This document shows, piece after piece, positions 1-64,000 of a stretch of DNA of 64,000 nt. Made by a program: the position numbers and the translations under genes. Positions within the stretch are counted from its first letter, which is position 1, and every line of letters starts with the position of its first letter. The notes under the pieces are model-generated. The model saw nothing but the letters and a program-made list of their open reading frames with translations. It did no database searches and had not been told where the DNA came from. The stretch comes from Crossaster papposus (taxonomy: Eukaryota > Echinodermata > Asteroidea > Velatida > Solasteridae), in NCBI GenBank assembly GCA_037893245.1, contig JBAIAA010000401.1, positions 620,001 through 684,000 on the forward strand, in the 5' to 3' direction.

Positions 1-310
1 TGCAAGTCCCTGCAAGTCCCTGCAAGTCCTTTTGTGAAGCCAGTCACAAGTCCCTTCATAAAGGCAGTCACAAGTAACTGAATGAACAATGACAAAGGAA
101 TGCTTTTGTCAAAGCTGATTTGAATACATGTAGTTTGTGATTTGAATTGGAACTGAAATACTTGTGATGGACTTACAGGGACTTACAGGGACTTACAGGG
201 ACTTACAGGGACTTACAGGGACTTACAGGGACTTACAGGGACTTACAGGGACTTACAGGGACTTACAGGGACTTACAGGGACTTACAGGGACTTACAGGG
301 ACTTACAGGG
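1..310. repeat. Inverted pair of 10-bp tandem arrays
   Basis: The window opens with about three copies of TGCAAGTCCC. Positions 171-310 hold 14 copies of ACTTACAGGG, which is nearly the reverse complement of the first unit (one base differs). The roughly 130 bp between them contain further degenerate CACAAGTCCC words. The two arrays could fold back on each other. The left array is cut by the window edge. An open frame runs through the 171-310 array only because this unit has no stop codon in that frame. Confidence 0.9.
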
Positions 311-422
311 ACTTATGGGAGTAATCTGGGCAGGGTTTGTCTTTCCCAAATATACATGTACGGTAGTTTCATTTCCTCAACTTTTGAACTATTTTACCCT
401 GATAACACTGTCCCAATTGTAG

Positions 423-678
423 AATCAAACCGTGACGATGGTGATAAAAGGGACAGATCTCGAAAGACCACCAAGCGTCCTTCATCAAGTGAAGAAATGA
501 CAAAATCACCTGTAAAGGTCAGCAGAGTCGTCAAACCTAGCCCCAATAGAGTCACCAGAGCAACGTCTAACAGGGGTGCCAAGTTCCAGAAAGATGAAAG
601 CTGTGACCCGATTGGAAGCTAATCAGCTGAAAGGTGGAGCTGTGAAACCTCAAGCCAAGAACTCGACTATAAAACAAG
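423..678 (+). CDS. Host gene 1, exon A: basic, Ser/Lys/Arg-rich segment (frameshifted)
   Basis: An internal exon of an unidentified basic protein. It starts after the acceptor CCCAATTGTAG and ends at the donor CAAG|GTTTGT. The first two thirds read in one frame (SNRDDGDKRDRSRKTTKR...). That frame stops at 622, while a neighbouring frame carries the same basic composition on to the donor (KMKAVTRLEANQLKGG...), so one base seems gained or lost near 577-597. The exon ends in phase 1 (CAA G), and exon B begins with CA, giving an alanine codon across the junction. No start codon is visible and no domain is recognised. It is probably part of the disordered N-terminal region of the same protein as exons B and C. 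Confidence 0.5.
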
Positions 679-774
679 GTTTGTACGTACAGTCGGCATT
701 TAGCACAATTCTTCAGTTGCGTACCTCTCAAGTTTGCAGCACTGTGCCAATTATTAAGCGACTATTACTTTGAG

Positions 775-1194
775 ACTTAACCCTAACTCCCTCACGGCTT
801 TTACTAGAAAGTATCCTGAATCCGCCACAGTCCACCAATTTTGGTTTGCAAAAACTGCTGGTGTCCTGAGTCCATCAGACTCCACCAGTATGCAATCTGG
901 AGAGATCCTGAGTCCATCATACTCCACCAGCAAAAGTTTGATGGACTGTGACGGATTCAGGATACCTAGGTGGCATACAAAAAATTGAAGTGCGTTTCTC
1001 CATAGAGTCCATCACAGTCCATCACCTGAATTTCTGTATCCTGAATCCATCACACTCTTGCAGTAACGCTAGGCTTAAAATCCTCAATCCATCACACTCC
1101 TCCAGTTGGTTCAATATGAAGGTATCCTGAATCCGCTAAAATCCTCCAAAACAGGAAATGGATTTTGATGGACTCAGGGTGGTTAGGGTTAAGG
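775..1194. repeat. MITE-like repeat with CTTAACCCTAAC ends
   Basis: The segment begins CTTAACCCTAAC and ends with the reverse complement GTTAGGGTTAAG. Inside are several degenerate copies of a phrase like ATCCTGAATCCATCACACTCC, in both orientations. This is typical of a short non-autonomous inverted-repeat element lying in the intron between exons A and B. The TTAGGG-like ends are element termini, not telomere. Confidence 0.6.
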
Positions 1195-1816
1195 TTTACA
1201 TAGCGAAAAAGCAATAAGATAAGTAGTTTGCGGTAACATCATGATAATTCTCTTCAGTGAAATGTGTGGTTCTGAACCGGAGGGAACTAAACTTTTCGGT
1301 CAGTATGCTCTGCCTGTCCTCAGGAGACTCAGAGACTATATCTTGTGACCTCGTACATGTTCACGATTGTGAGCCAAATTCTCACCTGTCCATTCACTAT
1401 CATGTGCCAGTCGCTGTTTTTGCTGTTTGCCAAGCACTCGCACAAGTATTCACGCACATGATAAATACGTATGCGTAGTAGACTAGCACATGTGTTGGCT
1501 GTGTGCTAGTTTACTACGCATGCACTTTACAATGTATTCTTGGAACTAACATTCGGGTGTATTACGCATGCGCAATCATCTCCAAAGCACATTATTCAGT
1601 TTTCCCGAGCTCCTCAAATTGTATTAAATGTAACTGAATACGTGTGAGGTATAGTAAAACAAATATACATGTAACATAGTTTATTGTTGGTGGTAGTAGA
1701 TATTACATGTAGCTTCCCTTGGTATTGTAAGTTGACAAACTAGTTCTCTCATCAGCTTCGCCTTGGGAACTAGTTTGTCAATTTCCAATACTAGTACAGG
1801 AAAAATACCTAATTTT
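1195..1816. other. Intron sequence, no gene seen
   Basis: Non-coding sequence in the intron between exons A and B. It contains a short imperfect inverted repeat around 1480-1520 (CTAGCACATGTG and GTGTGCTAG) with CTACGCATGC words. A related pair lies near 2435-2480. No coding potential is seen. Confidence 0.5.
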
Positions 1817-2735
1817 GTATAATTGTAGTCATTTTAGATCATTACTATGTTCTCATAATTATTCAGTCACTTGTATGCTTTAGAAATTGTTATTGAAGTA
1901 AGGATGTGTAAGTAGAATCACCAAAATAAACTTTAAAAAATAAAAAAAATATATATATATACGAAAACCTCATTTTCCCCTGTTTTTGTTTGCTGGGCTA
2001 AATATCACAATGGTATCATTGTGCACATGATTTTCCATAAGGTTTTAATATGGTAACTGTGCCAGTAAGCAACTTGGTTAATCTGAAGCTCATCACTACT
2101 GACTACTTGATGATATCTGGAGACAAGGTAAATGCGCGCAAATTATAGGGTATAATTGTAGTCATTTTAGATCATTACTATGTTCTCATAATTATTCAGT
2201 CACTTGTATGCTTTAGAAATTGTTATTGAAGTAAGGATGTGTAAGTAGAATCACCAAAATAAACTTTTCAAAAAAAATATATATATATATATACGCAAAT
2301 GTGGGAATAAATATATTACATGGCAGGGAGCTACTATTGACTACCCACACTCAAACTATATGTTATATTTGTATACTGTTGGAACAATGAAAGCACAGTG
2401 ACCCTGTCGTGCCATGGTACCATGCCAATTTGTCTAGTAGACTAGCGCATGGGTAATCCATGCGCTACTCTACTACGAATGCGTATTTGGTAGGAACGTG
2501 AAGGTGAATGAACCAGTAAGAATTTTGCACTTGATCATGAATATGTATGAGATATAGTAATTATTACCAAAATTGTCTGATGTGGATATTTTATTTATTT
2601 TCGTCAGCAAACGGCAGTTTCCTGTTTATAAATATTTATGAGGTACATGTATAGTAATGATTACCAAAATTGTCTTGATGTGGATATAAATTAATAAATT
2701 TTCATCAGCAAACAGCAGTTTTCCGTTCACAGTAT
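1817..2735. repeat. Direct duplications in the intron
   Basis: About 120 bp at 1817-1937 recur almost exactly at 2150-2268, and each copy is followed by an A-rich then (AT)n tract. A second pair lies at about 2555-2615 and 2645-2725; both contain ACCAAAATTGTCT and TCAGCAAAC. The A-rich tails suggest copies of a short retroposed element or local duplication. Confidence 0.7.
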
Positions 2736-2805
2736 AGTTTCTTTTAAGAACAAAATATAATGTAAAAAATAATTATATGCATAAATTCTATGTATTGTAT
2801 TTCAG

Positions 2806-3360
2806 CAAAGAGTAAACTCAAGACGTCAGCCAAGACACAGACTAAAAAGCTTGGAAGTGGAGGAAGTGGAGGAAGGGAGGGGAGAGAGACCAGGGCTAAA
2901 AAGGCAAAGATTCTAAAAGTCGAGACTAAGAAGGCGACAGTGGCAAAAGGAAGTAAAAGAAGATTAACCAGCAGAGGGAACAGAAGGCCACCACGTCCAA
3001 AACTAAGAAAACAACTGTCGCAAAGAAGATTAAACAGGCAAGGACATCCAACTCCAAAACTAAGAAAATGACAGTCGTACAAAGAAAGCAGCAGAAAGCT
3101 ACCACTCTCAAAATTAAGAAAACTACAGTGGCAAAGAGGAGGAATCAAGGCAAGGCAATCGCATCTAAGACTAAAAAAACAACCTTTGCAACAAAGACTA
3201 ATCAGAAGAGGAGTACAGTGGTTAAAACCAAGAATATCAAGACAGTCAGCGCAAATCAAACTAAATCAAAAGGAAGCAAAATGGCCAAGCATCCCAATAG
3301 CAAACTGACTCCGAACCCAAACATAAAAGAGGTAGCCAAGGATCCCATGTTTGAAGTCAG
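2806..3360 (+). CDS. Host gene 1, exon B: lysine-rich repeat region
   Basis: The exon follows the acceptor TTGTATTTCAG and ends at the donor GTCAG|GTATGT. The encoded segment is very rich in Lys and Thr with imperfect repeats (TKKTTVAKK, KIKKTTVAKR, KTKKTTFATK). It loses this character near the 3' end (LTPNPNIKEVAKDPMFEVR). The first part reads in one frame and the part after about 2957 reads in another; a stop at 2954 lies next to an AAAAG run, so a one-base indel near 2950-2960 is likely. Start phase matches exon A, and the end (phase 2, AG) matches exon C. Lysine-rich regions of this kind can bind nucleic acid, but that is inference. Confidence 0.6.
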
Positions 3361-3974
3361 GTATGTCACCAAGAAAATGTTACTGTATTTAAATGTAATG
3401 AATACTTTTATAAAATAAGTCAGAATATGGAAAGTCATACAAATCTGGGCCAAATCAGTTCCGTATTCCAACTGCGCATGTGCACAACAAGATTCAACAA
3501 TATTTTTCCTCCTAGGATAAACGCGGCAGATAAATGTGACCGGCTCTACAAAAAGGTGTATTAAGTCGCAAAAAAGTTATGGATATGGTTGAAAAGCCCA
3601 CAGCGTAAGCTTTCATTTGGTATTATAATAGAGCTCTATAGCCCCTCTTATTATGGAGATATGACGTGTTCACATAGTGATTACTTCCTTGGAGTTCAAA
3701 TTACACAACTGAGAAAATGAGCTTTGAAATAGCCGGCTCTGTTGTACTACAACAGAACGATGCACACAAAATGGTATTTTTTCCCACTTTATTCATCAAA
3801 ATCAACATTTCTTTGAATGAAACCTGAAACTGTAGGTATTGAAGATGTCATTCATGACAAAATAAAAAAAACATTTTGATGAAAAGTTTACCCTCTGAAC
3901 GTTGAGCGGGGTCATTACATGATAGTGCACAGCGCGACTTAATACACCTTTTTGAAGGCTAATGGGGATGTGGT
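3361..3974. other. Intron sequence before the retrotransposon
   Basis: The proximal part of the intron between exons B and C. Two phrases repeat in opposite orientation near 3540-3570 and 3925-3955 (AAAAAGGTGTATTAAGTCGC and GCGACTTAATACACCTTTT), so a foldback element of about 410 bp (roughly 3550-3955) lies just before the Ngaro-like insertion. No coding sequence is seen. Confidence 0.55.
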
Positions 3975-4152
3975 AAATACAAATATGTTCGCTTGAACGA
4001 CCAGGTGTGAATTAGAACATATTTACTTTCTTCACGGTGCGTGATTTTCTGTGTATTGTTACGTGTTACGTAATAGAGTAGGGACTGTAGTGGCGTGGTC
4101 AGTGGGCTTGTCATTTCACGTCAGTCCAGCACCGGGGTTACAACTCAAAAAA
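3975..4152 (+). repeat. Split direct repeat A1
   Basis: The 178 bp here are nearly identical to A2 at 4696-4873. It begins AAATACAAATATG and ends CAACTCAAAAAA, and defines the left end of the intronic retrotransposon. Confidence 0.85.
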
Positions 4153-4197
4153 GAAAGAAAAAGAACTCCTCTACAAAGTGTTCTACATCCTTGCGCT

Positions 4198-4448
4198 ATG
4201 TTTCAAAGCGACTCGAGGCAAGATCCTTCCTCAGCTGCCCCAGCTACTAAAGCTGATATCCAAGAGATATTGGCCGCGTTTAAATCGAGTTTTGAAGATA
4301 AGCTAGACAAGACCAGGGCGGAGTTTACAGAATTGCAAACAAAAGCCGCTTATTCTCTGGCGGAGAAGATAAAGGACACAACGACAACCAAATGGCGGAG
4401 AGAAGGAAATCAGAGACAATTTCAATTTAACCAGCAAGTGCCAGCTAA
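4198..4448 (+). CDS. gag: Retrotransposon gag, exon 1
   Basis: N-terminal part of a Gag-like protein. The ATG at 4198 opens MFQSDSRQDPSS; a helical charged segment (ADIQEILAAF, EFTELQTKAAYSLAEKIKD) and the phrase KWRREGNQRQFQFNQQ follow, which I recognise from Gag-like proteins of invertebrate retroelements. The frame closes soon after a good donor, GCTAA|GTATTT. Splicing to the acceptor at 4977-4981 would join AA to A and keep the frame into the downstream gag segment. The putative intron contains B1, A2 and a (TA)n tract. The start is chosen as the first ATG after A1; the frame stays open further upstream. Confidence 0.55.
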
Positions 4449-4589
4449 GTATTTTCTCAATTACTGAACTTAACAGTATTGTATAGGGATATACATGTAC
4501 ATATATATATAAATATGTGTACAAAAAATGTACTCGGTAATTCCTAATCGCCTTCTTTAACCTCATGGGTTTTTTCAGGATCTAGGTGG

Positions 4590-4873
4590 GGCAGGTTCCC
4601 CACCGGTGCTCAAATACACTGACTAACTCCCATATGGATGTGTGTAGTGTGCGTTATTTCTGCGTCAGTTAATTCACAGAAATTGGTTAGGGAAGAAATA
4701 CAAATATGTTCGCTTGAACGACCAGGTGTGAATTAGAACATATTTACTTTCTTCACGGTGCGTGATTTTCTGTGTATTGTTACGTGTTACGTAATAGAGT
4801 AGGGACTGTAGTGGCGTGGTCAGTGGGCTTGTCATTTCACGTCAGTCCAGCACCGGGGTTACAACTCAAAAAA
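4590..4873 (+). repeat. B1-A2 junction of split direct repeats, inside gag intron
   Basis: B1 (4590-4697) matches B2 at 8393-8500. A2 (4696-4873) matches A1. They abut with a two-base overlap (AA), as expected for the joined ends of a circular intermediate. A (TA)n microsatellite follows to about 4900. Both repeats lie between the two gag coding blocks. Confidence 0.8.
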
Positions 4874-4981
4874 TATATATATATATATAATATATATGTA
4901 TATTCTCACATATTATATATATTAAAAAGATCGTTATAACAACCTGTTCTAATTTTGTTTGTTCATTCCTGTTGAACATAG

Positions 4982-5471
4982 AGAGATCAAGGAATTGCTT
5001 TCCCTTTCCATCGGAAAGGTCGGAGAAGATTGCGAGGTCCAGTCTACTTTGAAGGAAGCGCTGAAACTGATAGACAACCGGCAAAAGCTGATTCGGATTG
5101 CAGATACTAGCCAGTACGGGTGGGCAACGGTCTCCGAATACGAGGCCCACGAAGTCGCAGATGACGAGAACGATGACAACAAGATCACAAGGGCTGAGAA
5201 CAGAGCCGGGCGTAAGGTCAAGCAGAAGAAGATGGCTGGTTTCAGCCAGTCCAAGAAGTTCAAGCGTGAGCACCCTTCAGCTGTTGACAGTGCTGATACT
5301 GGGGGTCAGTTTTTTCGTCGGCCTATCCAAGTCGTCCCTATCAGCCAAACATCCAACAGAGCTTACGGGGGAGGCTCATGCTTCCTCTGTGGCAGCTTCA
5401 CCCACTGGAAAGCCGCATGCCCGGAACGTAGAGGAGCAAGAGCAGCCTCCACTGCAAATGCAGCCCAATAA
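4982..5471 (+). CDS. gag: Retrotransposon gag, exon 2, with zinc knuckle
   Basis: C-terminal part of Gag. It contains the block DNRQKLIRIADTSQYGWATV, a Lys/Arg-rich stretch (AENRAGRKVKQKK), and a CCHC zinc knuckle CFLCGSFTHWKAACP near the end. The knuckle is the usual nucleic-acid-binding motif of Gag. It begins after the acceptor GTTGAACATAG, and the phase fits exon 1. It ends TAA at 5469-5471, overlapping the start of the pol frame, so pol is reached by a frame change or by splicing. Confidence 0.65.
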
Positions 5472-7509
5472 AGTTAAGTCTTGCAGTGTAGGTATTCCAG
5501 ATAATTGTGATTATCTCCCAGTAGGGCAAGACCCTGTCATAATAACGGAAGATTATTTTGAATATGAGGAAAACAATGAGATCGCAGATATCAAAGTGGC
5601 CGGTAGGTTGGTAGAACATATCAAGTTTTGGTACGACATCTCAGCGCCCAGTTTTATTATCGATACCATAAAATTTGGTTATGTGTTGCCGTTTATCGGT
5701 CAGCCTCAAAATATGTCGTCAAAAAACAACAAATCTGCGTTATCACACAGTGCTTTTGTAGATCAAGCTGTTGCAGAGTTAGTAAAACTAGAGACTGTAG
5801 AAAGGTGTACAAAGGAGCCTAAGGTAGTTAATCCACTTACAGTTTCTGTACATAGTAGTGGTAAGAAACGCCTCATATTAGATCTTAGGTTGGTTAACGA
5901 TTGTCTTGAGAAAGTTTCAGTCAAATACGAGGACATGCGTACAGCTATGTTTTTCTTGAGGAAAGGAGGTTTTATGTTCAAATTTGATCTCAAGTCAGGA
6001 TACCACCATATAGATATTTGTCAAGCACATAAAGAGTTCTTGGGTTTTGCATGGTCCATGAATGGATCCTTGTCATTTTTCAGATTCAGGCAATTACCTT
6101 TTGGACTTTCCTCAGCACCATTCATATTTACCAAGGTAGTCAGACCTCTAGTGAAGAAGTGGAGAGGTGAAGGTAAATCGGTTGTAGTATTTTTGGATGA
6201 CGGTTTAGGTTTTGCTAGTTCATATACGGAAGCATTACGGATCAGTTCAGAAATAAAAACCGATATCCTGGCCTCAGGTTTTGTACCTAACGTACAAAAG
6301 AGTATATGGTCACCAGTTTCAAAGATTGAATGGCTTGGTTACGAAATTGATCTGTCTAGTGGGTTTATCGCAGTACCAGAGCGAAAGACCCTCGGTATCA
6401 AGTTAGTCATTAACAACTTCCTATCAATTAAGTCAGTACCAAGGGTTTTACCTGCCAGGGCACTGGCCAGCATTGCAGGAAAGATCATGTCGACAAGCCT
6501 AGTCATAGGTAACGTAGCTAGGATAATGACCAAAGCGATACATGTGTGTGTCGAATCCAGAACCTCCTGGAACGGTCAGGTGGCCCTTTCAGGAGAGGCC
6601 AATGATGAATTGGAGTTTTGGAAGAGTAATATTGACAATTTGAATAATTGTGTTGTAGGTCCTCGTGCCGATTGTTCTAGAATAGTGTTTTCAGATGCCA
6701 GTAGTACAGGATTCGGTGGGTACATAGTTGACATGGGCAATACTGTTGCTCAAGGTTTATGGGATAATAGTGAATCCCGGAAGAGTAGTACATGGAGGGA
6801 GCTCAAAGCTGTAGATTTGGTGCTAAAATCTCTAGCTCCCAAGCTGTCCTGCCGAAGGACTAAGTGGTTTACCGATAACCAAGCAGTCGAGAAGATTGCA
6901 GTGTGTGGCAGTATGAAATGTGACCTACAAAGTATAGCATTGAGTATTTACAAGACATGTTTGGTGTACAATATCCAGTTGGATATGGAATGGGTTCCCA
7001 GATCAAAAAATGAAAAAGCAGACAAGCTTAGTCGTATCATAGATAACGATGATTGGAGTATATCCGATGATGTGTTTTACTATTTTGATCATCTTTGGGG
7101 TCCACATTCCATAGATAGATTTGCATCCTATTATAATCGCAAGATAGAAAGGTTCAATTCTAGATATTGGAACCCCGGTTGTGAGGCTATAGACGCCTTT
7201 ACTTTGAATTGGAGCAATGAGAACAATTGGTTGGTTCCCCCCATCTCAGTTATTGCTAGAGTACTCCTTCATATGGCTGATACAAAAGCTGCTGGAACAC
7301 TGATTTGTCCATGTTGGTATTCAGCCCCATTTTGGCCTATGCTCTACCCAGACGGTTGTAATCCAATTAGAGCAGTGGTGGATATTTACGAAATTTCAGT
7401 ATATCCAGGGCTTTTTAGCCCGGGCAGAGGAGGTAATGAGGATTTTATCCAGAATATCACCAGAAGTAAAATTTTGGCAATAAGGCTAAACTATCACAAT
7501 GGTTTGTAG
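5461..7509 (+). CDS. pol: Retrotransposon reverse transcriptase-RNase H (Ngaro/DIRS type), intact
   Basis: The longest intact frame of the window. Reverse transcriptase motifs appear in order: KKRLILDLRLVN, FKFDLKSGYHHIDI, FRFRQLPFGLSSAPFIFTK and the catalytic box VVVFLDDGLGFAS. RNase H follows, with FSDASSTGFGGY, WRELKAV, TDNQAV and PRSKNEKADKLSR. The C-terminal block (SIDRFASYYNRK, FNSRYWNPGCEAIDAF, APFWPML) is the conserved linker that in this group precedes the tyrosine recombinase. The frame is open upstream to 5098, where it overlaps gag, so the true start is uncertain. Absence of stops over 2 kb suggests a young copy or recent constraint, despite the missing recombinase. Confidence 0.85.
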   Translation, partial: QPNKVKSCSVGIPDNCDYLPVGQDPVIITEDYFEYEENNEIADIKVAGRLVEHIKFWYDISAPSFIIDTIKFGYVLPFIGQPQNMSSKNNKSALSHSAFVDQAVAELVKLETVERCTKEPKVVNPLTVSVHSSGKKRLILDLRLVNDCLEKVSVKYEDMRTAMFFLRKGGFMFKFDLKSGYHHIDICQAHKEFLGFAWSMNGSLSFFRFRQLPFGLSSAPFIFTKVVRPLVKKWRGEGKSVVVFLDDGLGFASSYTEALRISSEIKTDILASGFVPNVQKSIWSPVSKIEWLGYEIDLSSGFIAVPERKTLGIKLVINNFLSIKSVPRVLPARALASIAGKIMSTSLVIGNVARIMTKAIHVCVESRTSWNGQVALSGEANDELEFWKSNIDNLNNCVVGPRADCSRIVFSDASSTGFGGYIVDMGNTVAQGLWDNSESRKSSTWRELKAVDLVLKSLAPKLSCRRTKWFTDNQAVEKIAVCGSMKCDLQSIALSIYKTCLVYNIQLDMEWVPRSKNEKADKLSRIIDNDDWSISDDVFYYFDHLWGPHSIDRFASYYNRKIERFNSRYWNPGCEAIDAFTLNWSNENNWLVPPISVIARVLLHMADTKAAGTLICPCWYSAPFWPMLYPDGCNPIRAVVDIYEISVYPGLFSPGRGGNEDFIQNITRSKILAIRLNYHNGL

Positions 7510-7789
7510 TTTTGGCTTTATTCGCCGCCATCTCAAGATTTACGATGGCTAACTTAGTTCAATGAGCTATCGACAACGTATTTATCTATCACTGATGCAC
7601 ATTATTATTTTGCAGGTTATATTCAGCAAAGGTGTGTGGGATCGATGGAAGTCAGAAAGTGCGAAGGTAGACTATTAGCTGTGTCTAAAGCCTTGGGTTT
7701 GTAAAATATGCCCCTCGAGTTGGTTTACAATGCTAGCATTTTCTTAAGAGTTGAAAGAAACAATATACGCACGTAAAACTTAAGTAATA

Positions 7790-8165
7790 TTAATCGAAGA
7801 GTTATGTCAAGTTGACAGATATAACGCTATTATTATAGATGCGATTAATTTGATAAAGTGTAAAAGTATGTTTATATTATGTTTATTAATCGAAGAGTTC
7901 TGTCAAGTTGACAGATATAACGCTATTATTATAGATGCGATTAATTTGATAAAGTGTAAAAGTATGTGTATATTATGTTTATTAATCGAAGAGTTCTGTC
8001 AAGTTGACAGATAGAATGCTATTATTATAGATGCGATTAATTTGATAAAGTGTAAAAGTATGTTTATATTATGTTTATTAATCGAAGAGTTCTGTCAAGT
8101 TGACAGATAGAATGCTATCATATATGCGATTAATTTGATAAAGTGTAAAAGTATGTCTATATGTA
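7790..8165. repeat. 96-bp tandem repeat, four copies
   Basis: Copies begin at 7790, 7886, 7982 and 8078 with TTAATCGAAGAGTT and contain GTCAAGTTGACAG, itself a short palindrome. The last copy is slightly shortened. The array lies between the end of pol and B2, where the tyrosine recombinase gene would be expected. Confidence 0.9.
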
Positions 8166-8392
8166 TATACATGCACAATTTAAAACGAGGTTTCAATTAG
8201 GCATGGTGGCGTCTGACACGAGGTTATATTGCATAGTTCAGATCTACGTTTCTCATCCTCAAAAAAAAAAAAAAAAAGAGAGGGTGAGTTTTTCGTAGCT
8301 GGCATTATAGCGGTTGCCTATAATTTACATTATACATGTAAAAGAGAACTGTATACTGTATACTGTTTAAAGACGGGGGCTGTTTGTGTAAC

Positions 8393-8500
8393 GGCAGGTT
8401 CCCCACCGGTGCTCAAATACACTGACTAACTCCCATATGGATGTGTGTAGTGTGCGTTATTTCTGCGTCAGTTAATTCACAGAAATTGGTTAGGGAAGAA
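8393..8500 (+). repeat. Split direct repeat B2
   Basis: The 108 bp here are nearly identical to B1 (4590-4697), from GGCAGGTTCCCC to GGGAAGAA. It defines the right end of the intronic retrotransposon. Confidence 0.85.
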
Positions 8501-9180
8501 CCGAATCTACATTTTGTATAATTTCTGGTGCAATTGAAAAGACGATGGAAACTTGTTCGAACAAAAGTTTGGACATACAAGACGCCTGAAAACACTTCTT
8601 CAATAAAACTTCCGAACAAGACTATATATTTAAATTTGGTGGTACTCGACGCTATTCTTTTTCACGCATACGATGAAATGTTTCAAAAATCCTTGAATCT
8701 TTATGTGCACATGCGCAGTTGGAATAGTGAACTGGCTTATAGACCGTGCTTGATTTAAATCATGTTGATTTAAAATCACAATTTTCTATAATTGTTTTTA
8801 TTATTTTTTTATTATTGTTTTGATATTTATTAATTTGTAACATTAATTTAGTAAATATAACTGAATCTTACTAACAAAAAGATTTATAATATTACAACAG
8901 CATCATTAACACTAACTGTACCCCAAACCCATCAAACTCTAACTGCAGGTTTTGCTAGGTTTGGTACCAAACATTATGAACTTGTTGTTGGAATTTGTTT
9001 TACTCGCTACCAAAAGCCCAGGGAAGCCCTGTTGAATTATGTGAGGTTCAGGGCAGAAAGGCATGGGTCTTGTAAAATGTTGGAACTTGGGGGAATACAC
9101 AGGCATTTATTCATGGGTGATGACCCACGACTGTCACGACACATTTTCTGATCAACCGTTAAAGTGTACATTATTATTTC
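8501..9180. other. Intron sequence, no gene seen
   Basis: AT-rich intron sequence between the retrotransposon and the SINE-like repeat. No coding block or clear repeat was recognised. Confidence 0.5.
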
Positions 9181-9525
9181 TTTTTTCGGCAATGAAACCG
9201 AGGATTCCTCAAAAAGCACCCAAGGCACTGTAAGCTCGTAAGCCTGAGAAAACCTGAAGGAGGATGAACGAAATGCCAGAAACACCGGGGCGAACCCCTT
9301 CTCTTAGCGATAAGCGTGACTGGGTTCTTTTACGTACGTGTCCAGGTTCAATATATACACAATACACACACACGGGACCAACGGCTTTACGTCCCATCCG
9401 AAGAACGAAGCAATAGTGGTTTAATTGCCTTGCTTAAGGACACACGTGTCGACAGCCGGGATTCGAACTCGCGCTCTGTGGAACAAAAAACACACGCTCT
9501 TAACCTGTATGTGTCTCCCCAATCA
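9180..9525 (-). mobile_element. tRNA-derived SINE-like element
   Basis: On the minus strand a tRNA-like head contains GAGTTCGAATCCCGG, close to an RNA polymerase III B box. It is followed by a body (CTTAAGCAAGGCAATTAAACC, then TTCGGATGGGACGTAAAG, then ACGTAAAAGAACCC) of a style I recall from tRNA-derived SINEs of marine invertebrates. The A box is weak, and no clear tail or target duplication was found. Confidence 0.5.
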
Positions 9526-9858
9526 AGCAAAAATCATCTGAATACCGTTCACAAAGAATATACCGGTACATCACCTGAACATTTAGTTTGTAACTGTTTT
9601 TGCCAAGGATAGATTTTTATGCTCAGTATTTTGTTTGTGTGCTTGGCAGCTCCATGAAGTTGTCCCCAGAACAGTGTGGATGGAATAGTTGTGTCCATAC
9701 AGAAAATGTATTTCGGATATATATCTCATTTTGAAATCTGATTTAAAATTTTTTTTGGACTTTCATGTTTGAATCGCAAAGAATTTATGCCAGTCTCTAC
9801 AAACTGCTGCCAGTAATACAGTATTAAATCTATATTTTGTTATCGTTATTTTTGCAGG

Positions 9859-10157
9859 AATGAGAAAGAGATTCCCAAAGTATCGGACTATGTGAACTGT
9901 AAACGAGCCATTCGCGCTGTCTTGACTAAGGACAGTGCCCTCCTGAAGAAACTGATCACTAACACCAAGGAAATACCCACGCTGTTTGTTAGGAGGAGTG
10001 CGAGTCTGCAAGATGATGCCCTGGACTACGCGGTCAAGACGGGGAACATCGATGCCCTCAAGATGCTGATCGAAGAGAAATACGAGCAGGACGGTTCACG
10101 CCGCGAGCCCATGCCTCATATTCTCGACCTTTCCAATTTCAAAAGCAGTTCGTCAAG
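9859..10157 (+). CDS. Host gene 1, exon C: ankyrin-like region (possible PARP/tankyrase-like protein)
   Basis: The exon follows the acceptor TATTTTTGCAG and ends at the donor TCAAG|GTGGGT. Its starting phase completes the AGG codon begun by exon B. It reads NEKEIPKVSDYVNCKRAIRA, then SALLKKLITNTKEIP, then DDALDYAVKTGNIDALKMLI; the last phrase has the form of an ankyrin helix pair. A lysine-rich N-terminus followed by this region resembles tankyrase-like poly(ADP-ribose) polymerases of invertebrates (the PME-5 group), but no WGR or PARP catalytic domain is visible here, so the name is tentative. No disruption is seen. Downstream exons were not found in the window. Confidence 0.6.
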
Positions 10158-10234
10158 GTGGGTGATATCTCACTTCGAACTTTATTGACATGTTTTCCAC
10201 TGTAGTGATTACTGATGGGCTTATTTAAATTATC

Positions 10235-10384
10235 TTAACCCTAACCTTTCGTGGTATTTTGGCTAGAAACCCTGCCAGACGCATCAGATTGCATACTTTG
10301 TCACATTGACTTGTGTGCGGAGTGCAGCAAGGTCAAGCAGTCACCAAAGATGCACTGTTCTGGGTCTGGCAGGGTTAGGGTTAA
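10235..10384. repeat. 150-bp MITE hairpin, TTAACCCTAACC ends
   Basis: Starts CTTAACCCTAACC and ends GGTTAGGGTTAA. A second inverted pair, AACCCTGCCAGAC and GTCTGGCAGGGTT, lies just inside. It is a compact foldback element with termini like those of the repeat at 775-1194. Confidence 0.75.
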
Positions 10385-11284
10385 TAGGACTTATGACACG
10401 TCGCTGCTCTAAGATTGATCTTGGTTAAGACTTGTTCTACGATTGATTTCACTAAATCCACTTTATGAAAGACGCATCAAAACTATACTAATTTGATCGC
10501 CATTTCTCGTGTTTATTTTACCGCTAGTGGAAACAGTTGTTGAAAAGAAACGTGCAAACCAACTTTTTTTTTTCGCGTTTGCATAGAACACAAACCTTTC
10601 CCAGAAAACTACTCTGCACAATACATTTCAAACGTAATGTAGGTTTGCACTTTCTACACAAGATACAACAGAGTTGACTAGTTGTCGGCTTATATGTATT
10701 TTGTAAATTACAAAGTATCGACCTCATGGGATACAATGGTCCGATAGGGACATAACATAAATGCATTGCTGCCTGGTCTAGGGCGTGGTCTTTGCCCCCA
10801 AAGTACGCAATAAAGTGCCGCCATTACTGAAAAACCCATTTTTGACAATATCTCAAAAACTATACATAGTAATATACAAATGTGATCTTTGCACCTACTG
10901 TACATGTACGTTTTCATGGTCAATCTTTATATTGAACACCATTGTAGTGTCTGAAGTTCTGTAGTTTATCATGTGTCATTTCAATTTGTGATGCCAATAC
11001 CGAAAATCTGTAAAGAAGTTTCGTTCCACTATGAAGTTGAGTTGTGCCTGTCAATGCGCATGGGGCAGTGCTTCGTTTTGAGTCCCACGGGGAACCACCG
11101 TGGGCGGCGGCCTCGCCCAAAAGAGACCCTGCCCAACGATGACCCAGTCCAAGGGAGACCTAGCCCAATAGAGAGCCGGCCCATCATAGAACCTGGGAAA
11201 TCCCCACTACTTTGTGTTGGTCATTGTATTCCTGGATCTCATGAATTCCTAGGGATACCTTGGGGGGGGGGGGGGGGGGATTGG
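10385..11284. other. No gene seen; poly-G near the end
   Basis: Non-coding sequence. It ends in a run of about 18 G (11,262-11,279) just before the minisatellite. No supported exon was found. Confidence 0.5.
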
Positions 11285-12302
11285 TAAGGTAAAAATAGTC
11301 TGCCAGCCCAATGGAGATCCAGCCCGAGAGCCAGCCAAGGAGAGCCAGCCTAACAGAGATCTAGCCCAACAGGGAACCGGCCCCAAGGATAGCCAACGCA
11401 AAGAAAATCCAACCCAACGAGAGCCGTTCTAACGAGAGCCAGCCCATCGTGAGCCAGCCCAACGAAGGCTAGCCCGAGATTCAGTTCGAGGAGAACCGCC
11501 CAACAGAGAGCCAGCCCACAAAGAGCCAGCACAACAGAGATTCCACCCAACAGAGATTCAGCCCAACAGAGATTCAGCCCAACAGAGATTCAGCCCAACA
11601 GAGATTCAGCCCAACAGAGATCCAGCTCAACGAATATCTATCCTAACGGAGAGCCGGCCCAATTAGAGAGCAAGCCCAATGAGAGCTAACCCAACACGAG
11701 CCAGTTCGATGAAAGCCAGCCCAACCAAAATCCAGCCCAACTAGAGACGGCCCAACTAGAGACGGCCCAAGCATAGCCAGCCCAACAAGAGCCAGCCCAG
11801 CGAGAGCCAGCCCAGCGAGAGCCAGCCCAGCGAGAGCCAGCTTAACGAGAACCAGCCCAACGAGAGCCAGCCCAACGAGAGCCAGCCCAACGAGAGCCAG
11901 CCCAGCAATGGCCAGCCCAGCGAGAGCCAGCTTAACAAAGGCCTGCCCAACGAGATTCAGTTCAAGGAGAACCAGCCCAACAGAGAGCTAGCCCACAGAG
12001 AGCCAGCACAACAGAGATAAAGCCAAACAGAGATCCAGCCCAACGGGGGCCAGCCCAGCGAGAGCCAGCCCAGCGAGAGCCAGCTTAACGAAGGCCAGCC
12101 CAACGAGAGCCAGCTCAATGAAGATCTATCCTAACGGAGAGCCGGCCCAAATAGAGAGCCAGCCCAATGAGAGCCAACCCAACACGAGCCAGTTCGATGA
12201 AAGCCAGCCCAACCAAAATCCAGCCCAACGAGAGACGGCCCAAGCATAGCCGGCCCAAATTGAGCCCAATGGAGACTAAGCCCAACAGAGATCCAACCCA
12301 AT
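11285..12302. repeat. Minisatellite block 1, 15-17-bp unit (GAGAGCCAGCCCAACGA type)
   Basis: Dozens of degenerate copies of a unit like GAGAGCCAGCCCAACGA or GAGATTCAGCCCAACA. Parts of the array are themselves duplicated: the phrase around 11,640-11,750 (CTATCC, ACGGAGAGC, CAGTTCGATGAAAGCC) recurs around 12,125-12,240. The unit lacks stop codons, so open frames in several frames are a by-product. Confidence 0.9.
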
Positions 12303-12369
12303 TTGCGGTGACGGTCAAATTAATAGAGTACTTAAACAGCAAAAAAAGATTTTAGGAATAATTAATTCG

Positions 12370-12960
12370 GCTTCTTACCATGAACATAGTAATTCCTCTT
12401 TGTTATACTTATAAAACTCTTAAAGTAAAAGATATTTATTATCTTCAGCTTGGGACCCTTATGCACCAACTAAGTCATAATAAATTACCAAAATCGATCT
12501 GTTCTATGTTTACAAAAAATAATGAAGTCCACCAGCACTTCACCAGACAATGTAACAAATTTCATCAATCGTTTGCTTGTACTACTCTAACCCAAAATAC
12601 AGTTATCATGCGGGTCCCAAGCTGTGGAATTCCCTAGATGTTTCTATAAAGACGATATGGAATCTTAAACCAAAATACAAGGCCAAATTACTTACTTGGT
12701 ACATACATACACATTCTAATTTTTTTTTTTTTGGTTTACATGTCTCACAGGATTAAAAGAACACTGTCTGTTCTGTTCTGTTTAGTGTATTGTTTTATGT
12801 GTATTATGTCAATTAATGTAATTGTCGATTAATGGAGGTCCCTACCTGACAAGCATTTGCTTTTTGGGGACCCCCATCCACATTTATATTTCTTTACCTA
12901 CGTTATATTATGTCGAGACCAGTTATGTGGAAAATATTAAGAATTAATGAATGAATGAAA
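12370..12960 (+). mobile_element. Non-LTR retrotransposon (LINE) 3' fragment
   Basis: A 5'-truncated LINE copy. The translation carries the end of the reverse transcriptase ORF: NKLPKSICSMFTKNNEVHQH, TRQCNKFHQ and, after a frame change near 12,612, GPKLWNSLDVSIK. The phrase with R/Q and GPKLWNSL is the usual tail of LINE pol. The 3' UTR has a GGAGGTCCCTACC ... GGGGACCCCCATCC hairpin, and the copy ends in (AATG)n. The same 3' end occurs at 13,570-13,850 and 40,620-40,812. Confidence 0.75.
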
Positions 12961-13569
12961 AAACAAGAGCCAACAAGACGGCCCAAGGAGAAACGACCCA
13001 AAGGAAGTCGGCCCAAAGAGATCTGGCCCAAAGAGATCTGGCCCAAAGAGAGTCACCTCAAAGAGAGCCGGCCCAAAGAGAGCCGGCCCAATGGAGATCC
13101 GGCCCAATGGAGATCCGGCCTAATGGAGATCCGGCCTAATGGAGATGCGCCGGCCTAATGGAGATGCGCCGGCCCAATGGAGATGCGCCGGCCCAATGGA
13201 GATGCGCCGGCCCAATGGAGATGCGCCGGCCCAATGGAGATGCCGGCCCAATGGAGATGCCGGCCCAATGGAGATGCCGGCCCAATGGAGATGCCGGCCC
13301 AATGGAGATGCCGGCCCAATGGAGATGCCGGCCCAATGGAGATGCCGGCGGCCCAATGGAGATCCGGCCCAATGGAGATCCGGCCCAATGGAGATCCGGC
13401 CCAATGGAGATCCGGCCCAATGGAGATCCGGCCCAACGGAGACCCAGCCCAACGGCGACCCAGCCCAACGGCGACCCAGCCCAACGGCGACCCAGCTCAA
13501 CGGCGACCCAGCCCAACGGCGACCCAGCCCAACGGCGACCCAGCCCAACGGCGACCCAGCCCAACGGCG
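12961..13569. repeat. Minisatellite block 2, stepwise unit lengths 19, 17 and 16 bp
   Basis: From about 13,139 the unit is 19 bp (ATGGAGATGCGCCGGCCCA), from about 13,234 it is 17 bp (ATGGAGATGCCGGCCCA), from about 13,350 it is 16 bp (ATGGAGATCCGGCCCA), and from about 13,431 it is a diverged 16-bp unit (ACGGCGACCCAGCCCA). Because the lengths are not multiples of three and no unit has a stop, all six frames stay open for over 100 codons. GC is far above the flanks. Confidence 0.92.
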
Positions 13570-13850
13570 ATAAATTACCGAAATCGATCTGTTCTATGTT
13601 TACAAAAAATTATGAAGTCTTTTATGAGTGTTATGTCAATTAAATGGAGGTCCCTACTCGACAAGTATTTGCTTTTTGGGGACCCCATCCACAATTATAT
13701 TTCTTTACTTATTATTATGCGCTCAAGCGCGGCAAAGTTTAATGAGCGAGGCTGCCTGTGCGCTATTGTCATCGCTTATATTATGTTGAGACCAGTAAAT
13801 GTTGAAAAAAATAAAAAGATTAATGAATAAATAATGAAAAAAAGGGGACC
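13570..13850 (+). mobile_element. Second LINE 3' fragment, internally deleted
   Basis: Matches the copy at 12,370-12,960 from TAAATTACC through ACAAAAAATTATGAAGTC. It then skips about 260 bp and resumes at ATGTCAATTAA with the same 3' UTR hairpin. It ends in an A-rich ATGAATAAATAATG tail. Minisatellite flanks it on both sides. Confidence 0.75.
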
Positions 13851-14365
13851 AATAAAACGGAGATTCAGCTTAGCAGAGATCCAGCCCAACAGACTTTTAG
13901 CCCCACAGAAAGACAGCTCAATGAATAGCCAGCCCAAGATAGATCCAGTCCAACAGAGATTTAGCCCAACGGGCAACCGGCCCAAGGAGAGCCAGCCCAA
14001 CGGAGATCCAACCCAATGAGAGCCAGCCCAACTTGAGCCAGCCCCAAATAGATTCAGCTCAATAGGTATCTATCCTAACAGAGAGCCAGCCCAACAGAGA
14101 TTTAACCCAACGAGAGCTGTCCCAACAAGAGCCAGCCCAAGGATATCTAGCTCGAGAAGAACCAGCCCTATGAGAGCCAGCCCAAGGAGATTCAGCTCAA
14201 GGAAAACCAGCCCAACAGAGATCCAGTCCAACAGAGATCCAGTCCAACAGAGATCCAGTCCAACAGAGATCTAGTCCAACAGAGATCCAGTCCAACAGAG
14301 ATCCAGTCCAACAGAGATCCAGTCCAACAGAGATCCAGGTCAATGAGATCCAGCCCAATTTAGCA
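13851..14365. repeat. Minisatellite block 3
   Basis: A continuation of the AGCCCAACAGAGATCC-type array. Positions 14,215-14,340 contain about eight nearly identical 16-bp copies of CAGTCCAACAGAGATC. Confidence 0.9.
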
Positions 14366-14508
14366 TTTGTTTATGGTCGTATTCCGCTAACGCATTACAT
14401 TAGGTTGAAATCCATGCGCTCTGGTACCACGTGATTCAAATTCTCCAATCACAACCCAGGTCATACGCTATTGTATCATTGCGAATCAAAACAATCTTGG
14501 CATCGCTC

Positions 14509-14616
14509 ATGTCGCGATCGTCGCGTGTCGAAAACCTCGCGAAAAAACTGAGTTGTTTTGTTCACTTAAAATCTGTTAGGGCCCAGAAAATCTTTGTGAA
14601 AATGACAGAGAAGTTG
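14509..14616 (+). CDS. Possible first exon of a host gene (weak)
   Basis: An ATG at 14,509 opens 36 codons (MSRSSRVENLAKKL..., ending KMTEKL) that run exactly to a donor, TTG|GTAAGC. A CCAAT word lies at about 14,445, and the upstream 100 bp are free of minisatellite. A possible next block from 14,654 (KTSSDDGRSPKKHLLRS) would need an intron of only 37 nt, too short to trust. It could be the 5' end of the gene that finishes at 16,770, but no join is proven. Confidence 0.3.
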
Positions 14617-14619
14617 GTA

Positions 14620-15129
14620 AGCCTAACTAAACCTGGTACTGTGTGCTAATCAGAAGACAAGCAGTGATGATGGCAGGTCGCCAAAGAAGCATTTACTCAG
14701 ATCCAGTGCCAGCCTACCATCCAAGCTCCAACGTTCCAAGCACGTCCTACCAGCCATGCACATCATCTGCTAAAAATAGCATAGGTTGTGAAAATTGTAA
14801 CATTAATGTGGTCACTTTAGTGGGTTTTTTTATTTGTTGTAATTCTTACGTAATTTGAATGAAAAAGTTGAGAGAATTATGCTTGAACTGGTTATGCTCG
14901 AACTGGTTGACGATATTTAGGACAATTCAGAAGCATTTTTTTGTAACACTTTTAATTATTTTCATTTATTTAACTAGAAAAGTGTAACCAAGTTTAAAAA
15001 TGGAACTACATTGTACACACTGAAACATCCATTATGAATATCCCCCATTTTGTTAAAATATTGTACTAAAAATAGGCATTCACACAAATGTATTCAAATT
15101 GTCCATACATTTCACTCTTTCTGTCATTT
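14620..15129. other. No supported gene
   Basis: Apart from the doubtful coding block at 14,654-14,780, this is AT-rich sequence leading into the next minisatellite block. A short direct repeat, GAACTGGTT, lies near 14,885-14,910. Confidence 0.4.
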
Positions 15130-15670
15130 CAAGATCCAGCCCAGCGAAAGCCAGCCCAACGAGAGCCAGCCCAATGAGATTCAGTTCGAGGAGAACCAGT
15201 CTAACAGAAAGCCAGCCTACAGAGAGCCAACACAACAGAGATTCAGCCCAACCAAAATCCAGCCCAACGAGAGACGGCCCATGCATAGCCGGCCCAAATT
15301 GAGCCCAATGGAGACTCAGCCTAACAGAGATCCAACCCAACGGAGAACAAGCCCAACAGAGATCCAGGTCAAGGAGAGCCAGTGCAAGGAGCTAGAGCCA
15401 GCCAAAGGAGAGCTAGCACAAGCAGAAAGGGCCCAAGAAAGACGGCCCAAGGGGAAACGGCCTAAGGAGACAAGTCCAAGAAGAAACGGCCCAAGGAGAT
15501 ACGGCCCAAAGAGATACTGCCCATCGACGACCCGGCCCAACGGCGACCCAGCCCACCGACGACCCAGCCCACCAGAGACCCAGCCCAACGGAGACCCAGC
15601 CCAACGGAGACCCAGCCCAACAGAGTGCTAGCCCAATAGAGAGCCGGCCTAATGGAGAGCTGGTCCAACA
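15130..15670. repeat. Minisatellite block 4
   Basis: Same family as blocks 1-3. It starts CCAGCCCAGCGAAAGCC, passes through AAGGAGA variants, and ends with CCCAACGGAGACCCAG copies. The phrase ATGCATAGCCGGCCCAAATTGAGCCC recurs from block 1 (about 12,245). The array runs directly up to the exon at 15,675. Confidence 0.88.
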
Positions 15671-15674
15671 GCAG

Positions 15675-15708
15675 GGCAAATCCCTGGATGAACTGCATGT
15701 CACTGGTG
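15675..15708 (+). CDS. Host gene 2, exon (34 nt)
   Basis: The sequence between an acceptor-like AACAGCAG and the donor GGTG|GTAAGG reads GKSLDELHVTG and ends in phase 1, which fits the next exon (G plus CT). An alternative donor three bases upstream keeps the same phase. The frame is also open upstream into the minisatellite, so the exon could be longer and include repeat-derived residues. Confidence 0.45.
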
Positions 15709-16081
15709 GTAAGGACACAGTTGTTTTAAATTATTTACTCAACAGCAAAAGAAAGACATTAATGATTGCTTTTGTTGAAAAATACTTGATCAGTAATTAC
15801 TATTCACTAATACATCTTCAACAGCGAAAGAAATGCAAGAAATAACATTTTGTTATCAGTTCACAATATATGATAACAAATGGTATACGTGTTTTTGTGC
15901 ATTTCTTTTGCTATTGCTCCTGCATTACAGAACAAGAAAGAGAAATAAAGAAAAATATAAAGAAAGAAACAGACCACAGAAAATTGACAAGAGTTGAGTC
16001 CACTTTTCTGATTTTACATGCAGGACAACAAACCCGCTTGACTTTACCATTCTAGAAATGCATAATTAGCTAGTATTACTA

Positions 16082-16200
16082 TTACCACCACCTTAGTTGT
16101 CTTCCCTCCCTCCTCCTCCCCCCTCCACCTCCCGCTCCCCCCTCCTCCTCCCCCCTCCTCCCCCTCCACCTCCCCCTCCCCCCCCCCCCCCCCCTATCTT
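16082..16200. repeat. Long C/T tract ahead of a 27-nt exon
   Basis: About 120 nt of almost pure pyrimidine (CCCTCCTCC type), ending in a run of about 17 C. It immediately precedes the acceptor TTCCATCAG of the micro-exon at 16,213 and could act as an extended polypyrimidine tract. Confidence 0.8.
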
Positions 16201-16212
16201 TCCTTCCATCAG

Positions 16213-16239
16213 CTCCAGCAGAGATTGACCAACTGTCAG
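16213..16239 (+). CDS. Host gene 2, micro-exon (27 nt)
   Basis: Between the acceptor CCATCAG and the donor CTGTCAG|GTATGT. It contributes roughly A-PAEIDQLS-E once joined to its neighbours; both splice phases (1 and 1) agree with the flanking exons. Exons this short usually need strong flanking splicing signals, which the long upstream C/T tract could provide. Confidence 0.5.
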
Positions 16240-16285
16240 GTATGTGTGCATTAATCTAACAAAAACTGCTCTTTGTGACTTGCAG

Positions 16286-16354
16286 AAGGCTTCACTAGTG
16301 ACGAGGACAGCGATGACAGCAGTGAAAATTCCTGTGATGTGCCCAGTGAAAACA
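16286..16354 (+). CDS. Host gene 2, acidic exon
   Basis: Acceptor TGACTTGCAG, donor AAACA|GTAAGT. The 69 nt encode GFTSDEDSDDSSENSCDVPS, an acidic serine-rich stretch with casein-kinase-2-like sites. The end phase (A plus GT, serine) fits the terminal exon exactly. The match of three consecutive splice phases makes this a believable gene. Confidence 0.65.
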
Positions 16355-16516
16355 GTAAGTTTAGGCTTTTATGTGTCTGTATTTTAAGTCGGGCTGTCTT
16401 TAAAAAAACAATTGTCTGTCTGTCCATTTGTTTGTTCATCTGGCTATCGGGCTGTCTGAATTAAAAGTGCCTAAATATCTGTGTTTTATATCGACTTGTT
16501 TCCTATTTGACATTAG

Positions 16517-16770
16517 GTACTCGACAGGCTCCTATCAGTGTTCCATCTGGAAGTCTGGCATCTCTGAACAACTCGAGACGAGTGAAACGTCGTCCCTGGA
16601 CTGCCGAGGAGAATGGAGACGTTACGAAGGGTTTGCAGAAATTCTTTCTGCTGAAGAAGCTTCCTGGCAAACGAGACATCGAAACATCCTGTCCTGTGGC
16701 ACTGCAGACACGAACCTGGAGGAACATCAAAGACTTTTGTCGGAACAAAATGAAGCTTCATCAAAGCTAA
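16517..16770 (+). CDS. Host gene 2, terminal exon with SANT/Myb-like motif
   Basis: Starts after the acceptor TGACATTAG and ends at TAA (16,768-16,770). It carries a basic linker (SRRVKRRPW), then RPWTAEENGDVTKGLQKFF, KLPGKRDIE, and LQTRTWRNIKDFCRNKMK. The spacing of tryptophans and the PGKRD phrase match a C-terminal SANT/Myb-like motif that I recognise from many uncharacterised fish and marine-invertebrate proteins, some with zinc fingers. It is probably a DNA- or chromatin-binding module, though its function is not known to me. The exon is intact. Confidence 0.7.
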
Positions 16771-17277
16771 GCAGGGTGTTTCGTCAGTTCACATACATGT
16801 ACGGATGCGTCAGAGTACTTGACTATTTTGAATTTGCAATCGCAATGATGACTTTAGAATGCACATCAATATAAAACCAATGGACAACCAGCATTTTAGT
16901 GTCGTGTCCTCACTTTGATAGGTGTAATTCACACACACTCAAGTGTCCTCCATTGGATAGAATGACAAGTATGCCCTCAGTGTGGTAGTGTCTACATGTA
17001 TGCTTAAGTACATGTATGTGTTTTACATGGTGTGCGTGTTTACCTGGGTGGTAGACACGTAATAATCATGGTTAGTTGTTCGAGAGCTGCACGGCATATA
17101 AGACGTAGGTAACTGGTGCTGCGTTTTGTGAGATGCTTATGCGATTCGGTACAAAGCGGTATAGCTGTACATTGTTTACGCAATCCTGCATGGTTAATGT
17201 GTTGGTGGTACAAAGCTGAGATAGCTAGCTGTACATAGCTGACGCAAGCTGGCATGGTTAATGCGTAGCAGGTGCAA
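16771..17277. other. 3' flank of host gene 2
   Basis: Probably the 3' UTR and downstream sequence. An AATATAAAACC phrase near 16,868 is the closest thing to a polyadenylation signal. A repeated phrase, GCAAAGCTG or ACAAAGCTGAG with GTTAATGCG, around 17,150-17,290 leads into the 18-bp array. Confidence 0.4.
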
Positions 17278-17505
17278 AGCTGTACTGGTTGTACACAGCT
17301 TACTTAGGCACTTGATGCTGACTAGGCACTTGGTGCTGACTAGGCACTTGATGCTGACTAGGCACTTGATGCTGACTAGGCACTTGATGCTGACTAGGCA
17401 CTTGATGCTGACTAGGCATGATGCTCATGATGCTGACTAGGCACTTGATGCTGACTAGGCATGATGCTGACTAGGCACTTGATGCTGACTAGGCTTGTGT
17501 AATGT
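17278..17505. repeat. 18-bp tandem array
   Basis: About 12 copies of TAGGCACTTGATGCTGAC, with a few truncated copies (TAGGCATGATGCTGAC). Confidence 0.93.
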
Positions 17506-18004
17506 TTAGGATGGCTCTTGCGTTCTGAACACTGCAGTTATTGTGCATTGCTGCTGAGGACCCTAGTATTTAAACAGCCCACTTAATTTCCAATTACTGT
17601 GCATTTCTGGATTGTTGTGAATAAATCATCTTTATTGTTCATTGTACCGTCAACCCAGTTGTCAAGAAGTCTTTGTTACAGGTTATAGTGTAATCAACAG
17701 AGAGTAATCGCTATCATCATAATCGGCGGTATATTTCCTCCAAAACGGACCTGCACCCTTAGCCTTTTAGGTCGCTCTGAGTGATCTCTCGTCTAGGGAA
17801 GAGCCTTAGGTTGGGAAGATTGTCGTCGCTTTAATAGGTGTCCGACTTATCCTAACAGCCTTAGGTTGGCCCGGGGAGTTCCCGCCACAACTGGAACTCT
17901 TCGGGTGTGTACAAATTCCATATACCGAGGGCTAAATTTGCACATAGTTGGTATTTTAGTCGGGCGCCGCGAAATCACGAAATCATCATGCAGTTTTGAA
18001 TGGG

Positions 18005-18275
18005 ACCTGCGGTCTGTGTTTCTATGGGCCTTTTCGAATCCCTGGCTTCGTCTTCGTCTTTGGCTTAAGGCGATTTTTGACTCCCAACTGCATGATCTCC
18101 AGCCACATTCTGACGCCTGTTGTGCTTCAGAAACATTCACTCGAGTGATGTGAACCCAAAAGTTAGACTATTTCAATTTTCTTCCATTTCTATTTGCTTC
18201 TCAGTAATCGGAATTCGGAAGGCGAATCCAAAGCCAAAGACGAAGCAATGGTTTCGAAAAGGCCCTATGTCTGTG
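18005..18275. repeat. Inverted-repeat element (GGGCCTTTTCGAA ends)
   Basis: CTATGGGCCTTTTCGAATCCC with GGCTTCGTCTTCGTCTTTGGC at the left is mirrored by GCCAAAGACGAAGCAATGG with TTTCGAAAAGGCCCTATG at the right. It is a foldback element of about 270 bp and abuts the next MITE. Confidence 0.7.
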
Positions 18276-18283
18276 GGTAAAAC

Positions 18284-18652
18284 CCACAGACGTAAATAAC
18301 TTATAGACGGACAGCAGGGGGCGCCAGAGTGAAATTTCATGAAAGCCACAAATCGTGGGCAAATTGTTTAATTTCTGTAGGAACTCATTCTTTTTGACAA
18401 TTATTCTTTTATAACTATGCAGCATATATATATAGTTAACAGCTGAAAGTATTTTTAGTCGACATCAGCTGCGTTTTAAACCAAAATTACCGATTTGTAT
18501 CCGTCCTCCGGAAATTTTTCCATAGAGTCGTGCACATTTTGTAAACCACTTCCGCCTACAATTTCATAATTAGTTAGGCGCTTACGAAATTACGGTACCT
18601 GAAGGTTGATTTACATAGGCGCTGTCCGTCTATAGGTTATTTATGTCTGTGG
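18284..18652. mobile_element. MITE with about 31-bp terminal inverted repeats
   Basis: The left end CCACAGACGTAAATAACTT ... GACGGACAGC is mirrored by GCTGTCCGTC ... GTTATTTATGTCTGTGG. The flanks read TAAAAC on the left and TAAAAT on the right, a likely 6-bp target duplication with one change. No coding sequence lies inside. Confidence 0.8.
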
Positions 18653-19851
18653 TAAAATCTGTCGGTCTAGGGAAATATGCATAAGTAGATGGCTCTGCAG
18701 GTAAGTAGAATGACGTACACCTAGACTTTCAATGTCTTTCATTGTCCGTAGACATTATTTAAAATTATTTAAAAGTCAAAATTTGTCAAACCTTTCAAAA
18801 CCTTTCAAAAGGTTGATTTTATAGGAAACCCCATTAAATAAACTATACATTTATTTTGGAATCGGCGTTCTATCGCTCATAACCAAAAAGTTATGATTTT
18901 TCCCGTCAGGGCGGCATATTGCTCGGCGTACTTGTAAAATTTATTCGAAATCTCGCATTGCACAACACAGAACATGTCCTACCGCTTTCCTTTTTTTTTA
19001 CAGGATTCTGAAATATAGTTCTGTGTAATATTTTATTTACCTATTACTTTCAACAAAAAAGCTGATTTACTATATAAGAAATCAAGCTCAAACCTAACAA
19101 TGCGTGTCAAAGACAAGCGTAATTGCTATGAGGCGGAAAGGTCGTCGGGGGTTGGCACAGGCGCGAACGAAACATTGAACTATAGCTTATGGTTTGTAGT
19201 TTATTTGTTTTCTTGGTTCTTAACATAATTCCTGTTGATCCGAAAAGGTGTTTTTTTCCTCTATCAAATACAAACGTAGACTCATACTAAACTTTAATCA
19301 GCCTAATGATATAAACGTGATTGGGTTAAGTGTTGGATTCAAGGGTATAGATTGTCAGTTTGGAGATCATGAATATAAACAGCATAGACCCCAATAGTTG
19401 GGCATTTTGATTAGAAGGAAAGTGTTCGGTTGCTGTTTTGCCTACGTCCAAGTTGATTCCAAATTAGTAAAACGCACTGACAAAGAAAATGCCTCGTGTG
19501 ATATGAGGATATAGTAAACTGTTTGAAACACGTACTCATGGTCAACACGGGGTAATCGCCTAACAGGCTGACCCTCTTCAAGCTCTGCATTATTTTGCTT
19601 ATTGTTTCTGCACTTTTGATTGAGGCATCATATATTTATCACCAGTCTGTTTGTTTCAACACCAGGAATAATCTGGACCAACTTTGACATTTTAATTACT
19701 AATTGAGTGAAATAATTAAGAGAGGACGAAGATTTGCAGTTTAGATTTCAAGTTGTCATCAGGAGTTGAACCTATAATGTCCACCATGTTGCATTAACGT
19801 TCACTCAAGCAGTCTCTTTATTGTCCTCCTGAATAGCCACTTGGATCTGCA
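18653..19851. other. No gene seen; may include LINE 5' UTR
   Basis: AT-rich non-coding sequence. The last few hundred bases before 19,852 could be the 5' UTR of the CR1-like LINE, but no boundary was found. Confidence 0.35.
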
Positions 19852-20655
19852 ATGGAGTTAGTCAAGCTGATAACTGTTGTACTCATTGTATCTTGCCTGA
19901 GAAGAAGTGGATTCACTGCACACTGCACATTCAACATAGGCCTATTTAGTGGTGCACAGTACAAACTCAAGCACCTTAAATTTCTTGGAAACCGCCTTGC
20001 ATACTATGCAAATACTACATCAACTTTTCAGCTCCAACTCTTGATAGCTGGTGATGTGAACCTGAACCCTGGGCCTATTATCCATGACTCGACCTTGGAA
20101 AAGCAGAGCCACGCATCAACATCAACCTCCAAACAACCCGAGACAATATACAGCAGGTATGAACTTCTTCAATTTAAAGTACCTAATCTACAGAGAACGA
20201 AACTCCCTAGAGATGTTCGAGAGAACATTTGTTGTCTTGGTATTGAAATGAGGAATGAGAGGAAAAATCGGAAGAGCCGCAGAGGGAAAAGAGCAGGAAG
20301 GAGAAAGCAGAGACCCATCCAAGTACGTTTTACAACATGTAATCGACCTTCTTTGGACAATGCTCCAAAACAGGGAACTAATCATCATAGTAACCTGATC
20401 AATGTCCCAAGATTGAAAACTAACATTTCTACTGGCGCAAAACTCTGTCAGTGGAACGCTCGTTCCCTCAGAAATAAAGTTCATCTTACTAGTGATTAAA
20501 TTCCAGAACACGACATTGACATAGTAATCATTACAGAGTTGTGGCTGAAAGACGACGATCAAGTCATCATAGGAGAATGTACACCTGGTTACACGTTTCA
20601 TAGTTTGCCTCGATCGAGAAAGTGGTCATGGAGGGGGTATCGCAGTCATCTTTAA
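19852..20655 (+). pseudogene. CR1-like LINE ORF, 5' part, with 2A-like motif and endonuclease start
   Basis: The ORF starts at the ATG at 19,852 with a hydrophobic N-terminus (MELVKLITVVLIVSCL). Residues 68-75 (20,053-20,076) are DVNLNPGP, matching the D-V-x-x-N-P-G-P core of 2A ribosome-skipping sequences known from CR1-type LINEs of marine invertebrates. A basic region follows (RNERKNRKSRRGKRAGRRKQ), then the start of an APE-type endonuclease (LCQWNARSLRNK, IDIVIITELWLKDDD). An in-frame TAA at 20,497-20,499 and a later frameshift near 20,620 break the frame. The sequence stops at about 20,655, so RT is missing. Confidence 0.75.
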
Positions 20656-21228
20656 AGGAAAACTCCACCCATAGTTTATAATTGCATAATGTTAAAGTGT
20701 GTCAATTGCCATTGTGACTTGGTTTTTATTTCATTTTTATCGGTTTCGGTAATCATATAAAACAGAGATTTTCTCGCAATGCGCTTATTGTCATGTGAGC
20801 CGCCATTTCGTTCTGGTTTATCGGTACATCCGAGATATTGTGACATATTGTCTGCACCATCAGTACGCGAAGCCCGATCGATAGCGGCCCTGCACGCGCA
20901 ATGAATGCAAGTGAACCCTTTTGTGTACGGCATAGTGTATACATAATGTGTACTGTACATGTGAAAGTGGGCTCAAAATTATACGGAAAAGGACGTACAT
21001 GTACATGTACATTTACATTATTGTACATGTACATGTACATGTATTCATGTACAAAGTACCCGTTTATAATACATGATCATGTGCGTGCAGTTATGACCTT
21101 TCACCTCTATCCAAATATGCATTTTCTACGGAACGATCGACCAATAATAAAACGACTTTAAAGGTCAACTTAGGCTATTAGCATAATGAGCACCACCCAC
21201 AACACCTCGCATGAATGAATGAACCAAT
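20656..21228. other. Probable small insertion truncating the LINE
   Basis: It starts at TTTAAAGGAAAACTCCACCC, a style of end common in short DNA elements, directly where the LINE homology stops. Around 21,000-21,050 there is a palindromic run of GTACATGTACATG. No coding sequence and no matching right terminus were found. Confidence 0.4.
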
Positions 21229-21969
21229 AGTGCTGCAGCAGAGGCCTGAAAAAAGAGAAGGGTACCGGCAGCCGAATAATAACATTTGTCCTCGTGTCTA
21301 AAATTGATCATTAGGGTGTAGGGATCACGAAACTGCGTGATGACATCGTCAAAATTGCGTGCGATTTGCGTACGGCCGCCATTTTCCAAGATGGCCGCCA
21401 TTTCTCTACAGCATCTAATAACTCGGTAACAGGCCAGCGTAGAATATTTTGTTTTGGTGTCAAATCATGTTTTCGGGATCAAGGAATCCAATGAAGATAT
21501 TTTCAGATCATTTAGACGAATGCGAGGCTGAAATTCAAAATTGCGGAACAAAATGGCGCGACTGAGGTACTGGAAGCAAGCACGTTCCGGTCAAAATGCA
21601 CCCCTGGATTATATTTATAGCATTAAATACCAGGATTTAAGTGTTTATTAAACTGCCTTTGATATATTTGAATCATTTTAAATGTAAACCACTCATTTCT
21701 GTCATTCCGGAGCACACAAGCAACCCGCGAAATGCTCAAACCCTAATTTTAGCGAAAACGTCAACATTCCATATCTTGGAAACTATACCATATAGGTTTT
21801 TATAGGTATTTCTAGTCTCCATCCCTATGTTTTCTGGGTCAGAAATTGCAAATAATGAGGTTTCAAGGCATTCCAGAAAGAAATTGGCCTTCGGAAAGAT
21901 TTTGTCGGTGCTTGAAAGTGACTTTTTGGATGGCAAAGGGGGTAAAGTGTTACAGGAAGATATCCATGC

Positions 21970-22530
21970 TTGCCGGACAACAAAGCTGAAGCATCCCTTT
22001 GCCTAGGCCATCTCAAACGCAAGTTAGCTAGAGACTCTAAGTATCGTGATGACTACGTTAAGTTTGTTCAGGATGTCATCGAGCACGGTGATGCAGAGGA
22101 AGCCCAAGCCACGTGGTACATCCCTCATCATGGTGTTTACCACCCTAGAAAGCCAAACAAGATTCGAGTTGTGTTCGATTGCTCAAGTCAGCACAGAGGC
22201 ACTTCCCTTAATGACCATCTTCTGAGTGGCCCGATCTGACGAATGCCCCAGTAGGATTACTGAGCCGCTTCAGGAGTCATCCAGTAGCTATAGTTTGCGA
22301 CATCGAAATAATGTACCATCAGTTCATTGTCAGAGACCAGAAGACCGAGATTTCTTGCGTTTTCTGTGGTGGAAGGGTGGGGATCTCACACATGAGCCAA
22401 CAGAGTACAGGATGAAGGTCCACCTATTTGGAGCTTCATTATCTCCAGGGTGTGCCAACTACAGTCTCAAGTTTCCCTCTGCAGCCCTGTTTATCAGACA
22501 CCATTTTTACGTAGACGATGACGACTGATC
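21970..22530 (+). pseudogene. pol: BEL/Pao reverse transcriptase, broken
   Basis: Pieces of a Pao-type reverse transcriptase in shifting frames: EEAQATWYIPHHGVYHP and [22 protein letters not shown] in the first piece, then [20 protein letters not shown] and HLFGASLSPGCANYS. The catalytic box reads YVDD at 22,508-22,519. At least one frame change is needed near 22,230-22,330, and a stop follows closely after the active site. Upstream protease and gag are absent. Confidence 0.75.
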
Positions 22531-22539
22531 AGTACAGAA

Positions 22540-23520
22540 ACCAACGATGAAGCAATTCAGCTCATTCAAGAGACTAGGGATCTTTGTAGCAAAGGCGGCA
22601 TACATCTACACAAGTTCATAACCAACAGTAGAGAGGTGTTGGAATATGTCCCTCCCAAGGAACGTGCTGCATCTGTTAAGGAAGTTAACCTCAATAAAGT
22701 TGACCTGCCTATGTCCTCCACGCTTGGGATTCAATGGGATGTGGAGAAGGATGAATTCTTCTTCAGAACTGAGACCAAGGAGGCAGCGTGGACCCGTAGG
22801 GGAATTATGTCTATGGTTGCATCGCTTTATGACCCCTTAGGATTTCTGGCTCCTTTTGTCCTCATAGGTAAAGTATTGCTGCAGCACATGTGTCGCAACG
22901 GAAGTGGACGGGATGATCCTTTGCCTAAAGTGTTAGGACCACGGTGGGAGAAGTGGATGGCGGACCTTCCCAATATGGCAGCAATTCGGATTCCACGCTG
23001 CGTGAAGCCGAGTGGTTTTGGGAAAGTTAAGTCTACACAGCTTTACCACTTCTCAGCACTTTGGGTTATGGTCAATGCTCCTACCTCAGAATCCAAGATC
23101 AGCAAGACAGGGTATACTGTGCACTCCTAATGGGCAAGTCTCGAGTGGCCCCGACTAAGGTCACAACAATCCCCCGCCTTGAGTTAGCTGCAGCTGTGGT
23201 GTCGGTGAAAATCAGCAAGGCATTGAAGGAAGAGCTCCACCTCTCGAATGTGGAAGAAATATTTTGGACCGATTCCCAGGTAGTCCTAGGGTATTTCAAC
23301 AACGAGGCGCGACGTTTTCATACATTTGTGTCCAACCGTGTACAAATAATCAGAGACAGCACAGATCCTGATCAGTGGTTCTACGTCGAGTCTGAATTCA
23401 ACCCCGCTGATCATGCTTCAAGAGGGCTCACCGCATCGACTCTCCTCCGGTCTAATGTACCTGGTACACGGGTCCAGAATTTCTGTGGAGCCCTGATTTT
23501 GAGTGCCCTTTTCACCTGAG
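22540..23520 (+). pseudogene. pol: BEL/Pao Peptidase_A17/Pao region and RNase H, broken
   Basis: It reads LDLPMSSTLGIQWD-like sequence (KVDLPMSSTLGIQWDVEKDE), then MVASLYDPLGFLAPFVLIGK, the hallmark of the Pao domain. After a frame change near 23,060-23,110 it continues with MGKSRVAPTKVTTIPRLELA, FWTDSQVVLGYF and ESEFNPADHASRGL, which are RNase H region motifs of BEL elements. Confidence 0.8.
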
Positions 23521-23579
23521 TTGTCAATGGAGGATCCAGAAGTGAAGAAGTCAACAGTTCTCAGCACAGTAGCTGGCCT

Positions 23580-24956
23580 ATGTTAGTTCGAGCTGTTGCC
23601 AGACTTCGAAGAGCAAGAGGAAATACACATGATAGTATGACCAGTGTCCAAGAACGTCAGGAATCGGCCTTATTCGTGACTAGGTTGGTCCAGAGGCAGG
23701 AGTTTAAAGATAGACCCCTCGTTAAGGATTTAGATCCCTTCACTGATGACTTAGGGGTTCTGCGTGTAGGCGGTTGCCTGAGGAATTCGTCACTCTCATT
23801 TTCTGTCAAGCATCCGGCAATACTAGCCAAGGACAGCCACATGTCCAGACTCATTGCTAATCACTACCACCAAAAAGTCCACCATCAAGGCCGTGGGATC
23901 ACTCTGAATGAAATCAGAGCAAACGGGTTTTGCATCATCAGCGGTGGAAGGATGGTGTCGGATATCATTCGTAAATGTGTGGTCTGTAGGAGAAACCGGC
24001 GACCCACTCAAGAACAGAAGATGGCAGATTTTCCTGAGGATCGTGGAGAATCATCTCCGCCATTCTCATTTTGTGGCATGGACTGTTTCGGTCTCTTTAT
24101 CACCAAGCAAGGCCGCAAGGAGTTCAAGAGATACGACCTACTGTTCACCTGTTATGCTTCAAGCGGTTCACGTAGAGTTACTGGATGACCTCTTCACTGA
24201 TGCCTTCATCAATGGACTGTGATGTTTTATCGCCATACGAGGCAAGGTTCGGCAAATCAGGTCGGGCCAAGGCAGTAACTTTGTTGGAGCAAAAAGTGAA
24301 CTAGATGCAACATCGAAGGATCTAGACAACGATAAAGCTGCGTCCTACTTAGCAGACCAAGACTGTGACTTCCTCATGAATGCTCCCTGTTTCAGCCATG
24401 CTGGAAGAGTGTGGGAACGCCAGATACGCACAATAAGAATAGTCCTCAGTGGAGTGGTTGCACTTTGCCCTGGAAGATTAGATGATTCATCGCTTCGTAC
24501 GCTGTTTTATGAAGCAATGGCCATAGTGAACAGCCGTCCCCTATCAGTCAAAACACTATCAATGATCCAACAAGTTTGGAACAGCTGACGCCTAATCACA
24601 TCCTCACCATGAAGTCCGGTGTACCACTGCCACCTCACATGTACCAACGGAAGAGATGGAGAAGGGTACAATACCTGACTGAACAGTTCTGGAGCAGGTG
24701 GCGCAAGGAGTATCTCCAGAACCTCAATTGCAGGCAGTGCTGGAGCAAACCGAGAAGAAACATCATGTTGGGAGACATCATCCTTTTAATGAAACCAGAT
24801 GTAACGCGAAACAAGTGGATTATGGGCATTGTAGTGGAAACTACCACCGATAAAGATGATCTAGTGAGGAAAGTCAATGTTCAAGTTGGGACAAAGAAGC
24901 TGAATAAGCAAGGCAAGCGCGAAGATAAGCCATCCGTCCTGGAACAGCCAGTGTAG
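23580..24956 (+). pseudogene. pol: BEL/Pao integrase, broken, catalytic Asp replaced
   Basis: Pieces of the integrase: the zinc-binding region (HHQGRGITLNEIRANGF, CVVCRRNR), then FCGMDCFGLFITKQG with the first catalytic Asp. Around 24,262 the frame reads RSGQGSNFVGAK, where functional copies have Asp in place of the first Gly (DxGxNF type). The glutamate motif SHAGRVWERQIRT follows, then LTPNHILTMK and FWSRWRKEYL. Frame changes lie near 24,160-24,225 and 24,580. The element is not functional. Confidence 0.8.
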
Positions 24957-25740
24957 AAGTTAGTTCTGCTTTTAGAGAGTGCTTGACTCGTTCCCGTAGA
25001 CCCATCTCTCAGAAAAATTCTTTTCGATTATCGTATTGTTCACAGTTGTAATATTGTATACAATTACTAATTATTTATTTCACACAATTAAAAATGGTTC
25101 ATAAATAATTTAGGTAATTGGTGAATTAGGTACGGGTGAAAATGATGTTCCATATACATGTGAAAAAGCATGCCCCTACAGGTACCTCTTACAATCTTTT
25201 AATCACAAATGACATCCGACATCCTTGTGTAAATTGTCTGTTGGTGTCCCCTTGCCAGTGACCTAAAAGGTAACAAGTAGTATGATTCAGATATCAAAGG
25301 CAGTTTAATAAACCCTAAAATCCTGGTATTTAATGCTATAAATATAATCCAGGGGTGCATTTTGACCGAAACGTGCGTGCTTCCAGTGACCTCAGTCGCG
25401 CCATTTTGTTCCGCAATTTTGAATTTCAGCCTCGCTTTCGTCTAAATGATCTGAAAATATCTTCACTGGATTCCTTGACCCCGAAAACATATTGTTTGAC
25501 ACAAAAAAACACATTCTACGCTGGCCCGTTACCGAGTTATTAGGCTGCATATAGAGGAATAGCGGCCATCTTGGAAAATGGCGGCCGTACGCAAATCGCA
25601 CGCAATTTTGACGATGTCATCACGCAGTTTCGTGATCCCTACACCCTAATGATCAATTTTAGACATGAGGACAAATGTTATTATTCGGCTGCCACCTAAT
25701 CAAAAACTAGGGTCTTTTGGGGGCCTCTGCTGCAGCACTA

Positions 25741-27170
25741 AAAATACAAATCTCCTAACCCATCCATTTTCACAAATTACAGCAAAAGCAAATGGTGTTT
25801 ACTACCATTAAATGGCAGTGAATATTCTATAGAAGAAGACAAATGTATTGCCTACAAACATTGTTATTGTAGAAGTCAGTAGTTGGTAGGGTACGTAGGC
25901 TTACTCTACAAAAGGGCTTTGGCAAAGGTAATAAGACATGTCCAAAAGGAGCCATTTATGTACACTACAACGCGTGTAGTTAAATGCACCGACACCGTAT
26001 TCCATTAACAATACTGCTCAGTGCTCTTAAAATTTTGAAAACGGCCTATGGGAGACGTCATCCTTACTATACTATTTTAGTTGGGAGCCATGACAGCTTG
26101 ACAACTTCACAGTGCAAATCAGTGCAGCCGTGCCTGTGGGTTGTGAGAAACTTGTCTGGGAAATATACTTTTTAGAAAAAAAGGTTGTAGAAAAAAAACA
26201 GGGCTGTTTTCCAAACTCTGGCTTTGGTTCTTTTACAAGATAAAGCTTGTGTCTAGCCGACTAGACTACGAACGATTACATGCTGTACCACTAGAAGTCC
26301 TCCCCCCCCCCCCCCCCCCCCCACCCCCTGGAACCCCCCTCCCCCTCCCCTTCCCCTTCCCTCACCCCACTACCACACCCATCTTCCCCAACTTCATTTG
26401 TACTTGAAGTTGTATCCTCGTAATCATCATGATTTGTTAGCGGCGGCTAGTGATGTACAATTTGCAGTGCATTCCCTAATTTAAGAACTTACCTTTATTA
26501 TTAGTCGAGAGTTAAACTATACTAAACAAATTAATATTGGCAGTATATGTTCCTGTAACAATTGCCAAGTCCACCTTCAAAATTACCACGTCCAGATACT
26601 CGCTAGCATTTGCACTGGCTGTCATATTGATTGCGCCCTCTATGGATCAGTTTGGTTATTAACGTCACTCTTGGGGCCGGGGTCGATCCGGGTACGGGTG
26701 TGTACATATGCGTGTACGTGGTGCGTTTGCTTGCGTTTGTTTATGGTGTAAATCGAGGAGTTTCCTTTGTTCCTCTCGAAAATTCCCTTTGTTTGGTTTT
26801 GTACACGAATCTCAATCGAGGTCGTCCTCGATTCTAACCCTAACCCCAATTGCAGTACGTTGGACGAGCGCGTCAATGTCCATATTAGAAGTTAGTTTAC
26901 CTCCAGGACTGACCACGCAAGCGAGAGAATATTCGGGGAATTTCATATCATAAACGTAGCTAGAGAGGGTTTTTCAAAAAATATGACAATGTATGAGGTA
27001 TAGGCCTAGTGAATTCTTTAAAAAAATCGTTGGAAACATACTTTTCCACTTTTATTTGTTTTGACGTATTTTACTGAATAAGGTATTTATGAATGGGAAT
27101 GAATATGTGATTGGCCGGTATTAGACGTACATGTATAACCGGCCCATGGGCCTGAACAATGTTAATGCCC
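25741..27170. other. No gene seen; poly-C and a dispersed repeat
   Basis: Contains a C-rich run at 26,300-26,400. A repeat at 26,735-26,860 (TTTATGGTGTAAATCGAGGAGTTTC ... CGTCCTCGATTCTAACCC) recurs at 31,445-31,590 in the same orientation, where it carries an extra insertion of about 32 bp. No exon could be supported. Confidence 0.5.
26735..26860 (+). repeat. Dispersed repeat, copy 1
   Basis: Begins around TTGTTTATGGTGTAAATCG and ends GATTCTAACCCTAACCCCAATT. Copy 2 is at 31,445-31,590. Confidence 0.75.
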
Positions 27171-27175
27171 TCGCC

Positions 27176-27415
27176 TAACCAGTTCGCGCCGGGATTATTT
27201 TAACATCGCCGACCCCAGGGGCGGGATTATTTTTAACGAAACTCGATCCGAAGCGGGTTCAGGCTGATAGTGCCGGGAAGCACACCCATACATTTCCGGC
27301 CTTGCTCGCTGCTGACATACATTTCCGAACTTGAACTTGGCGTGTTTATGCGTCATCCGTTTTAAATTTGGGGAATATGCGTTTATATACGTCATCCGGC
27401 GCGAACAGGTTAAGG
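27176..27415. mobile_element. MITE with TAACC-GTTCGCGCCGG ends
   Basis: Left end TAACCAGTTCGCGCCGGGATT; right end CATCCGGCGCGAACAGGTTA. The GGGATTATTTTAACATCGCC phrase is repeated just inside. A related but shorter copy in the opposite orientation is at about 38,205-38,355 (AATAATCCCGGCACGAGCTGGTGGTTA). Confidence 0.7.
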
Positions 27416-27419
27416 CCGG

Positions 27420-29240
27420 TTCATACTTCACGCGAAAGCGATTTCCAAGTCTACCATAATTTGCACGTGTCAATAAGATGAAAAACAAGATTTCATTTTT
27501 TCCAGTAGTGCCTATTCCATATACCCTCATAAAATTTACTTTATTTTATTCCGTGACACCAAGGCAGATTTGCAGGTCAACAATTATATTGGGCACTGCA
27601 TGTATTCCCATGGGAAAAAAAAGCATTATATACTAAATTGAGAAAAAAATATATAACATTTGAAAGTGTGTGGGGAAGTAAGAATTCGTGACACAAGATA
27701 TAATCTACGCTAGTAAACAACTGAAGCAATAAATCAAGAATTGTAAGATTTTAGGATATAATTTGGATTTCCCCCTCGGTAAACTTGGTTTGACAATGGG
27801 TTTTCAGTCGCCCTAAATACTCGCAAACCAGCTCGACGCCAGTTAAAAACAAGCGCTCTTTTTCGTGCTTTTCCCGGCATCCATGATTGTAAAACTTCGG
27901 ACAGGTCAGTTAAACGATAAGATACAACCCCCCAAATCCACCCATTCGTGATAATTCAAGCAATTATCAATGGTGTATCCTACAAAAAACCTTGCTTGGT
28001 AAATCAGTTTAGTAGCCAAACTTCCACGTGTTCGTTATGCTAAGCTTACAACAGCTAAATACCAATCACAAATAATATATATCACATGGAGTTGTGGCTG
28101 GTAAGCTGGTTTCGCTAAGCAAGAATGTTTTTTGTATGCTTAAGCAACTCTATGAAATTTGCCCTGATGGATAGGTGGTGTTTGTTCTCGTTCCGAGTGC
28201 AGTGTTTACGGGTTGCGTTCCTGCCGTTCGAGCGCGAGAACCGAGTTCGCGTGTCAAGAACAGACTGCCCGACATGGCCTATAGGTCTATTGCGGAGAAT
28301 CTGAACAACTTACAAAAAATGTAACGTTACGAAGGTATTATAGTGACACGTTTATCTGTCCCGATACGAACAATCTATATTTATACCGTTTCTTTGTTTA
28401 GTTTGAATCCCGCTTGAGTTGACGCAACTCCTCGAAGGAAGACTTTGACATCTGATAATAGTTGTTATTGTTATCAGAAACACACGATAAATCTCAAGCA
28501 AATATAACTTTGATGTGACAAACATCGCGTGAGAGTTTTGCTTTACATAAGCCGGTGAAGTATTGGCATAATTTGTAGACACAACCAGTAGTTTGCATCG
28601 TATCTATAAGGTCATGCGCTTCACCAAAGTTCAACGCCACTTGATATCGGGTATGTAAATTCCAACCAAAAATCTAAATGTTGACCCACCCACCCTTAAA
28701 AAAATTGTGAAAATGCAATCCAAATGCCGTACCCACCCTTTCCGCAGTTGTTTTTCTTCATTTCGGACCGAAGGACTTCAGACCCACCCTCTTCATATAA
28801 TTTATACGGTAGAGTTGTATAGTCGGTTGTAGGTCAGATTCTTGACTCGAAATTGAACGAGTATTTATATTCAATTCTATCGATCTCAAGTGAACTCGCA
28901 AGGCCTATTGTGCCAAATCCGTCGAATCGTCGAGCATTTGTCTGTTGAATCAATATGAATGATTTAATCGGTCTCGTAATAATGTTGGATTATCCAAACC
29001 TGCATACTCGCCTTGTTACGATTCCAGCGTGCGATTGTGGCACAATTTAGAACTAGTTTGATGTCGATATTCAATGAGAATACTGAGAATATTTTAAAGC
29101 TTGAAAGTTAATAATATTGAATTCGAATGTTTGCGTTATTATCTGAATTTTTGTTCGATGTGTGGGCGCGACTGTTGTGAAGCATTCTCGAGAGGGGTAG
29201 TTCGAATTATTCCGGGGCATTCAAAGACGAACTACCATCG
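27420..29240. other. No gene seen
   Basis: Mixed AT-rich sequence without coding blocks, tandem arrays or recognised elements. Short open frames here lack any conserved motif or splice context. Confidence 0.45.
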
Positions 29241-30460
29241 AATAATAATAATAACGAGTATTTATAATGCGCCATTCCATCTAATAAGATGCTCAAGGCG
29301 CAAGAAGAAAAAAACAAAAAACAAAAGACAAACATAACGACAAGTCTGGATTTACATGAAAGCTAGTTCGAACAGGTGAGTTTTGAGAGCAATTTTGAAA
29401 TTTTGAACAGAGGAAATACTGCGGATATCCTGTGGCAGCTTATTCCAGAGTGAGGGACCAGCATGTGCGAATGACCGATCACCCCATGAATTATTACACT
29501 TAGGAACAACAAGTAAGGTAGTATTTGAAGAACGAAGGTGCCTAGGAGGATTATAATGCACAATCAAATCAGTATTATATGTTGGAGCTGAACCATAAAT
29601 ACAATGAAACTCAAGTAAAAGTAATTTAAACACAATACGGAAATGAACAGGTAGCCAATGGAGAGAGTGCACAACAGGTGTAATGTGGGTTCTACGTTTT
29701 GTAAGTGTAATGATGCGAGCTGCTGTATTTTGCATTTTTTGCAGACGAGCTATTTGAGTTTTAGGTAGTTGGTGAAGAAGTGAATTACAAAAATCTAAAC
29801 GGGAAGAAACAAGGCCATGAACAATTTTTTCAGTAGCTGAACGGGTTAAATATTTACGAATAACACCTAGGTTACGAAGCTGATACCAGACAGATTTACA
29901 AACAGCAGATACTTGAACTGACATTGACATAGTAGAATCGAACATAACACCAAGATTTCTACATGATTTAGACGATTGAATAGTAGTATTACCAATAGTT
30001 ACAAAAGGAATATGAACTTTAGCTAACTGCACTTTAGAACCAATGAGTAGGAATTCTGATTTGTCATTGTTGAGTTTTAAGGAGTTAGAGCCCAAGCTGT
30101 GACATCATCAATACATGCTTCAAGTTTTTGAATTGTATTGAGTGCTTCAATTTGGCTGGGTGGAAAAGAAACATAAAGTTGGACATCATCTGCATAACAA
30201 TGATAATTAATTGAATGACGCATTAAAATGTATTTCAATCCGGACAAATATATAGAGAAAAGAATTGGGCCACCGACAGAACCTTGCGGGACTCCACAAT
30301 TAAGAACAACTGGATCTGATTTAGCTTCATTGACACATACTGTTTGATAACGACTGGATAAGTAAGATTTAAACCAATCGAGCGCTTGTCCTTGAATACC
30401 AAGTGAGATAAGGTTATTTAATAATATTGTGTGATTGACAGTAGATATTTTCTTTTAGAT
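29241..30460 (-). pseudogene. LINE (CR1/L2-like) 3' half, minus strand
   Basis: Reverse transcriptase of a non-LTR element. On the minus strand it reads CGVPQGSVGGPILFSIYL (30,279-30,300 region), then the active site CYADDVQLYVSF (YADD at 30,185-30,196), then after a one-base frameshift near 30,095-30,100 the thumb and tail (SLKLNNDKSEFLLIGS, SKSCRNLGVMFD, SRLDFCNSLLHQLP, GPSLWNKLPQDIRS). The ORF stops at 29,352. The 3' UTR ends near 29,241 in (ATT)n on the coding strand, the microsatellite tail typical of L2-like LINEs. The 5' part is missing, as usual for truncated LINE insertions. Confidence 0.85.
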
Positions 30461-31120
30461 TTTAGACCGTCATTGATGAAAGAAAAGAAAGTTTCTCCAT
30501 CTCCTCAGCACATCTTTCGAGACTTGAAGCAGCACTTCACTGAAATCTCATCCCCGCTTTAAGTCCCTTGCGCCAGTCACAATCCGCATCCGGTCCCCGG
30601 TCATCCAGCGGGCATAATTTGTTCACTTTCGTTTTCACTCACATTAAGGTTTTCGATTCGGACAACTATTTTCTGGTATAAAACGGTTGTTTGTGGTTAT
30701 CGGCCTTCATCGGCCGCATATTAAAATATAGGGCCTCCAAGGACTCTAGTACCGTGGGAGCAGTCAAAAAGGCCTTGGGAAAGCTCTAGCAATGTAATTC
30801 TTTTCTTTTTCCTCTGACTGACTGACTCGAATCTACTGGCTCCAAACCTGTCGTGCTGTTTCTGACATATGATAAACATGTACAATCGAAATTCGATTCC
30901 TGGTGTGCCCTGATGTTGCACTGCACTAAACTACACGTGTAAATGCTTCAAAATTGACCGACAATTGTTTGGTTGGATTTTTTGTTTGTTGCCGGCCACA
31001 CCTAGTTAGACCCACCTCTTTTGACAACATTTTCTGACGTCAAAAAAGTCTGCCGAGAGGCCTGTAGACCACCCCACCCCATACCTGATATCAAGATTTT
31101 TTACCGATGCCCCTCGGGTT
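30461..31120. other. No gene seen
   Basis: Sequence upstream of the truncated LINE. No conserved coding motif or repeat was recognised. Confidence 0.4.
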
Positions 31121-31316
31121 AGGTGTTATAAAGATATATAAACAAAACTATAAATGTGTGACAGTAGCCTATACAAACATTACGAGTGGTGTAGTAAAAC
31201 TATATAGCCTCCCGAGGTGACCAATGGAGAGATAATGGAATGATTCATGGGTCACCGAATGAGGCTAGTTTTACTACATCACGAGATAAAGCATTCAATG
31301 TTTGTTTTATAACACA
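31121..31316. repeat. Imperfect inverted-repeat element
   Basis: AGGTGTTATAAA at the left is mirrored by TTTATAACACAT at the right. Inside, GTAGTAAAACTATATAGCCTC pairs with GAGGCTAGTTTTACTAC. The same AGGTGTTATAAT phrase occurs once more near 31,853. Confidence 0.65.
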
Positions 31317-31444
31317 TAATCTGCTTGGTTTTTATATTTTAAAATTATCTAAATCTAAATACAGTTAAAATGAACTTCGATTTCAATAGGCCTACATAAT
31401 TGGTTGAAAATGTCTTTGCTCTTTTCTAAACCTGTACATGTAGG

Positions 31445-31590
31445 TTTGTTTATGGTGTAAATCGAGGAGTTTCTTTTGTTCCTTTCGATAATTTCCTTTG
31501 TTTGTACTCTAATTTTTTCAGACGGCTCTCATTGGTTTTGTACACGAATCTCAATCGAGGACGTCCTCGATTTTAACCCTAACCCCAATT
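31445..31590 (+). repeat. Dispersed repeat, copy 2
   Basis: Matches 26,735-26,860 with an extra stretch (GTACTCTAATTTTTTCAGACG) in the middle. It ends GATTTTAACCCTAACCCCAATT. Confidence 0.75.
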
Positions 31591-31960
31591 CACCTTCGTG
31601 TCGCCATGCATGTGTCCTCCATTTACACCATAAACAAACGCAGCTATTTAGAACAATATACGCGCTACGCGCATCGTAGCTCACATCAGCATAAAATGCA
31701 CACAAATACCGCGCCATGGGTATAGTACAGGTTGCTAATGGTATAGTATTTTGGTTGCTACGAGTATACTTTTGGCTGTGTACGGAAAGATAGTAAAAAT
31801 AGAAAATACCATGTGACTAGCTCTCGGCCAATCAAGACACAGAATATGTTGGTGAGGTGTTATAATAAAAACTATTTTCAGGCAAGTTGGGTGTGAGCGT
31901 TCGTTAGTAAATCGATCTTTTAATTACCAGTATTGTTATTTGATAGGTTATACATGTTTA

Positions 31961-32170
31961 TACAACGCCTGAATAAATCCCCGTCATCCGATTGGTGGAT
32001 CGTCGATCACGTGCATTGAATTATTCGACCCATCACACGGACGCGAACTCGCAACGCCTACGTTCTATCACATGGTTCAATCAAACGGTGCGCGCGCATA
32101 ACCAAACAAACTTCTCTAATTAGCTATTAGTGTAATACTACAAGTTTCTTACATTTATTCAGGCGTTGTA
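31961..32170. mobile_element. MITE, 16-bp TIR and TA target duplication
   Basis: Flanking TA, then CAACGCCTGAATAAAT, about 180 bp, then the reverse complement ATTTATTCAGGCGTTG and TA. The TA duplication fits a Tc1/mariner-type non-autonomous element. The interior is non-coding. Confidence 0.85.
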
Positions 32171-33390
32171 TCAAACAAATAATGAATGTTTCACATTCGT
32201 GCGATGGAAAGAATAATTTTATGAGGTGACAGATGTCATGTTCTATTCCACTCGGCTTTGCCTCGTGGAATATAATTCAAAGTGTCACGTTTAACGTCAT
32301 CATAACTTCATATTCCAATTTCTCTATAACACACCCGCCTCTATGTGTCCATCCAATATCAATCCAAATGAACATTTAATTGTGTAGATATGCGGCTTCA
32401 AAGTATCACATTTAAAGTGATGTAACTTGACACCCGATTATGTAATCGCGACGAAAATCTTCGGCATACTTCTACGTCAGGATGGTTGCCCATACGTATG
32501 CCAAGTCTGAAAAACGGAGAAAATAGAGGGGGGGGGGGGGGGGTCTTTAAGGAAATTAAGAAACAGCTCAGAAACAGCTAAATAGAAATATCGTTTCAAA
32601 CTTTCGTGTCCAGCTTAAATTAATCAGGCGAGGTTTGTTTTTGTAACTTTCACCTCCCTTGAACGATACCCTCTGTGACATCTATTACATTTCTCTAGTC
32701 CTTTTTGTTCTTTTGAAGGATGGGGGGGGGGGGCCTTTCAGTGACGAAAACCAACGACGCACCCATGATTGTGTCTTATGGGGAAGGGGGGAGAGGGGCT
32801 CAAAGAAAACTTTACTTTCACAAATCAACTAGAGCACAGGGGCGGATGCAGAATTGTTCAAACTGTATGAAACTGCGAGCGCGTAGCGCGAAGCCCTTCT
32901 CGGCGTGGGGTCTATAGTTCCCCCTCCCCCTTTATTGGATTCGCCTATTATGCATGTTGTGTATATGTATGTACATTTGCGACTTTTCTCCGATATATGA
33001 ATAAAGTAATATACCAGTACCTTCTGATACTTATGTTCCTTATTCATCTTCGTCAGGGTTGCGACCAGCTGATGTGCATAGAGCTGTAATTAAAAGCAAA
33101 ACGAGTTTCTACTTATTGCTTGCTTCGAGGAAGAAAGTGGCTGTTCTTATAATAGCACATGGTAAAATATATACGAGGGGTGGATTGATAAGTTCGTGGA
33201 AATGATTTACAGTTTTTACTAAATTTGCGTGCAGTTAAACGTTGATATAATTTGAAAAGGGTAACACTGTTACTACTACGCTGATCTCGAGAAGACAAAA
33301 TACGGGAGAAAATCAACAAGATTTGGCGTATGAAGCTGGCAAAAGGAATGCTCTTCCACCAGGAAAACGCTCCGGCCCACACGTCCACAA
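32171..33390. other. No gene seen; two poly-G runs
   Basis: Contains G runs at about 32,528-32,542 and 32,721-32,732. A CTCGGCTTTGCCTCG stem lies near 32,252. No exon supported. Confidence 0.45.
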
Positions 33391-33395
33391 TTTTT

Positions 33396-34690
33396 CTAAG
33401 GATGGATCCATCGTTGTCGACGCTGCAGTGTAGGAAGATACGTCCTGATCCAACGTTCCCAGAACTGACAGACCAAGTACTTCCAACGTTTGCCATACTT
33501 GTCAGTTCCCTTCATACTATGGAGTTGGACTGGGTGGCCAGCTCTCAGCTTCAGGAGATGATTCGGTGTGAGAGCCTCTAAGTCCTTTGGATCATCAGCT
33601 GTGACTGGTCTGTCGTTGACAATAGACTCGACCTCGCAAAACAGAGTGAGTAGTTTTTCGTCATCTAGAACTTGGTCATGCATAAGTGAGTTGGGAACCT
33701 TGCGGACTGAGCGTATCTGGCGTTCCCAAACCCCGCCCATGTGGGACACCGCTGGTGGGTTGAACTCCCACTCTATCTCCGTGCTAAGGAGAAAGCCCTG
33801 TGTCTGCTTATATTCCGCAAGATGTTTGATCGCTGCTTTGAGCTCCTTTTCCCCACCGACGAAGTTTGTACCGTTGTCAGAGTGGACACTTTTTAATTTG
33901 GTGTCCCTCGCCTTGCAGTGAACATGATGAAAGCATTCAGGAAGGAATCTGCTTCCAACAAATGTAGCATCTCTAAATGGATAGCTCTTATGGACATGCA
34001 TGTGAATAAACAGCCGTATCGTTTTACTCTGCTACGGCCTTGTTTGACGTAGAACGGACCGAAACAGTTCACTCCGACATATGTAAATGGTGGTTCACCG
34101 GAGGTTACACTACAGGGAAGATTAGCCATGCGCTGCTCTCCAGGTGATCCTCGCAGCCTATTGAAGATGAAACGGTCGAGCCTTTGGTATCTAGAACTGC
34201 TTTTTTATCAAGAAAAGAACATGCTCTTTGCCAGAATGACCGGACAAGGACTCACGTGCATGTCGAACAATCAAACTTGATAGGTGGTGATCTCGAGGTA
34301 GTATCGCTGGGTACTTGCTATTCTCCTCAATTGGTGCAAGTCAAAGCCTACCTCCAAGCCTGAGTGTACCCCTCTCACCAAGATACGGCTTAAGGCTGTG
34401 GATTGAGCTTTGTTTCTGTACTGGGGTCTTGCCCATCTGTTGGTCGTAGAGTTCCTTCATGTAGCTCTTTCTCTGGACATATCTCACCAAGGCTAGTCCC
34501 GCTTCTCGCAGCTCGACGACTGTCAGTCTTCTTGTGCCTTCATCACCACCCAGAGTCTGAGGCTTATGATCACGGAGACATTGCTTGAACCGAAGAAGCC
34601 ATTCTGAGACGGTACCAGGATGAGAATATATTGATCAGTGTGTCTTTGATGTCATCCTGTTCAGCCGCATCGATTGCTCTGGATACTGCT
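33396..34690 (-). pseudogene. pol: BEL/Pao integrase, broken
   Basis: On the minus strand: ELREAGLALVRYVQRKSYMK near 34,500, then EPPFTYVGVNCFGPFYVKQG (first catalytic position changed to Asn), SVHSDNGTNFVGGEKELKAA with the second Asp, and NPPAVSHMGGVWERQIRSV with the Glu. It ends ALTPNHLLKLRAG and FWERWIRTYLP. Several stops and frame changes interrupt it around 34,000 and 34,150-34,320. Confidence 0.8.
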
Positions 34691-34697
34691 TCCTTCT

Positions 34698-35468
34698 TCA
34701 CCTCCAATTGTTCCTCTCAAGAAGATTTGGAGCTTTCGGTGTCACCAGCCAGGTGGCCTCATCTTGCCAAAGAAAGTTCGGACCCTTTCTCCACCTATCT
34801 CTGTTAATCATGTCCTGAGCATCAAGACCTCTGGATGCGTCGTCAGCAGGATTTAGCTCGGATTGCACGTACCTCCATTGACTTGCTGTTAAACCGTCAT
34901 GGATCACAGCTACCCTGTTTGCCACAAAGGTCTGAAAACGCTTTGTTTGGTTGTTGGTGAACTGAAACACCAACATGCTGTCAGTCCAAAACGTTGACTC
35001 CTGTACCTCCAGTTTTAATTCTCTCTTCAGCATCTTGTCCATCCTAACTGCTACTACAGCTGCAGACAACTCCAGCCCGGGAATAGTCATGGTCTTTAAA
35101 GGCGCTAAACGAGACTTGCCGATCAAGAAACTGCAACAGACAACTCCTTGGGTGTTGACAAGACGTAAGTAGGAAACGCTACCATATGCGTCTGGTGAGG
35201 CATTGGAGAATTGATGGAGTTGACACTCACGAATCTGCCCAAACCAGTCTGGAACAAGACACCTCTCCATGGTAAACCTATCCATCATGGAAAGATCTTC
35301 CAACCACCTGACCCAGTTCCGTTCGGTGTCAACCTCCAAGGGATTATCCCAGCATTTACCTATAGTTCTGCACTCGTTCTGGAAGAGAATCTTGGCTTGA
35401 AGGATGTATTGACACACAAACCCAAGGGGGTCGTACACAAAGCAGATGACACTAAGGAGCCCTGTCAA
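34698..35468 (-). pseudogene. pol: BEL/Pao Pao domain and RNase H region
   Basis: A 256-codon open stretch: [20 protein letters not shown] (Pao domain), WVRWLEDLSMMDRFTMERC, FSNASPDAYGSVSYLRL, IGKSRLAPLKTMTIPGLELS, FWTDSMLVFQFTNN, and QSELNPADDASRGLDAQD. This is the RNase H-like part that follows Pao RT. The stretch is open but is joined to RT and integrase only by frame changes. Confidence 0.82.
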
Positions 35469-35540
35469 CTTGCGGTATAGATTCTAAGACCTTTCTGCTG
35501 CTACTAATCCACTTCGTCAAGCGGAAACCTCCCATTGCCA

Positions 35541-35690
35541 ACAGGTCAGTCAGCTGATTTGTCATCAGAACAGCTTCATCTTCAGACTGCACAGACTTGA
35601 GGCAGTCATCAACAGGTCAGTCAGCTGCTTCGCCATCAGAACAGCTTCATCTTCAGACTGCACAGACTTGAGGCAGTCATCAACATACAT
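35541..35690. repeat. 71-bp tandem duplication inside BEL RT
   Basis: ACAGGTCAGTCAGCTG ... TTGAGGCAGTCATCA occurs twice, starting at 35,541 and 35,612. The period of 71 bp is not a multiple of three, so the duplication shifts the RT frame just downstream (minus strand) of the YVDD codons at about 35,680-35,691. Confidence 0.88.
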
Positions 35691-36482
35691 GTATAAGTTT
35701 TATTTTACCGTGACCACCGCATCAGCACTGAATTTGTTTTTGTTGTCTTCTGCTGTGCGTCTCAGTGCGAAGTTAGCACAGCTCGGGCTCCAAACGCCCC
35801 CAAACAGGTGAACTAGCCATTAGGAAAACATCTGGTGGCTGAGTTGTGTCTCCTTCCGGCCACCAAAGAAACCTCAGGGCATCTTTGTGTTCCTTCTGAC
35901 CTTGCACCTGGTGGAACATTTGTTCGACGTCAACAATCAAGCCGACCTTGTGCTCACAAAATCTCTTGCCAAGAGATGAAAGACGCCTCTCTACCATTAT
36001 CTTGTTGTTTAGCAGGTCTGGAGGATCACACTTTAAGGGAATGGCTAGCTGGTAATGATCATTGACTATGCTTATTGACCCGTTCCATATTTTTAGCGCC
36101 CTCATATCGTCAACTGACATAGTAGGCAAGTCACTTGCCATGGATTGGCCGATATCTAACTTCTCTACCTGAGCCTCAAGGTTTCCTTGGACAAAGTTAG
36201 ATACAGCACTACCTTTTGCCTTGTAACCCAACGGACCATTAATAGTCCACCCGAGTGATGTTCTGACAGCATAGGGATCCCCTCCTTGCCATGTCCTACC
36301 TCAAGAGGGACTAATATCTCGGGTAACTCTTTACAAATCGACATGGTGGCACCTTTCCTAGATATACGAGGAAACAGGATGTCCTTTAGGTGCTTGTAAG
36401 GGCTCAAATCTTTGTGAGTGGCACAGCTGTCTCGCAGGGTACGAAAGTCTTTCAAGGCGTAGACTCGTGGCAGGTGGAACAC
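35690..36482 (-). pseudogene. pol: BEL/Pao reverse transcriptase, broken
   Basis: On the minus strand: ARVYALKDFRTL-like start, HLKDILFPRISRKGATMSIC, then KIWNGSISIVNDHYQLAIPL, LIVDVEQMFHQVQG, ALRFLWWPEGDTTQPPDVF, and YVDDCLKSV with the catalytic Asp pair. Frame changes occur near 36,230 and 35,770. The end of the domain is disrupted by the 71-bp duplication. Confidence 0.78.
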
Positions 36483-36495
36483 TTAGCCTGTGTTG

Positions 36496-37326
36496 TTACC
36501 AGATATGTTCAGAGCGACCACCAGTTTCTCCACCTGTGATCCCTTGTTCAGCGTGCATGTCGAGGGACAGGGCTTGTGGACTACCCTGTATGTCAAGCAT
36601 CCTCACCAGATCTACGGAGCAGAAACTCTTGTTACTGCCAGGGTCGAGTAGCGCATGAGTCTTGATGCTGTCACTTCTGCCGATACCCTTCACGATTACC
36701 GCAACGATAGGCAAAGCCACCTTGTTAGTAACCTGATCCACTCCGCATGCAAGACTGGTAGCTCTCATGTTCTGGCTGTAAGTTGACCGTAGCTCTGTCG
36801 GGGCTTGAACGTTGATACTGGCAGACTGGAACACATCATGTAGTAGTTTTGAGTGTCTAACTTTGCAACCTCCAACTCTACATGCACCCTGATCACATCT
36901 TCTGGCAAAGTAGTGTCTAGCCGTCAGGCTATTGAAACATAAGCTGTTCTTTCGGGCTACAACGAGACGACCATGTGGACTCATCTTAGTCCAATGCCTA
37001 CACTCAACTAACTGATGCCCTCCAGAGCACAGGGGACAAGACTGTTTCTGAGCATGCTGGTATCCATTTCCTTTGTTCGGTCGGGTTCTTTGAGCAGATG
37101 GCTGTGATGTGGTCTTGACTTGGACGTTGAAGTTTGACCCCTTCTTGGATTCCCTGTTGCTCCTTTCCTCAAACCCATACACAGGATCGTTGGCCTTCCT
37201 GGCAGCCCCTTCAAGGAATTCAACAAGCTTCATGATGTTGGGATAGCGGCCTAGTTTGTCGAGGGGATATATAGCCGTTGAACGCCATGTTGAACAAAAA
37301 GGCAGCCTCTGTCTCAAATTGTGCAA
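36496..37326 (-). pseudogene. gag: BEL/Pao Gag C-terminus and aspartic protease
   Basis: An open stretch of 276 codons: YPLDKLGRYPNIMKLVEFLE, CPLCSGGHQLVECRHW (CCHC-like knuckle), CFNSLTARHYFARRCDQGAC (second cysteine cluster), and THALLDPGSNKSFCS, an aspartic protease site in which the usual DSGS/DTGS reads DPGS. The domain order (knuckles, then protease) is that of BEL/Pao polyproteins. The N-terminal Gag part is missing at about 37,326. Confidence 0.75.
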
Positions 37327-40300
37327 AATAAAAAGATTAGATTAGTAGTCAGGTGAAAGTTATTGTTGTTACAGTCACCTCTATATACAATTACCAAGAC
37401 AAACCCATTCACAGTGATTATGTCATGATCTAACGATTAATTAATTAGGCTCCACCACATCCAAGCCTTTCCTGGAAAATCCTCTATGCATTAAGCACTC
37501 AAAAATTTAAAACACATCAAACAAGTTTAATTTCAGTTCTGCATAAGAGATCTCTCTGAAATATTTATTTTTCTGCAAGAATTGTGAGAATCGGTGTTGG
37601 CATTCATGAGATATGGCATTTTACAGATTTCCGATAAGGTCCGAAAACCTGTTCAAAATGGTTAAAAATGTGAAAAATTCAATTTTTCCTGATTTGGGGC
37701 CTTTGTTTGAGTTAAAAGATGAGCAAAAATAGTTTAATACAGCATATTGTTTGACATGTTTACACTCAATTAGGCATTTAAAACCAAAAAAATTTGACCA
37801 AATGTCAATGCTAATTTTTAAAAAATTGTCGAAAAATGAAAATTTCTAAATTTTTGCCATTTGCAGACATGAAATTACTGCAAAAATGACTAAGTCCAGC
37901 TTATTATGCATAAATGGGATAACTCAAGCTGCGATTGGTCTTTTGAGGTGAAATTTGGAATATAGTACAATGGTATGAAGAGCTACTGGATCAGTAAAGT
38001 TTTTTATTAAAACTTATTAATTATGCAAATTAGCTAATTACTAGCTAATTATATATTCATATTTAAATTAGGTACAAACAAATTGTAAATTTTGTCCATC
38101 TTTGTACTTGATGTTTAATGAAATAACCCTCTGAAACATTTCAGCCACATATAAATATGCAAACGAGTCATTTTAAGTCCTTTTAAAAATTAATTTAAAA
38201 TGGATGATAAACACGCCACGAGAGCAACTCGGATCGAGGCCGGAAATATACGTCGATGACCGGCTTACATCAGGCATCTGTGAGTGCTACCTATCAGATG
38301 CCGGCCTCAACCCGCCTGGGTCTGGTCAAAATAATCCCGGCACGAGCTGGTGGTTAATAGTAAAATTTGGGACAACTAATTAAATATGCGTATTCAATTT
38401 TTGGTTTGAAACAACAACAGAAAACACTAGCTTATTTTCTAGCTAATATGGTGTTATTCCGTAGGGCCGGGTTTGATTTTGACAGTCCCGTAATTATTTG
38501 GCAAAGTGTTGAAAGTCTCTAGTCTTCTTAGCTTTGGTGACATGCCGGTTGATGTTTGAAACTATACATCTGGTAGTGGGTTGTTGTAGACCAGGACAAT
38601 CCAGCACTGGAGGATGATTGTCGTTAACTTTATCTGATGTGTCAATGGTGCTGTAAATGGTCTTCGTCAATGAAAACTTGCAAAGGTACAGGTAGGCACT
38701 GGATTGCTGTACCGTACCGGTAATCTGAAATTGGAAGAAATGAATCTTGCATATTGGCTGCTAAATCAGGAAATGACAAACATTTTACCCACTGTATTAG
38801 AACTTGATTAGAAGTAAGATTATTGGAAATTAACAGTTTTATTGGGGAGAATAAAAACCACACGCAACAGCCAGCAACCAACTGCGCATGCTCGAATTGC
38901 ACACAACTAAACTCAAGTCCCCTTAATGTATAACACGGCTTTTATATCTATTAACGTTACTCCCCTCCACGATCTGCCGATCACTTGAGTTTGACCAGTT
39001 TTACTCTTAAAAAGTCTTATAAAATCGCTGTATTTTTACCAAGATTTGTAACCTTTCCACATGTTTTTCTTTTAAATGACTTATGTAACAACAATTATTA
39101 CCTAAAACTTACCTGGGCATTTTCCGTTTTGAAGAAGCTCGATTTCAGTAGCAGTCCAACACGCCATCAAATTCTTTTCTACGTTGCGGTTTTATACGCC
39201 ATGTTTACTAACGTTAAAACAGGTCACGCAGGTCACGCAGAGCCGACACTGATAAAAACTCGAAACAATTTTCGCGCTGATTTCTTAAAATGTTTCTTTT
39301 ATCGGAACGAAAATGTGACTATATCACAAGAAACTGCAGACTATAATCTATCCAACCATAGGTTCGAATTTTTCAATGAATGAATATTTCAGGATTTGTG
39401 GAGCCGTTTCGTACTTGAGTTTCTAGCGGTCAGGACAAAAATTGGAAGCCATGTTTCAGAATTTCGAAGGTGTACTGATACAGTCACGGTCACAAGCTAC
39501 CTTGGGGTGAACGGTCAACCAGATTGGATGAGAGAAACACTTGAAGAAAATTTTTGCAAGGGGTGTTTTCCAGTGCGCGAGTCACAGCGCGGTGCATCTT
39601 TTCACACGTTGTGAGCGAAGTGAAAAACGAACGGTTTATCTAAAACCAAATCAATACTTTCCCAGATTCTAAAACTGTTGTTATTTTGAAGATATACAAT
39701 ATGAAATGTTATTTCTAACCCTGCCTAAAAAGAATTGAAAGATATTGTCATTTTCTATTTTTAACATTTATTTTAAAAACACCTCAAAAATGAAAGTTCC
39801 GGGAACTTGGGTGTTCTGCGCGCGTGGCAGACTCCGCGTGCACGCGTTGTGCTCAGCCTAAAATAATTACAGCGAGATAGTTTTTCCGAAAGATTTTGCG
39901 GTGACAGCAAAACAAAATGGTTTGGGTCTTGTTGAGAGTAATTCTAAGCAGTTCATGCTAAGAACAAAATATTTTTGAAACACATTAAGTTAAATTTAGG
40001 GTGTTTTGCTAAGGTGGCGGCCATCTTGGATTTCAGGCCGTTGGAATGCTCAGAATGGGCTTACCCAAATTGGAGTCACTTCACCACATCTATTGTTATG
40101 CCAAGGACATTTAGCAATGTGTTCTGAGAAGCTACAGTTACGTAATGCGTTGGAGTTAATTTCATTGGCTCACAGAGTAACGTGGGCCCGCCATGTTGCA
40201 CTTCTCGTTCGCGCCGACTCCAAGCTTGAATGGGCAATGATCAAATAGGTAAAGTCACACAAATAGGTAAAGTCACACAAAACGAACATTGGTTATTGAG

Positions 40301-40619
40301 ATCCCTTTTTTTAAAGTTGGTATGTCCGTGCTTTTAGGGGTTTGCACCCTGAAAAATATATTTTCAAATTGAATTTTCTAGCATGATATTTGTTATGAGC
40401 TTTTGAATAAGACATCGCACGAACAAACAGTCGGCCAACGGCGAGTGATTATTAAATAATTCGTGGGGGCCTAGTATGCGCATGCGCTTTTTCGACTTTT
40501 TCGACTGGGGGGTAAGAGGTTGACATGAATAACATGCACGAGGAACCTTTTTCCAAATTTCTCCAAAGATTTATTCTTATCTTACATGTATGTCTAGTTA
40601 AACTGTCATTTCATCTTCA
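37327..40619. other. AT-rich non-coding region with a MITE copy
   Basis: No supported gene. It contains a shortened, reversed copy of the 27,176-27,415 MITE at about 38,205-38,355, short doubled phrases (GGTCACGCAGGTCACGCAG near 39,220; AAATAGGTAAAGTCACACA twice near 40,245-40,280), and GGCGGCCATCTTGGA near 40,015, a phrase similar to one in the 21-25 kb inverted arms. Confidence 0.5.
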
Positions 40620-40812
40620 TTAAATTTGTGTCAAAGGGGATCCCTACCCGACAGGCTTTGCTTTTGGGGGATCCCCTTCCACATCTATACAATTAAAAAT
40701 GTGTATAATTATTTCGTAAATTTTAAAACTAATTTCACAGATATCTTGTATTCTATTGTTATTTTGATGAAATGTGATACAATTATTAAAGAATGGATGA
40801 ATGAATGAAAGC
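40620..40812 (+). mobile_element. Third LINE 3' end
   Basis: AAAGGGGATCCCTACCCGACAGGC ... GGGGGATCCCC and the terminal GAATGAATGAAA correspond to the 3' UTR and tail of the LINE fragments at 12,370-12,960 and 13,570-13,850. No coding part is kept. Confidence 0.75.
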
Positions 40813-42594
40813 ATTATTTCAACGTGAGCAGCACATACAAAATACACAAATAATTTACAATAAATAAAAGGGTTGTTGCAGTGTATTGTGATTTATACAT
40901 GTATACGATTTACACACCATCGTATATAATTGCAAGGTTGTTTGGAATCGACTGGTTAATATTAACACGCCTGCAAACAGCATTATTCATGTGTTCAAAG
41001 TTCAAGATTTTGAGTATATTTACTTTATGATTATTGATTAACCATGTATGCCTTGACGTAGACGATAATGTTGGCTGTGACGCGTTGTTTTTCCCCATTC
41101 CTCGGCGCCATTTTGTACATGGTACATGTAATTCCTGATTTGCTCGTAGTCGACTACAAGCTACCGGTCGGTAAGTTACATACTTATGTGTCTATAATTT
41201 CTTCCCCTACCCCCGGCTTGCCACATGTTTTATGTCGGAGTTTGGGTACGTTTTTGTTGAGCCCCAGGGTGGGGATGTTGGTCACCCATGATCATTTTTA
41301 CCTTAATTACCAGAGCCCTATAACTCCTCTTTTTCGAATTTTGGATTTACTTCTTGTCGTACTACGGTCCCAGCCTCCACGCCAAACAATAAACAATACG
41401 CAAAGTCTCTTACATCACGGAGGAAGGAAACAGAAGGAGAGAGAACGAAATCCCCTTATCAGTTCAATAGATAATCACCGGATTACCCCCAAACACTCAA
41501 CACAGCGGTCGACCGCTGCGGTCAGGAGTTTTACGACCTAATCCGGCCTCATGTGCGCATGACGGTCGCCGCGATTTCGTTGGTAATCGGCGCACTCGAG
41601 TTGTGGAAGATGCAGCGATGATACTTAGACGTGTAAACAACAGCACTGTTCGCATGCGCAGTTGGTTTGTGTAGCCCCTGCAAAAACTCACGGAAACCCG
41701 TTGTCTTCGGTGCGTTTTGGTGGTTTGCTGAAAAAAATCGGCCTAAAACTCGGCAAGTTATGTTATTTCCTGTGAATAGAAAACCTATGAAAGTGCAAAT
41801 TTATTAATAGCCTGTCATTTTATCGCCATAAAAAAATTCCGACGGTTTCCTACAGCCGAGAAATAGTTTAAAATGGGGACGAAGTAAAAACACAATCGAA
41901 TAGTTTAGTTTTAGGACGAGACACGTCTAGACAATTGCACAAAAAAACGATCGAAAAATGTGTTTTTGTTTTCGTTTTGTCAAGACTGAATACGCGGGCA
42001 AAACCATTCCCATCATGCCAAGCGGCAACTGCTGGCTCGCTGATCGCGCGAAACTCAAATTAGGATTTGCGGTTTCCCATTGTTGAGTTTATGAACGCCG
42101 CCGACCATCATATGGGCTTTGGAAGTCGGTGGGTGCTCTCTCCTTCTGTTTTCCTTCCTTCATGCTTACATGCAGCTAAAAAAACATCACCTAAACTGTG
42201 ATAATACTCAACAAAATACATCAAAGTCGCCTAAATAGCTGTTCATTATGTGTACAAGATCAAATTCCAGGACTTCGGGGGTACTCACGATCAATTCTTA
42301 ACCTGCAAATCCAGGACATTTTTACGACAGTATTTGAGCGAGTACTGCACTTTGGTTGTTCGCCATGATGATTTGCACCAAACTGGATGGTGCATGCCGG
42401 TTAAAAATCTACAATTAATAACGTATGGTATCACTCCAATAGCTGAACACTCCAACGGCGCAGAGATTTGCTCGAGTCACGACGTTGAGAATTTGTTTTG
42501 TCTGATTTTTCCATCTGCTTTACGACTTTGAGAAATTTTTAAAAGGAAATAAAGTCCGACATTTATAGGTTCGGGGGGGCAGAGGGGATCTGCA
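40813..42594. other. No gene seen
   Basis: Mixed composition. Short open frames here have no conserved motif or convincing splice context. No tandem repeat or element was recognised. Confidence 0.45.
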
Positions 42595-42825
42595 CTAGTC
42601 TTGGTCAAGACCAAGCTAGCCCGTTCATTTGTTCCGCGGCGCGCCGTCCGTATTATCTGGGCTTATTGAGGGCGCCCTTAATTATCGCCAGATTCCTGGA
42701 TCTTAGCAGAAAAGATCCAGGAATCTGGCGATAATTAAGGGCGCCCTCAATAAGCCCAGATAATACGGACGGCGCGCCGCGGAACAAATGAACGGGCTAG
42801 CTTAATTGGTCTTGACCAAGACTAG
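42595..42825. repeat. 231-bp near-perfect hairpin (palindromic MITE)
   Basis: CTAGTCTTGGTCAAGACCA at the left end is matched by its reverse complement at the right end. The arms (about 112 bp each) are almost identical, including GGCGCGCCG and GGGCGCCCT, with a loop of only a few bases near 42,706-42,713. The terminal TTGGTCAAGACCAA is itself palindromic. Confidence 0.93.
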
Positions 42826-43259
42826 ATCTAAACGGATTTTTTTTGGGGAGATGTCATTTTCTTCTATTTTCGTTCGAAAACAACACGATAAAACGCAAGG
42901 GGTTCACAGGCAGATTTTAGTATATCACTGCTACATCATTTCTTAACGTAGGCCTATCCATGGAAACAAATTAGTGGGTTCGAAGCACGATTTTTTACAA
43001 TTTATCGATTATTATTGCCCTTTTTAGGGGAGGTATTTGTCAACGTCGTTTGAGTATTTGTGCACAATCTCTACGTGCATCAACGGTACGTCAACGTATT
43101 TTTTTTCGACTGCTTTTTTCATTTTCAATACAATTTAAAAATTAAGGTAAATAACAACGTTGTACAACTACAAAAGACAAGATGTTAAGATTGGATGCCA
43201 AAAACTCTTAATTTTTCGCGTGAGAAAATTGTTCCCCCTATTTTAAGAATGGACGCTAC

Positions 43260-43362
43260 CCCACCGTTTCGCAATCACAGCCTCGAAGGGCCCCCCCCTC
43301 CGCCCCCACCCCCCCCCCCCCCCCCCCCTCCGCCCCCCACCCCCCCCCCCCCCCCCCCGCCA
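43260..43362. repeat. C-rich tract
   Basis: Long C runs with CCGCCCCCACC interruptions. Run lengths here are likely to be unreliable in the assembly. Confidence 0.85.
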
Positions 43363-43434
43363 CCTGATGAATAGCCAGTGAGCGTTGTTAATATGAAGCA
43401 GAATCAGTGTCAAAAAGATCGGACGTGTTTTTAC

Positions 43435-43735
43435 AACTCGGATGCTTTCCTAATTCGGATGTATTCCTAATTCGGATGCTTTTTGCAAACTCGGATGTTT
43501 TTTTAATTCGGATGAATTCGTAATTCGGATGCTTTTTGTAAACTCGGATGCTTTTTTAATTCGGATGCGTTTTTAATTCGGATGCTTTTCTAGTTCGGAT
43601 GATTTTTGTAATCTCGAAAACTTTTTTAATTCGAATGCTTTTCTAGTTCGGATGCTTTTTATAAACTCGGATGCTTTTTTAATTCGGATGCTTTTCTAGT
43701 TTGAATGCTTTTTGTAAACTCGGATACTTTTTGCA
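43435..43735. repeat. Degenerate tandem repeat with CGGATGC core
   Basis: About 16 copies of AATTCGGATGCTTTTT or AACTCGGATGCTTTTT, alternating in a higher-order pair of about 42 bp. It lies directly outside the left inverted arm at 43,745. Confidence 0.85.
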
Positions 43736-43983
43736 AACCGAACATATTCGCAAACTAATGACAAATCATGTTATCGTATATATCTAAGCATATCTGAGAT
43801 GTGGAAGATTTTATTGTAGATTTCTGCACAGATTTATGTGATGGTGAATATTTTCTGGGCAGATTTTTGAAAAGTCGCATATTTTTATTTTAGATTTCAA
43901 GTTCTGCGCAGATTTCATAGTACGCTAATTTGTGCGATGTCGCACAGATGGGCATGCATCTACATGTGTTCTAAAACGGACAG

Positions 43984-46552
43984 ACCGGCAGCCCGCGGAC
44001 ATTTGGTTAGATGAACTAGGTACCAATATCTGACTATGGGAGTGTGTAGGGGGTCACCTGAAATGAATGGAAATGAGAGTCTGCCGGGTACCACCAGCTG
44101 CATGCACCCCTGGGGGACCCCCAAAGTGGTCAAAAACTGGGTACTAAATAGTTGAGCGAGGTACCACTAAAAAATGATGCCAAATGAACAAGTTGAGTAC
44201 AAAATGGGTTACGACAGACGAAAAGACCGCTGCACTACGCGTACCAGACACCCCAAACCCGGACCCTCTACGTCATTTTCTGTGGCTATTTTTAGAAAAA
44301 AGGGGGCAAAAAGTAAAAACCGCTATATATTCACGCAAAAATTCACACCAGTTACTGTTTTTTAGTCCCTAACGGTGAGTTGAATCTGAGAAAATATTAA
44401 CAATGTTTTCAAATGATAATTAATTATGTTGTATGTATATAATATCACTTTAAAATTAACAAGCCACGCCCCTTTTAGGTATTACGCATTTTCCAGCGAC
44501 TATCAGTGCATGTGTTTGGGTGCAAACCAGTTTGAACTTGTAGACCGATGCCTTGCAAACATTTAACATCATTTTAACGATAAATTAGTTGTGGGCGTGG
44601 TTTTTAAATTAACAAACCACGCCGTTTTAGGGGTTTCCCAGATTCTAAACAATACGCATTTTTCACTGCGATTGTTGTATGTGTTTTGGGTGCAAATCAG
44701 TTTGAACTTGTAGACCAATGCCTTGCAAACATTTGACATAATTTTAACGATAAATTAGTTGTGGGCGTGGTTTTTAAATTAACAAACCACGCCATTTCAG
44801 GGGTTTCCCTGATTCTAAACAATACGCATTTTTCAAAGCGATTATTGTTGCATGTGTTTTGGGTGTAAACCAGTGGACCAATGCCTTGCAAACCATTTTT
44901 GGAAATATTGTACACCATTCTTCTGAGAAATTAGTTGTGGGCGTGGCTTTTAAATTAGCAAACTGTGCCTATTTAGGTACATTTCCCTGATTTTAAGCAA
45001 TATGCGCATTTTGGAAATGGGCGTAAATCTGCTTCTACAGTAAAACACCTTTGATATAACAAGGTCCTTTCGGACTTTACAATTACCTCGTTATAACATT
45101 AACAGGTACTCTAACCTTGTATTATCAGTACTAAAATTCTCATTGAGTAAAAGCCATTATCTTCAATTAATAAATACCTAGGAGAGTTTATAGCTTCTGA
45201 TTGGTCGAGACTCAATCACGTGGAGGGCATTATCACGCAGTAATTGACCGGGCTTTCAAAAATTGAAGCAAATTCTCTGTTTTTTCCTAAATAAAAAGGT
45301 ATTTACCAAAGGGAATAACAGGGCGATGACCCGGTCATTACTGCGTTATAATTGACCGGGTTGGGCGATGACCAATCGATAATAGACCTCGCCTTCGGCT
45401 CGGTTCGGCTCGGTCTATTACTGATTGGTCATCGCCCAACCCGGTCAGTTATCACGCAGTAATGACTGGGTCATCGCCCTGTTATTCCCTAATTTACCAC
45501 CAATTGCCTTGCTTTCGCATTAAAAGTATGATGTCGGCATAAATATTAAGAAAGGCGTATGGGTCAGAGGATTCCGCTTACTGAGACTTTTGATATGAAT
45601 CATGCAACATTTTAACTGAATGGAATGGACTGTTTTCAGTCCCTCCCTATTCTTCTGGGGTTTTCCTTCGACCTCTAAAACTGTACCTTCTTCTGATTGT
45701 TTTCTCTCAACAGGTTTCTTCAGGCTTGCGAGCTACAGTGCCTGGAGCGCTTTTGACTATTGAGGGATCTTTGGTTTCAAAACCCAGAAATAATTAATAA
45801 CAGTAATAATATTCTATACTTCTTCATATACAAACACGTGTGCGTTTGTATTACAGTGCGCGTGCTTTCATAGTCAAGGTTAATAGAAAATGTAGGATTT
45901 TTAAAAAGCCACACCCACAACTAACTTCTTATTAAAATGGTGACAAATGTTTGCAAAGCATTGGTCTACAAGTTCAAACTAGTTTGAATCCACAACACCT
46001 ACAACAATAATCGCTGAAAATGCGTACTACTTAGAATCAGGGAAACCCCTAAAAGGGGCGTGGCTTGTTAATTTTAAAGTGATATTATATACATAAAACA
46101 TAATTAATTATCATTTGAAAACATTGTTAATATTTTCTCAGATTCAACTCACCGTTAGGGACTAAAAAACAGTAACTGGTGTTAATTTGTGCGTGAATAT
46201 ATAGCGGTTTTCACTTTGTGCCCCCTTTTTTCTAAAAATAGCCACATAAAATGACGTATAGGGTCCGGGTTTGGGGTGTCTGGTACGCTTAGTGCAGCGG
46301 TCTTTTCGTCTGTCGTAACCCATTTTGTACTCTATGAACTCAACTTGTTCATTTGGCATCATTTTTTAGTGGTACCTCGCTCAACTATTTAGTACCCAGT
46401 TTTTGACCACTTTGGGGGTCCCCCAGGGGTGCATGCAGCTGGTGGTACCCGGCAGACTCTCATTTCCATTCATTTCAGGTGACCCCCTACACACTCCCAT
46501 AGTCAGATATTGGTACCTAGTTCATCTAACCAAATGTCCGCGGGCTGCCGGT
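43984..46552. mobile_element. 2.57-kb foldback element with about 480-bp TIRs
   Basis: It starts ACCGGCAGCCCGCGGACATT and ends with the reverse complement. Homology between the arms continues for about 480 bp (43,984-44,465 and 46,065-46,552). The interior has tandem copies of a 120-180-bp unit with GTGGGCGTGG and AACAAACCACGCC (44,465-45,000) and a nested hairpin (45,310-45,490). There is no transposase. The undisturbed target is visible in the right giant arm, where GGACAG continues into AACGTCGTGG. Confidence 0.88.
45310..45490. repeat. 181-bp palindrome nested in the foldback element
   Basis: AGGGAATAACAGGGCGATGA at the left matches TCATCGCCCTGTTATTCCCT at the right. The arms pair through GACCGGGTTGGGCGATGACC. 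The loop region is CGCCTTCGGCTCGGTTCGG. CACGCAGTAATTGACCGGG also occurs alone at about 45,235-45,253. Confidence 0.9.
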
Positions 46553-46886
46553 CTACGTCGTGGTTCAACTGCCAAAACGTCGTGCGCTTTTACCTGGCTC
46601 AAGGTAGCCGCGTATTCGGCCGGATCTCTCCGCGCGGATTCAGTCCGCATTCACCAAAAGCCGACAAATATTTAATACATGCTGCAAAATGTGATGCATT
46701 TTCTAAAAAGGTTTATGTCAATTTATTTAAAGAATTTTTCAAAATAAACCGTAAATATAACAATACCTTTTTAAACCCTTTCAAATCATACAGCATTAGC
46801 CACACTTGTTTAACCTTTCCTATAATTTTGATGACAAATTACAGTTAAATTAGCTGCCTTATGAAAGTAATCCTACTTCGAGTTAT

Positions 46887-47667
46887 TTTTATAGATTTAG
46901 AAATGAGAATGCAACATTTAAAACAAAATATACTTCACATGTTATCAAAAACTCATACTTTTATTTCATAGTCTACAAGATAATGTTACTGGACAAACTT
47001 AATGTCGGTATAGGCTTCAGCCGAACACTAATTAGTGCCTAATTAGCCCGTTAAATAAATCCCCTTTTCAATGCAGCATTGTAACGCGTTTTTCGGCTGC
47101 GAGTATAAACAAAGTGTACTGTTATTCAAACCTCATATTTGTATTTCATGATCTACGAGATCATGCTTCTGGGCACACTTAATTTTGGTATAGGGCCTAG
47201 GCTTCAGCCGAACAGTAATTAGTGCACTCGCACTCGGTTGGGCTTATGATTCGCAATGTTCTCGGTGAATCAGTTTCGTCAATCAACAATTTCAACAATT
47301 AATTTCACCACGCCAGATTTTATGAGAACGATAACTGTTACTTTATTTAATAACACAACAGCCCTTTAACTAAGTTCTGCATCATTAGATGGATCCTAGT
47401 AGTTTGTCAGCTTAGATCGTTAAGTAAAAGACGGTTTCAGACCGTGTCCATAATTTGTTTTATTTCCACCTAATATCGCCCCATAATTCTTTGCGATATA
47501 TAGCACACTTGGGTCAAATGTAAGTTTCTAAGGTCGCATGCAAATAAGCAGATATTATCAAAACTACATAAAATGTAAACAGAGACCAAAGGTTATCAAA
47601 ATTAGCATATAAAAGAATCTTGGACACTCCGTACTGCCACTCGTGCTTGAAAGAACACTTGCCAGAT
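46887..47667. other. Interior of the giant inverted repeat, no gene seen
   Basis: AT-rich. A direct pair of about 100 bp is visible: the TACTTTTATTTCATAGTCTAC ... AATTAGTGCC block at 46,955-47,040 is echoed at 47,135-47,225 (TTGTATTTCATGATCTACG ... AATTAGTGC). Confidence 0.55.
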
Positions 47668-48395
47668 CTAGGGTGACGCGGGAGCGTCACGCCCAACGGG
47701 TTCGCCCGGCTGGGAGTGGCAGCGCCGCGGCACACTTACTTTGCCAGTGCACCGATTTTGCGTTAATTTTATTCTTCTTTCTTCTTTCTTCTTCAGTCCG
47801 ACTGGAATAACTCGCGATCGCTCCACGGAATCGAAAAGAACCCAATAACGAAAATGATCAGGAGATCAAGGGCATGAGTTCTATTGGGACAGAATATTGA
47901 TTTTCGACTTCTCAGAGGGGGTTGTCATACGAATCTGACCATCTGACAATGACAAAAAAAAATGTGAATGAATTTCCTCAGTTCGACGACAGAGGGGGTT
48001 GTCATACGAATCTGACCATCTGACCATCTGACATGTGAATGAATTTCCTCAGTTCGACGACAGAGGGGGTTGTCATACGAATCTGACCATCTGACATGTG
48101 AGGGTGACGCTCCCGGGTTCGCCCGGCTGGGAGTGGCAGCGCCGCGGCACCCTTACTTTGCCAGTGAACCGATTTTGCGTTAATTTTATTCTTCTTTCTT
48201 TCTTCTTCAGTCCGACTGGAATAACTCGCGATCGCTCCACGGAATCGAAAAGAACCCATATAACGAAAATGATCAGGAGATCAAGGGCATGAGTTCTATT
48301 GGGACAGAATTTTGATTTTCGACTTCTCAGAGGGGGTTGTCATACGAATCTGACCATCTGACATGTGAATTTCCTCAGTTCGACGAAAACGGCAC
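47668..48395. repeat. Direct duplication, about 430-bp period
   Basis: GGGTGACGC ... GTTCGCCCGGCTGGGAGTGG and everything to CAGAGGGGGTTGTCATACG recurs with the second copy starting near 48,100. Inside, a 65-85-bp phrase (AGGGGGTTGTCATACGAATC ... TTTCCTCAGTTCGACGA) is further repeated at 47,917, 47,993, 48,064 and 48,331. Confidence 0.85.
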
Positions 48396-49424
48396 TAAAA
48401 GCATCTGTGAATGAATGCATTCCTAAGTGAAACTCGGTGCAAGAATGTGTGATATTTCTTGCGTTTTTGTGAGTTTCGGGCGTTTTAGCATTTGCTAGTG
48501 TCAGTGCGCATGTACTGCGCAATTGTGCGGCGTTGTTTGCAAGTGTGCGCTGCGCAAATGCCGCCAAAACGCTTGCGCACACAACCACAAATTTCAGCTC
48601 TGGTAATAATTTTCGCTGTCTGAATCGCTTCAAATTATCGGCAATTTCGGTCAATTCTGTGTTTCTGTCTAACTTTCTTGCTTCTGCCGCAATTTTGTTT
48701 CATTTCCTGCTGAAAATTGTCAAACTATTTCGCTTTTTTGCAGCAGTCACAGTGTGCCCTTTGTAGTGAAGCACAACGGCAACTTGACGCTGGACAATAT
48801 CATCACAATCGCAGACGTTCGCCGATGACAACGACGACGCCGACTCGCAGGAGGGGGGGGGGGGGAGGTTAAAAAAAGTAACAAAACACCCGAAATAACG
48901 AAGCTAAAACGTATTTTGGCTTCAAAAGTGACCAATTTAGACAATTAAGACAGAAACAACGAAGTAGCATTGACTAGTGCTATCTCCTCACAGGGTAGGA
49001 GCTAATGGGTATACGGAGAACAATGTAATAATGGTGTACAGTACTATATAGTATATACATACTAGTAGCCCGTAGGTCTGTGGCAAGACGCAACACCGTA
49101 GGTCTGACGGCAATGTAGGCTGATTGGTTTATTTAGAGTCGGGTAGGTTAGTAGATGGGCTCGACTAACTGTAACGGGTGGTTCTGTTCTGTGTGGGAAC
49201 AACGTGTACCGAGGTGTCAACTTGCATCTATACTCAACAACCGTTTGCTGTTTGTTCGCACATCGGCAAACTTACATTGTGTTTTTTTGCAGGTTTCCTT
49301 CGCTCGGAATCTACGCATCGATTTCCGGGCACAACAAGCGATAGACGATTGCTTGTAAGAGGTAAGAGAAAAAAACGTAAAAAACCCTTCAAAACAAAAA
49401 CAAAACACAAAACTAAAAAAAATA
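48396..49424. other. No recognised gene; upstream of the GC-rich frame
   Basis: Contains a G run (about 48,852-48,866) and a doubled phrase, CCCGTAGGTCTG / CACCGTAGGTCTGACGG, near 49,070-49,110. An acceptor-like TTTTTTTGCAG lies at 49,284-49,294. The 120 nt before 49,425 are A-rich. Confidence 0.4.
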
Positions 49425-49967
49425 ATGGCGCGCAGTGCGGCCGACAAGCGACGGCCGCCCAAGGCGTCGCCGCGTCGCCGACTGCGTCGCAAACCCTACG
49501 GGGCGCGGGAGAGTGAGCTGCCACTCGTCGACAGCAGCCAGTCGCAGTACACTAGCGACGCGTACGAGATACAAGCGCACATGCCCAAGTCGCCCTGCGG
49601 CGACAACACCGGGCCGCAGGCGGCGCATCGCGCGCGGGCGCACTCGTGCTCGCGCGATAGGGCGCATAAGATCAATCGGCGTCGGCGCAGTCACTCCGCG
49701 CAGCCACGCGACGACACGCGTCCGGCCCAGCACGTGCAGCTGCTCTACACGCAGTTCATGCACATATGGCTGGACGCGCGTCGCGACCGCATGGCGCGCA
49801 TTCCGCGTCGAAAGCGACGCCCCAAGTTCCATGCGCCGGCACCGCTCACCATCACCAAGCGAGAGAGTGAGCTGACACTCTGCAACAACAGCCCGCCGCA
49901 GTACAAGGGCACCTCACTGCCGCACAAACAGAAGTGTGCCGGCAAGTGCAGCCAGCTGCCCTCCGAG
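49425..49967 (+). CDS. Unrecognised Arg-rich protein, 5' part (interrupted)
   Basis: An open frame from the ATG at 49,425 through 181 codons to the insertion point. It is GC-rich (about 60% against about 40% around it) and very basic, with Arg clusters (SPRRRLRRKP, NRRRRSHS, RIPRRKRRPKF). Two degenerate internal repeats are visible: RESELPLVDSSQSQY and RESELTLCNNSPPQY. I recognise no family. The frame ends only because a transposon inserted at 49,968 supplies the stop. It continues in the same frame after the insertion (50,777-51,097). It could be a captured host gene or a gene of the giant element. The GC and codon contrast suggest different ancestry from the flanks. Confidence 0.5.
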
Positions 49968-50768
49968 TAGACTTGATCCAAGTCGGGATTATGTGGTAAC
50001 ATTGCTCATGGTCATCCACACTGTGCGCCTCGCGTCACGTCCACGCTTATCAGTAGCGCGCCCTCATGCGCCACCCATGCTCATGTGTGGTTCAGAAATC
50101 CCGACTTGACGGATCTGCCACACGTTTTTACACAACCTATGGGCTCATCTACCGAAAACGGTAGCGGCCAATCAAATTGCAGAATTGTATAAATTAGCAT
50201 ATATCTGTAATAATATGAACTTTGACCCAGTTGTGTGACGGACATACGTGGACATTGTGATGTACAATGTACATACACATGTGCATAGTGTACATTATGT
50301 GTAAATGTACAAACGGTTTAATAGTCTTGCTATCGTGTACATTGTCCGGCCGTTAAGTTTGCACTATACCATACTCTAACTAAATAAACGAAGTATGGAC
50401 GCAGTTATTTAATTTGAAAAAGGCATCTAGTGACAGTACTGCCTACCATTCCTCCATAGTCCGTTAGCGGTCTAGCCAGTCCGTACCGATTGGCGGACTT
50501 ATTTGGCATGCATCGATAACCATGTGATGCGTATGCAAATAATTTATGAATAACTACATATCACCGCGGGGGGTTTGATTGGCCGATCCGTCAAGTCGGA
50601 TTTACTGCACTGACATGATGACATCGCGTTGATGCCGATAGCGGAACGACAACCAGATGACGGCGCCTTTTTTCTAAGGCCAACAAAGCACATAACTATT
50701 CGGCCGGATTGACGAAAGCAAATTGGTAGTCTTAACTCCATGGTAAGTCCGACTTGGGTCAAGTCTAC
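49968..50768. mobile_element. 801-bp TIR transposon with 8-bp target duplication
   Basis: The left end TAGACTTGATCCAAGTC is mirrored at the right end as GACTTGGGTCAAGTCTA(C). CCTCCGAG flanks both sides (49,960-49,967 and 50,769-50,776), an exact 8-bp duplication as made by hAT-type elements. There is no transposase, so it is non-autonomous. It interrupts the Arg-rich frame. Confidence 0.88.
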
Positions 50769-50776
50769 CCTCCGAG

Positions 50777-51097
50777 TACATTTGCGCGCGCCTCTACGCG
50801 GCATACGAAAAAATGCGCCGACTGCGCACGCACAAGCGGCGTATCGCCCGCCTCTTCAAAGAGGATGCGCAGTGGTGGGCGCACACGGGCGTCAAAGCGC
50901 TGCTGCCGGCGAGTACACAAAAAACTCCACATCTGGGCAATCGGCCGGGGGAAGGCGCTCGCTCGACTATAAACAAAACCCCCCGGACGCCAGATGTGGA
51001 GTTAGTCGAGCGATTGGGTGAGGGACTGCACCCGATGATCCCGAGCCAAAAGCGCGCATGCAAACTTCTTACTGTTCAAACACAAGCTACTAAATAA
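50777..51097 (+). CDS. Unrecognised Arg-rich protein, 3' part
   Basis: Continues the frame of 49,425-49,967 after removal of the 801-bp insertion and one copy of its target duplication. It stops at TAA (51,095-51,097). About 106 codons remain, with a basic segment (KMRRLRTHKRRIARLF) that loosely echoes RMARIPRRKRRPKF of the first part. The GC content stays high up to about 51,050. Retention of an open frame on both sides suggests that the insertion is recent or that the interrupted state is not long-standing. Function is unknown. Confidence 0.5.
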   Translation, partial: YICARLYAAYEKMRRLRTHKRRIARLFKEDAQWWAHTGVKALLPASTQKTPHLGNRPGEGARSTINKTPRTPDVELVERLGEGLHPMIPSQKRACKLLTVQTQATK

Positions 51098-51964
51098 AAG
51101 GAAGTGGACAAGTCAAAGGTAAAATGCTCTGAGAGCATAATAAAAGGGCCAACGGGTTTCCAGTTAAAGTAAAATGCTGTGCGAGCATTCCAGCTAAAGT
51201 AAAATGCTGTCTCAGCACTGCACTCGCGTCAAAAAGGAAGTGGACAAGAGAATGCCAACGAGTTTTACCTCTTACCCCCCCAACAAGTGCAGACCGAGCG
51301 AAAGGTCAGCAGGTGTGGGCCACTAGTTCGGTGTGGGCGGGTCGAAACCGTTGCCCTCCCACCGAGCAGTAGATGTTAACTGGTTAGCACCGTACCGTAA
51401 TCACTGCATTTATTTGCATACACTAATGCTGGTGGGTCATCGTAAGATAGCCATTACGGCTTGGATGGAGTTCAATTTTGGTTTTGCGTTGCTATAAAGA
51501 GTACTATCACCAATGTTCGATATACGCTGCGCGCTCTCCTGCACTGACGACACTGTCTGAGAGGTCCTAGGTGCCGCTATGCACGCTCTTCTACTCTGGC
51601 GCATACTAGCTACGCCCATAATTCTACACTACACCCTCCAGCTAGCCCAAGACACTTGACAGCCTTCGCTCCGCTTTGCATGCACATCTGCGCCGGCGTA
51701 CTTTCAGCATCTGTCAGTTACACCTAATGCATGAGCGCCTGTGCCTGCATAGGGTTGCACTTCCTACACTGCAACAGGTCATCACGTCGGTTGACAATGA
51801 CAATTCTATTTAGCACCGCCTTCTTCTTCTCCGCCTTTAGACCGTACCACCGTACGTAGCTGTGCCTTGCGCGCATTTGTCTCACAAACGCTCGCAAATA
51901 CACAGCGAACGCACGCTTTCTCTCATTCATCCGACACGTGTGCCGATGTCACCTTGCTTCATTA

Positions 51965-52039
51965 GTAAACTATTTGCATCGCCGCAATCGACCAGTGCTC
52001 AAGATTCTACATTGTCTTAGGTATGGGGGTAAGAGATTT
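51965..52039 (-). repeat. Split direct repeat B2 (3' terminus)
   Basis: The 75 bp match 52,245-52,319 (B1) with one or two changes. At the outer edge GTAAAC is followed by TATTTGCATCGCCG, the half-site seen at the inner palindrome. Confidence 0.9.
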
Positions 52040-52186
52040 GAAAGTAGAATCCCGAGCCCTGTACAGCGACGTGGGAGGGAGGGCGGGAGAACATATTATA
52101 TTCTAGGCCAAACTGAAATGAACATACTTACATTTCATGGAGCTAAAGCGCGTATCCCGACTACTGTCCTGCTCATCCCCGGACCG

Positions 52187-52319
52187 GCCAACATCGCGAC
52201 TGATATAAAATCATTCGCCCATGACGAAGGCGGCGATGCAAATAGTAAACTATTTGCATCGCCGCCATCGACCAGTGCTCAAGATTCTACATTGTCTTAG
52301 GTATGGGGGTAAGAGATTT
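52187..52319 (-). repeat. A2-B1 junction with palindromic candidate recombination site
   Basis: A2 (52,187-52,244) matches A1 (62,257-62,314); B1 (52,245-52,319) matches B2. At the junction two 16-bp perfect inverted half-sites, GGCGGCGATGCAAATA (52,229-52,244) and TATTTGCATCGCCGCC (52,251-52,266), flank the 6-bp spacer GTAAAC. This is the architecture of a tyrosine recombinase core site (two inverted arms and a short crossover region). Confidence 0.85.
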
Positions 52320-52780
52320 TCTTTCCGAGCCCCCGATACTTACGATAAACTCAACTTAAACGCACCTTTCCCCATATCTCACCCACCCCTCACTCATTTA
52401 AAACTTAGAGTTTGCTGCAGACAAATACGTCGAGCACTGCCTAAACAAAGCTGCTGGTAATCTAATGAATCAAACCGTCGTACCTCCTTTTCATAGCTAT
52501 CTATTGTATAGGGCCTGCAATTTCGCGTCACTCTTTGTGTAAAACGTTTGGTTGACAATTAACTTGCAGCGGAGCTCTCGACTGGAGCATGCATATGCGT
52601 TACAAATTACATGGTCTAGTATAAATCAAATGGTCAGTGACCCCATTTAGGGCGTGGGTCATATACGGGTTTACATGTGGTTGCCAGGCCATTCCTGCAC
52701 CCTAAATCCTAAAGCCCGTGCGCCCACGCGCCTAAAGAACAGCTAATAAATGGATGCGTCCATAGAACTATTCCACACTA

Positions 52781-54033
52781 TTAATTTATTCCCGGAAACG
52801 CCTTCTCGGCCCTAAAATTTGAGTTCAGGACACGGTAGGAACTGCCTGCCAGATCAGCGGTAGGACGGTCTTTGTCTTTCCCCTCTACCGCGTCCCGGAG
52901 CATTTGAACTGTGCCCTGCATCCTCGAAACCTTCTCGACCTCGGTGTAGTGCTTAAAGGTCTTCTGCGTCGCCCATTTACGATGATCCATGACCCGCTGC
53001 TCGGTTGCGCCAAGGATCCGAAGAGTAGCTGCCACCCCGGTCCTATTGCCGTGTGCTCGGAGACTTTGTTCGCCTACGTCCTTGGAAGCTGCGAAGTAGT
53101 TTTTTAGACGGCTGTTTGGGTTGCCTCCGATGAAGGGCTTATTGACTAAAGACTTCCGGTCCGGAAAGGCGGGCCTGAAAAGGTACCCGTCTGAAAGATC
53201 GACACCCGATGCCGTTGCTAAATCCACCATTTCCTCGACTGCCCTCGCATGGTCCATCTCCCCTTCATCCAACTTTGGAATTATTATGAGCGAGGAGCTG
53301 CTCTCCCGGATAGTCTTGCCAATCGTGTGATTGAACAGAAGCTCCCTGCCATCGACTTTAGTGACTTCACAAGTTTTTCCAAGACCGAGGTCAGCCGCTC
53401 TGTCGCCAGCCCACCATAGGCAAAGAAAAAAGGCCAGATCACGGAGCAGGATATAACGGTAGACAAAGCAAGAGCTTACGCTGCTCAGATCAGCTAGCCG
53501 CTTCCTTATCTAATTGGCCAACCACCTTATTTTGTCCGAAAATATAGGGACGGCCTGGTGCGGTGTAACATGCGCTTCTGCCTGCTCTACTCTGATAGCC
53601 TTTACGTATTTACGAACTCGAAAAGAGATGCAGGGATTGCCCAGGATGTGCCCTGCCGCCAAGGCTGAGTCCAACCTACAGAATTGAAGTACGCTCTAAG
53701 CTGTGCTACGTAGGAGTCAACCGTTCCAACCGCAAGACACCGCTGACATCCACAATCGAAGAACCCGTGCTTTCCGAAATTCTTGCAACCAAGTATATGA
53801 ACTCTGTCAATCAGAAAAGCCACTATGTTGTTCGGTGCTGCCGTATCCAAATCTAGACCTTCAGTACAATAAACGGAGCAGTGATTTTCTTTTAGGAAAA
53901 CATCCAAACTTCTAGCCAGACTCTTCTTCTGTTTGCTGTATGATGAACCGTCCAGGCGCCCATCCAACTCACGCAACCTCGTCGCCATGTGAATAAGCTT
54001 CAAAAGAAAGCAAATTTGAGAACTGGTTATCAA
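52781..54033 (-). pseudogene. Ngaro tyrosine recombinase, one frameshift and one amber stop
   Basis: The N-terminal DNA-binding part (53,602-54,033) begins near ATRLRELDGRLDGSSYSKQK and includes LDLDTAAPNNIVAFLIDR and GTVDSYVAQLRAYFNSVG. The catalytic part (52,781-53,508) has the first Arg in LWWAGDRAADLG (about 53,400), the HxxR motif in RAHGNRTGVAATLR (about 53,043-53,053) and the tyrosine in FKHYTEV (about 52,948). All key residues are therefore kept. A one-base frameshift near 53,645 and an in-frame TAG at 53,510-53,512 separate the two parts. In this class the recombinase integrates a circular cDNA without an integrase. Confidence 0.82.
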
Positions 54034-55072
54034 AATAAAATAGCCCCCGCTCCGCGGGCAACAGCTAACCTTTTATCGGAACTGCAACGCCCGATCGACG
54101 GTGCCCTTATCATTTGCAGTTTCCGGTGCAGCTTCAGCATGCCCCAGACTGTCAGGTGAACATCATCCGCCAAGCCTTGCTGCGTGATGTAGTCGTTTGA
54201 CAAAAAATGCCAACCCGCTGCTTGGCACCTCCGCCTTAATTCGACAGTAACAACAGCTACCGACCGGTGGACAGAACTCAACCTGGTTTGACAAACTGAC
54301 GACATAACAAACCGGCACTCTGGGAATTGGTTCCTTAACCACTTGGAGGCTGTCCCAAATACCCTCAATAGACCAGACACCCCAGGCGCGCAAATATCCA
54401 GTCTGCTGAAGTCACTTGTGCCTCCGTGTAACACTGCAACACTTGGGACCTGAGATCTGCAAGCTGATGCTAAATTTCGGCACAAAATGTCCATCTTTGC
54501 GCCCCCTGCCACCTTCATACTAACCTGCAAAGATGACGGCCAACTAAAACCGTTTAGCCCCTTAAACATGGAGTCCGCAAAAATTAGGACTGACTGTCGC
54601 TCTGGAAGTTTCACTTCCCTGATCATGGTGCCGCCGCCAGGGAAGATACACTTGAATGCCCACAACTCAAGGGGAATGCCATTGGCGGCTCTCTCGTAGC
54701 CTCGTCTCGAAGGGTACACCAGGGCCCCAACTTGCCCTCGTTTGGCCAAACAGACAGACTGTACCGCGAAGGACTTCAATTTAGGCCACCAAGACCTCGG
54801 ATGAGAATGCTTTGGAACCACCATAGCCACTGTAACATTTCCCCATTCGCAGAAAAACCTGATGAGAGCAGGATTCAAAACAAACGGGGGAAAACATACA
54901 GCTGTTCTCCTCGCGGGCACTCTTGTGCAAATACATTAACGCCAGCCGAACCTAGGACTGGGTATCGAGAAAAGAACCTGAGTGGATTCCCATCATATCC
55001 TTTTGGCAAGTTGGAAGGCAAGGCCATAAGATCAAATGTAAAACCCGCTGGTCCATCCAGCAAGCTCTTTCT
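54030..55072 (-). CDS. Conserved linker plus SGNH-hydrolase-like domain
   Basis: The frame 54,030-54,920 and the piece before it. The first part (FDLMALPSN, RYPVLGSAGVNVFAQ, YVFPPFVLNPALIRFF, HPRSWWPKL) is the linker that follows RNase H in Ngaro/DIRS elements. The second part looks like an SGNH/GDSL esterase: block I as VLIFADSMFKG, block III as VAVLHGGTSDFS, block V as DDVHLTVWGMLKL with the Asp-x-x-His pair. Its role in the element's cycle is unknown. A frame change near 54,905-54,920 joins the two parts. The SGNH segment itself is open. Confidence 0.7.
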
Positions 55073-55073
55073 G

Positions 55074-55111
<38 letters not shown>
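55073..55111. repeat. 39-bp poly-A run inside pol
   Basis: On the + strand an uninterrupted run of about 39 A (poly-T/Phe on the coding strand) lies between RNase H and the linker domain. A run this long cannot be part of a working enzyme. It may be an expanded run, the scar of a retroposed tail, or an assembly artefact. Confidence 0.85.
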
Positions 55112-55114
<3 letters not shown>

Positions 55115-55950
55115 AGATGGACGACAGCAGCCTGGCATCGGCAAAAGAAATCTCCCTAGATGGGGCGTCAGCCATGTTGTCACTGGAAGGTATCCATTCG
55201 AGTTGCAACGCAAAATTGGCCCCCAGGATCAAAGCAAATATAAGCTTTGGGACTTGCACTAGAGCTACAGATCTGGCCCTCAAACCAATCCATGCATGAT
55301 ACGAACTCTGAGAATCAACTTTGACCTTGACTCTCCGATCCCACAGGTGGTCAATGACCAACAACAAAACAAAATACAATGCAAAGGGCCTCCTTGTAGC
55401 ATATGTCTACAATGCACTGTACGTCCGGTGGCCAATAATCACCAAAGAATATATTGCCGGTATGCTGCATCAACACGCCTCCCCATCTGTAGCCAGATGC
55501 GTCTGAGCTGAGATGTACATTTACATGCCGCTCTTGCTTCCAAGGAATGGGCTCAGAGAAGGAGTCTACAAAACGCCAGAAGGGTATTTCTTCCCGAACC
55601 GACTCTGCAAGAGTAAGGGGGTGACGTCATCAAGCTGGCACATAACGGAGCAGCACCCCCTGATATACAATGATGCTGCCGGGAAAACTAAAACAAAGCT
55701 CTGACACTTGCCAACAAAACGCTGCATTGTCTTCAGTAAGACAGTGTTGTCTGTTAAGATTCCCTCCCTCAATTCAGCAGAGGACACCCTCTTTTCGGGA
55801 ATTCAAAGGACATACATTTTGAGCAAATCCCCAAACCCAGGTGGACCATACTGGACGTTGGCTGAAGCTGGCTTTTGCCGAGATTCACAAAATACCCTAG
55901 CTGCATTTGCATGTAGCAGACTGCATACAAGGCCGTTGATGGTTCATGTA
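55115..55950 (-). pseudogene. pol: Ngaro RNase H and RT connection, broken
   Basis: On the minus strand, the connection after RT (LGYFVNLGKSQLQPT-like, near 55,850-55,900) is followed by RNase H with LSSDASGYRWGGVL (about 55,480-55,530), KVKVDSQSSYHAWIG (about 55,270-55,320) and LEWIPSSDNMADAPSREIS (about 55,140-55,200). Several stops occur (for example near 55,620 and 55,375). Confidence 0.72.
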
Positions 55951-56957
55951 GGCCACCTCATGTGCATTGGCAGTGGCTGAAAACAATATAAAATGAAATT
56001 CTATAAACTATTGTGCGCCTTTTCCAACCATGCTGCTACACTGTCCAATGAATCGATCATCTATCCATATTTCCGTGTGAACGCCTCTGTTCTTCAACCA
56101 TGTTGAGAGACAAAACCCGATAGTGGTGTAAATAAATGCGCTATTCTTAAACCCGAATGGAAGCGTGGTATCCACAAAATAAAAACCTGCCCACTCGAAG
56201 CCGCAAAAGGTTTTTGACCTTTGAGACGACTTAACTTGTTTATGTCCCTGCGCATCATCGGTCCTTGAAAAAAAGGCCATCCCTATCGATTGATTTCACA
56301 ATATCTCCTAGGGGAACCAGGTTGAACGGAGTATCTGTACACCATAGGTTTGGGCCCTTCATTGACAGCACCAGCCTTGGCTTGATCGGCTCCACCGACA
56401 AAGCATTAATGCATCTTGGAGGAGTGACCTCATCGACCGGCCCTAGAAGCTCCACTGATCCCTCTATGATACGCTTAACGATGGCTTCGTTAATGAAGCT
56501 CACGTACTGCTTACAGTTTGGAGCGTTCGCAAAATACATGGATGGCGGAACATCAGAGTCAAAGAACCTTCCCTTGTACTCCCCTTGGTAATGACGGAAA
56601 CATTCGAATATTTCGACCCCTCGTCTGAGCCACCGTTGAACACGGTGTCCCACGTGACCACATTCTGATAGGATCTCCTCCCAGGCGTCAGTAGTACGGT
56701 TCAAGCCACCCGCAACAAACAAAGTGGGATCTCGAAAACGGAGAGCTCTAAAATCTGGCTGACAATTTCCTGCTAAAACATGTACCGGGTCGGGAGCATA
56801 CCCATCTGGTGCATCGGCCTGTTTGCCGGATATGTCTACCCAGGAGCAAGCACCCTCGTCTCGCTTACTATTCTGTGCCTTGACTGGGTCAAAATGATGA
56901 CTCGATGAACGCTCCCACGTATGCGTGCTCAGGACGCCCATGTATGTTTTGTAAGCC
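55951..56957 (-). pseudogene. pol: Ngaro reverse transcriptase, frameshifted
   Basis: The exon-like start follows an acceptor, GCTTTTCTTCACAG (minus strand, about 56,958-56,971). The frame carries ALSVEPIKPRLVLSMKGPN, WCTDTPFNLVPLGDI and, after a one-base shift near 56,265-56,275 in a run of A, FFSRTDDAQGHKQV, FYFVDTTLPFGFKNSAFIYT and the active site EIWIDDRFIG (about 56,050-56,080). The Asp pair is intact. The block YFANAPNCKQYVSFINEAIV is the conserved region ahead of RT in this group. Confidence 0.78.
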
Positions 56958-57190
56958 TGTGAAGAAAAGCACAGCAAAATGCCACAAAGGGGAAAACAAA
57001 ACATTCAATCAAGCTTAATGCCTGCATACTCTTTATTCTTCTTCTTTCCTACTAAGGGAAATCACTTTTTCTCACGACAAACTCAGAGTGCAAATCCGAG
57101 ATCCTGTAACATGTAAACTAAGCAGATAATATGCTAACGATACATTTGGTGCATTAAGCTAACACTGACTTCCCAACTCTTGTTTCTACA

Positions 57191-57681
57191 TTATTTCTCT
57201 GCACTCTCGCGCAAGGTGTCCCCTTTTTGGCACCGAAAACACGGGCCCCGAGATGCATTGCTTCGGGCACCCGACGGAAAGGACAGGCGAGACTGCTGAC
57301 CGCCAAACAGACCCCTGGGACGAAAACCTTGACGTCCCTGTACCTTAGCCCTGCCTCTGTGTACCTCCGAAGGTGGAGCACTCAAGCCCAGTTGTTTTCG
57401 GGCAAAACACAGGCGCTTGTCTGAGTCCTCCCCGGTAATAGACTTATAAATATACATAGCCACACCCTCAGTTTTGGTTTCAACGTGTTTCGTGCATTCC
57501 GACAGAAGATTAACATAAAACTGTTTCTCCTTTGCATCTTCAGACGTAAGTGGTGCAAATTCATCGATGTACTTGCGCAACAAGGACATGACGTAGGCGA
57601 CGTTGGAGTCATAACCGGTTTCAGTACTATAAATATGTCGCAAAGTCATTCCCATCAGACACTGGTCACACACAGCGTTTT
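57191..57681 (-). CDS. gag: Ngaro gag, second coding block with zinc knuckle
   Basis: It starts after the acceptor TTCACATCATCACAG on the minus strand and is open to the stop at 57,191. It contains TLRHIYSTETGYDSNVAYV, a helical region (PLTSEDAKEKQFYVNLLSEC), an RG-rich stretch (RGRAKVQGRQGFRPRGLFGG) and a knuckle start, CFRCQKGDT, that is cut short by the stop. RG-rich and Cys motifs support nucleic-acid binding. The phase does not fit the exon at 60,577 directly, so a middle exon or an indel is implied. Confidence 0.6.
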
Positions 57682-58009
57682 CTGTGATGATGTGAACCCG
57701 TGGTGATGTAAACTCAGTTCACCAACAGCAAAGTTTTCCAACTTTCGCAATTTTCTGCATAAAGTTGCGACAAAATTCAAACTGATTGAAACCAAATGTA
57801 GTGCTACATCCAAAACCAGTTCACCAAAATGAACTCAAAGCGAAACTCCAAAATAAGTTCACGACAGCAAAGTTTTTAAGATTCCGCAATTGTATGCATA
57901 AAGTTTGCAACATTCAAACTTGCAAAATTCAAACTGATTGAAACCACACTTCGTGCTACCTCCAAGACCTCAAGCGCATAAAAGTTAGTCGATTTTATGT
58001 CGATCCTGC

Positions 58010-59640
58010 TTACATACAGCCACGAGCCAATTTAACATTATGTAGGCTACACTTATACACGGCCTTGAGCCCAACATCTTGCTTGCACACGGCCCCAAGC
58101 CAAATTAAAACTCTGCAGACTACACTTTTACACAACCTTGAGCCAATTCCGCTCTGCAGGTTCTGTGTTGAAATCTTGCTTGCACCCAGCCTCGCGCCAT
58201 TTTAAAATTCTGTAGGCTACCCTTATATAGCCTTGAGCCAATTTACCGCTCGGCAGGCTTTGTATCAGCATATTACTTGCACACACTACAATAATGTGAT
58301 AACAAATTTGTAACTGCTTACTCGCAGCCTTGAGCCAATTTACCGCTCTGCAGGATTTGTATCAGCATATTACTTGCACACACTCAATTAATGTGATAAC
58401 AAATGTGTAACTGCTTACTCGCAGCCTTGAGCCAATTTACCGCTCTGCAGGCTTTTATCAGCATATTACTTGCACACACTCAATTTATGTGATAACAAAT
58501 TTGTAACTGTTTACTCGCAGACTTCAGCCAATTTACCGCTCTGCCGGTTTTGTATCAAGCCTCGAGCCGATTACAGGCTCCACAGGCTATGCGTACAATT
58601 GTGAGCCAACATGCTTACACACGGTTTTAGGCCAAATACCTCTCCTTAAGCTACACATTGATTTGTGAACGACTCGCTTACACATGGCCTTGGGCCAATT
58701 CTCGCTCCTCAGGCTATGCATTAAGGATGGCAACTTGCTTACACACGGCCTTGAGCCAATGTTAACACCTCAGGTTTCTACCTTGATATGCGAATAACTG
58801 AACGACTTGCTTACACATGACCTTGAGCCAATTACCGCTCATTAGGCTGTACATTAATATGTGAACAACTTGCTTACACACCATGCACCTTGAGCCGATT
58901 ACCGCTCATTTGGCTGCACACTGATATGTGAACAACTTGCCTTCACACGGCCTTGAGCCGATTACCGCTCATTAGGCTGCACACTTATGTGAACAACTTG
59001 CCTTCACACGGCCTTGAGCCGATTACCGCTCCTCAGGCTGTACCTTGAATGTGAACAAACTGCTGACAAGTTACACACGACCTTGAGCCGATTACCACTC
59101 CTCAGGCTGTACACTGATATGCGAACAACTTGCCTTCACACGGCCTTGAGCCGATTACCGCTCCTCAGGCTGTACCTTGATATGTGAACAACTTGCTTAC
59201 ACACGACCTTGAGCCGATTACCGCTCCTCAGGCTGTACCTTGAATGTGAACAAACTGCTGACAAGTTACACACGACCTTGAGCCGATTACCGCTCCTCAG
59301 GCTGTACCTTGAATGTAAACAAACTGCTGACAAGTTACACACGACCTTGAGCCGATTACCGCTCTTCAGGCTGTACCTTGAATGTGAACAAACTGCTTAC
59401 AAGTTACACACGACCTTGAGCCAATTACCGCTCCTCAGGCTGTACATTGATATGTGAACCAACTGCTTACACACGGCCTTAGGCCGGATACCGCTTCTCG
59501 AACTGCACATTGATATGTTAACAACTTGCTTACACACAACCTTGAGCCGATTACCGCTCATCAGGCTGTACCTTGAATGTGAAAAAACTGCTTACACACG
59601 ACCTTGAGCCAATTTCCGCTCGGCAGGCTGGAATGATATA
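58010..59640. repeat. Tandem repeat array, 65-95-bp units (CCTTGAGCCGATTACCGCTC)
   Basis: About 20 diverged copies of ACACGACCTTGAGCCGATTA ... CCGCTCCTCAGGCTGTACC, becoming regular (about 69-72 bp) at 59,010-59,450. The left end has older copies of the form CAGCCTTGAGCCAATTTACC. A single related copy lies at 60,443-60,480. The array sits between the two recognisable gag coding blocks. Confidence 0.9.
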
Positions 59641-60576
59641 CCAAAGCCAGATTTCAAACTGGCCCTTCGACAACCATGACCTTATAACATGCTCTTCATA
59701 TTGATTTATGTGCCTATGCCTAACCAGACCACCCGGCCTGCCTGATGTTTCAATACTAAATTCATGTGTCTGAAAAACAAAAATGTGGCTGCGATAACCT
59801 AAAAAATAGGACGGCTGCCAAAACCGTATCACGTTCGATTCCAATCAAATCAAAAGTCCAATAAGATATTACTACGGTAACACTATTTAGTGAGATTTGT
59901 GGTTCTTTTAAGGAGGATACAACAATTGCGAACATCGAAAAATAAAACTCCTAATGACTATGAAAATATGCGGGCTATATATATAAACATATATAAAAAT
60001 ATAGATAAACCATCATTAGCGCGACCGGTCCATAGAGACGCACGCAAAATTTTTGGTTTTTATTTGTAACCTAACCCGTTTTTACCTAGAGCTTTTGCCA
60101 CAAATTAAAAAACCATTAGGATAATGTACCCAAATCTATCGACATATTCAATAAAATTTAAAAAAAATCATTTTATCGAGTACTTGGGCGCTCGGACGAC
60201 CGGCAAACGGTCGTCCTAACGACGGTGGTCGTCGCAATACTGTACAATTACTGCGAATGGTCGCTCTAAGCGCGCATAGTCAAAAAATATAGTTTTTTGT
60301 TTTCTTCATTTAACACGACAAATTCTAAAAGGTCAGTGCAACAAAACCTACTATACAAAACACCATTTCAATTCATTTTCAAAGAATTCCGACAGAACGA
60401 ACGATCATTCCCCTTAACTAAAATATTAACAGGACTACCTCTTGCTAACCTGGAGCCATTTCACCGCTCTTCAGGTTCGTGGTCATCGACTATAATATGT
60501 CGGATACCCAACGCCTATTAGGACACATTTTCTTTGTTAAAGAGCTTCGTCGGTTTTATAATAGTAAAAGACTTTA

Positions 60577-60860
60577 CTTACTTGGCCTTTGAAACTGCAG
60601 CATCAAGAGGCCCAGCATCCACCCGATCGAGCATCATCTCAATATTGCGCTTCTGACCGCCGTCAGTTTGGGGCGAGCGCCAACACGTGATCTTTGCATG
60701 AAGGACTTATATCCTTAAACTTACTCGGGTCGTCCCAGCCGTCCCCTACTAGACGCTCAAAACATGGCGCCGAAATCCTGAACTTGGCGCAAAGGCCACG
60801 AAAGATCTTCGTGCATGCCTCCCCAGCTGCCCCATACGCCTCCTCGCTTTCCTATAAAGT
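60577..60860 (-). CDS. gag: Ngaro gag, first coding block (frameshifted)
   Basis: On the minus strand it reads EEAYGAAGEACTKIFRGLCA, VGDGWDDPSKFKDISPSCKD, and, after a one-base frame change near 60,655, GGQKRNIEMMLDRVDAGPLD followed by AAVSKA, to a donor, CCAA|GTAAGT (60,571-60,576). No ATG is obvious. Composition and position (5' side of the element, before the zinc-knuckle block) support a Gag N-terminal segment. Confidence 0.5.
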
Positions 60861-62256
60861 GGAAAATCAAAACTTGGCTAATTAAAACTCGATAATGTCA
60901 TTACAGTACAAAATTCCCCTCTAAATAGCTATAATACCTTCAGTCTTCAGTTCACTATTATTCCTCGAGGAAGTGAGTAATTAGGCCAACACGTATTGTA
61001 AGGACTGCACAAGGGGCAAAATCACCCAACCAAAAATGTTTCTAATATTTCTTGCCAAACCTATGCTGAGAATATTCCGAACATGCCCCGCGGCGTGAAT
61101 GCACAGCAAAGTAGCCGCGCAAAACGGTCCGACCAACCGCGTAACGAGCAGTGCGCGATATCCTTTTCAACAAGTTGCGCGGACTTTGTATGTACAAAGG
61201 ACACGAGGGGCTATAGCACGTTTGGACGTGATTTAGGGGTGAGCAAAGGCGGTCTTTAAGACTAAATCCGTGGGCCGCACTCCCACGCAGACTGGCTAAA
61301 CAATTTTTTTTTTTTTTTTTTGTAAAGCCACCGTTGTCCTAATTATAGAAAATAATACAAACAAACCAATAGCCAAAACTGGGCCATTTTTTTATTTTTT
61401 TTATATATATTATTGTTTTGCTTGTTTGTTTTACAAGAAAAAGAAAGCCGAAGGGTTATTGCACTCGACTGACGCGTATGGTACTGACGCGTACTGAATG
61501 CACGACCTTAACCTTGCGACAGTTTGCTTTAAAAATATATATATAAAAAAAAATATATAGGGCCTATATATAAAAAATATATTGAATCTTTCCAAAGTCT
61601 TGCCTATTAAAGCCTTTAATAAAACCATAACAGGGCAATATCATGCGCCAAATATTAGGCGGACTCACCTCTATAACATCGGGTGTCACGCTAATCATGG
61701 ACGACCAGCGGAATATCTCTATTTTTCAAATTGTAGGTGCCTGCCCGGTTGGCCGTGCACCGCACTACTCACGAATGATACCGGTAATACCGCACCACGG
61801 TATTCGCGCTTTAATTAAACGAATGCCTTAGGCCTCACCCTGCTCAGGTAAAAGGGTGGGAAACAAAAGCTTGCATGTCGAATCACCCGATTGACAACAA
61901 AGGCTTTATACGTGCCCGCTCAAGCTGCCAGCCTCAAAGTCATTTGAATCACGTCACCTGCGTCTGGTGACGCCTGTGATAAACATTTACCGTACTGGGT
62001 CAATGAGATCTCCCGGCCTGCGCGCACCTTATGTGCTATATATTGCCATAGCTCTAGCGATAATTCTTTCCTCAAAAATGAAAGAAATCCAAACCATACC
62101 TTCAAATCCACGAATCCAGAGCTGTGGAACCATACAATACAAAAGAGAAAACCTCACAAACCGTTATGCTCGTAACTAAAACCACGGGGCCCTTGATTCC
62201 CTGTGCAAATCCTGTATAACCGGGAACAGATCTATCGGACACCCAGCTGCGGTCCC
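60861..62256 (-). other. 5' leader region of the Ngaro-like element
   Basis: Non-coding on inspection. It contains T-rich and (TA)n stretches at 61,302-61,322 and 61,385-61,570. No regulatory motif could be assigned. Confidence 0.4.
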
Positions 62257-62314
62257 GCCAACATCGCGACTGATATAAAATCATTCGCCCATGACGAAGG
62301 CGGCGATGCAAATA
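62257..62314 (-). repeat. Split direct repeat A1 (5' terminus)
   Basis: Matches A2 with a few changes, ending in the same half-site GGCGGCGATGCAAATA. The next six bases are CTCAAC instead of GTAAAC, so this terminus has a different spacer, probably derived from the target. Confidence 0.85.
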
Positions 62315-62995
62315 CTCAACAACTTTTGCACGGAAACATGTGAGCGCCAACAGCAGCATACTTACTACTTGATACACAGCGCGCACAGAGCGGGTAAGAA
62401 GTGAACTTCACCGTGGGCCCACAGCGCGCGTCGAGATTATCCGTTAATAAGCCCATTATAAGCTTATTTATCAGCTCGTACTCATCCGCCCTATCACGCG
62501 AGCACGAGTTATTGTTTACGCGCCGCCCATTTCGTGCCAGTTATTCAGCTACGTGACCACCGACCGCGTTACATAGCCGGTGATCGCCTTCCCACTCTCT
62601 TGCGTTGCGGCCTTCTCTCTCTCGCAGAGAGTGCAGCGCTTTCCCCTCCAATGCGTGTGTCTCTCTCTCATTGGCTCATTGAGTCGGTGCTTTAGACTAC
62701 CCGATTATGAGTCCATGCTGCTATGGGAGGAGGGGGCGAGGTGGGAGGGCAACGGTTTCGACCCGCCCACACCGAACTAGTGGCCCACACCTGCTGACCT
62801 TTCGCTCGGTCTGCACTTGTTGGGGGGGTAAGAGGTAAAACTCGTTGGCATTCTCTTGTCCACTTCCTTTTTGACGCGAGTGCATTGCTGAGACAGCATT
62901 TTACTTTAGCTGGAATGCTCGCACAGCATTTTACTTTAACTGGAAACCCGTTGGCCCTTTTATTATGCTCTCAGAGCATTTTACCTTTGACTTGT

Positions 62996-63172
62996 AGAAA
63001 GAGTTGGACACGGAAAGATTGTCCTTGCAGGTGTGCTTTACAGAAATGTACAATTGCAATGAATGTGGCAAAAGGAAAAGAAAGTACAGCAATACAATGA
63101 TAAATCAGGTCTTGAATTTGTAAAACCACACTGTTGCCGTATTGTTGGAAATTTCTATAAAAGGTTTGACAA
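62996..63172 (+). other. Short coding-like remnant of unknown origin
   Basis: Directly after the TIR terminus a frame reads LDTERLSLQVCFTEMYNCNE followed by CGKRKRK and runs to a stop at about 63,120. The CxxC arrangement within LSLQ...FTE...YNCNECGK loosely resembles the zinc-ribbon part of ubiquitin-specific proteases. At about 40 codons this is only a suggestion. Confidence 0.25.
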
Positions 63173-64000
63173 ATAACTCGAAGTAGAATTACTTCCATTA
63201 AGCAGCTAATTTAACTGTAATTTGTCATCAGAATTACAGAAAGGGTTAAACAAGTATTAGAAAAGTTAGTATTATTATTTACCGTTTATTTTGAAAAAAT
63301 ATTTAAATAAAATGACATAAACCTTTTGGAAAATGCATCACCTTTTGCAGCATGTATTATATATTTTTCGGCTTTTGGTGAATGCATGGATGAATCCGCG
63401 ACCATAAATCCGGCCGAATACGCGGCTACCTTGAGCCAGGTAAAAGCGCGCGAAAGTTGAGCCACGACGTTAATTGAAAGTTGAAGTACGACGTTTTGAA
63501 AGTTGAACCACGACGTTTTGAAGGTTGAACCATGGTTGAACCACGACGTTGCCTGTCCGTTTTAGAACACATTCAAAACTTTCAAAACGTCGTACTTCAA
63601 CTTTCAACTCAACTTCGTGGTTCAACTTTCAAAACGTCGTGTGACATCGCGGCAGAAATGTGCACATAAATCTGCATATAAATCTGCTGTACGTGAGTGC
63701 GACATAGCTGCGCAGAATGTGCAATGAAAATGTACATGTAGTGCCCATCCGTGCGACATCGCACAAATTTGCGAACTAAGAAATCTGCGCAGAACTTGAA
63801 ATCGAAGATAAAAATATGCGACTTTTCAAAAATCTGCCCAGAAAATATTCACCATCACATAAATCTGTGCAGAAATCTACAATAAAATCTTCCACATCTC
63901 AGATATATGCTTAGATATATACGATAACATGTTTGTCATCGTTCAAATTCGCGCAGAATGCGCGATATTGCAGAATCTGCGATGTGTAATGTCCTTTCAG
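63173..64000. repeat. Right arm of the giant inverted repeat (continues past the window)
   Basis: Reverse complement of 43,745-43,983 plus 46,553-46,886. Compared with the left arm it has about 140 extra bases and a minisatellite of ACGACGTTTTGAAAGTTGAA units (63,455-63,645, both orientations). The outer edge is not in the window. Confidence 0.82.

Follow-up and report, generated by a model that had tools for sequence, protein, structure and literature searches.

The window, a stretch of 64,000 nucleotides of the Crossaster papposus genome, contains a GC-rich and Arg-rich open frame at 49425..49967 (+ strand). The frame has 181 codons and probably codes for an N-terminal portion of a RepHel transposase. 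It terminates at a TAG supplied by the next feature, a DNA-transposon-like insert at 49968..50767 (+). The insert is 800 bp long and without coding match, and its two ends match each other as terminal inverted repeats (TAGACTTG...CAAGTCTA). Copies of the 9-bp target-site duplication CCCTCCGAG lie to its left (49959..49967, +) and to its right (50768..50776, +). An earlier sequence-only reading of this DNA had described an 801-bp transposon with an 8-bp duplication; the insert and the duplication are real, and their sizes are those given here. After the insert, the plus strand continues with a putative further part of the transposase N-terminal region at 50777..50911 (YICARLYAAYEKMRRLRTHKRRIARLFKEDAQWW...) and with a short-form tail at 50912..51097, which runs across an internal-deletion junction and ends in KLLTVQTQATK and a stop. 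All these features lie within a Helitron-type element at 47667..62994 (+). The element consists of approximately 4.98 kb of its own and an inserted 10.35-kb retroelement (51962..62311, - strand; edges from uninterrupted copies), which we take to be an Ngaro-like (tyrosine-recombinase) element.

The frame at 49425..49967 has the composition of coding DNA. Its GC content at the three codon positions was 0.646, 0.558, and 0.818, and none of 5000 Markov shuffles matched this periodicity. A plus frame of at least 179 amino acids was present in 16% of 5000 Markov shuffles (DNA of 67% GC), so the openness of the frame is weak proof alone. The sequence-only reading had noticed a coding-like frame with a composition foreign to its surroundings, and both observations were confirmed. 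It had also named no matching family, and the profile search agreed: Pfam gave weak matches below the curated cut-off for the first piece (SKI, 0.82) and for the second piece at 50777-51097 (NKAP, 0.11). Neither piece matched PDB sequences, PHROGs, or NCBIfam, and the comparison of both with viral_contigs gave zero confirmed matches. The first piece, searched without the second, had no match in phage records and prokaryote genome contigs, and no match among the Helitron proteins in Pfam or PDB. Internal repeats had been reported; the RESEL...QY motif does occur twice in the Arg-rich piece, and blastp of the piece against itself gave no match beyond the full-length one. A single-sequence AlphaFold model of the first piece was mostly of low confidence (mean pLDDT 58.5, pTM 0.23), and the helix at residues 99-124 was its sole confident part.

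The genome itself (1.02 Gb, 1841 contigs) was searched with the first piece. The search gave 621 candidate places, of which the best 150 were scored. Residues 1-181 were matched at 98-100% identity in all 150 scored places; 141 of these had no stop within the match and nine had one. Twenty copies were taken with 10 kb each and 20 further copies with approximately 2.1 kb, which makes 41 with the window; one partial copy was dropped. The results placed the frame within a Helitron-type element of high copy number, and the earlier idea of a single host gene of unknown family had to be abandoned. The sequence-only reading had further proposed that the lack of any homologue and an unconserved frame would mark a chance frame. 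The first piece has homologues in all 150 scored places, and the second piece is largely not conserved as a frame.

The insert is shared by all 41 copies. For this reason the interruption is not, as had been supposed, something special to this one gene. Its first base is identical in 41/41 copies, and therefore the insertion, judged from the sequences, is most likely older than the expansion of the copies. The left duplication reads CCCTCCGAG in 40/41 copies and TCCTCCGAG in one, and the right duplication was located in 39/41. Three variants were observed directly right of the insert (50776-50790 and equivalent positions): TACATTTGCG in 17 copies, TACATTGCG in 14, and GACATTTGCG in eight, with two of the 41 in which none was found. 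These may be subfamily markers. Outside the Helitron, the insert was not found in the 64-kb window or in the 20 ten-kb loci.

Splicing of the insert was considered as well. A total of 87 GT-AG pairs are compatible with both frames, and the best-scoring pairs, which take their donors from the two RESEL motifs (49512 and 49866) and their acceptor from 50862, would also cut out coding sequence. Exact splicing-out of the insert together with one duplication (809 bases) was rejected, with 0/87 pairs. Because no pair removes these 809 bases, the insert is unlikely to form an intron on its own; a larger intron around it would still be compatible with the sequence. Introners resemble the present case in that a transposon-like insert with a duplication occupies a site within a coding frame and is passed on in many copies. 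They differ in that the insert here lacks exact GT-AG removal, brings an immediate stop codon, and was found within the Helitron only (window and 20 loci).

Counted arithmetically, the two pieces keep the register across the insert (181 + 106 codons), as had been claimed for a coherent frame of about 287 codons. One base is missing directly after the right duplication in 14/41 copies, which frameshifts the second part, and of the 38 copies where the stretch could be located, 10 have the 106-codon tail of the window and two more, L040 and L025, have shortened versions of it. The joined frame is therefore not a family-wide protein, and the register is the part of the claim that stands. The GC periodicity of the second piece was 0.12, a value reached by 15% of shuffles and thus not significant, and the GC3 of its last 17 codons was 0.18. 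In many copies the alignment breaks at 50911/51062, and other forms of the element carry different sequence at 50912-51097. Among the 41 copies, 14 have the short form of the window, 17 are longer, and 10 are without the inverted arm in the 2.15 kb taken. Several long-form copies (L035 at 1357-2001, L017, L020, and others) carry an Ala/Pro/Arg-rich piece of approximately 131 amino acids before the shared end KLLTVQTQATK. This piece probably represents the C-terminus encoded by the same transposase frame; Pfam gave no match for the tail of L035, the one long form scanned. At the short-form junction lies a quasi-palindrome (50925-51001), which may be a mark of how the deletion arose. As DNA, the stretch 50925-51040 had a fold z-score of -3.95, and 0/200 shuffles folded as well.

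The edges of the element were obtained from the alignment of the 20 ten-kb copies with the window, and its inner edges from the uninterrupted copies L009 and L011. The 20 copies align to 47667-51945 and 62311-62995. The 10.35-kb retroelement is missing from 18/20 copies, in which the sequence runs through the junction; at the same point, L019 holds another 1.6 kb and L027 is without the stretch. The unit measured 4.8-5.9 kb in the 11 copies that have both ends and are free of long insertions, and that of L010 was 6.8 kb, including 1.4 kb of other DNA. L014 and L015, approximately 6.9 kb apart on contig C866, have an identical 3' flank. Since the flank is shared, they are probably a segmental duplication instead of two insertions.

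At the 5' end (47667..47690, +), the element begins with TCTAGGGTGACGCGGGAGCGTCAC after a host A and forms a hairpin of 18 nt at 47673-47690. Outer 5' ends, chosen by eye as the outermost start per locus, were found in 17 of 21 loci, and all 17 read A|TCT with the host A (AGGGTGACGC...); L009, L015, L018, and L021 had no such end in the DNA examined. Direct repeats at 47670-47948 and 48092-48363 (94.6% identity) belong to the 5' region (47670..48363, +), and their number varies between copies. The 3' end (62740..62994, +) contains the 15-nt palindrome ATGCTCTCAGAGCAT at 62965-62979, which stops 15 nt from the end and is similar to the canonical one but somewhat shorter and further in. The last bases are GACTTG, followed by a host T. 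This end was GACTTG|T in 15 of 17 scored cases, L010 and L023 read GACTTT, and four of the 21 loci gave no 3' end. The canonical CTRR is thus replaced by CTTG in 15/17 scored ends. Inside the element, the 3' end is repeated in inverted orientation at 51108..51363 (-); this internal repeat is 99.6% identical to 62740-62995 and is found in other copies of the element too.

The sequence-only reading had placed the frame inside a giant inverted repeat. Its inner arms, 51108-51363 and 62740-62995 (256 bp), proved to be the element's own 3' end and the inverted internal copy of it, and the outer inverted arms (81% and 94%) are external to the element. The apparent giant repeat therefore results from the internal 3'-end copy together with these outside repeats. 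Self-comparisons of the window gave no inverted repeat that pairs both element ends, at thresholds that miss pairs under approximately 40 bp; end-pairing repeats of 12-15 bp were looked for by eye only.

The copies L022 and L012 sit in tandem arrays, so that empty sites are visible in the neighbouring units. With at most two mismatches per 14 bases, the flanks of L022 were found joined at offset 0 in 43 places and those of L012 in four. Joins at offsets -2, -1, +1, and +2 were absent for both copies. This test covered two of the 13 copies whose two ends had been joined; a weaker spanning match connects L014 to L025 (81%). Because the empty sites join at offset 0 only, the element inserts between A and T without a target-site duplication at these two sites. 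Such insertion with such ends is Helitron behaviour by definition (PMC5148889, PMC4067079).

The link to a transposase comes from one of the 41 copies, L047. In this copy the frame after the insert is unaltered, reads YICARLYAAYEKMRRLRTHK, and then enters helicase sequence. Pfam recognised Pif1_2B_dom (4.2e-8) and UvrD_C_2 (6.8e-7) in the frame, that is, the C-terminal part of a helicase only. The GC content by codon position in the helicase piece was 0.621/0.407/0.845, close to that of the first piece, and the 20 codons of L047 before the join, which the window shares in frame as the first 20 codons of 50777..50911, gave 0.55/0.45/0.80. GC3 is thus 0.82 in the first piece, 0.80 before the join, and 0.845 in the helicase. 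An in-frame join of the parts has a one-in-three chance by accident. Since the high GC3 shifts to another frame after position 1960, L047 seems to be frameshifted further downstream. Compared with viral_contigs, its helicase had Pif1 relatives at 43 loci, with 31-64% identity in the best segment. Because the frame runs on into the helicase with similar codon usage, the most likely reading of the Arg-rich stretch is that a transposase frame begins with it and closes with a Pif1 helicase. From these sequences, it would most likely be the N-terminal part of a RepHel transposase kept in internal-deletion derivatives.

We therefore believe, with a probability of about 0.78, that the feature is what remains of the N-terminal coding part of a RepHel transposase, carried by a non-autonomous element of Helitron type that multiplied recently. 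The full-length ancestor would have carried the Arg-rich N-terminus, an HUH nuclease, and a Pif1 helicase in one frame. An 800-bp DNA transposon would then have inserted after codon 181 and left the 9-bp duplication as its record. Internal deletions would subsequently have taken out most of the frame and given the short form, the long form, and the L047 form. These derivatives may have been copied in trans by an intact RepHel, with A|TC at the 5' end as its recognition site and the 3' hairpin as its stopping point. The last step, in the copy of the window, would be the insertion of the Ngaro-like element downstream. In the Helraiser transposase, the N-terminal domain is required for single-stranded DNA binding (PMC4778049). 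By analogy, this would suit the Arg clusters here, and the Arg-rich part may once have bound DNA in the same way; the earlier guess of nucleic-acid binding was to this extent sensible. In the present copies it is most likely a passenger. Several points speak against this reading: the 3' end is CTTG and not CTRR, L047 is the sole link (1/41), its helicase is nearer to cellular PIF1 than to Helraiser, the Arg-rich piece resembles no Helitron protein in Pfam or the PDB, the L035 tail is without a Pfam match, and neither an HUH (Rep) domain nor an autonomous copy was seen among the sequences compared.

Canonical Helitrons (Helitron1; Helraiser/Helibat1) share with this element the A|TC 5' junction, a palindrome near the 3' end followed by a host T, duplication-free insertion between A and T, a Pif1-type helicase (here in one form), and, by analogy, an N-terminal region that would bind DNA. 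Their 3' end is CTRR, whereas here it is CTTG, and their palindrome has 16-20 nt and lies approximately 11 nt from the 3' end, compared with 15 nt and 15 nt here. Unlike them, the present element also has a hairpin near its 5' end and an inverted internal copy of its 3' end. Its helicase, in contrast to that of Helraiser, is closer to cellular PIF1. Helitron2/Helentron and their non-autonomous HINE/DINE-1 elements are similar in the hairpins near both ends, the internal repeats, the high copy number, and the Pif1-like helicase. The target of Helitron2/Helentron is T|T or TTTT|T, whereas the empty sites of L022 and L012 give A|T. The asymmetric or subterminal inverted repeats by which Helitron2/Helentron ends pair had no counterpart in the self-comparisons of the window, at thresholds that pass over pairs shorter than about 40 bp.

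The element could instead have captured host genes, an Arg-rich gene and, in another lineage, part of a PIF1 helicase, with neither derived from a transposase. Capture of gene pieces is known for Helitrons. The L047 helicase matched cellular PIF1 chains (1.2e-22) better than Helraiser (8e-7), and because of this nearness the capture of a host PIF1 stays conceivable. However, the L047 open frame spans the N-terminal region into the helicase with similar GC3, the N-terminus is common to all forms, and the end KLLTVQTQATK is common to the short and long forms, as deletions predict. We regard such capture as a minor possibility.

It is doubtful that the 181-codon frame is still used, as the source of a short protein that binds DNA and acts as a helper or repressor of transposition. 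Truncated transposases of other elements can play either part. The frame has no indel in its 543 bp across the 41 copies, its pairwise divergence is 0.84% compared with 1.53% in the insert, and most scored copies (141/150) are without internal stop. However, the copies were chosen by their score to the Arg-rich protein itself, which favours intact frames; for this reason the low divergence and the lack of indels cannot be read as selection. The variants in the first piece comprised 18 synonymous, 34 non-synonymous, and four stop changes, and an early stop interrupts the frame in 4/41 copies. Ka/Ks, which the sequence-only reading had put forward as a check, gave a crude value of 0.68 for the first piece, where the synonymous share was not significantly raised over neutral (p = 0.16), and 0.93 for the start of the second, a value blurred by frameshifted copies. 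The 41 copies thus gave no significant sign of purifying selection on the first piece. The mostly low-confidence model of the protein also argues against a retained function. A retained short protein is compatible with the origin from a transposase, and the confidences given to these readings are not exclusive. In a bolder version, which we consider speculative and quite improbable, the insert itself freed the 181-residue N-terminus, and the non-autonomous Helitron family retains and propagates it as a DNA-binding protein, either a helper that brings the intact transposase to the family's own copies or a repressor. If this is true, the family carries a transposon-made truncated regulator at a minimum of 150 sites.

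The reading as a host gene, of unknown family and interrupted by a transposon that splicing removes, is very improbable. The coding-like periodicity, the register across the insert, and the GT-AG pairs that join the frames with loss of coding sequence would suit it. Against it stand the at least 150 near-identical dispersed copies, their constant position in one mobile element (20 studied at length), the lack of any pair that removes exactly the insert and one duplication, and the second piece, which is not conserved as a frame. A chance GC-rich open frame, for which the frequent openness of shuffled DNA of this composition might be quoted, is practically dismissed by the codon-position GC pattern, absent from all 5000 shuffles and similar in the L047 helicase.

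With the transposase remnant as the preferred reading, what was supposed to be an orphan gene becomes a family of Helitron type that multiplied recently, ends unusually in CTTG, and repeats this end internally in inverted orientation. At each copy, the open 181-codon frame could be mistaken for a gene during annotation. Experiments have long been without an isolated active Helitron, and a reconstructed ancient element was used instead, according to PMC4778049. If an intact partner exists, the present family is a candidate recently active Helitron.

The window as a whole has no Rfam match at the gathering score and no tRNA. Within the Ngaro-like retroelement, a match to the ALOG domain (2e-6) was found at 53605-54072, and the neighbouring frame at 54033-54935, which Pfam did not match, resembles by eye an SGNH hydrolase. 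More retroelement frames lie at 4953-7506, 22522-24185, and 33399-37341; by eye we take them to be DIRS-like and BEL/Pao-like. The frame at 19837-20496 carries AGDVNLNPGP, presumably a 2A-like motif as known from marine-invertebrate non-LTR elements. At 11302-15671, a degenerate 15-16-bp repeat (of the GCCAGCCCAACGAGA type) forms long arrays that are partly open in several frames. A fold-back element at 43982-46554, with inverted arms of 0.6 kb (91% identity), lies inside the outer inverted repeat 43758-46888 / 63171-63939.
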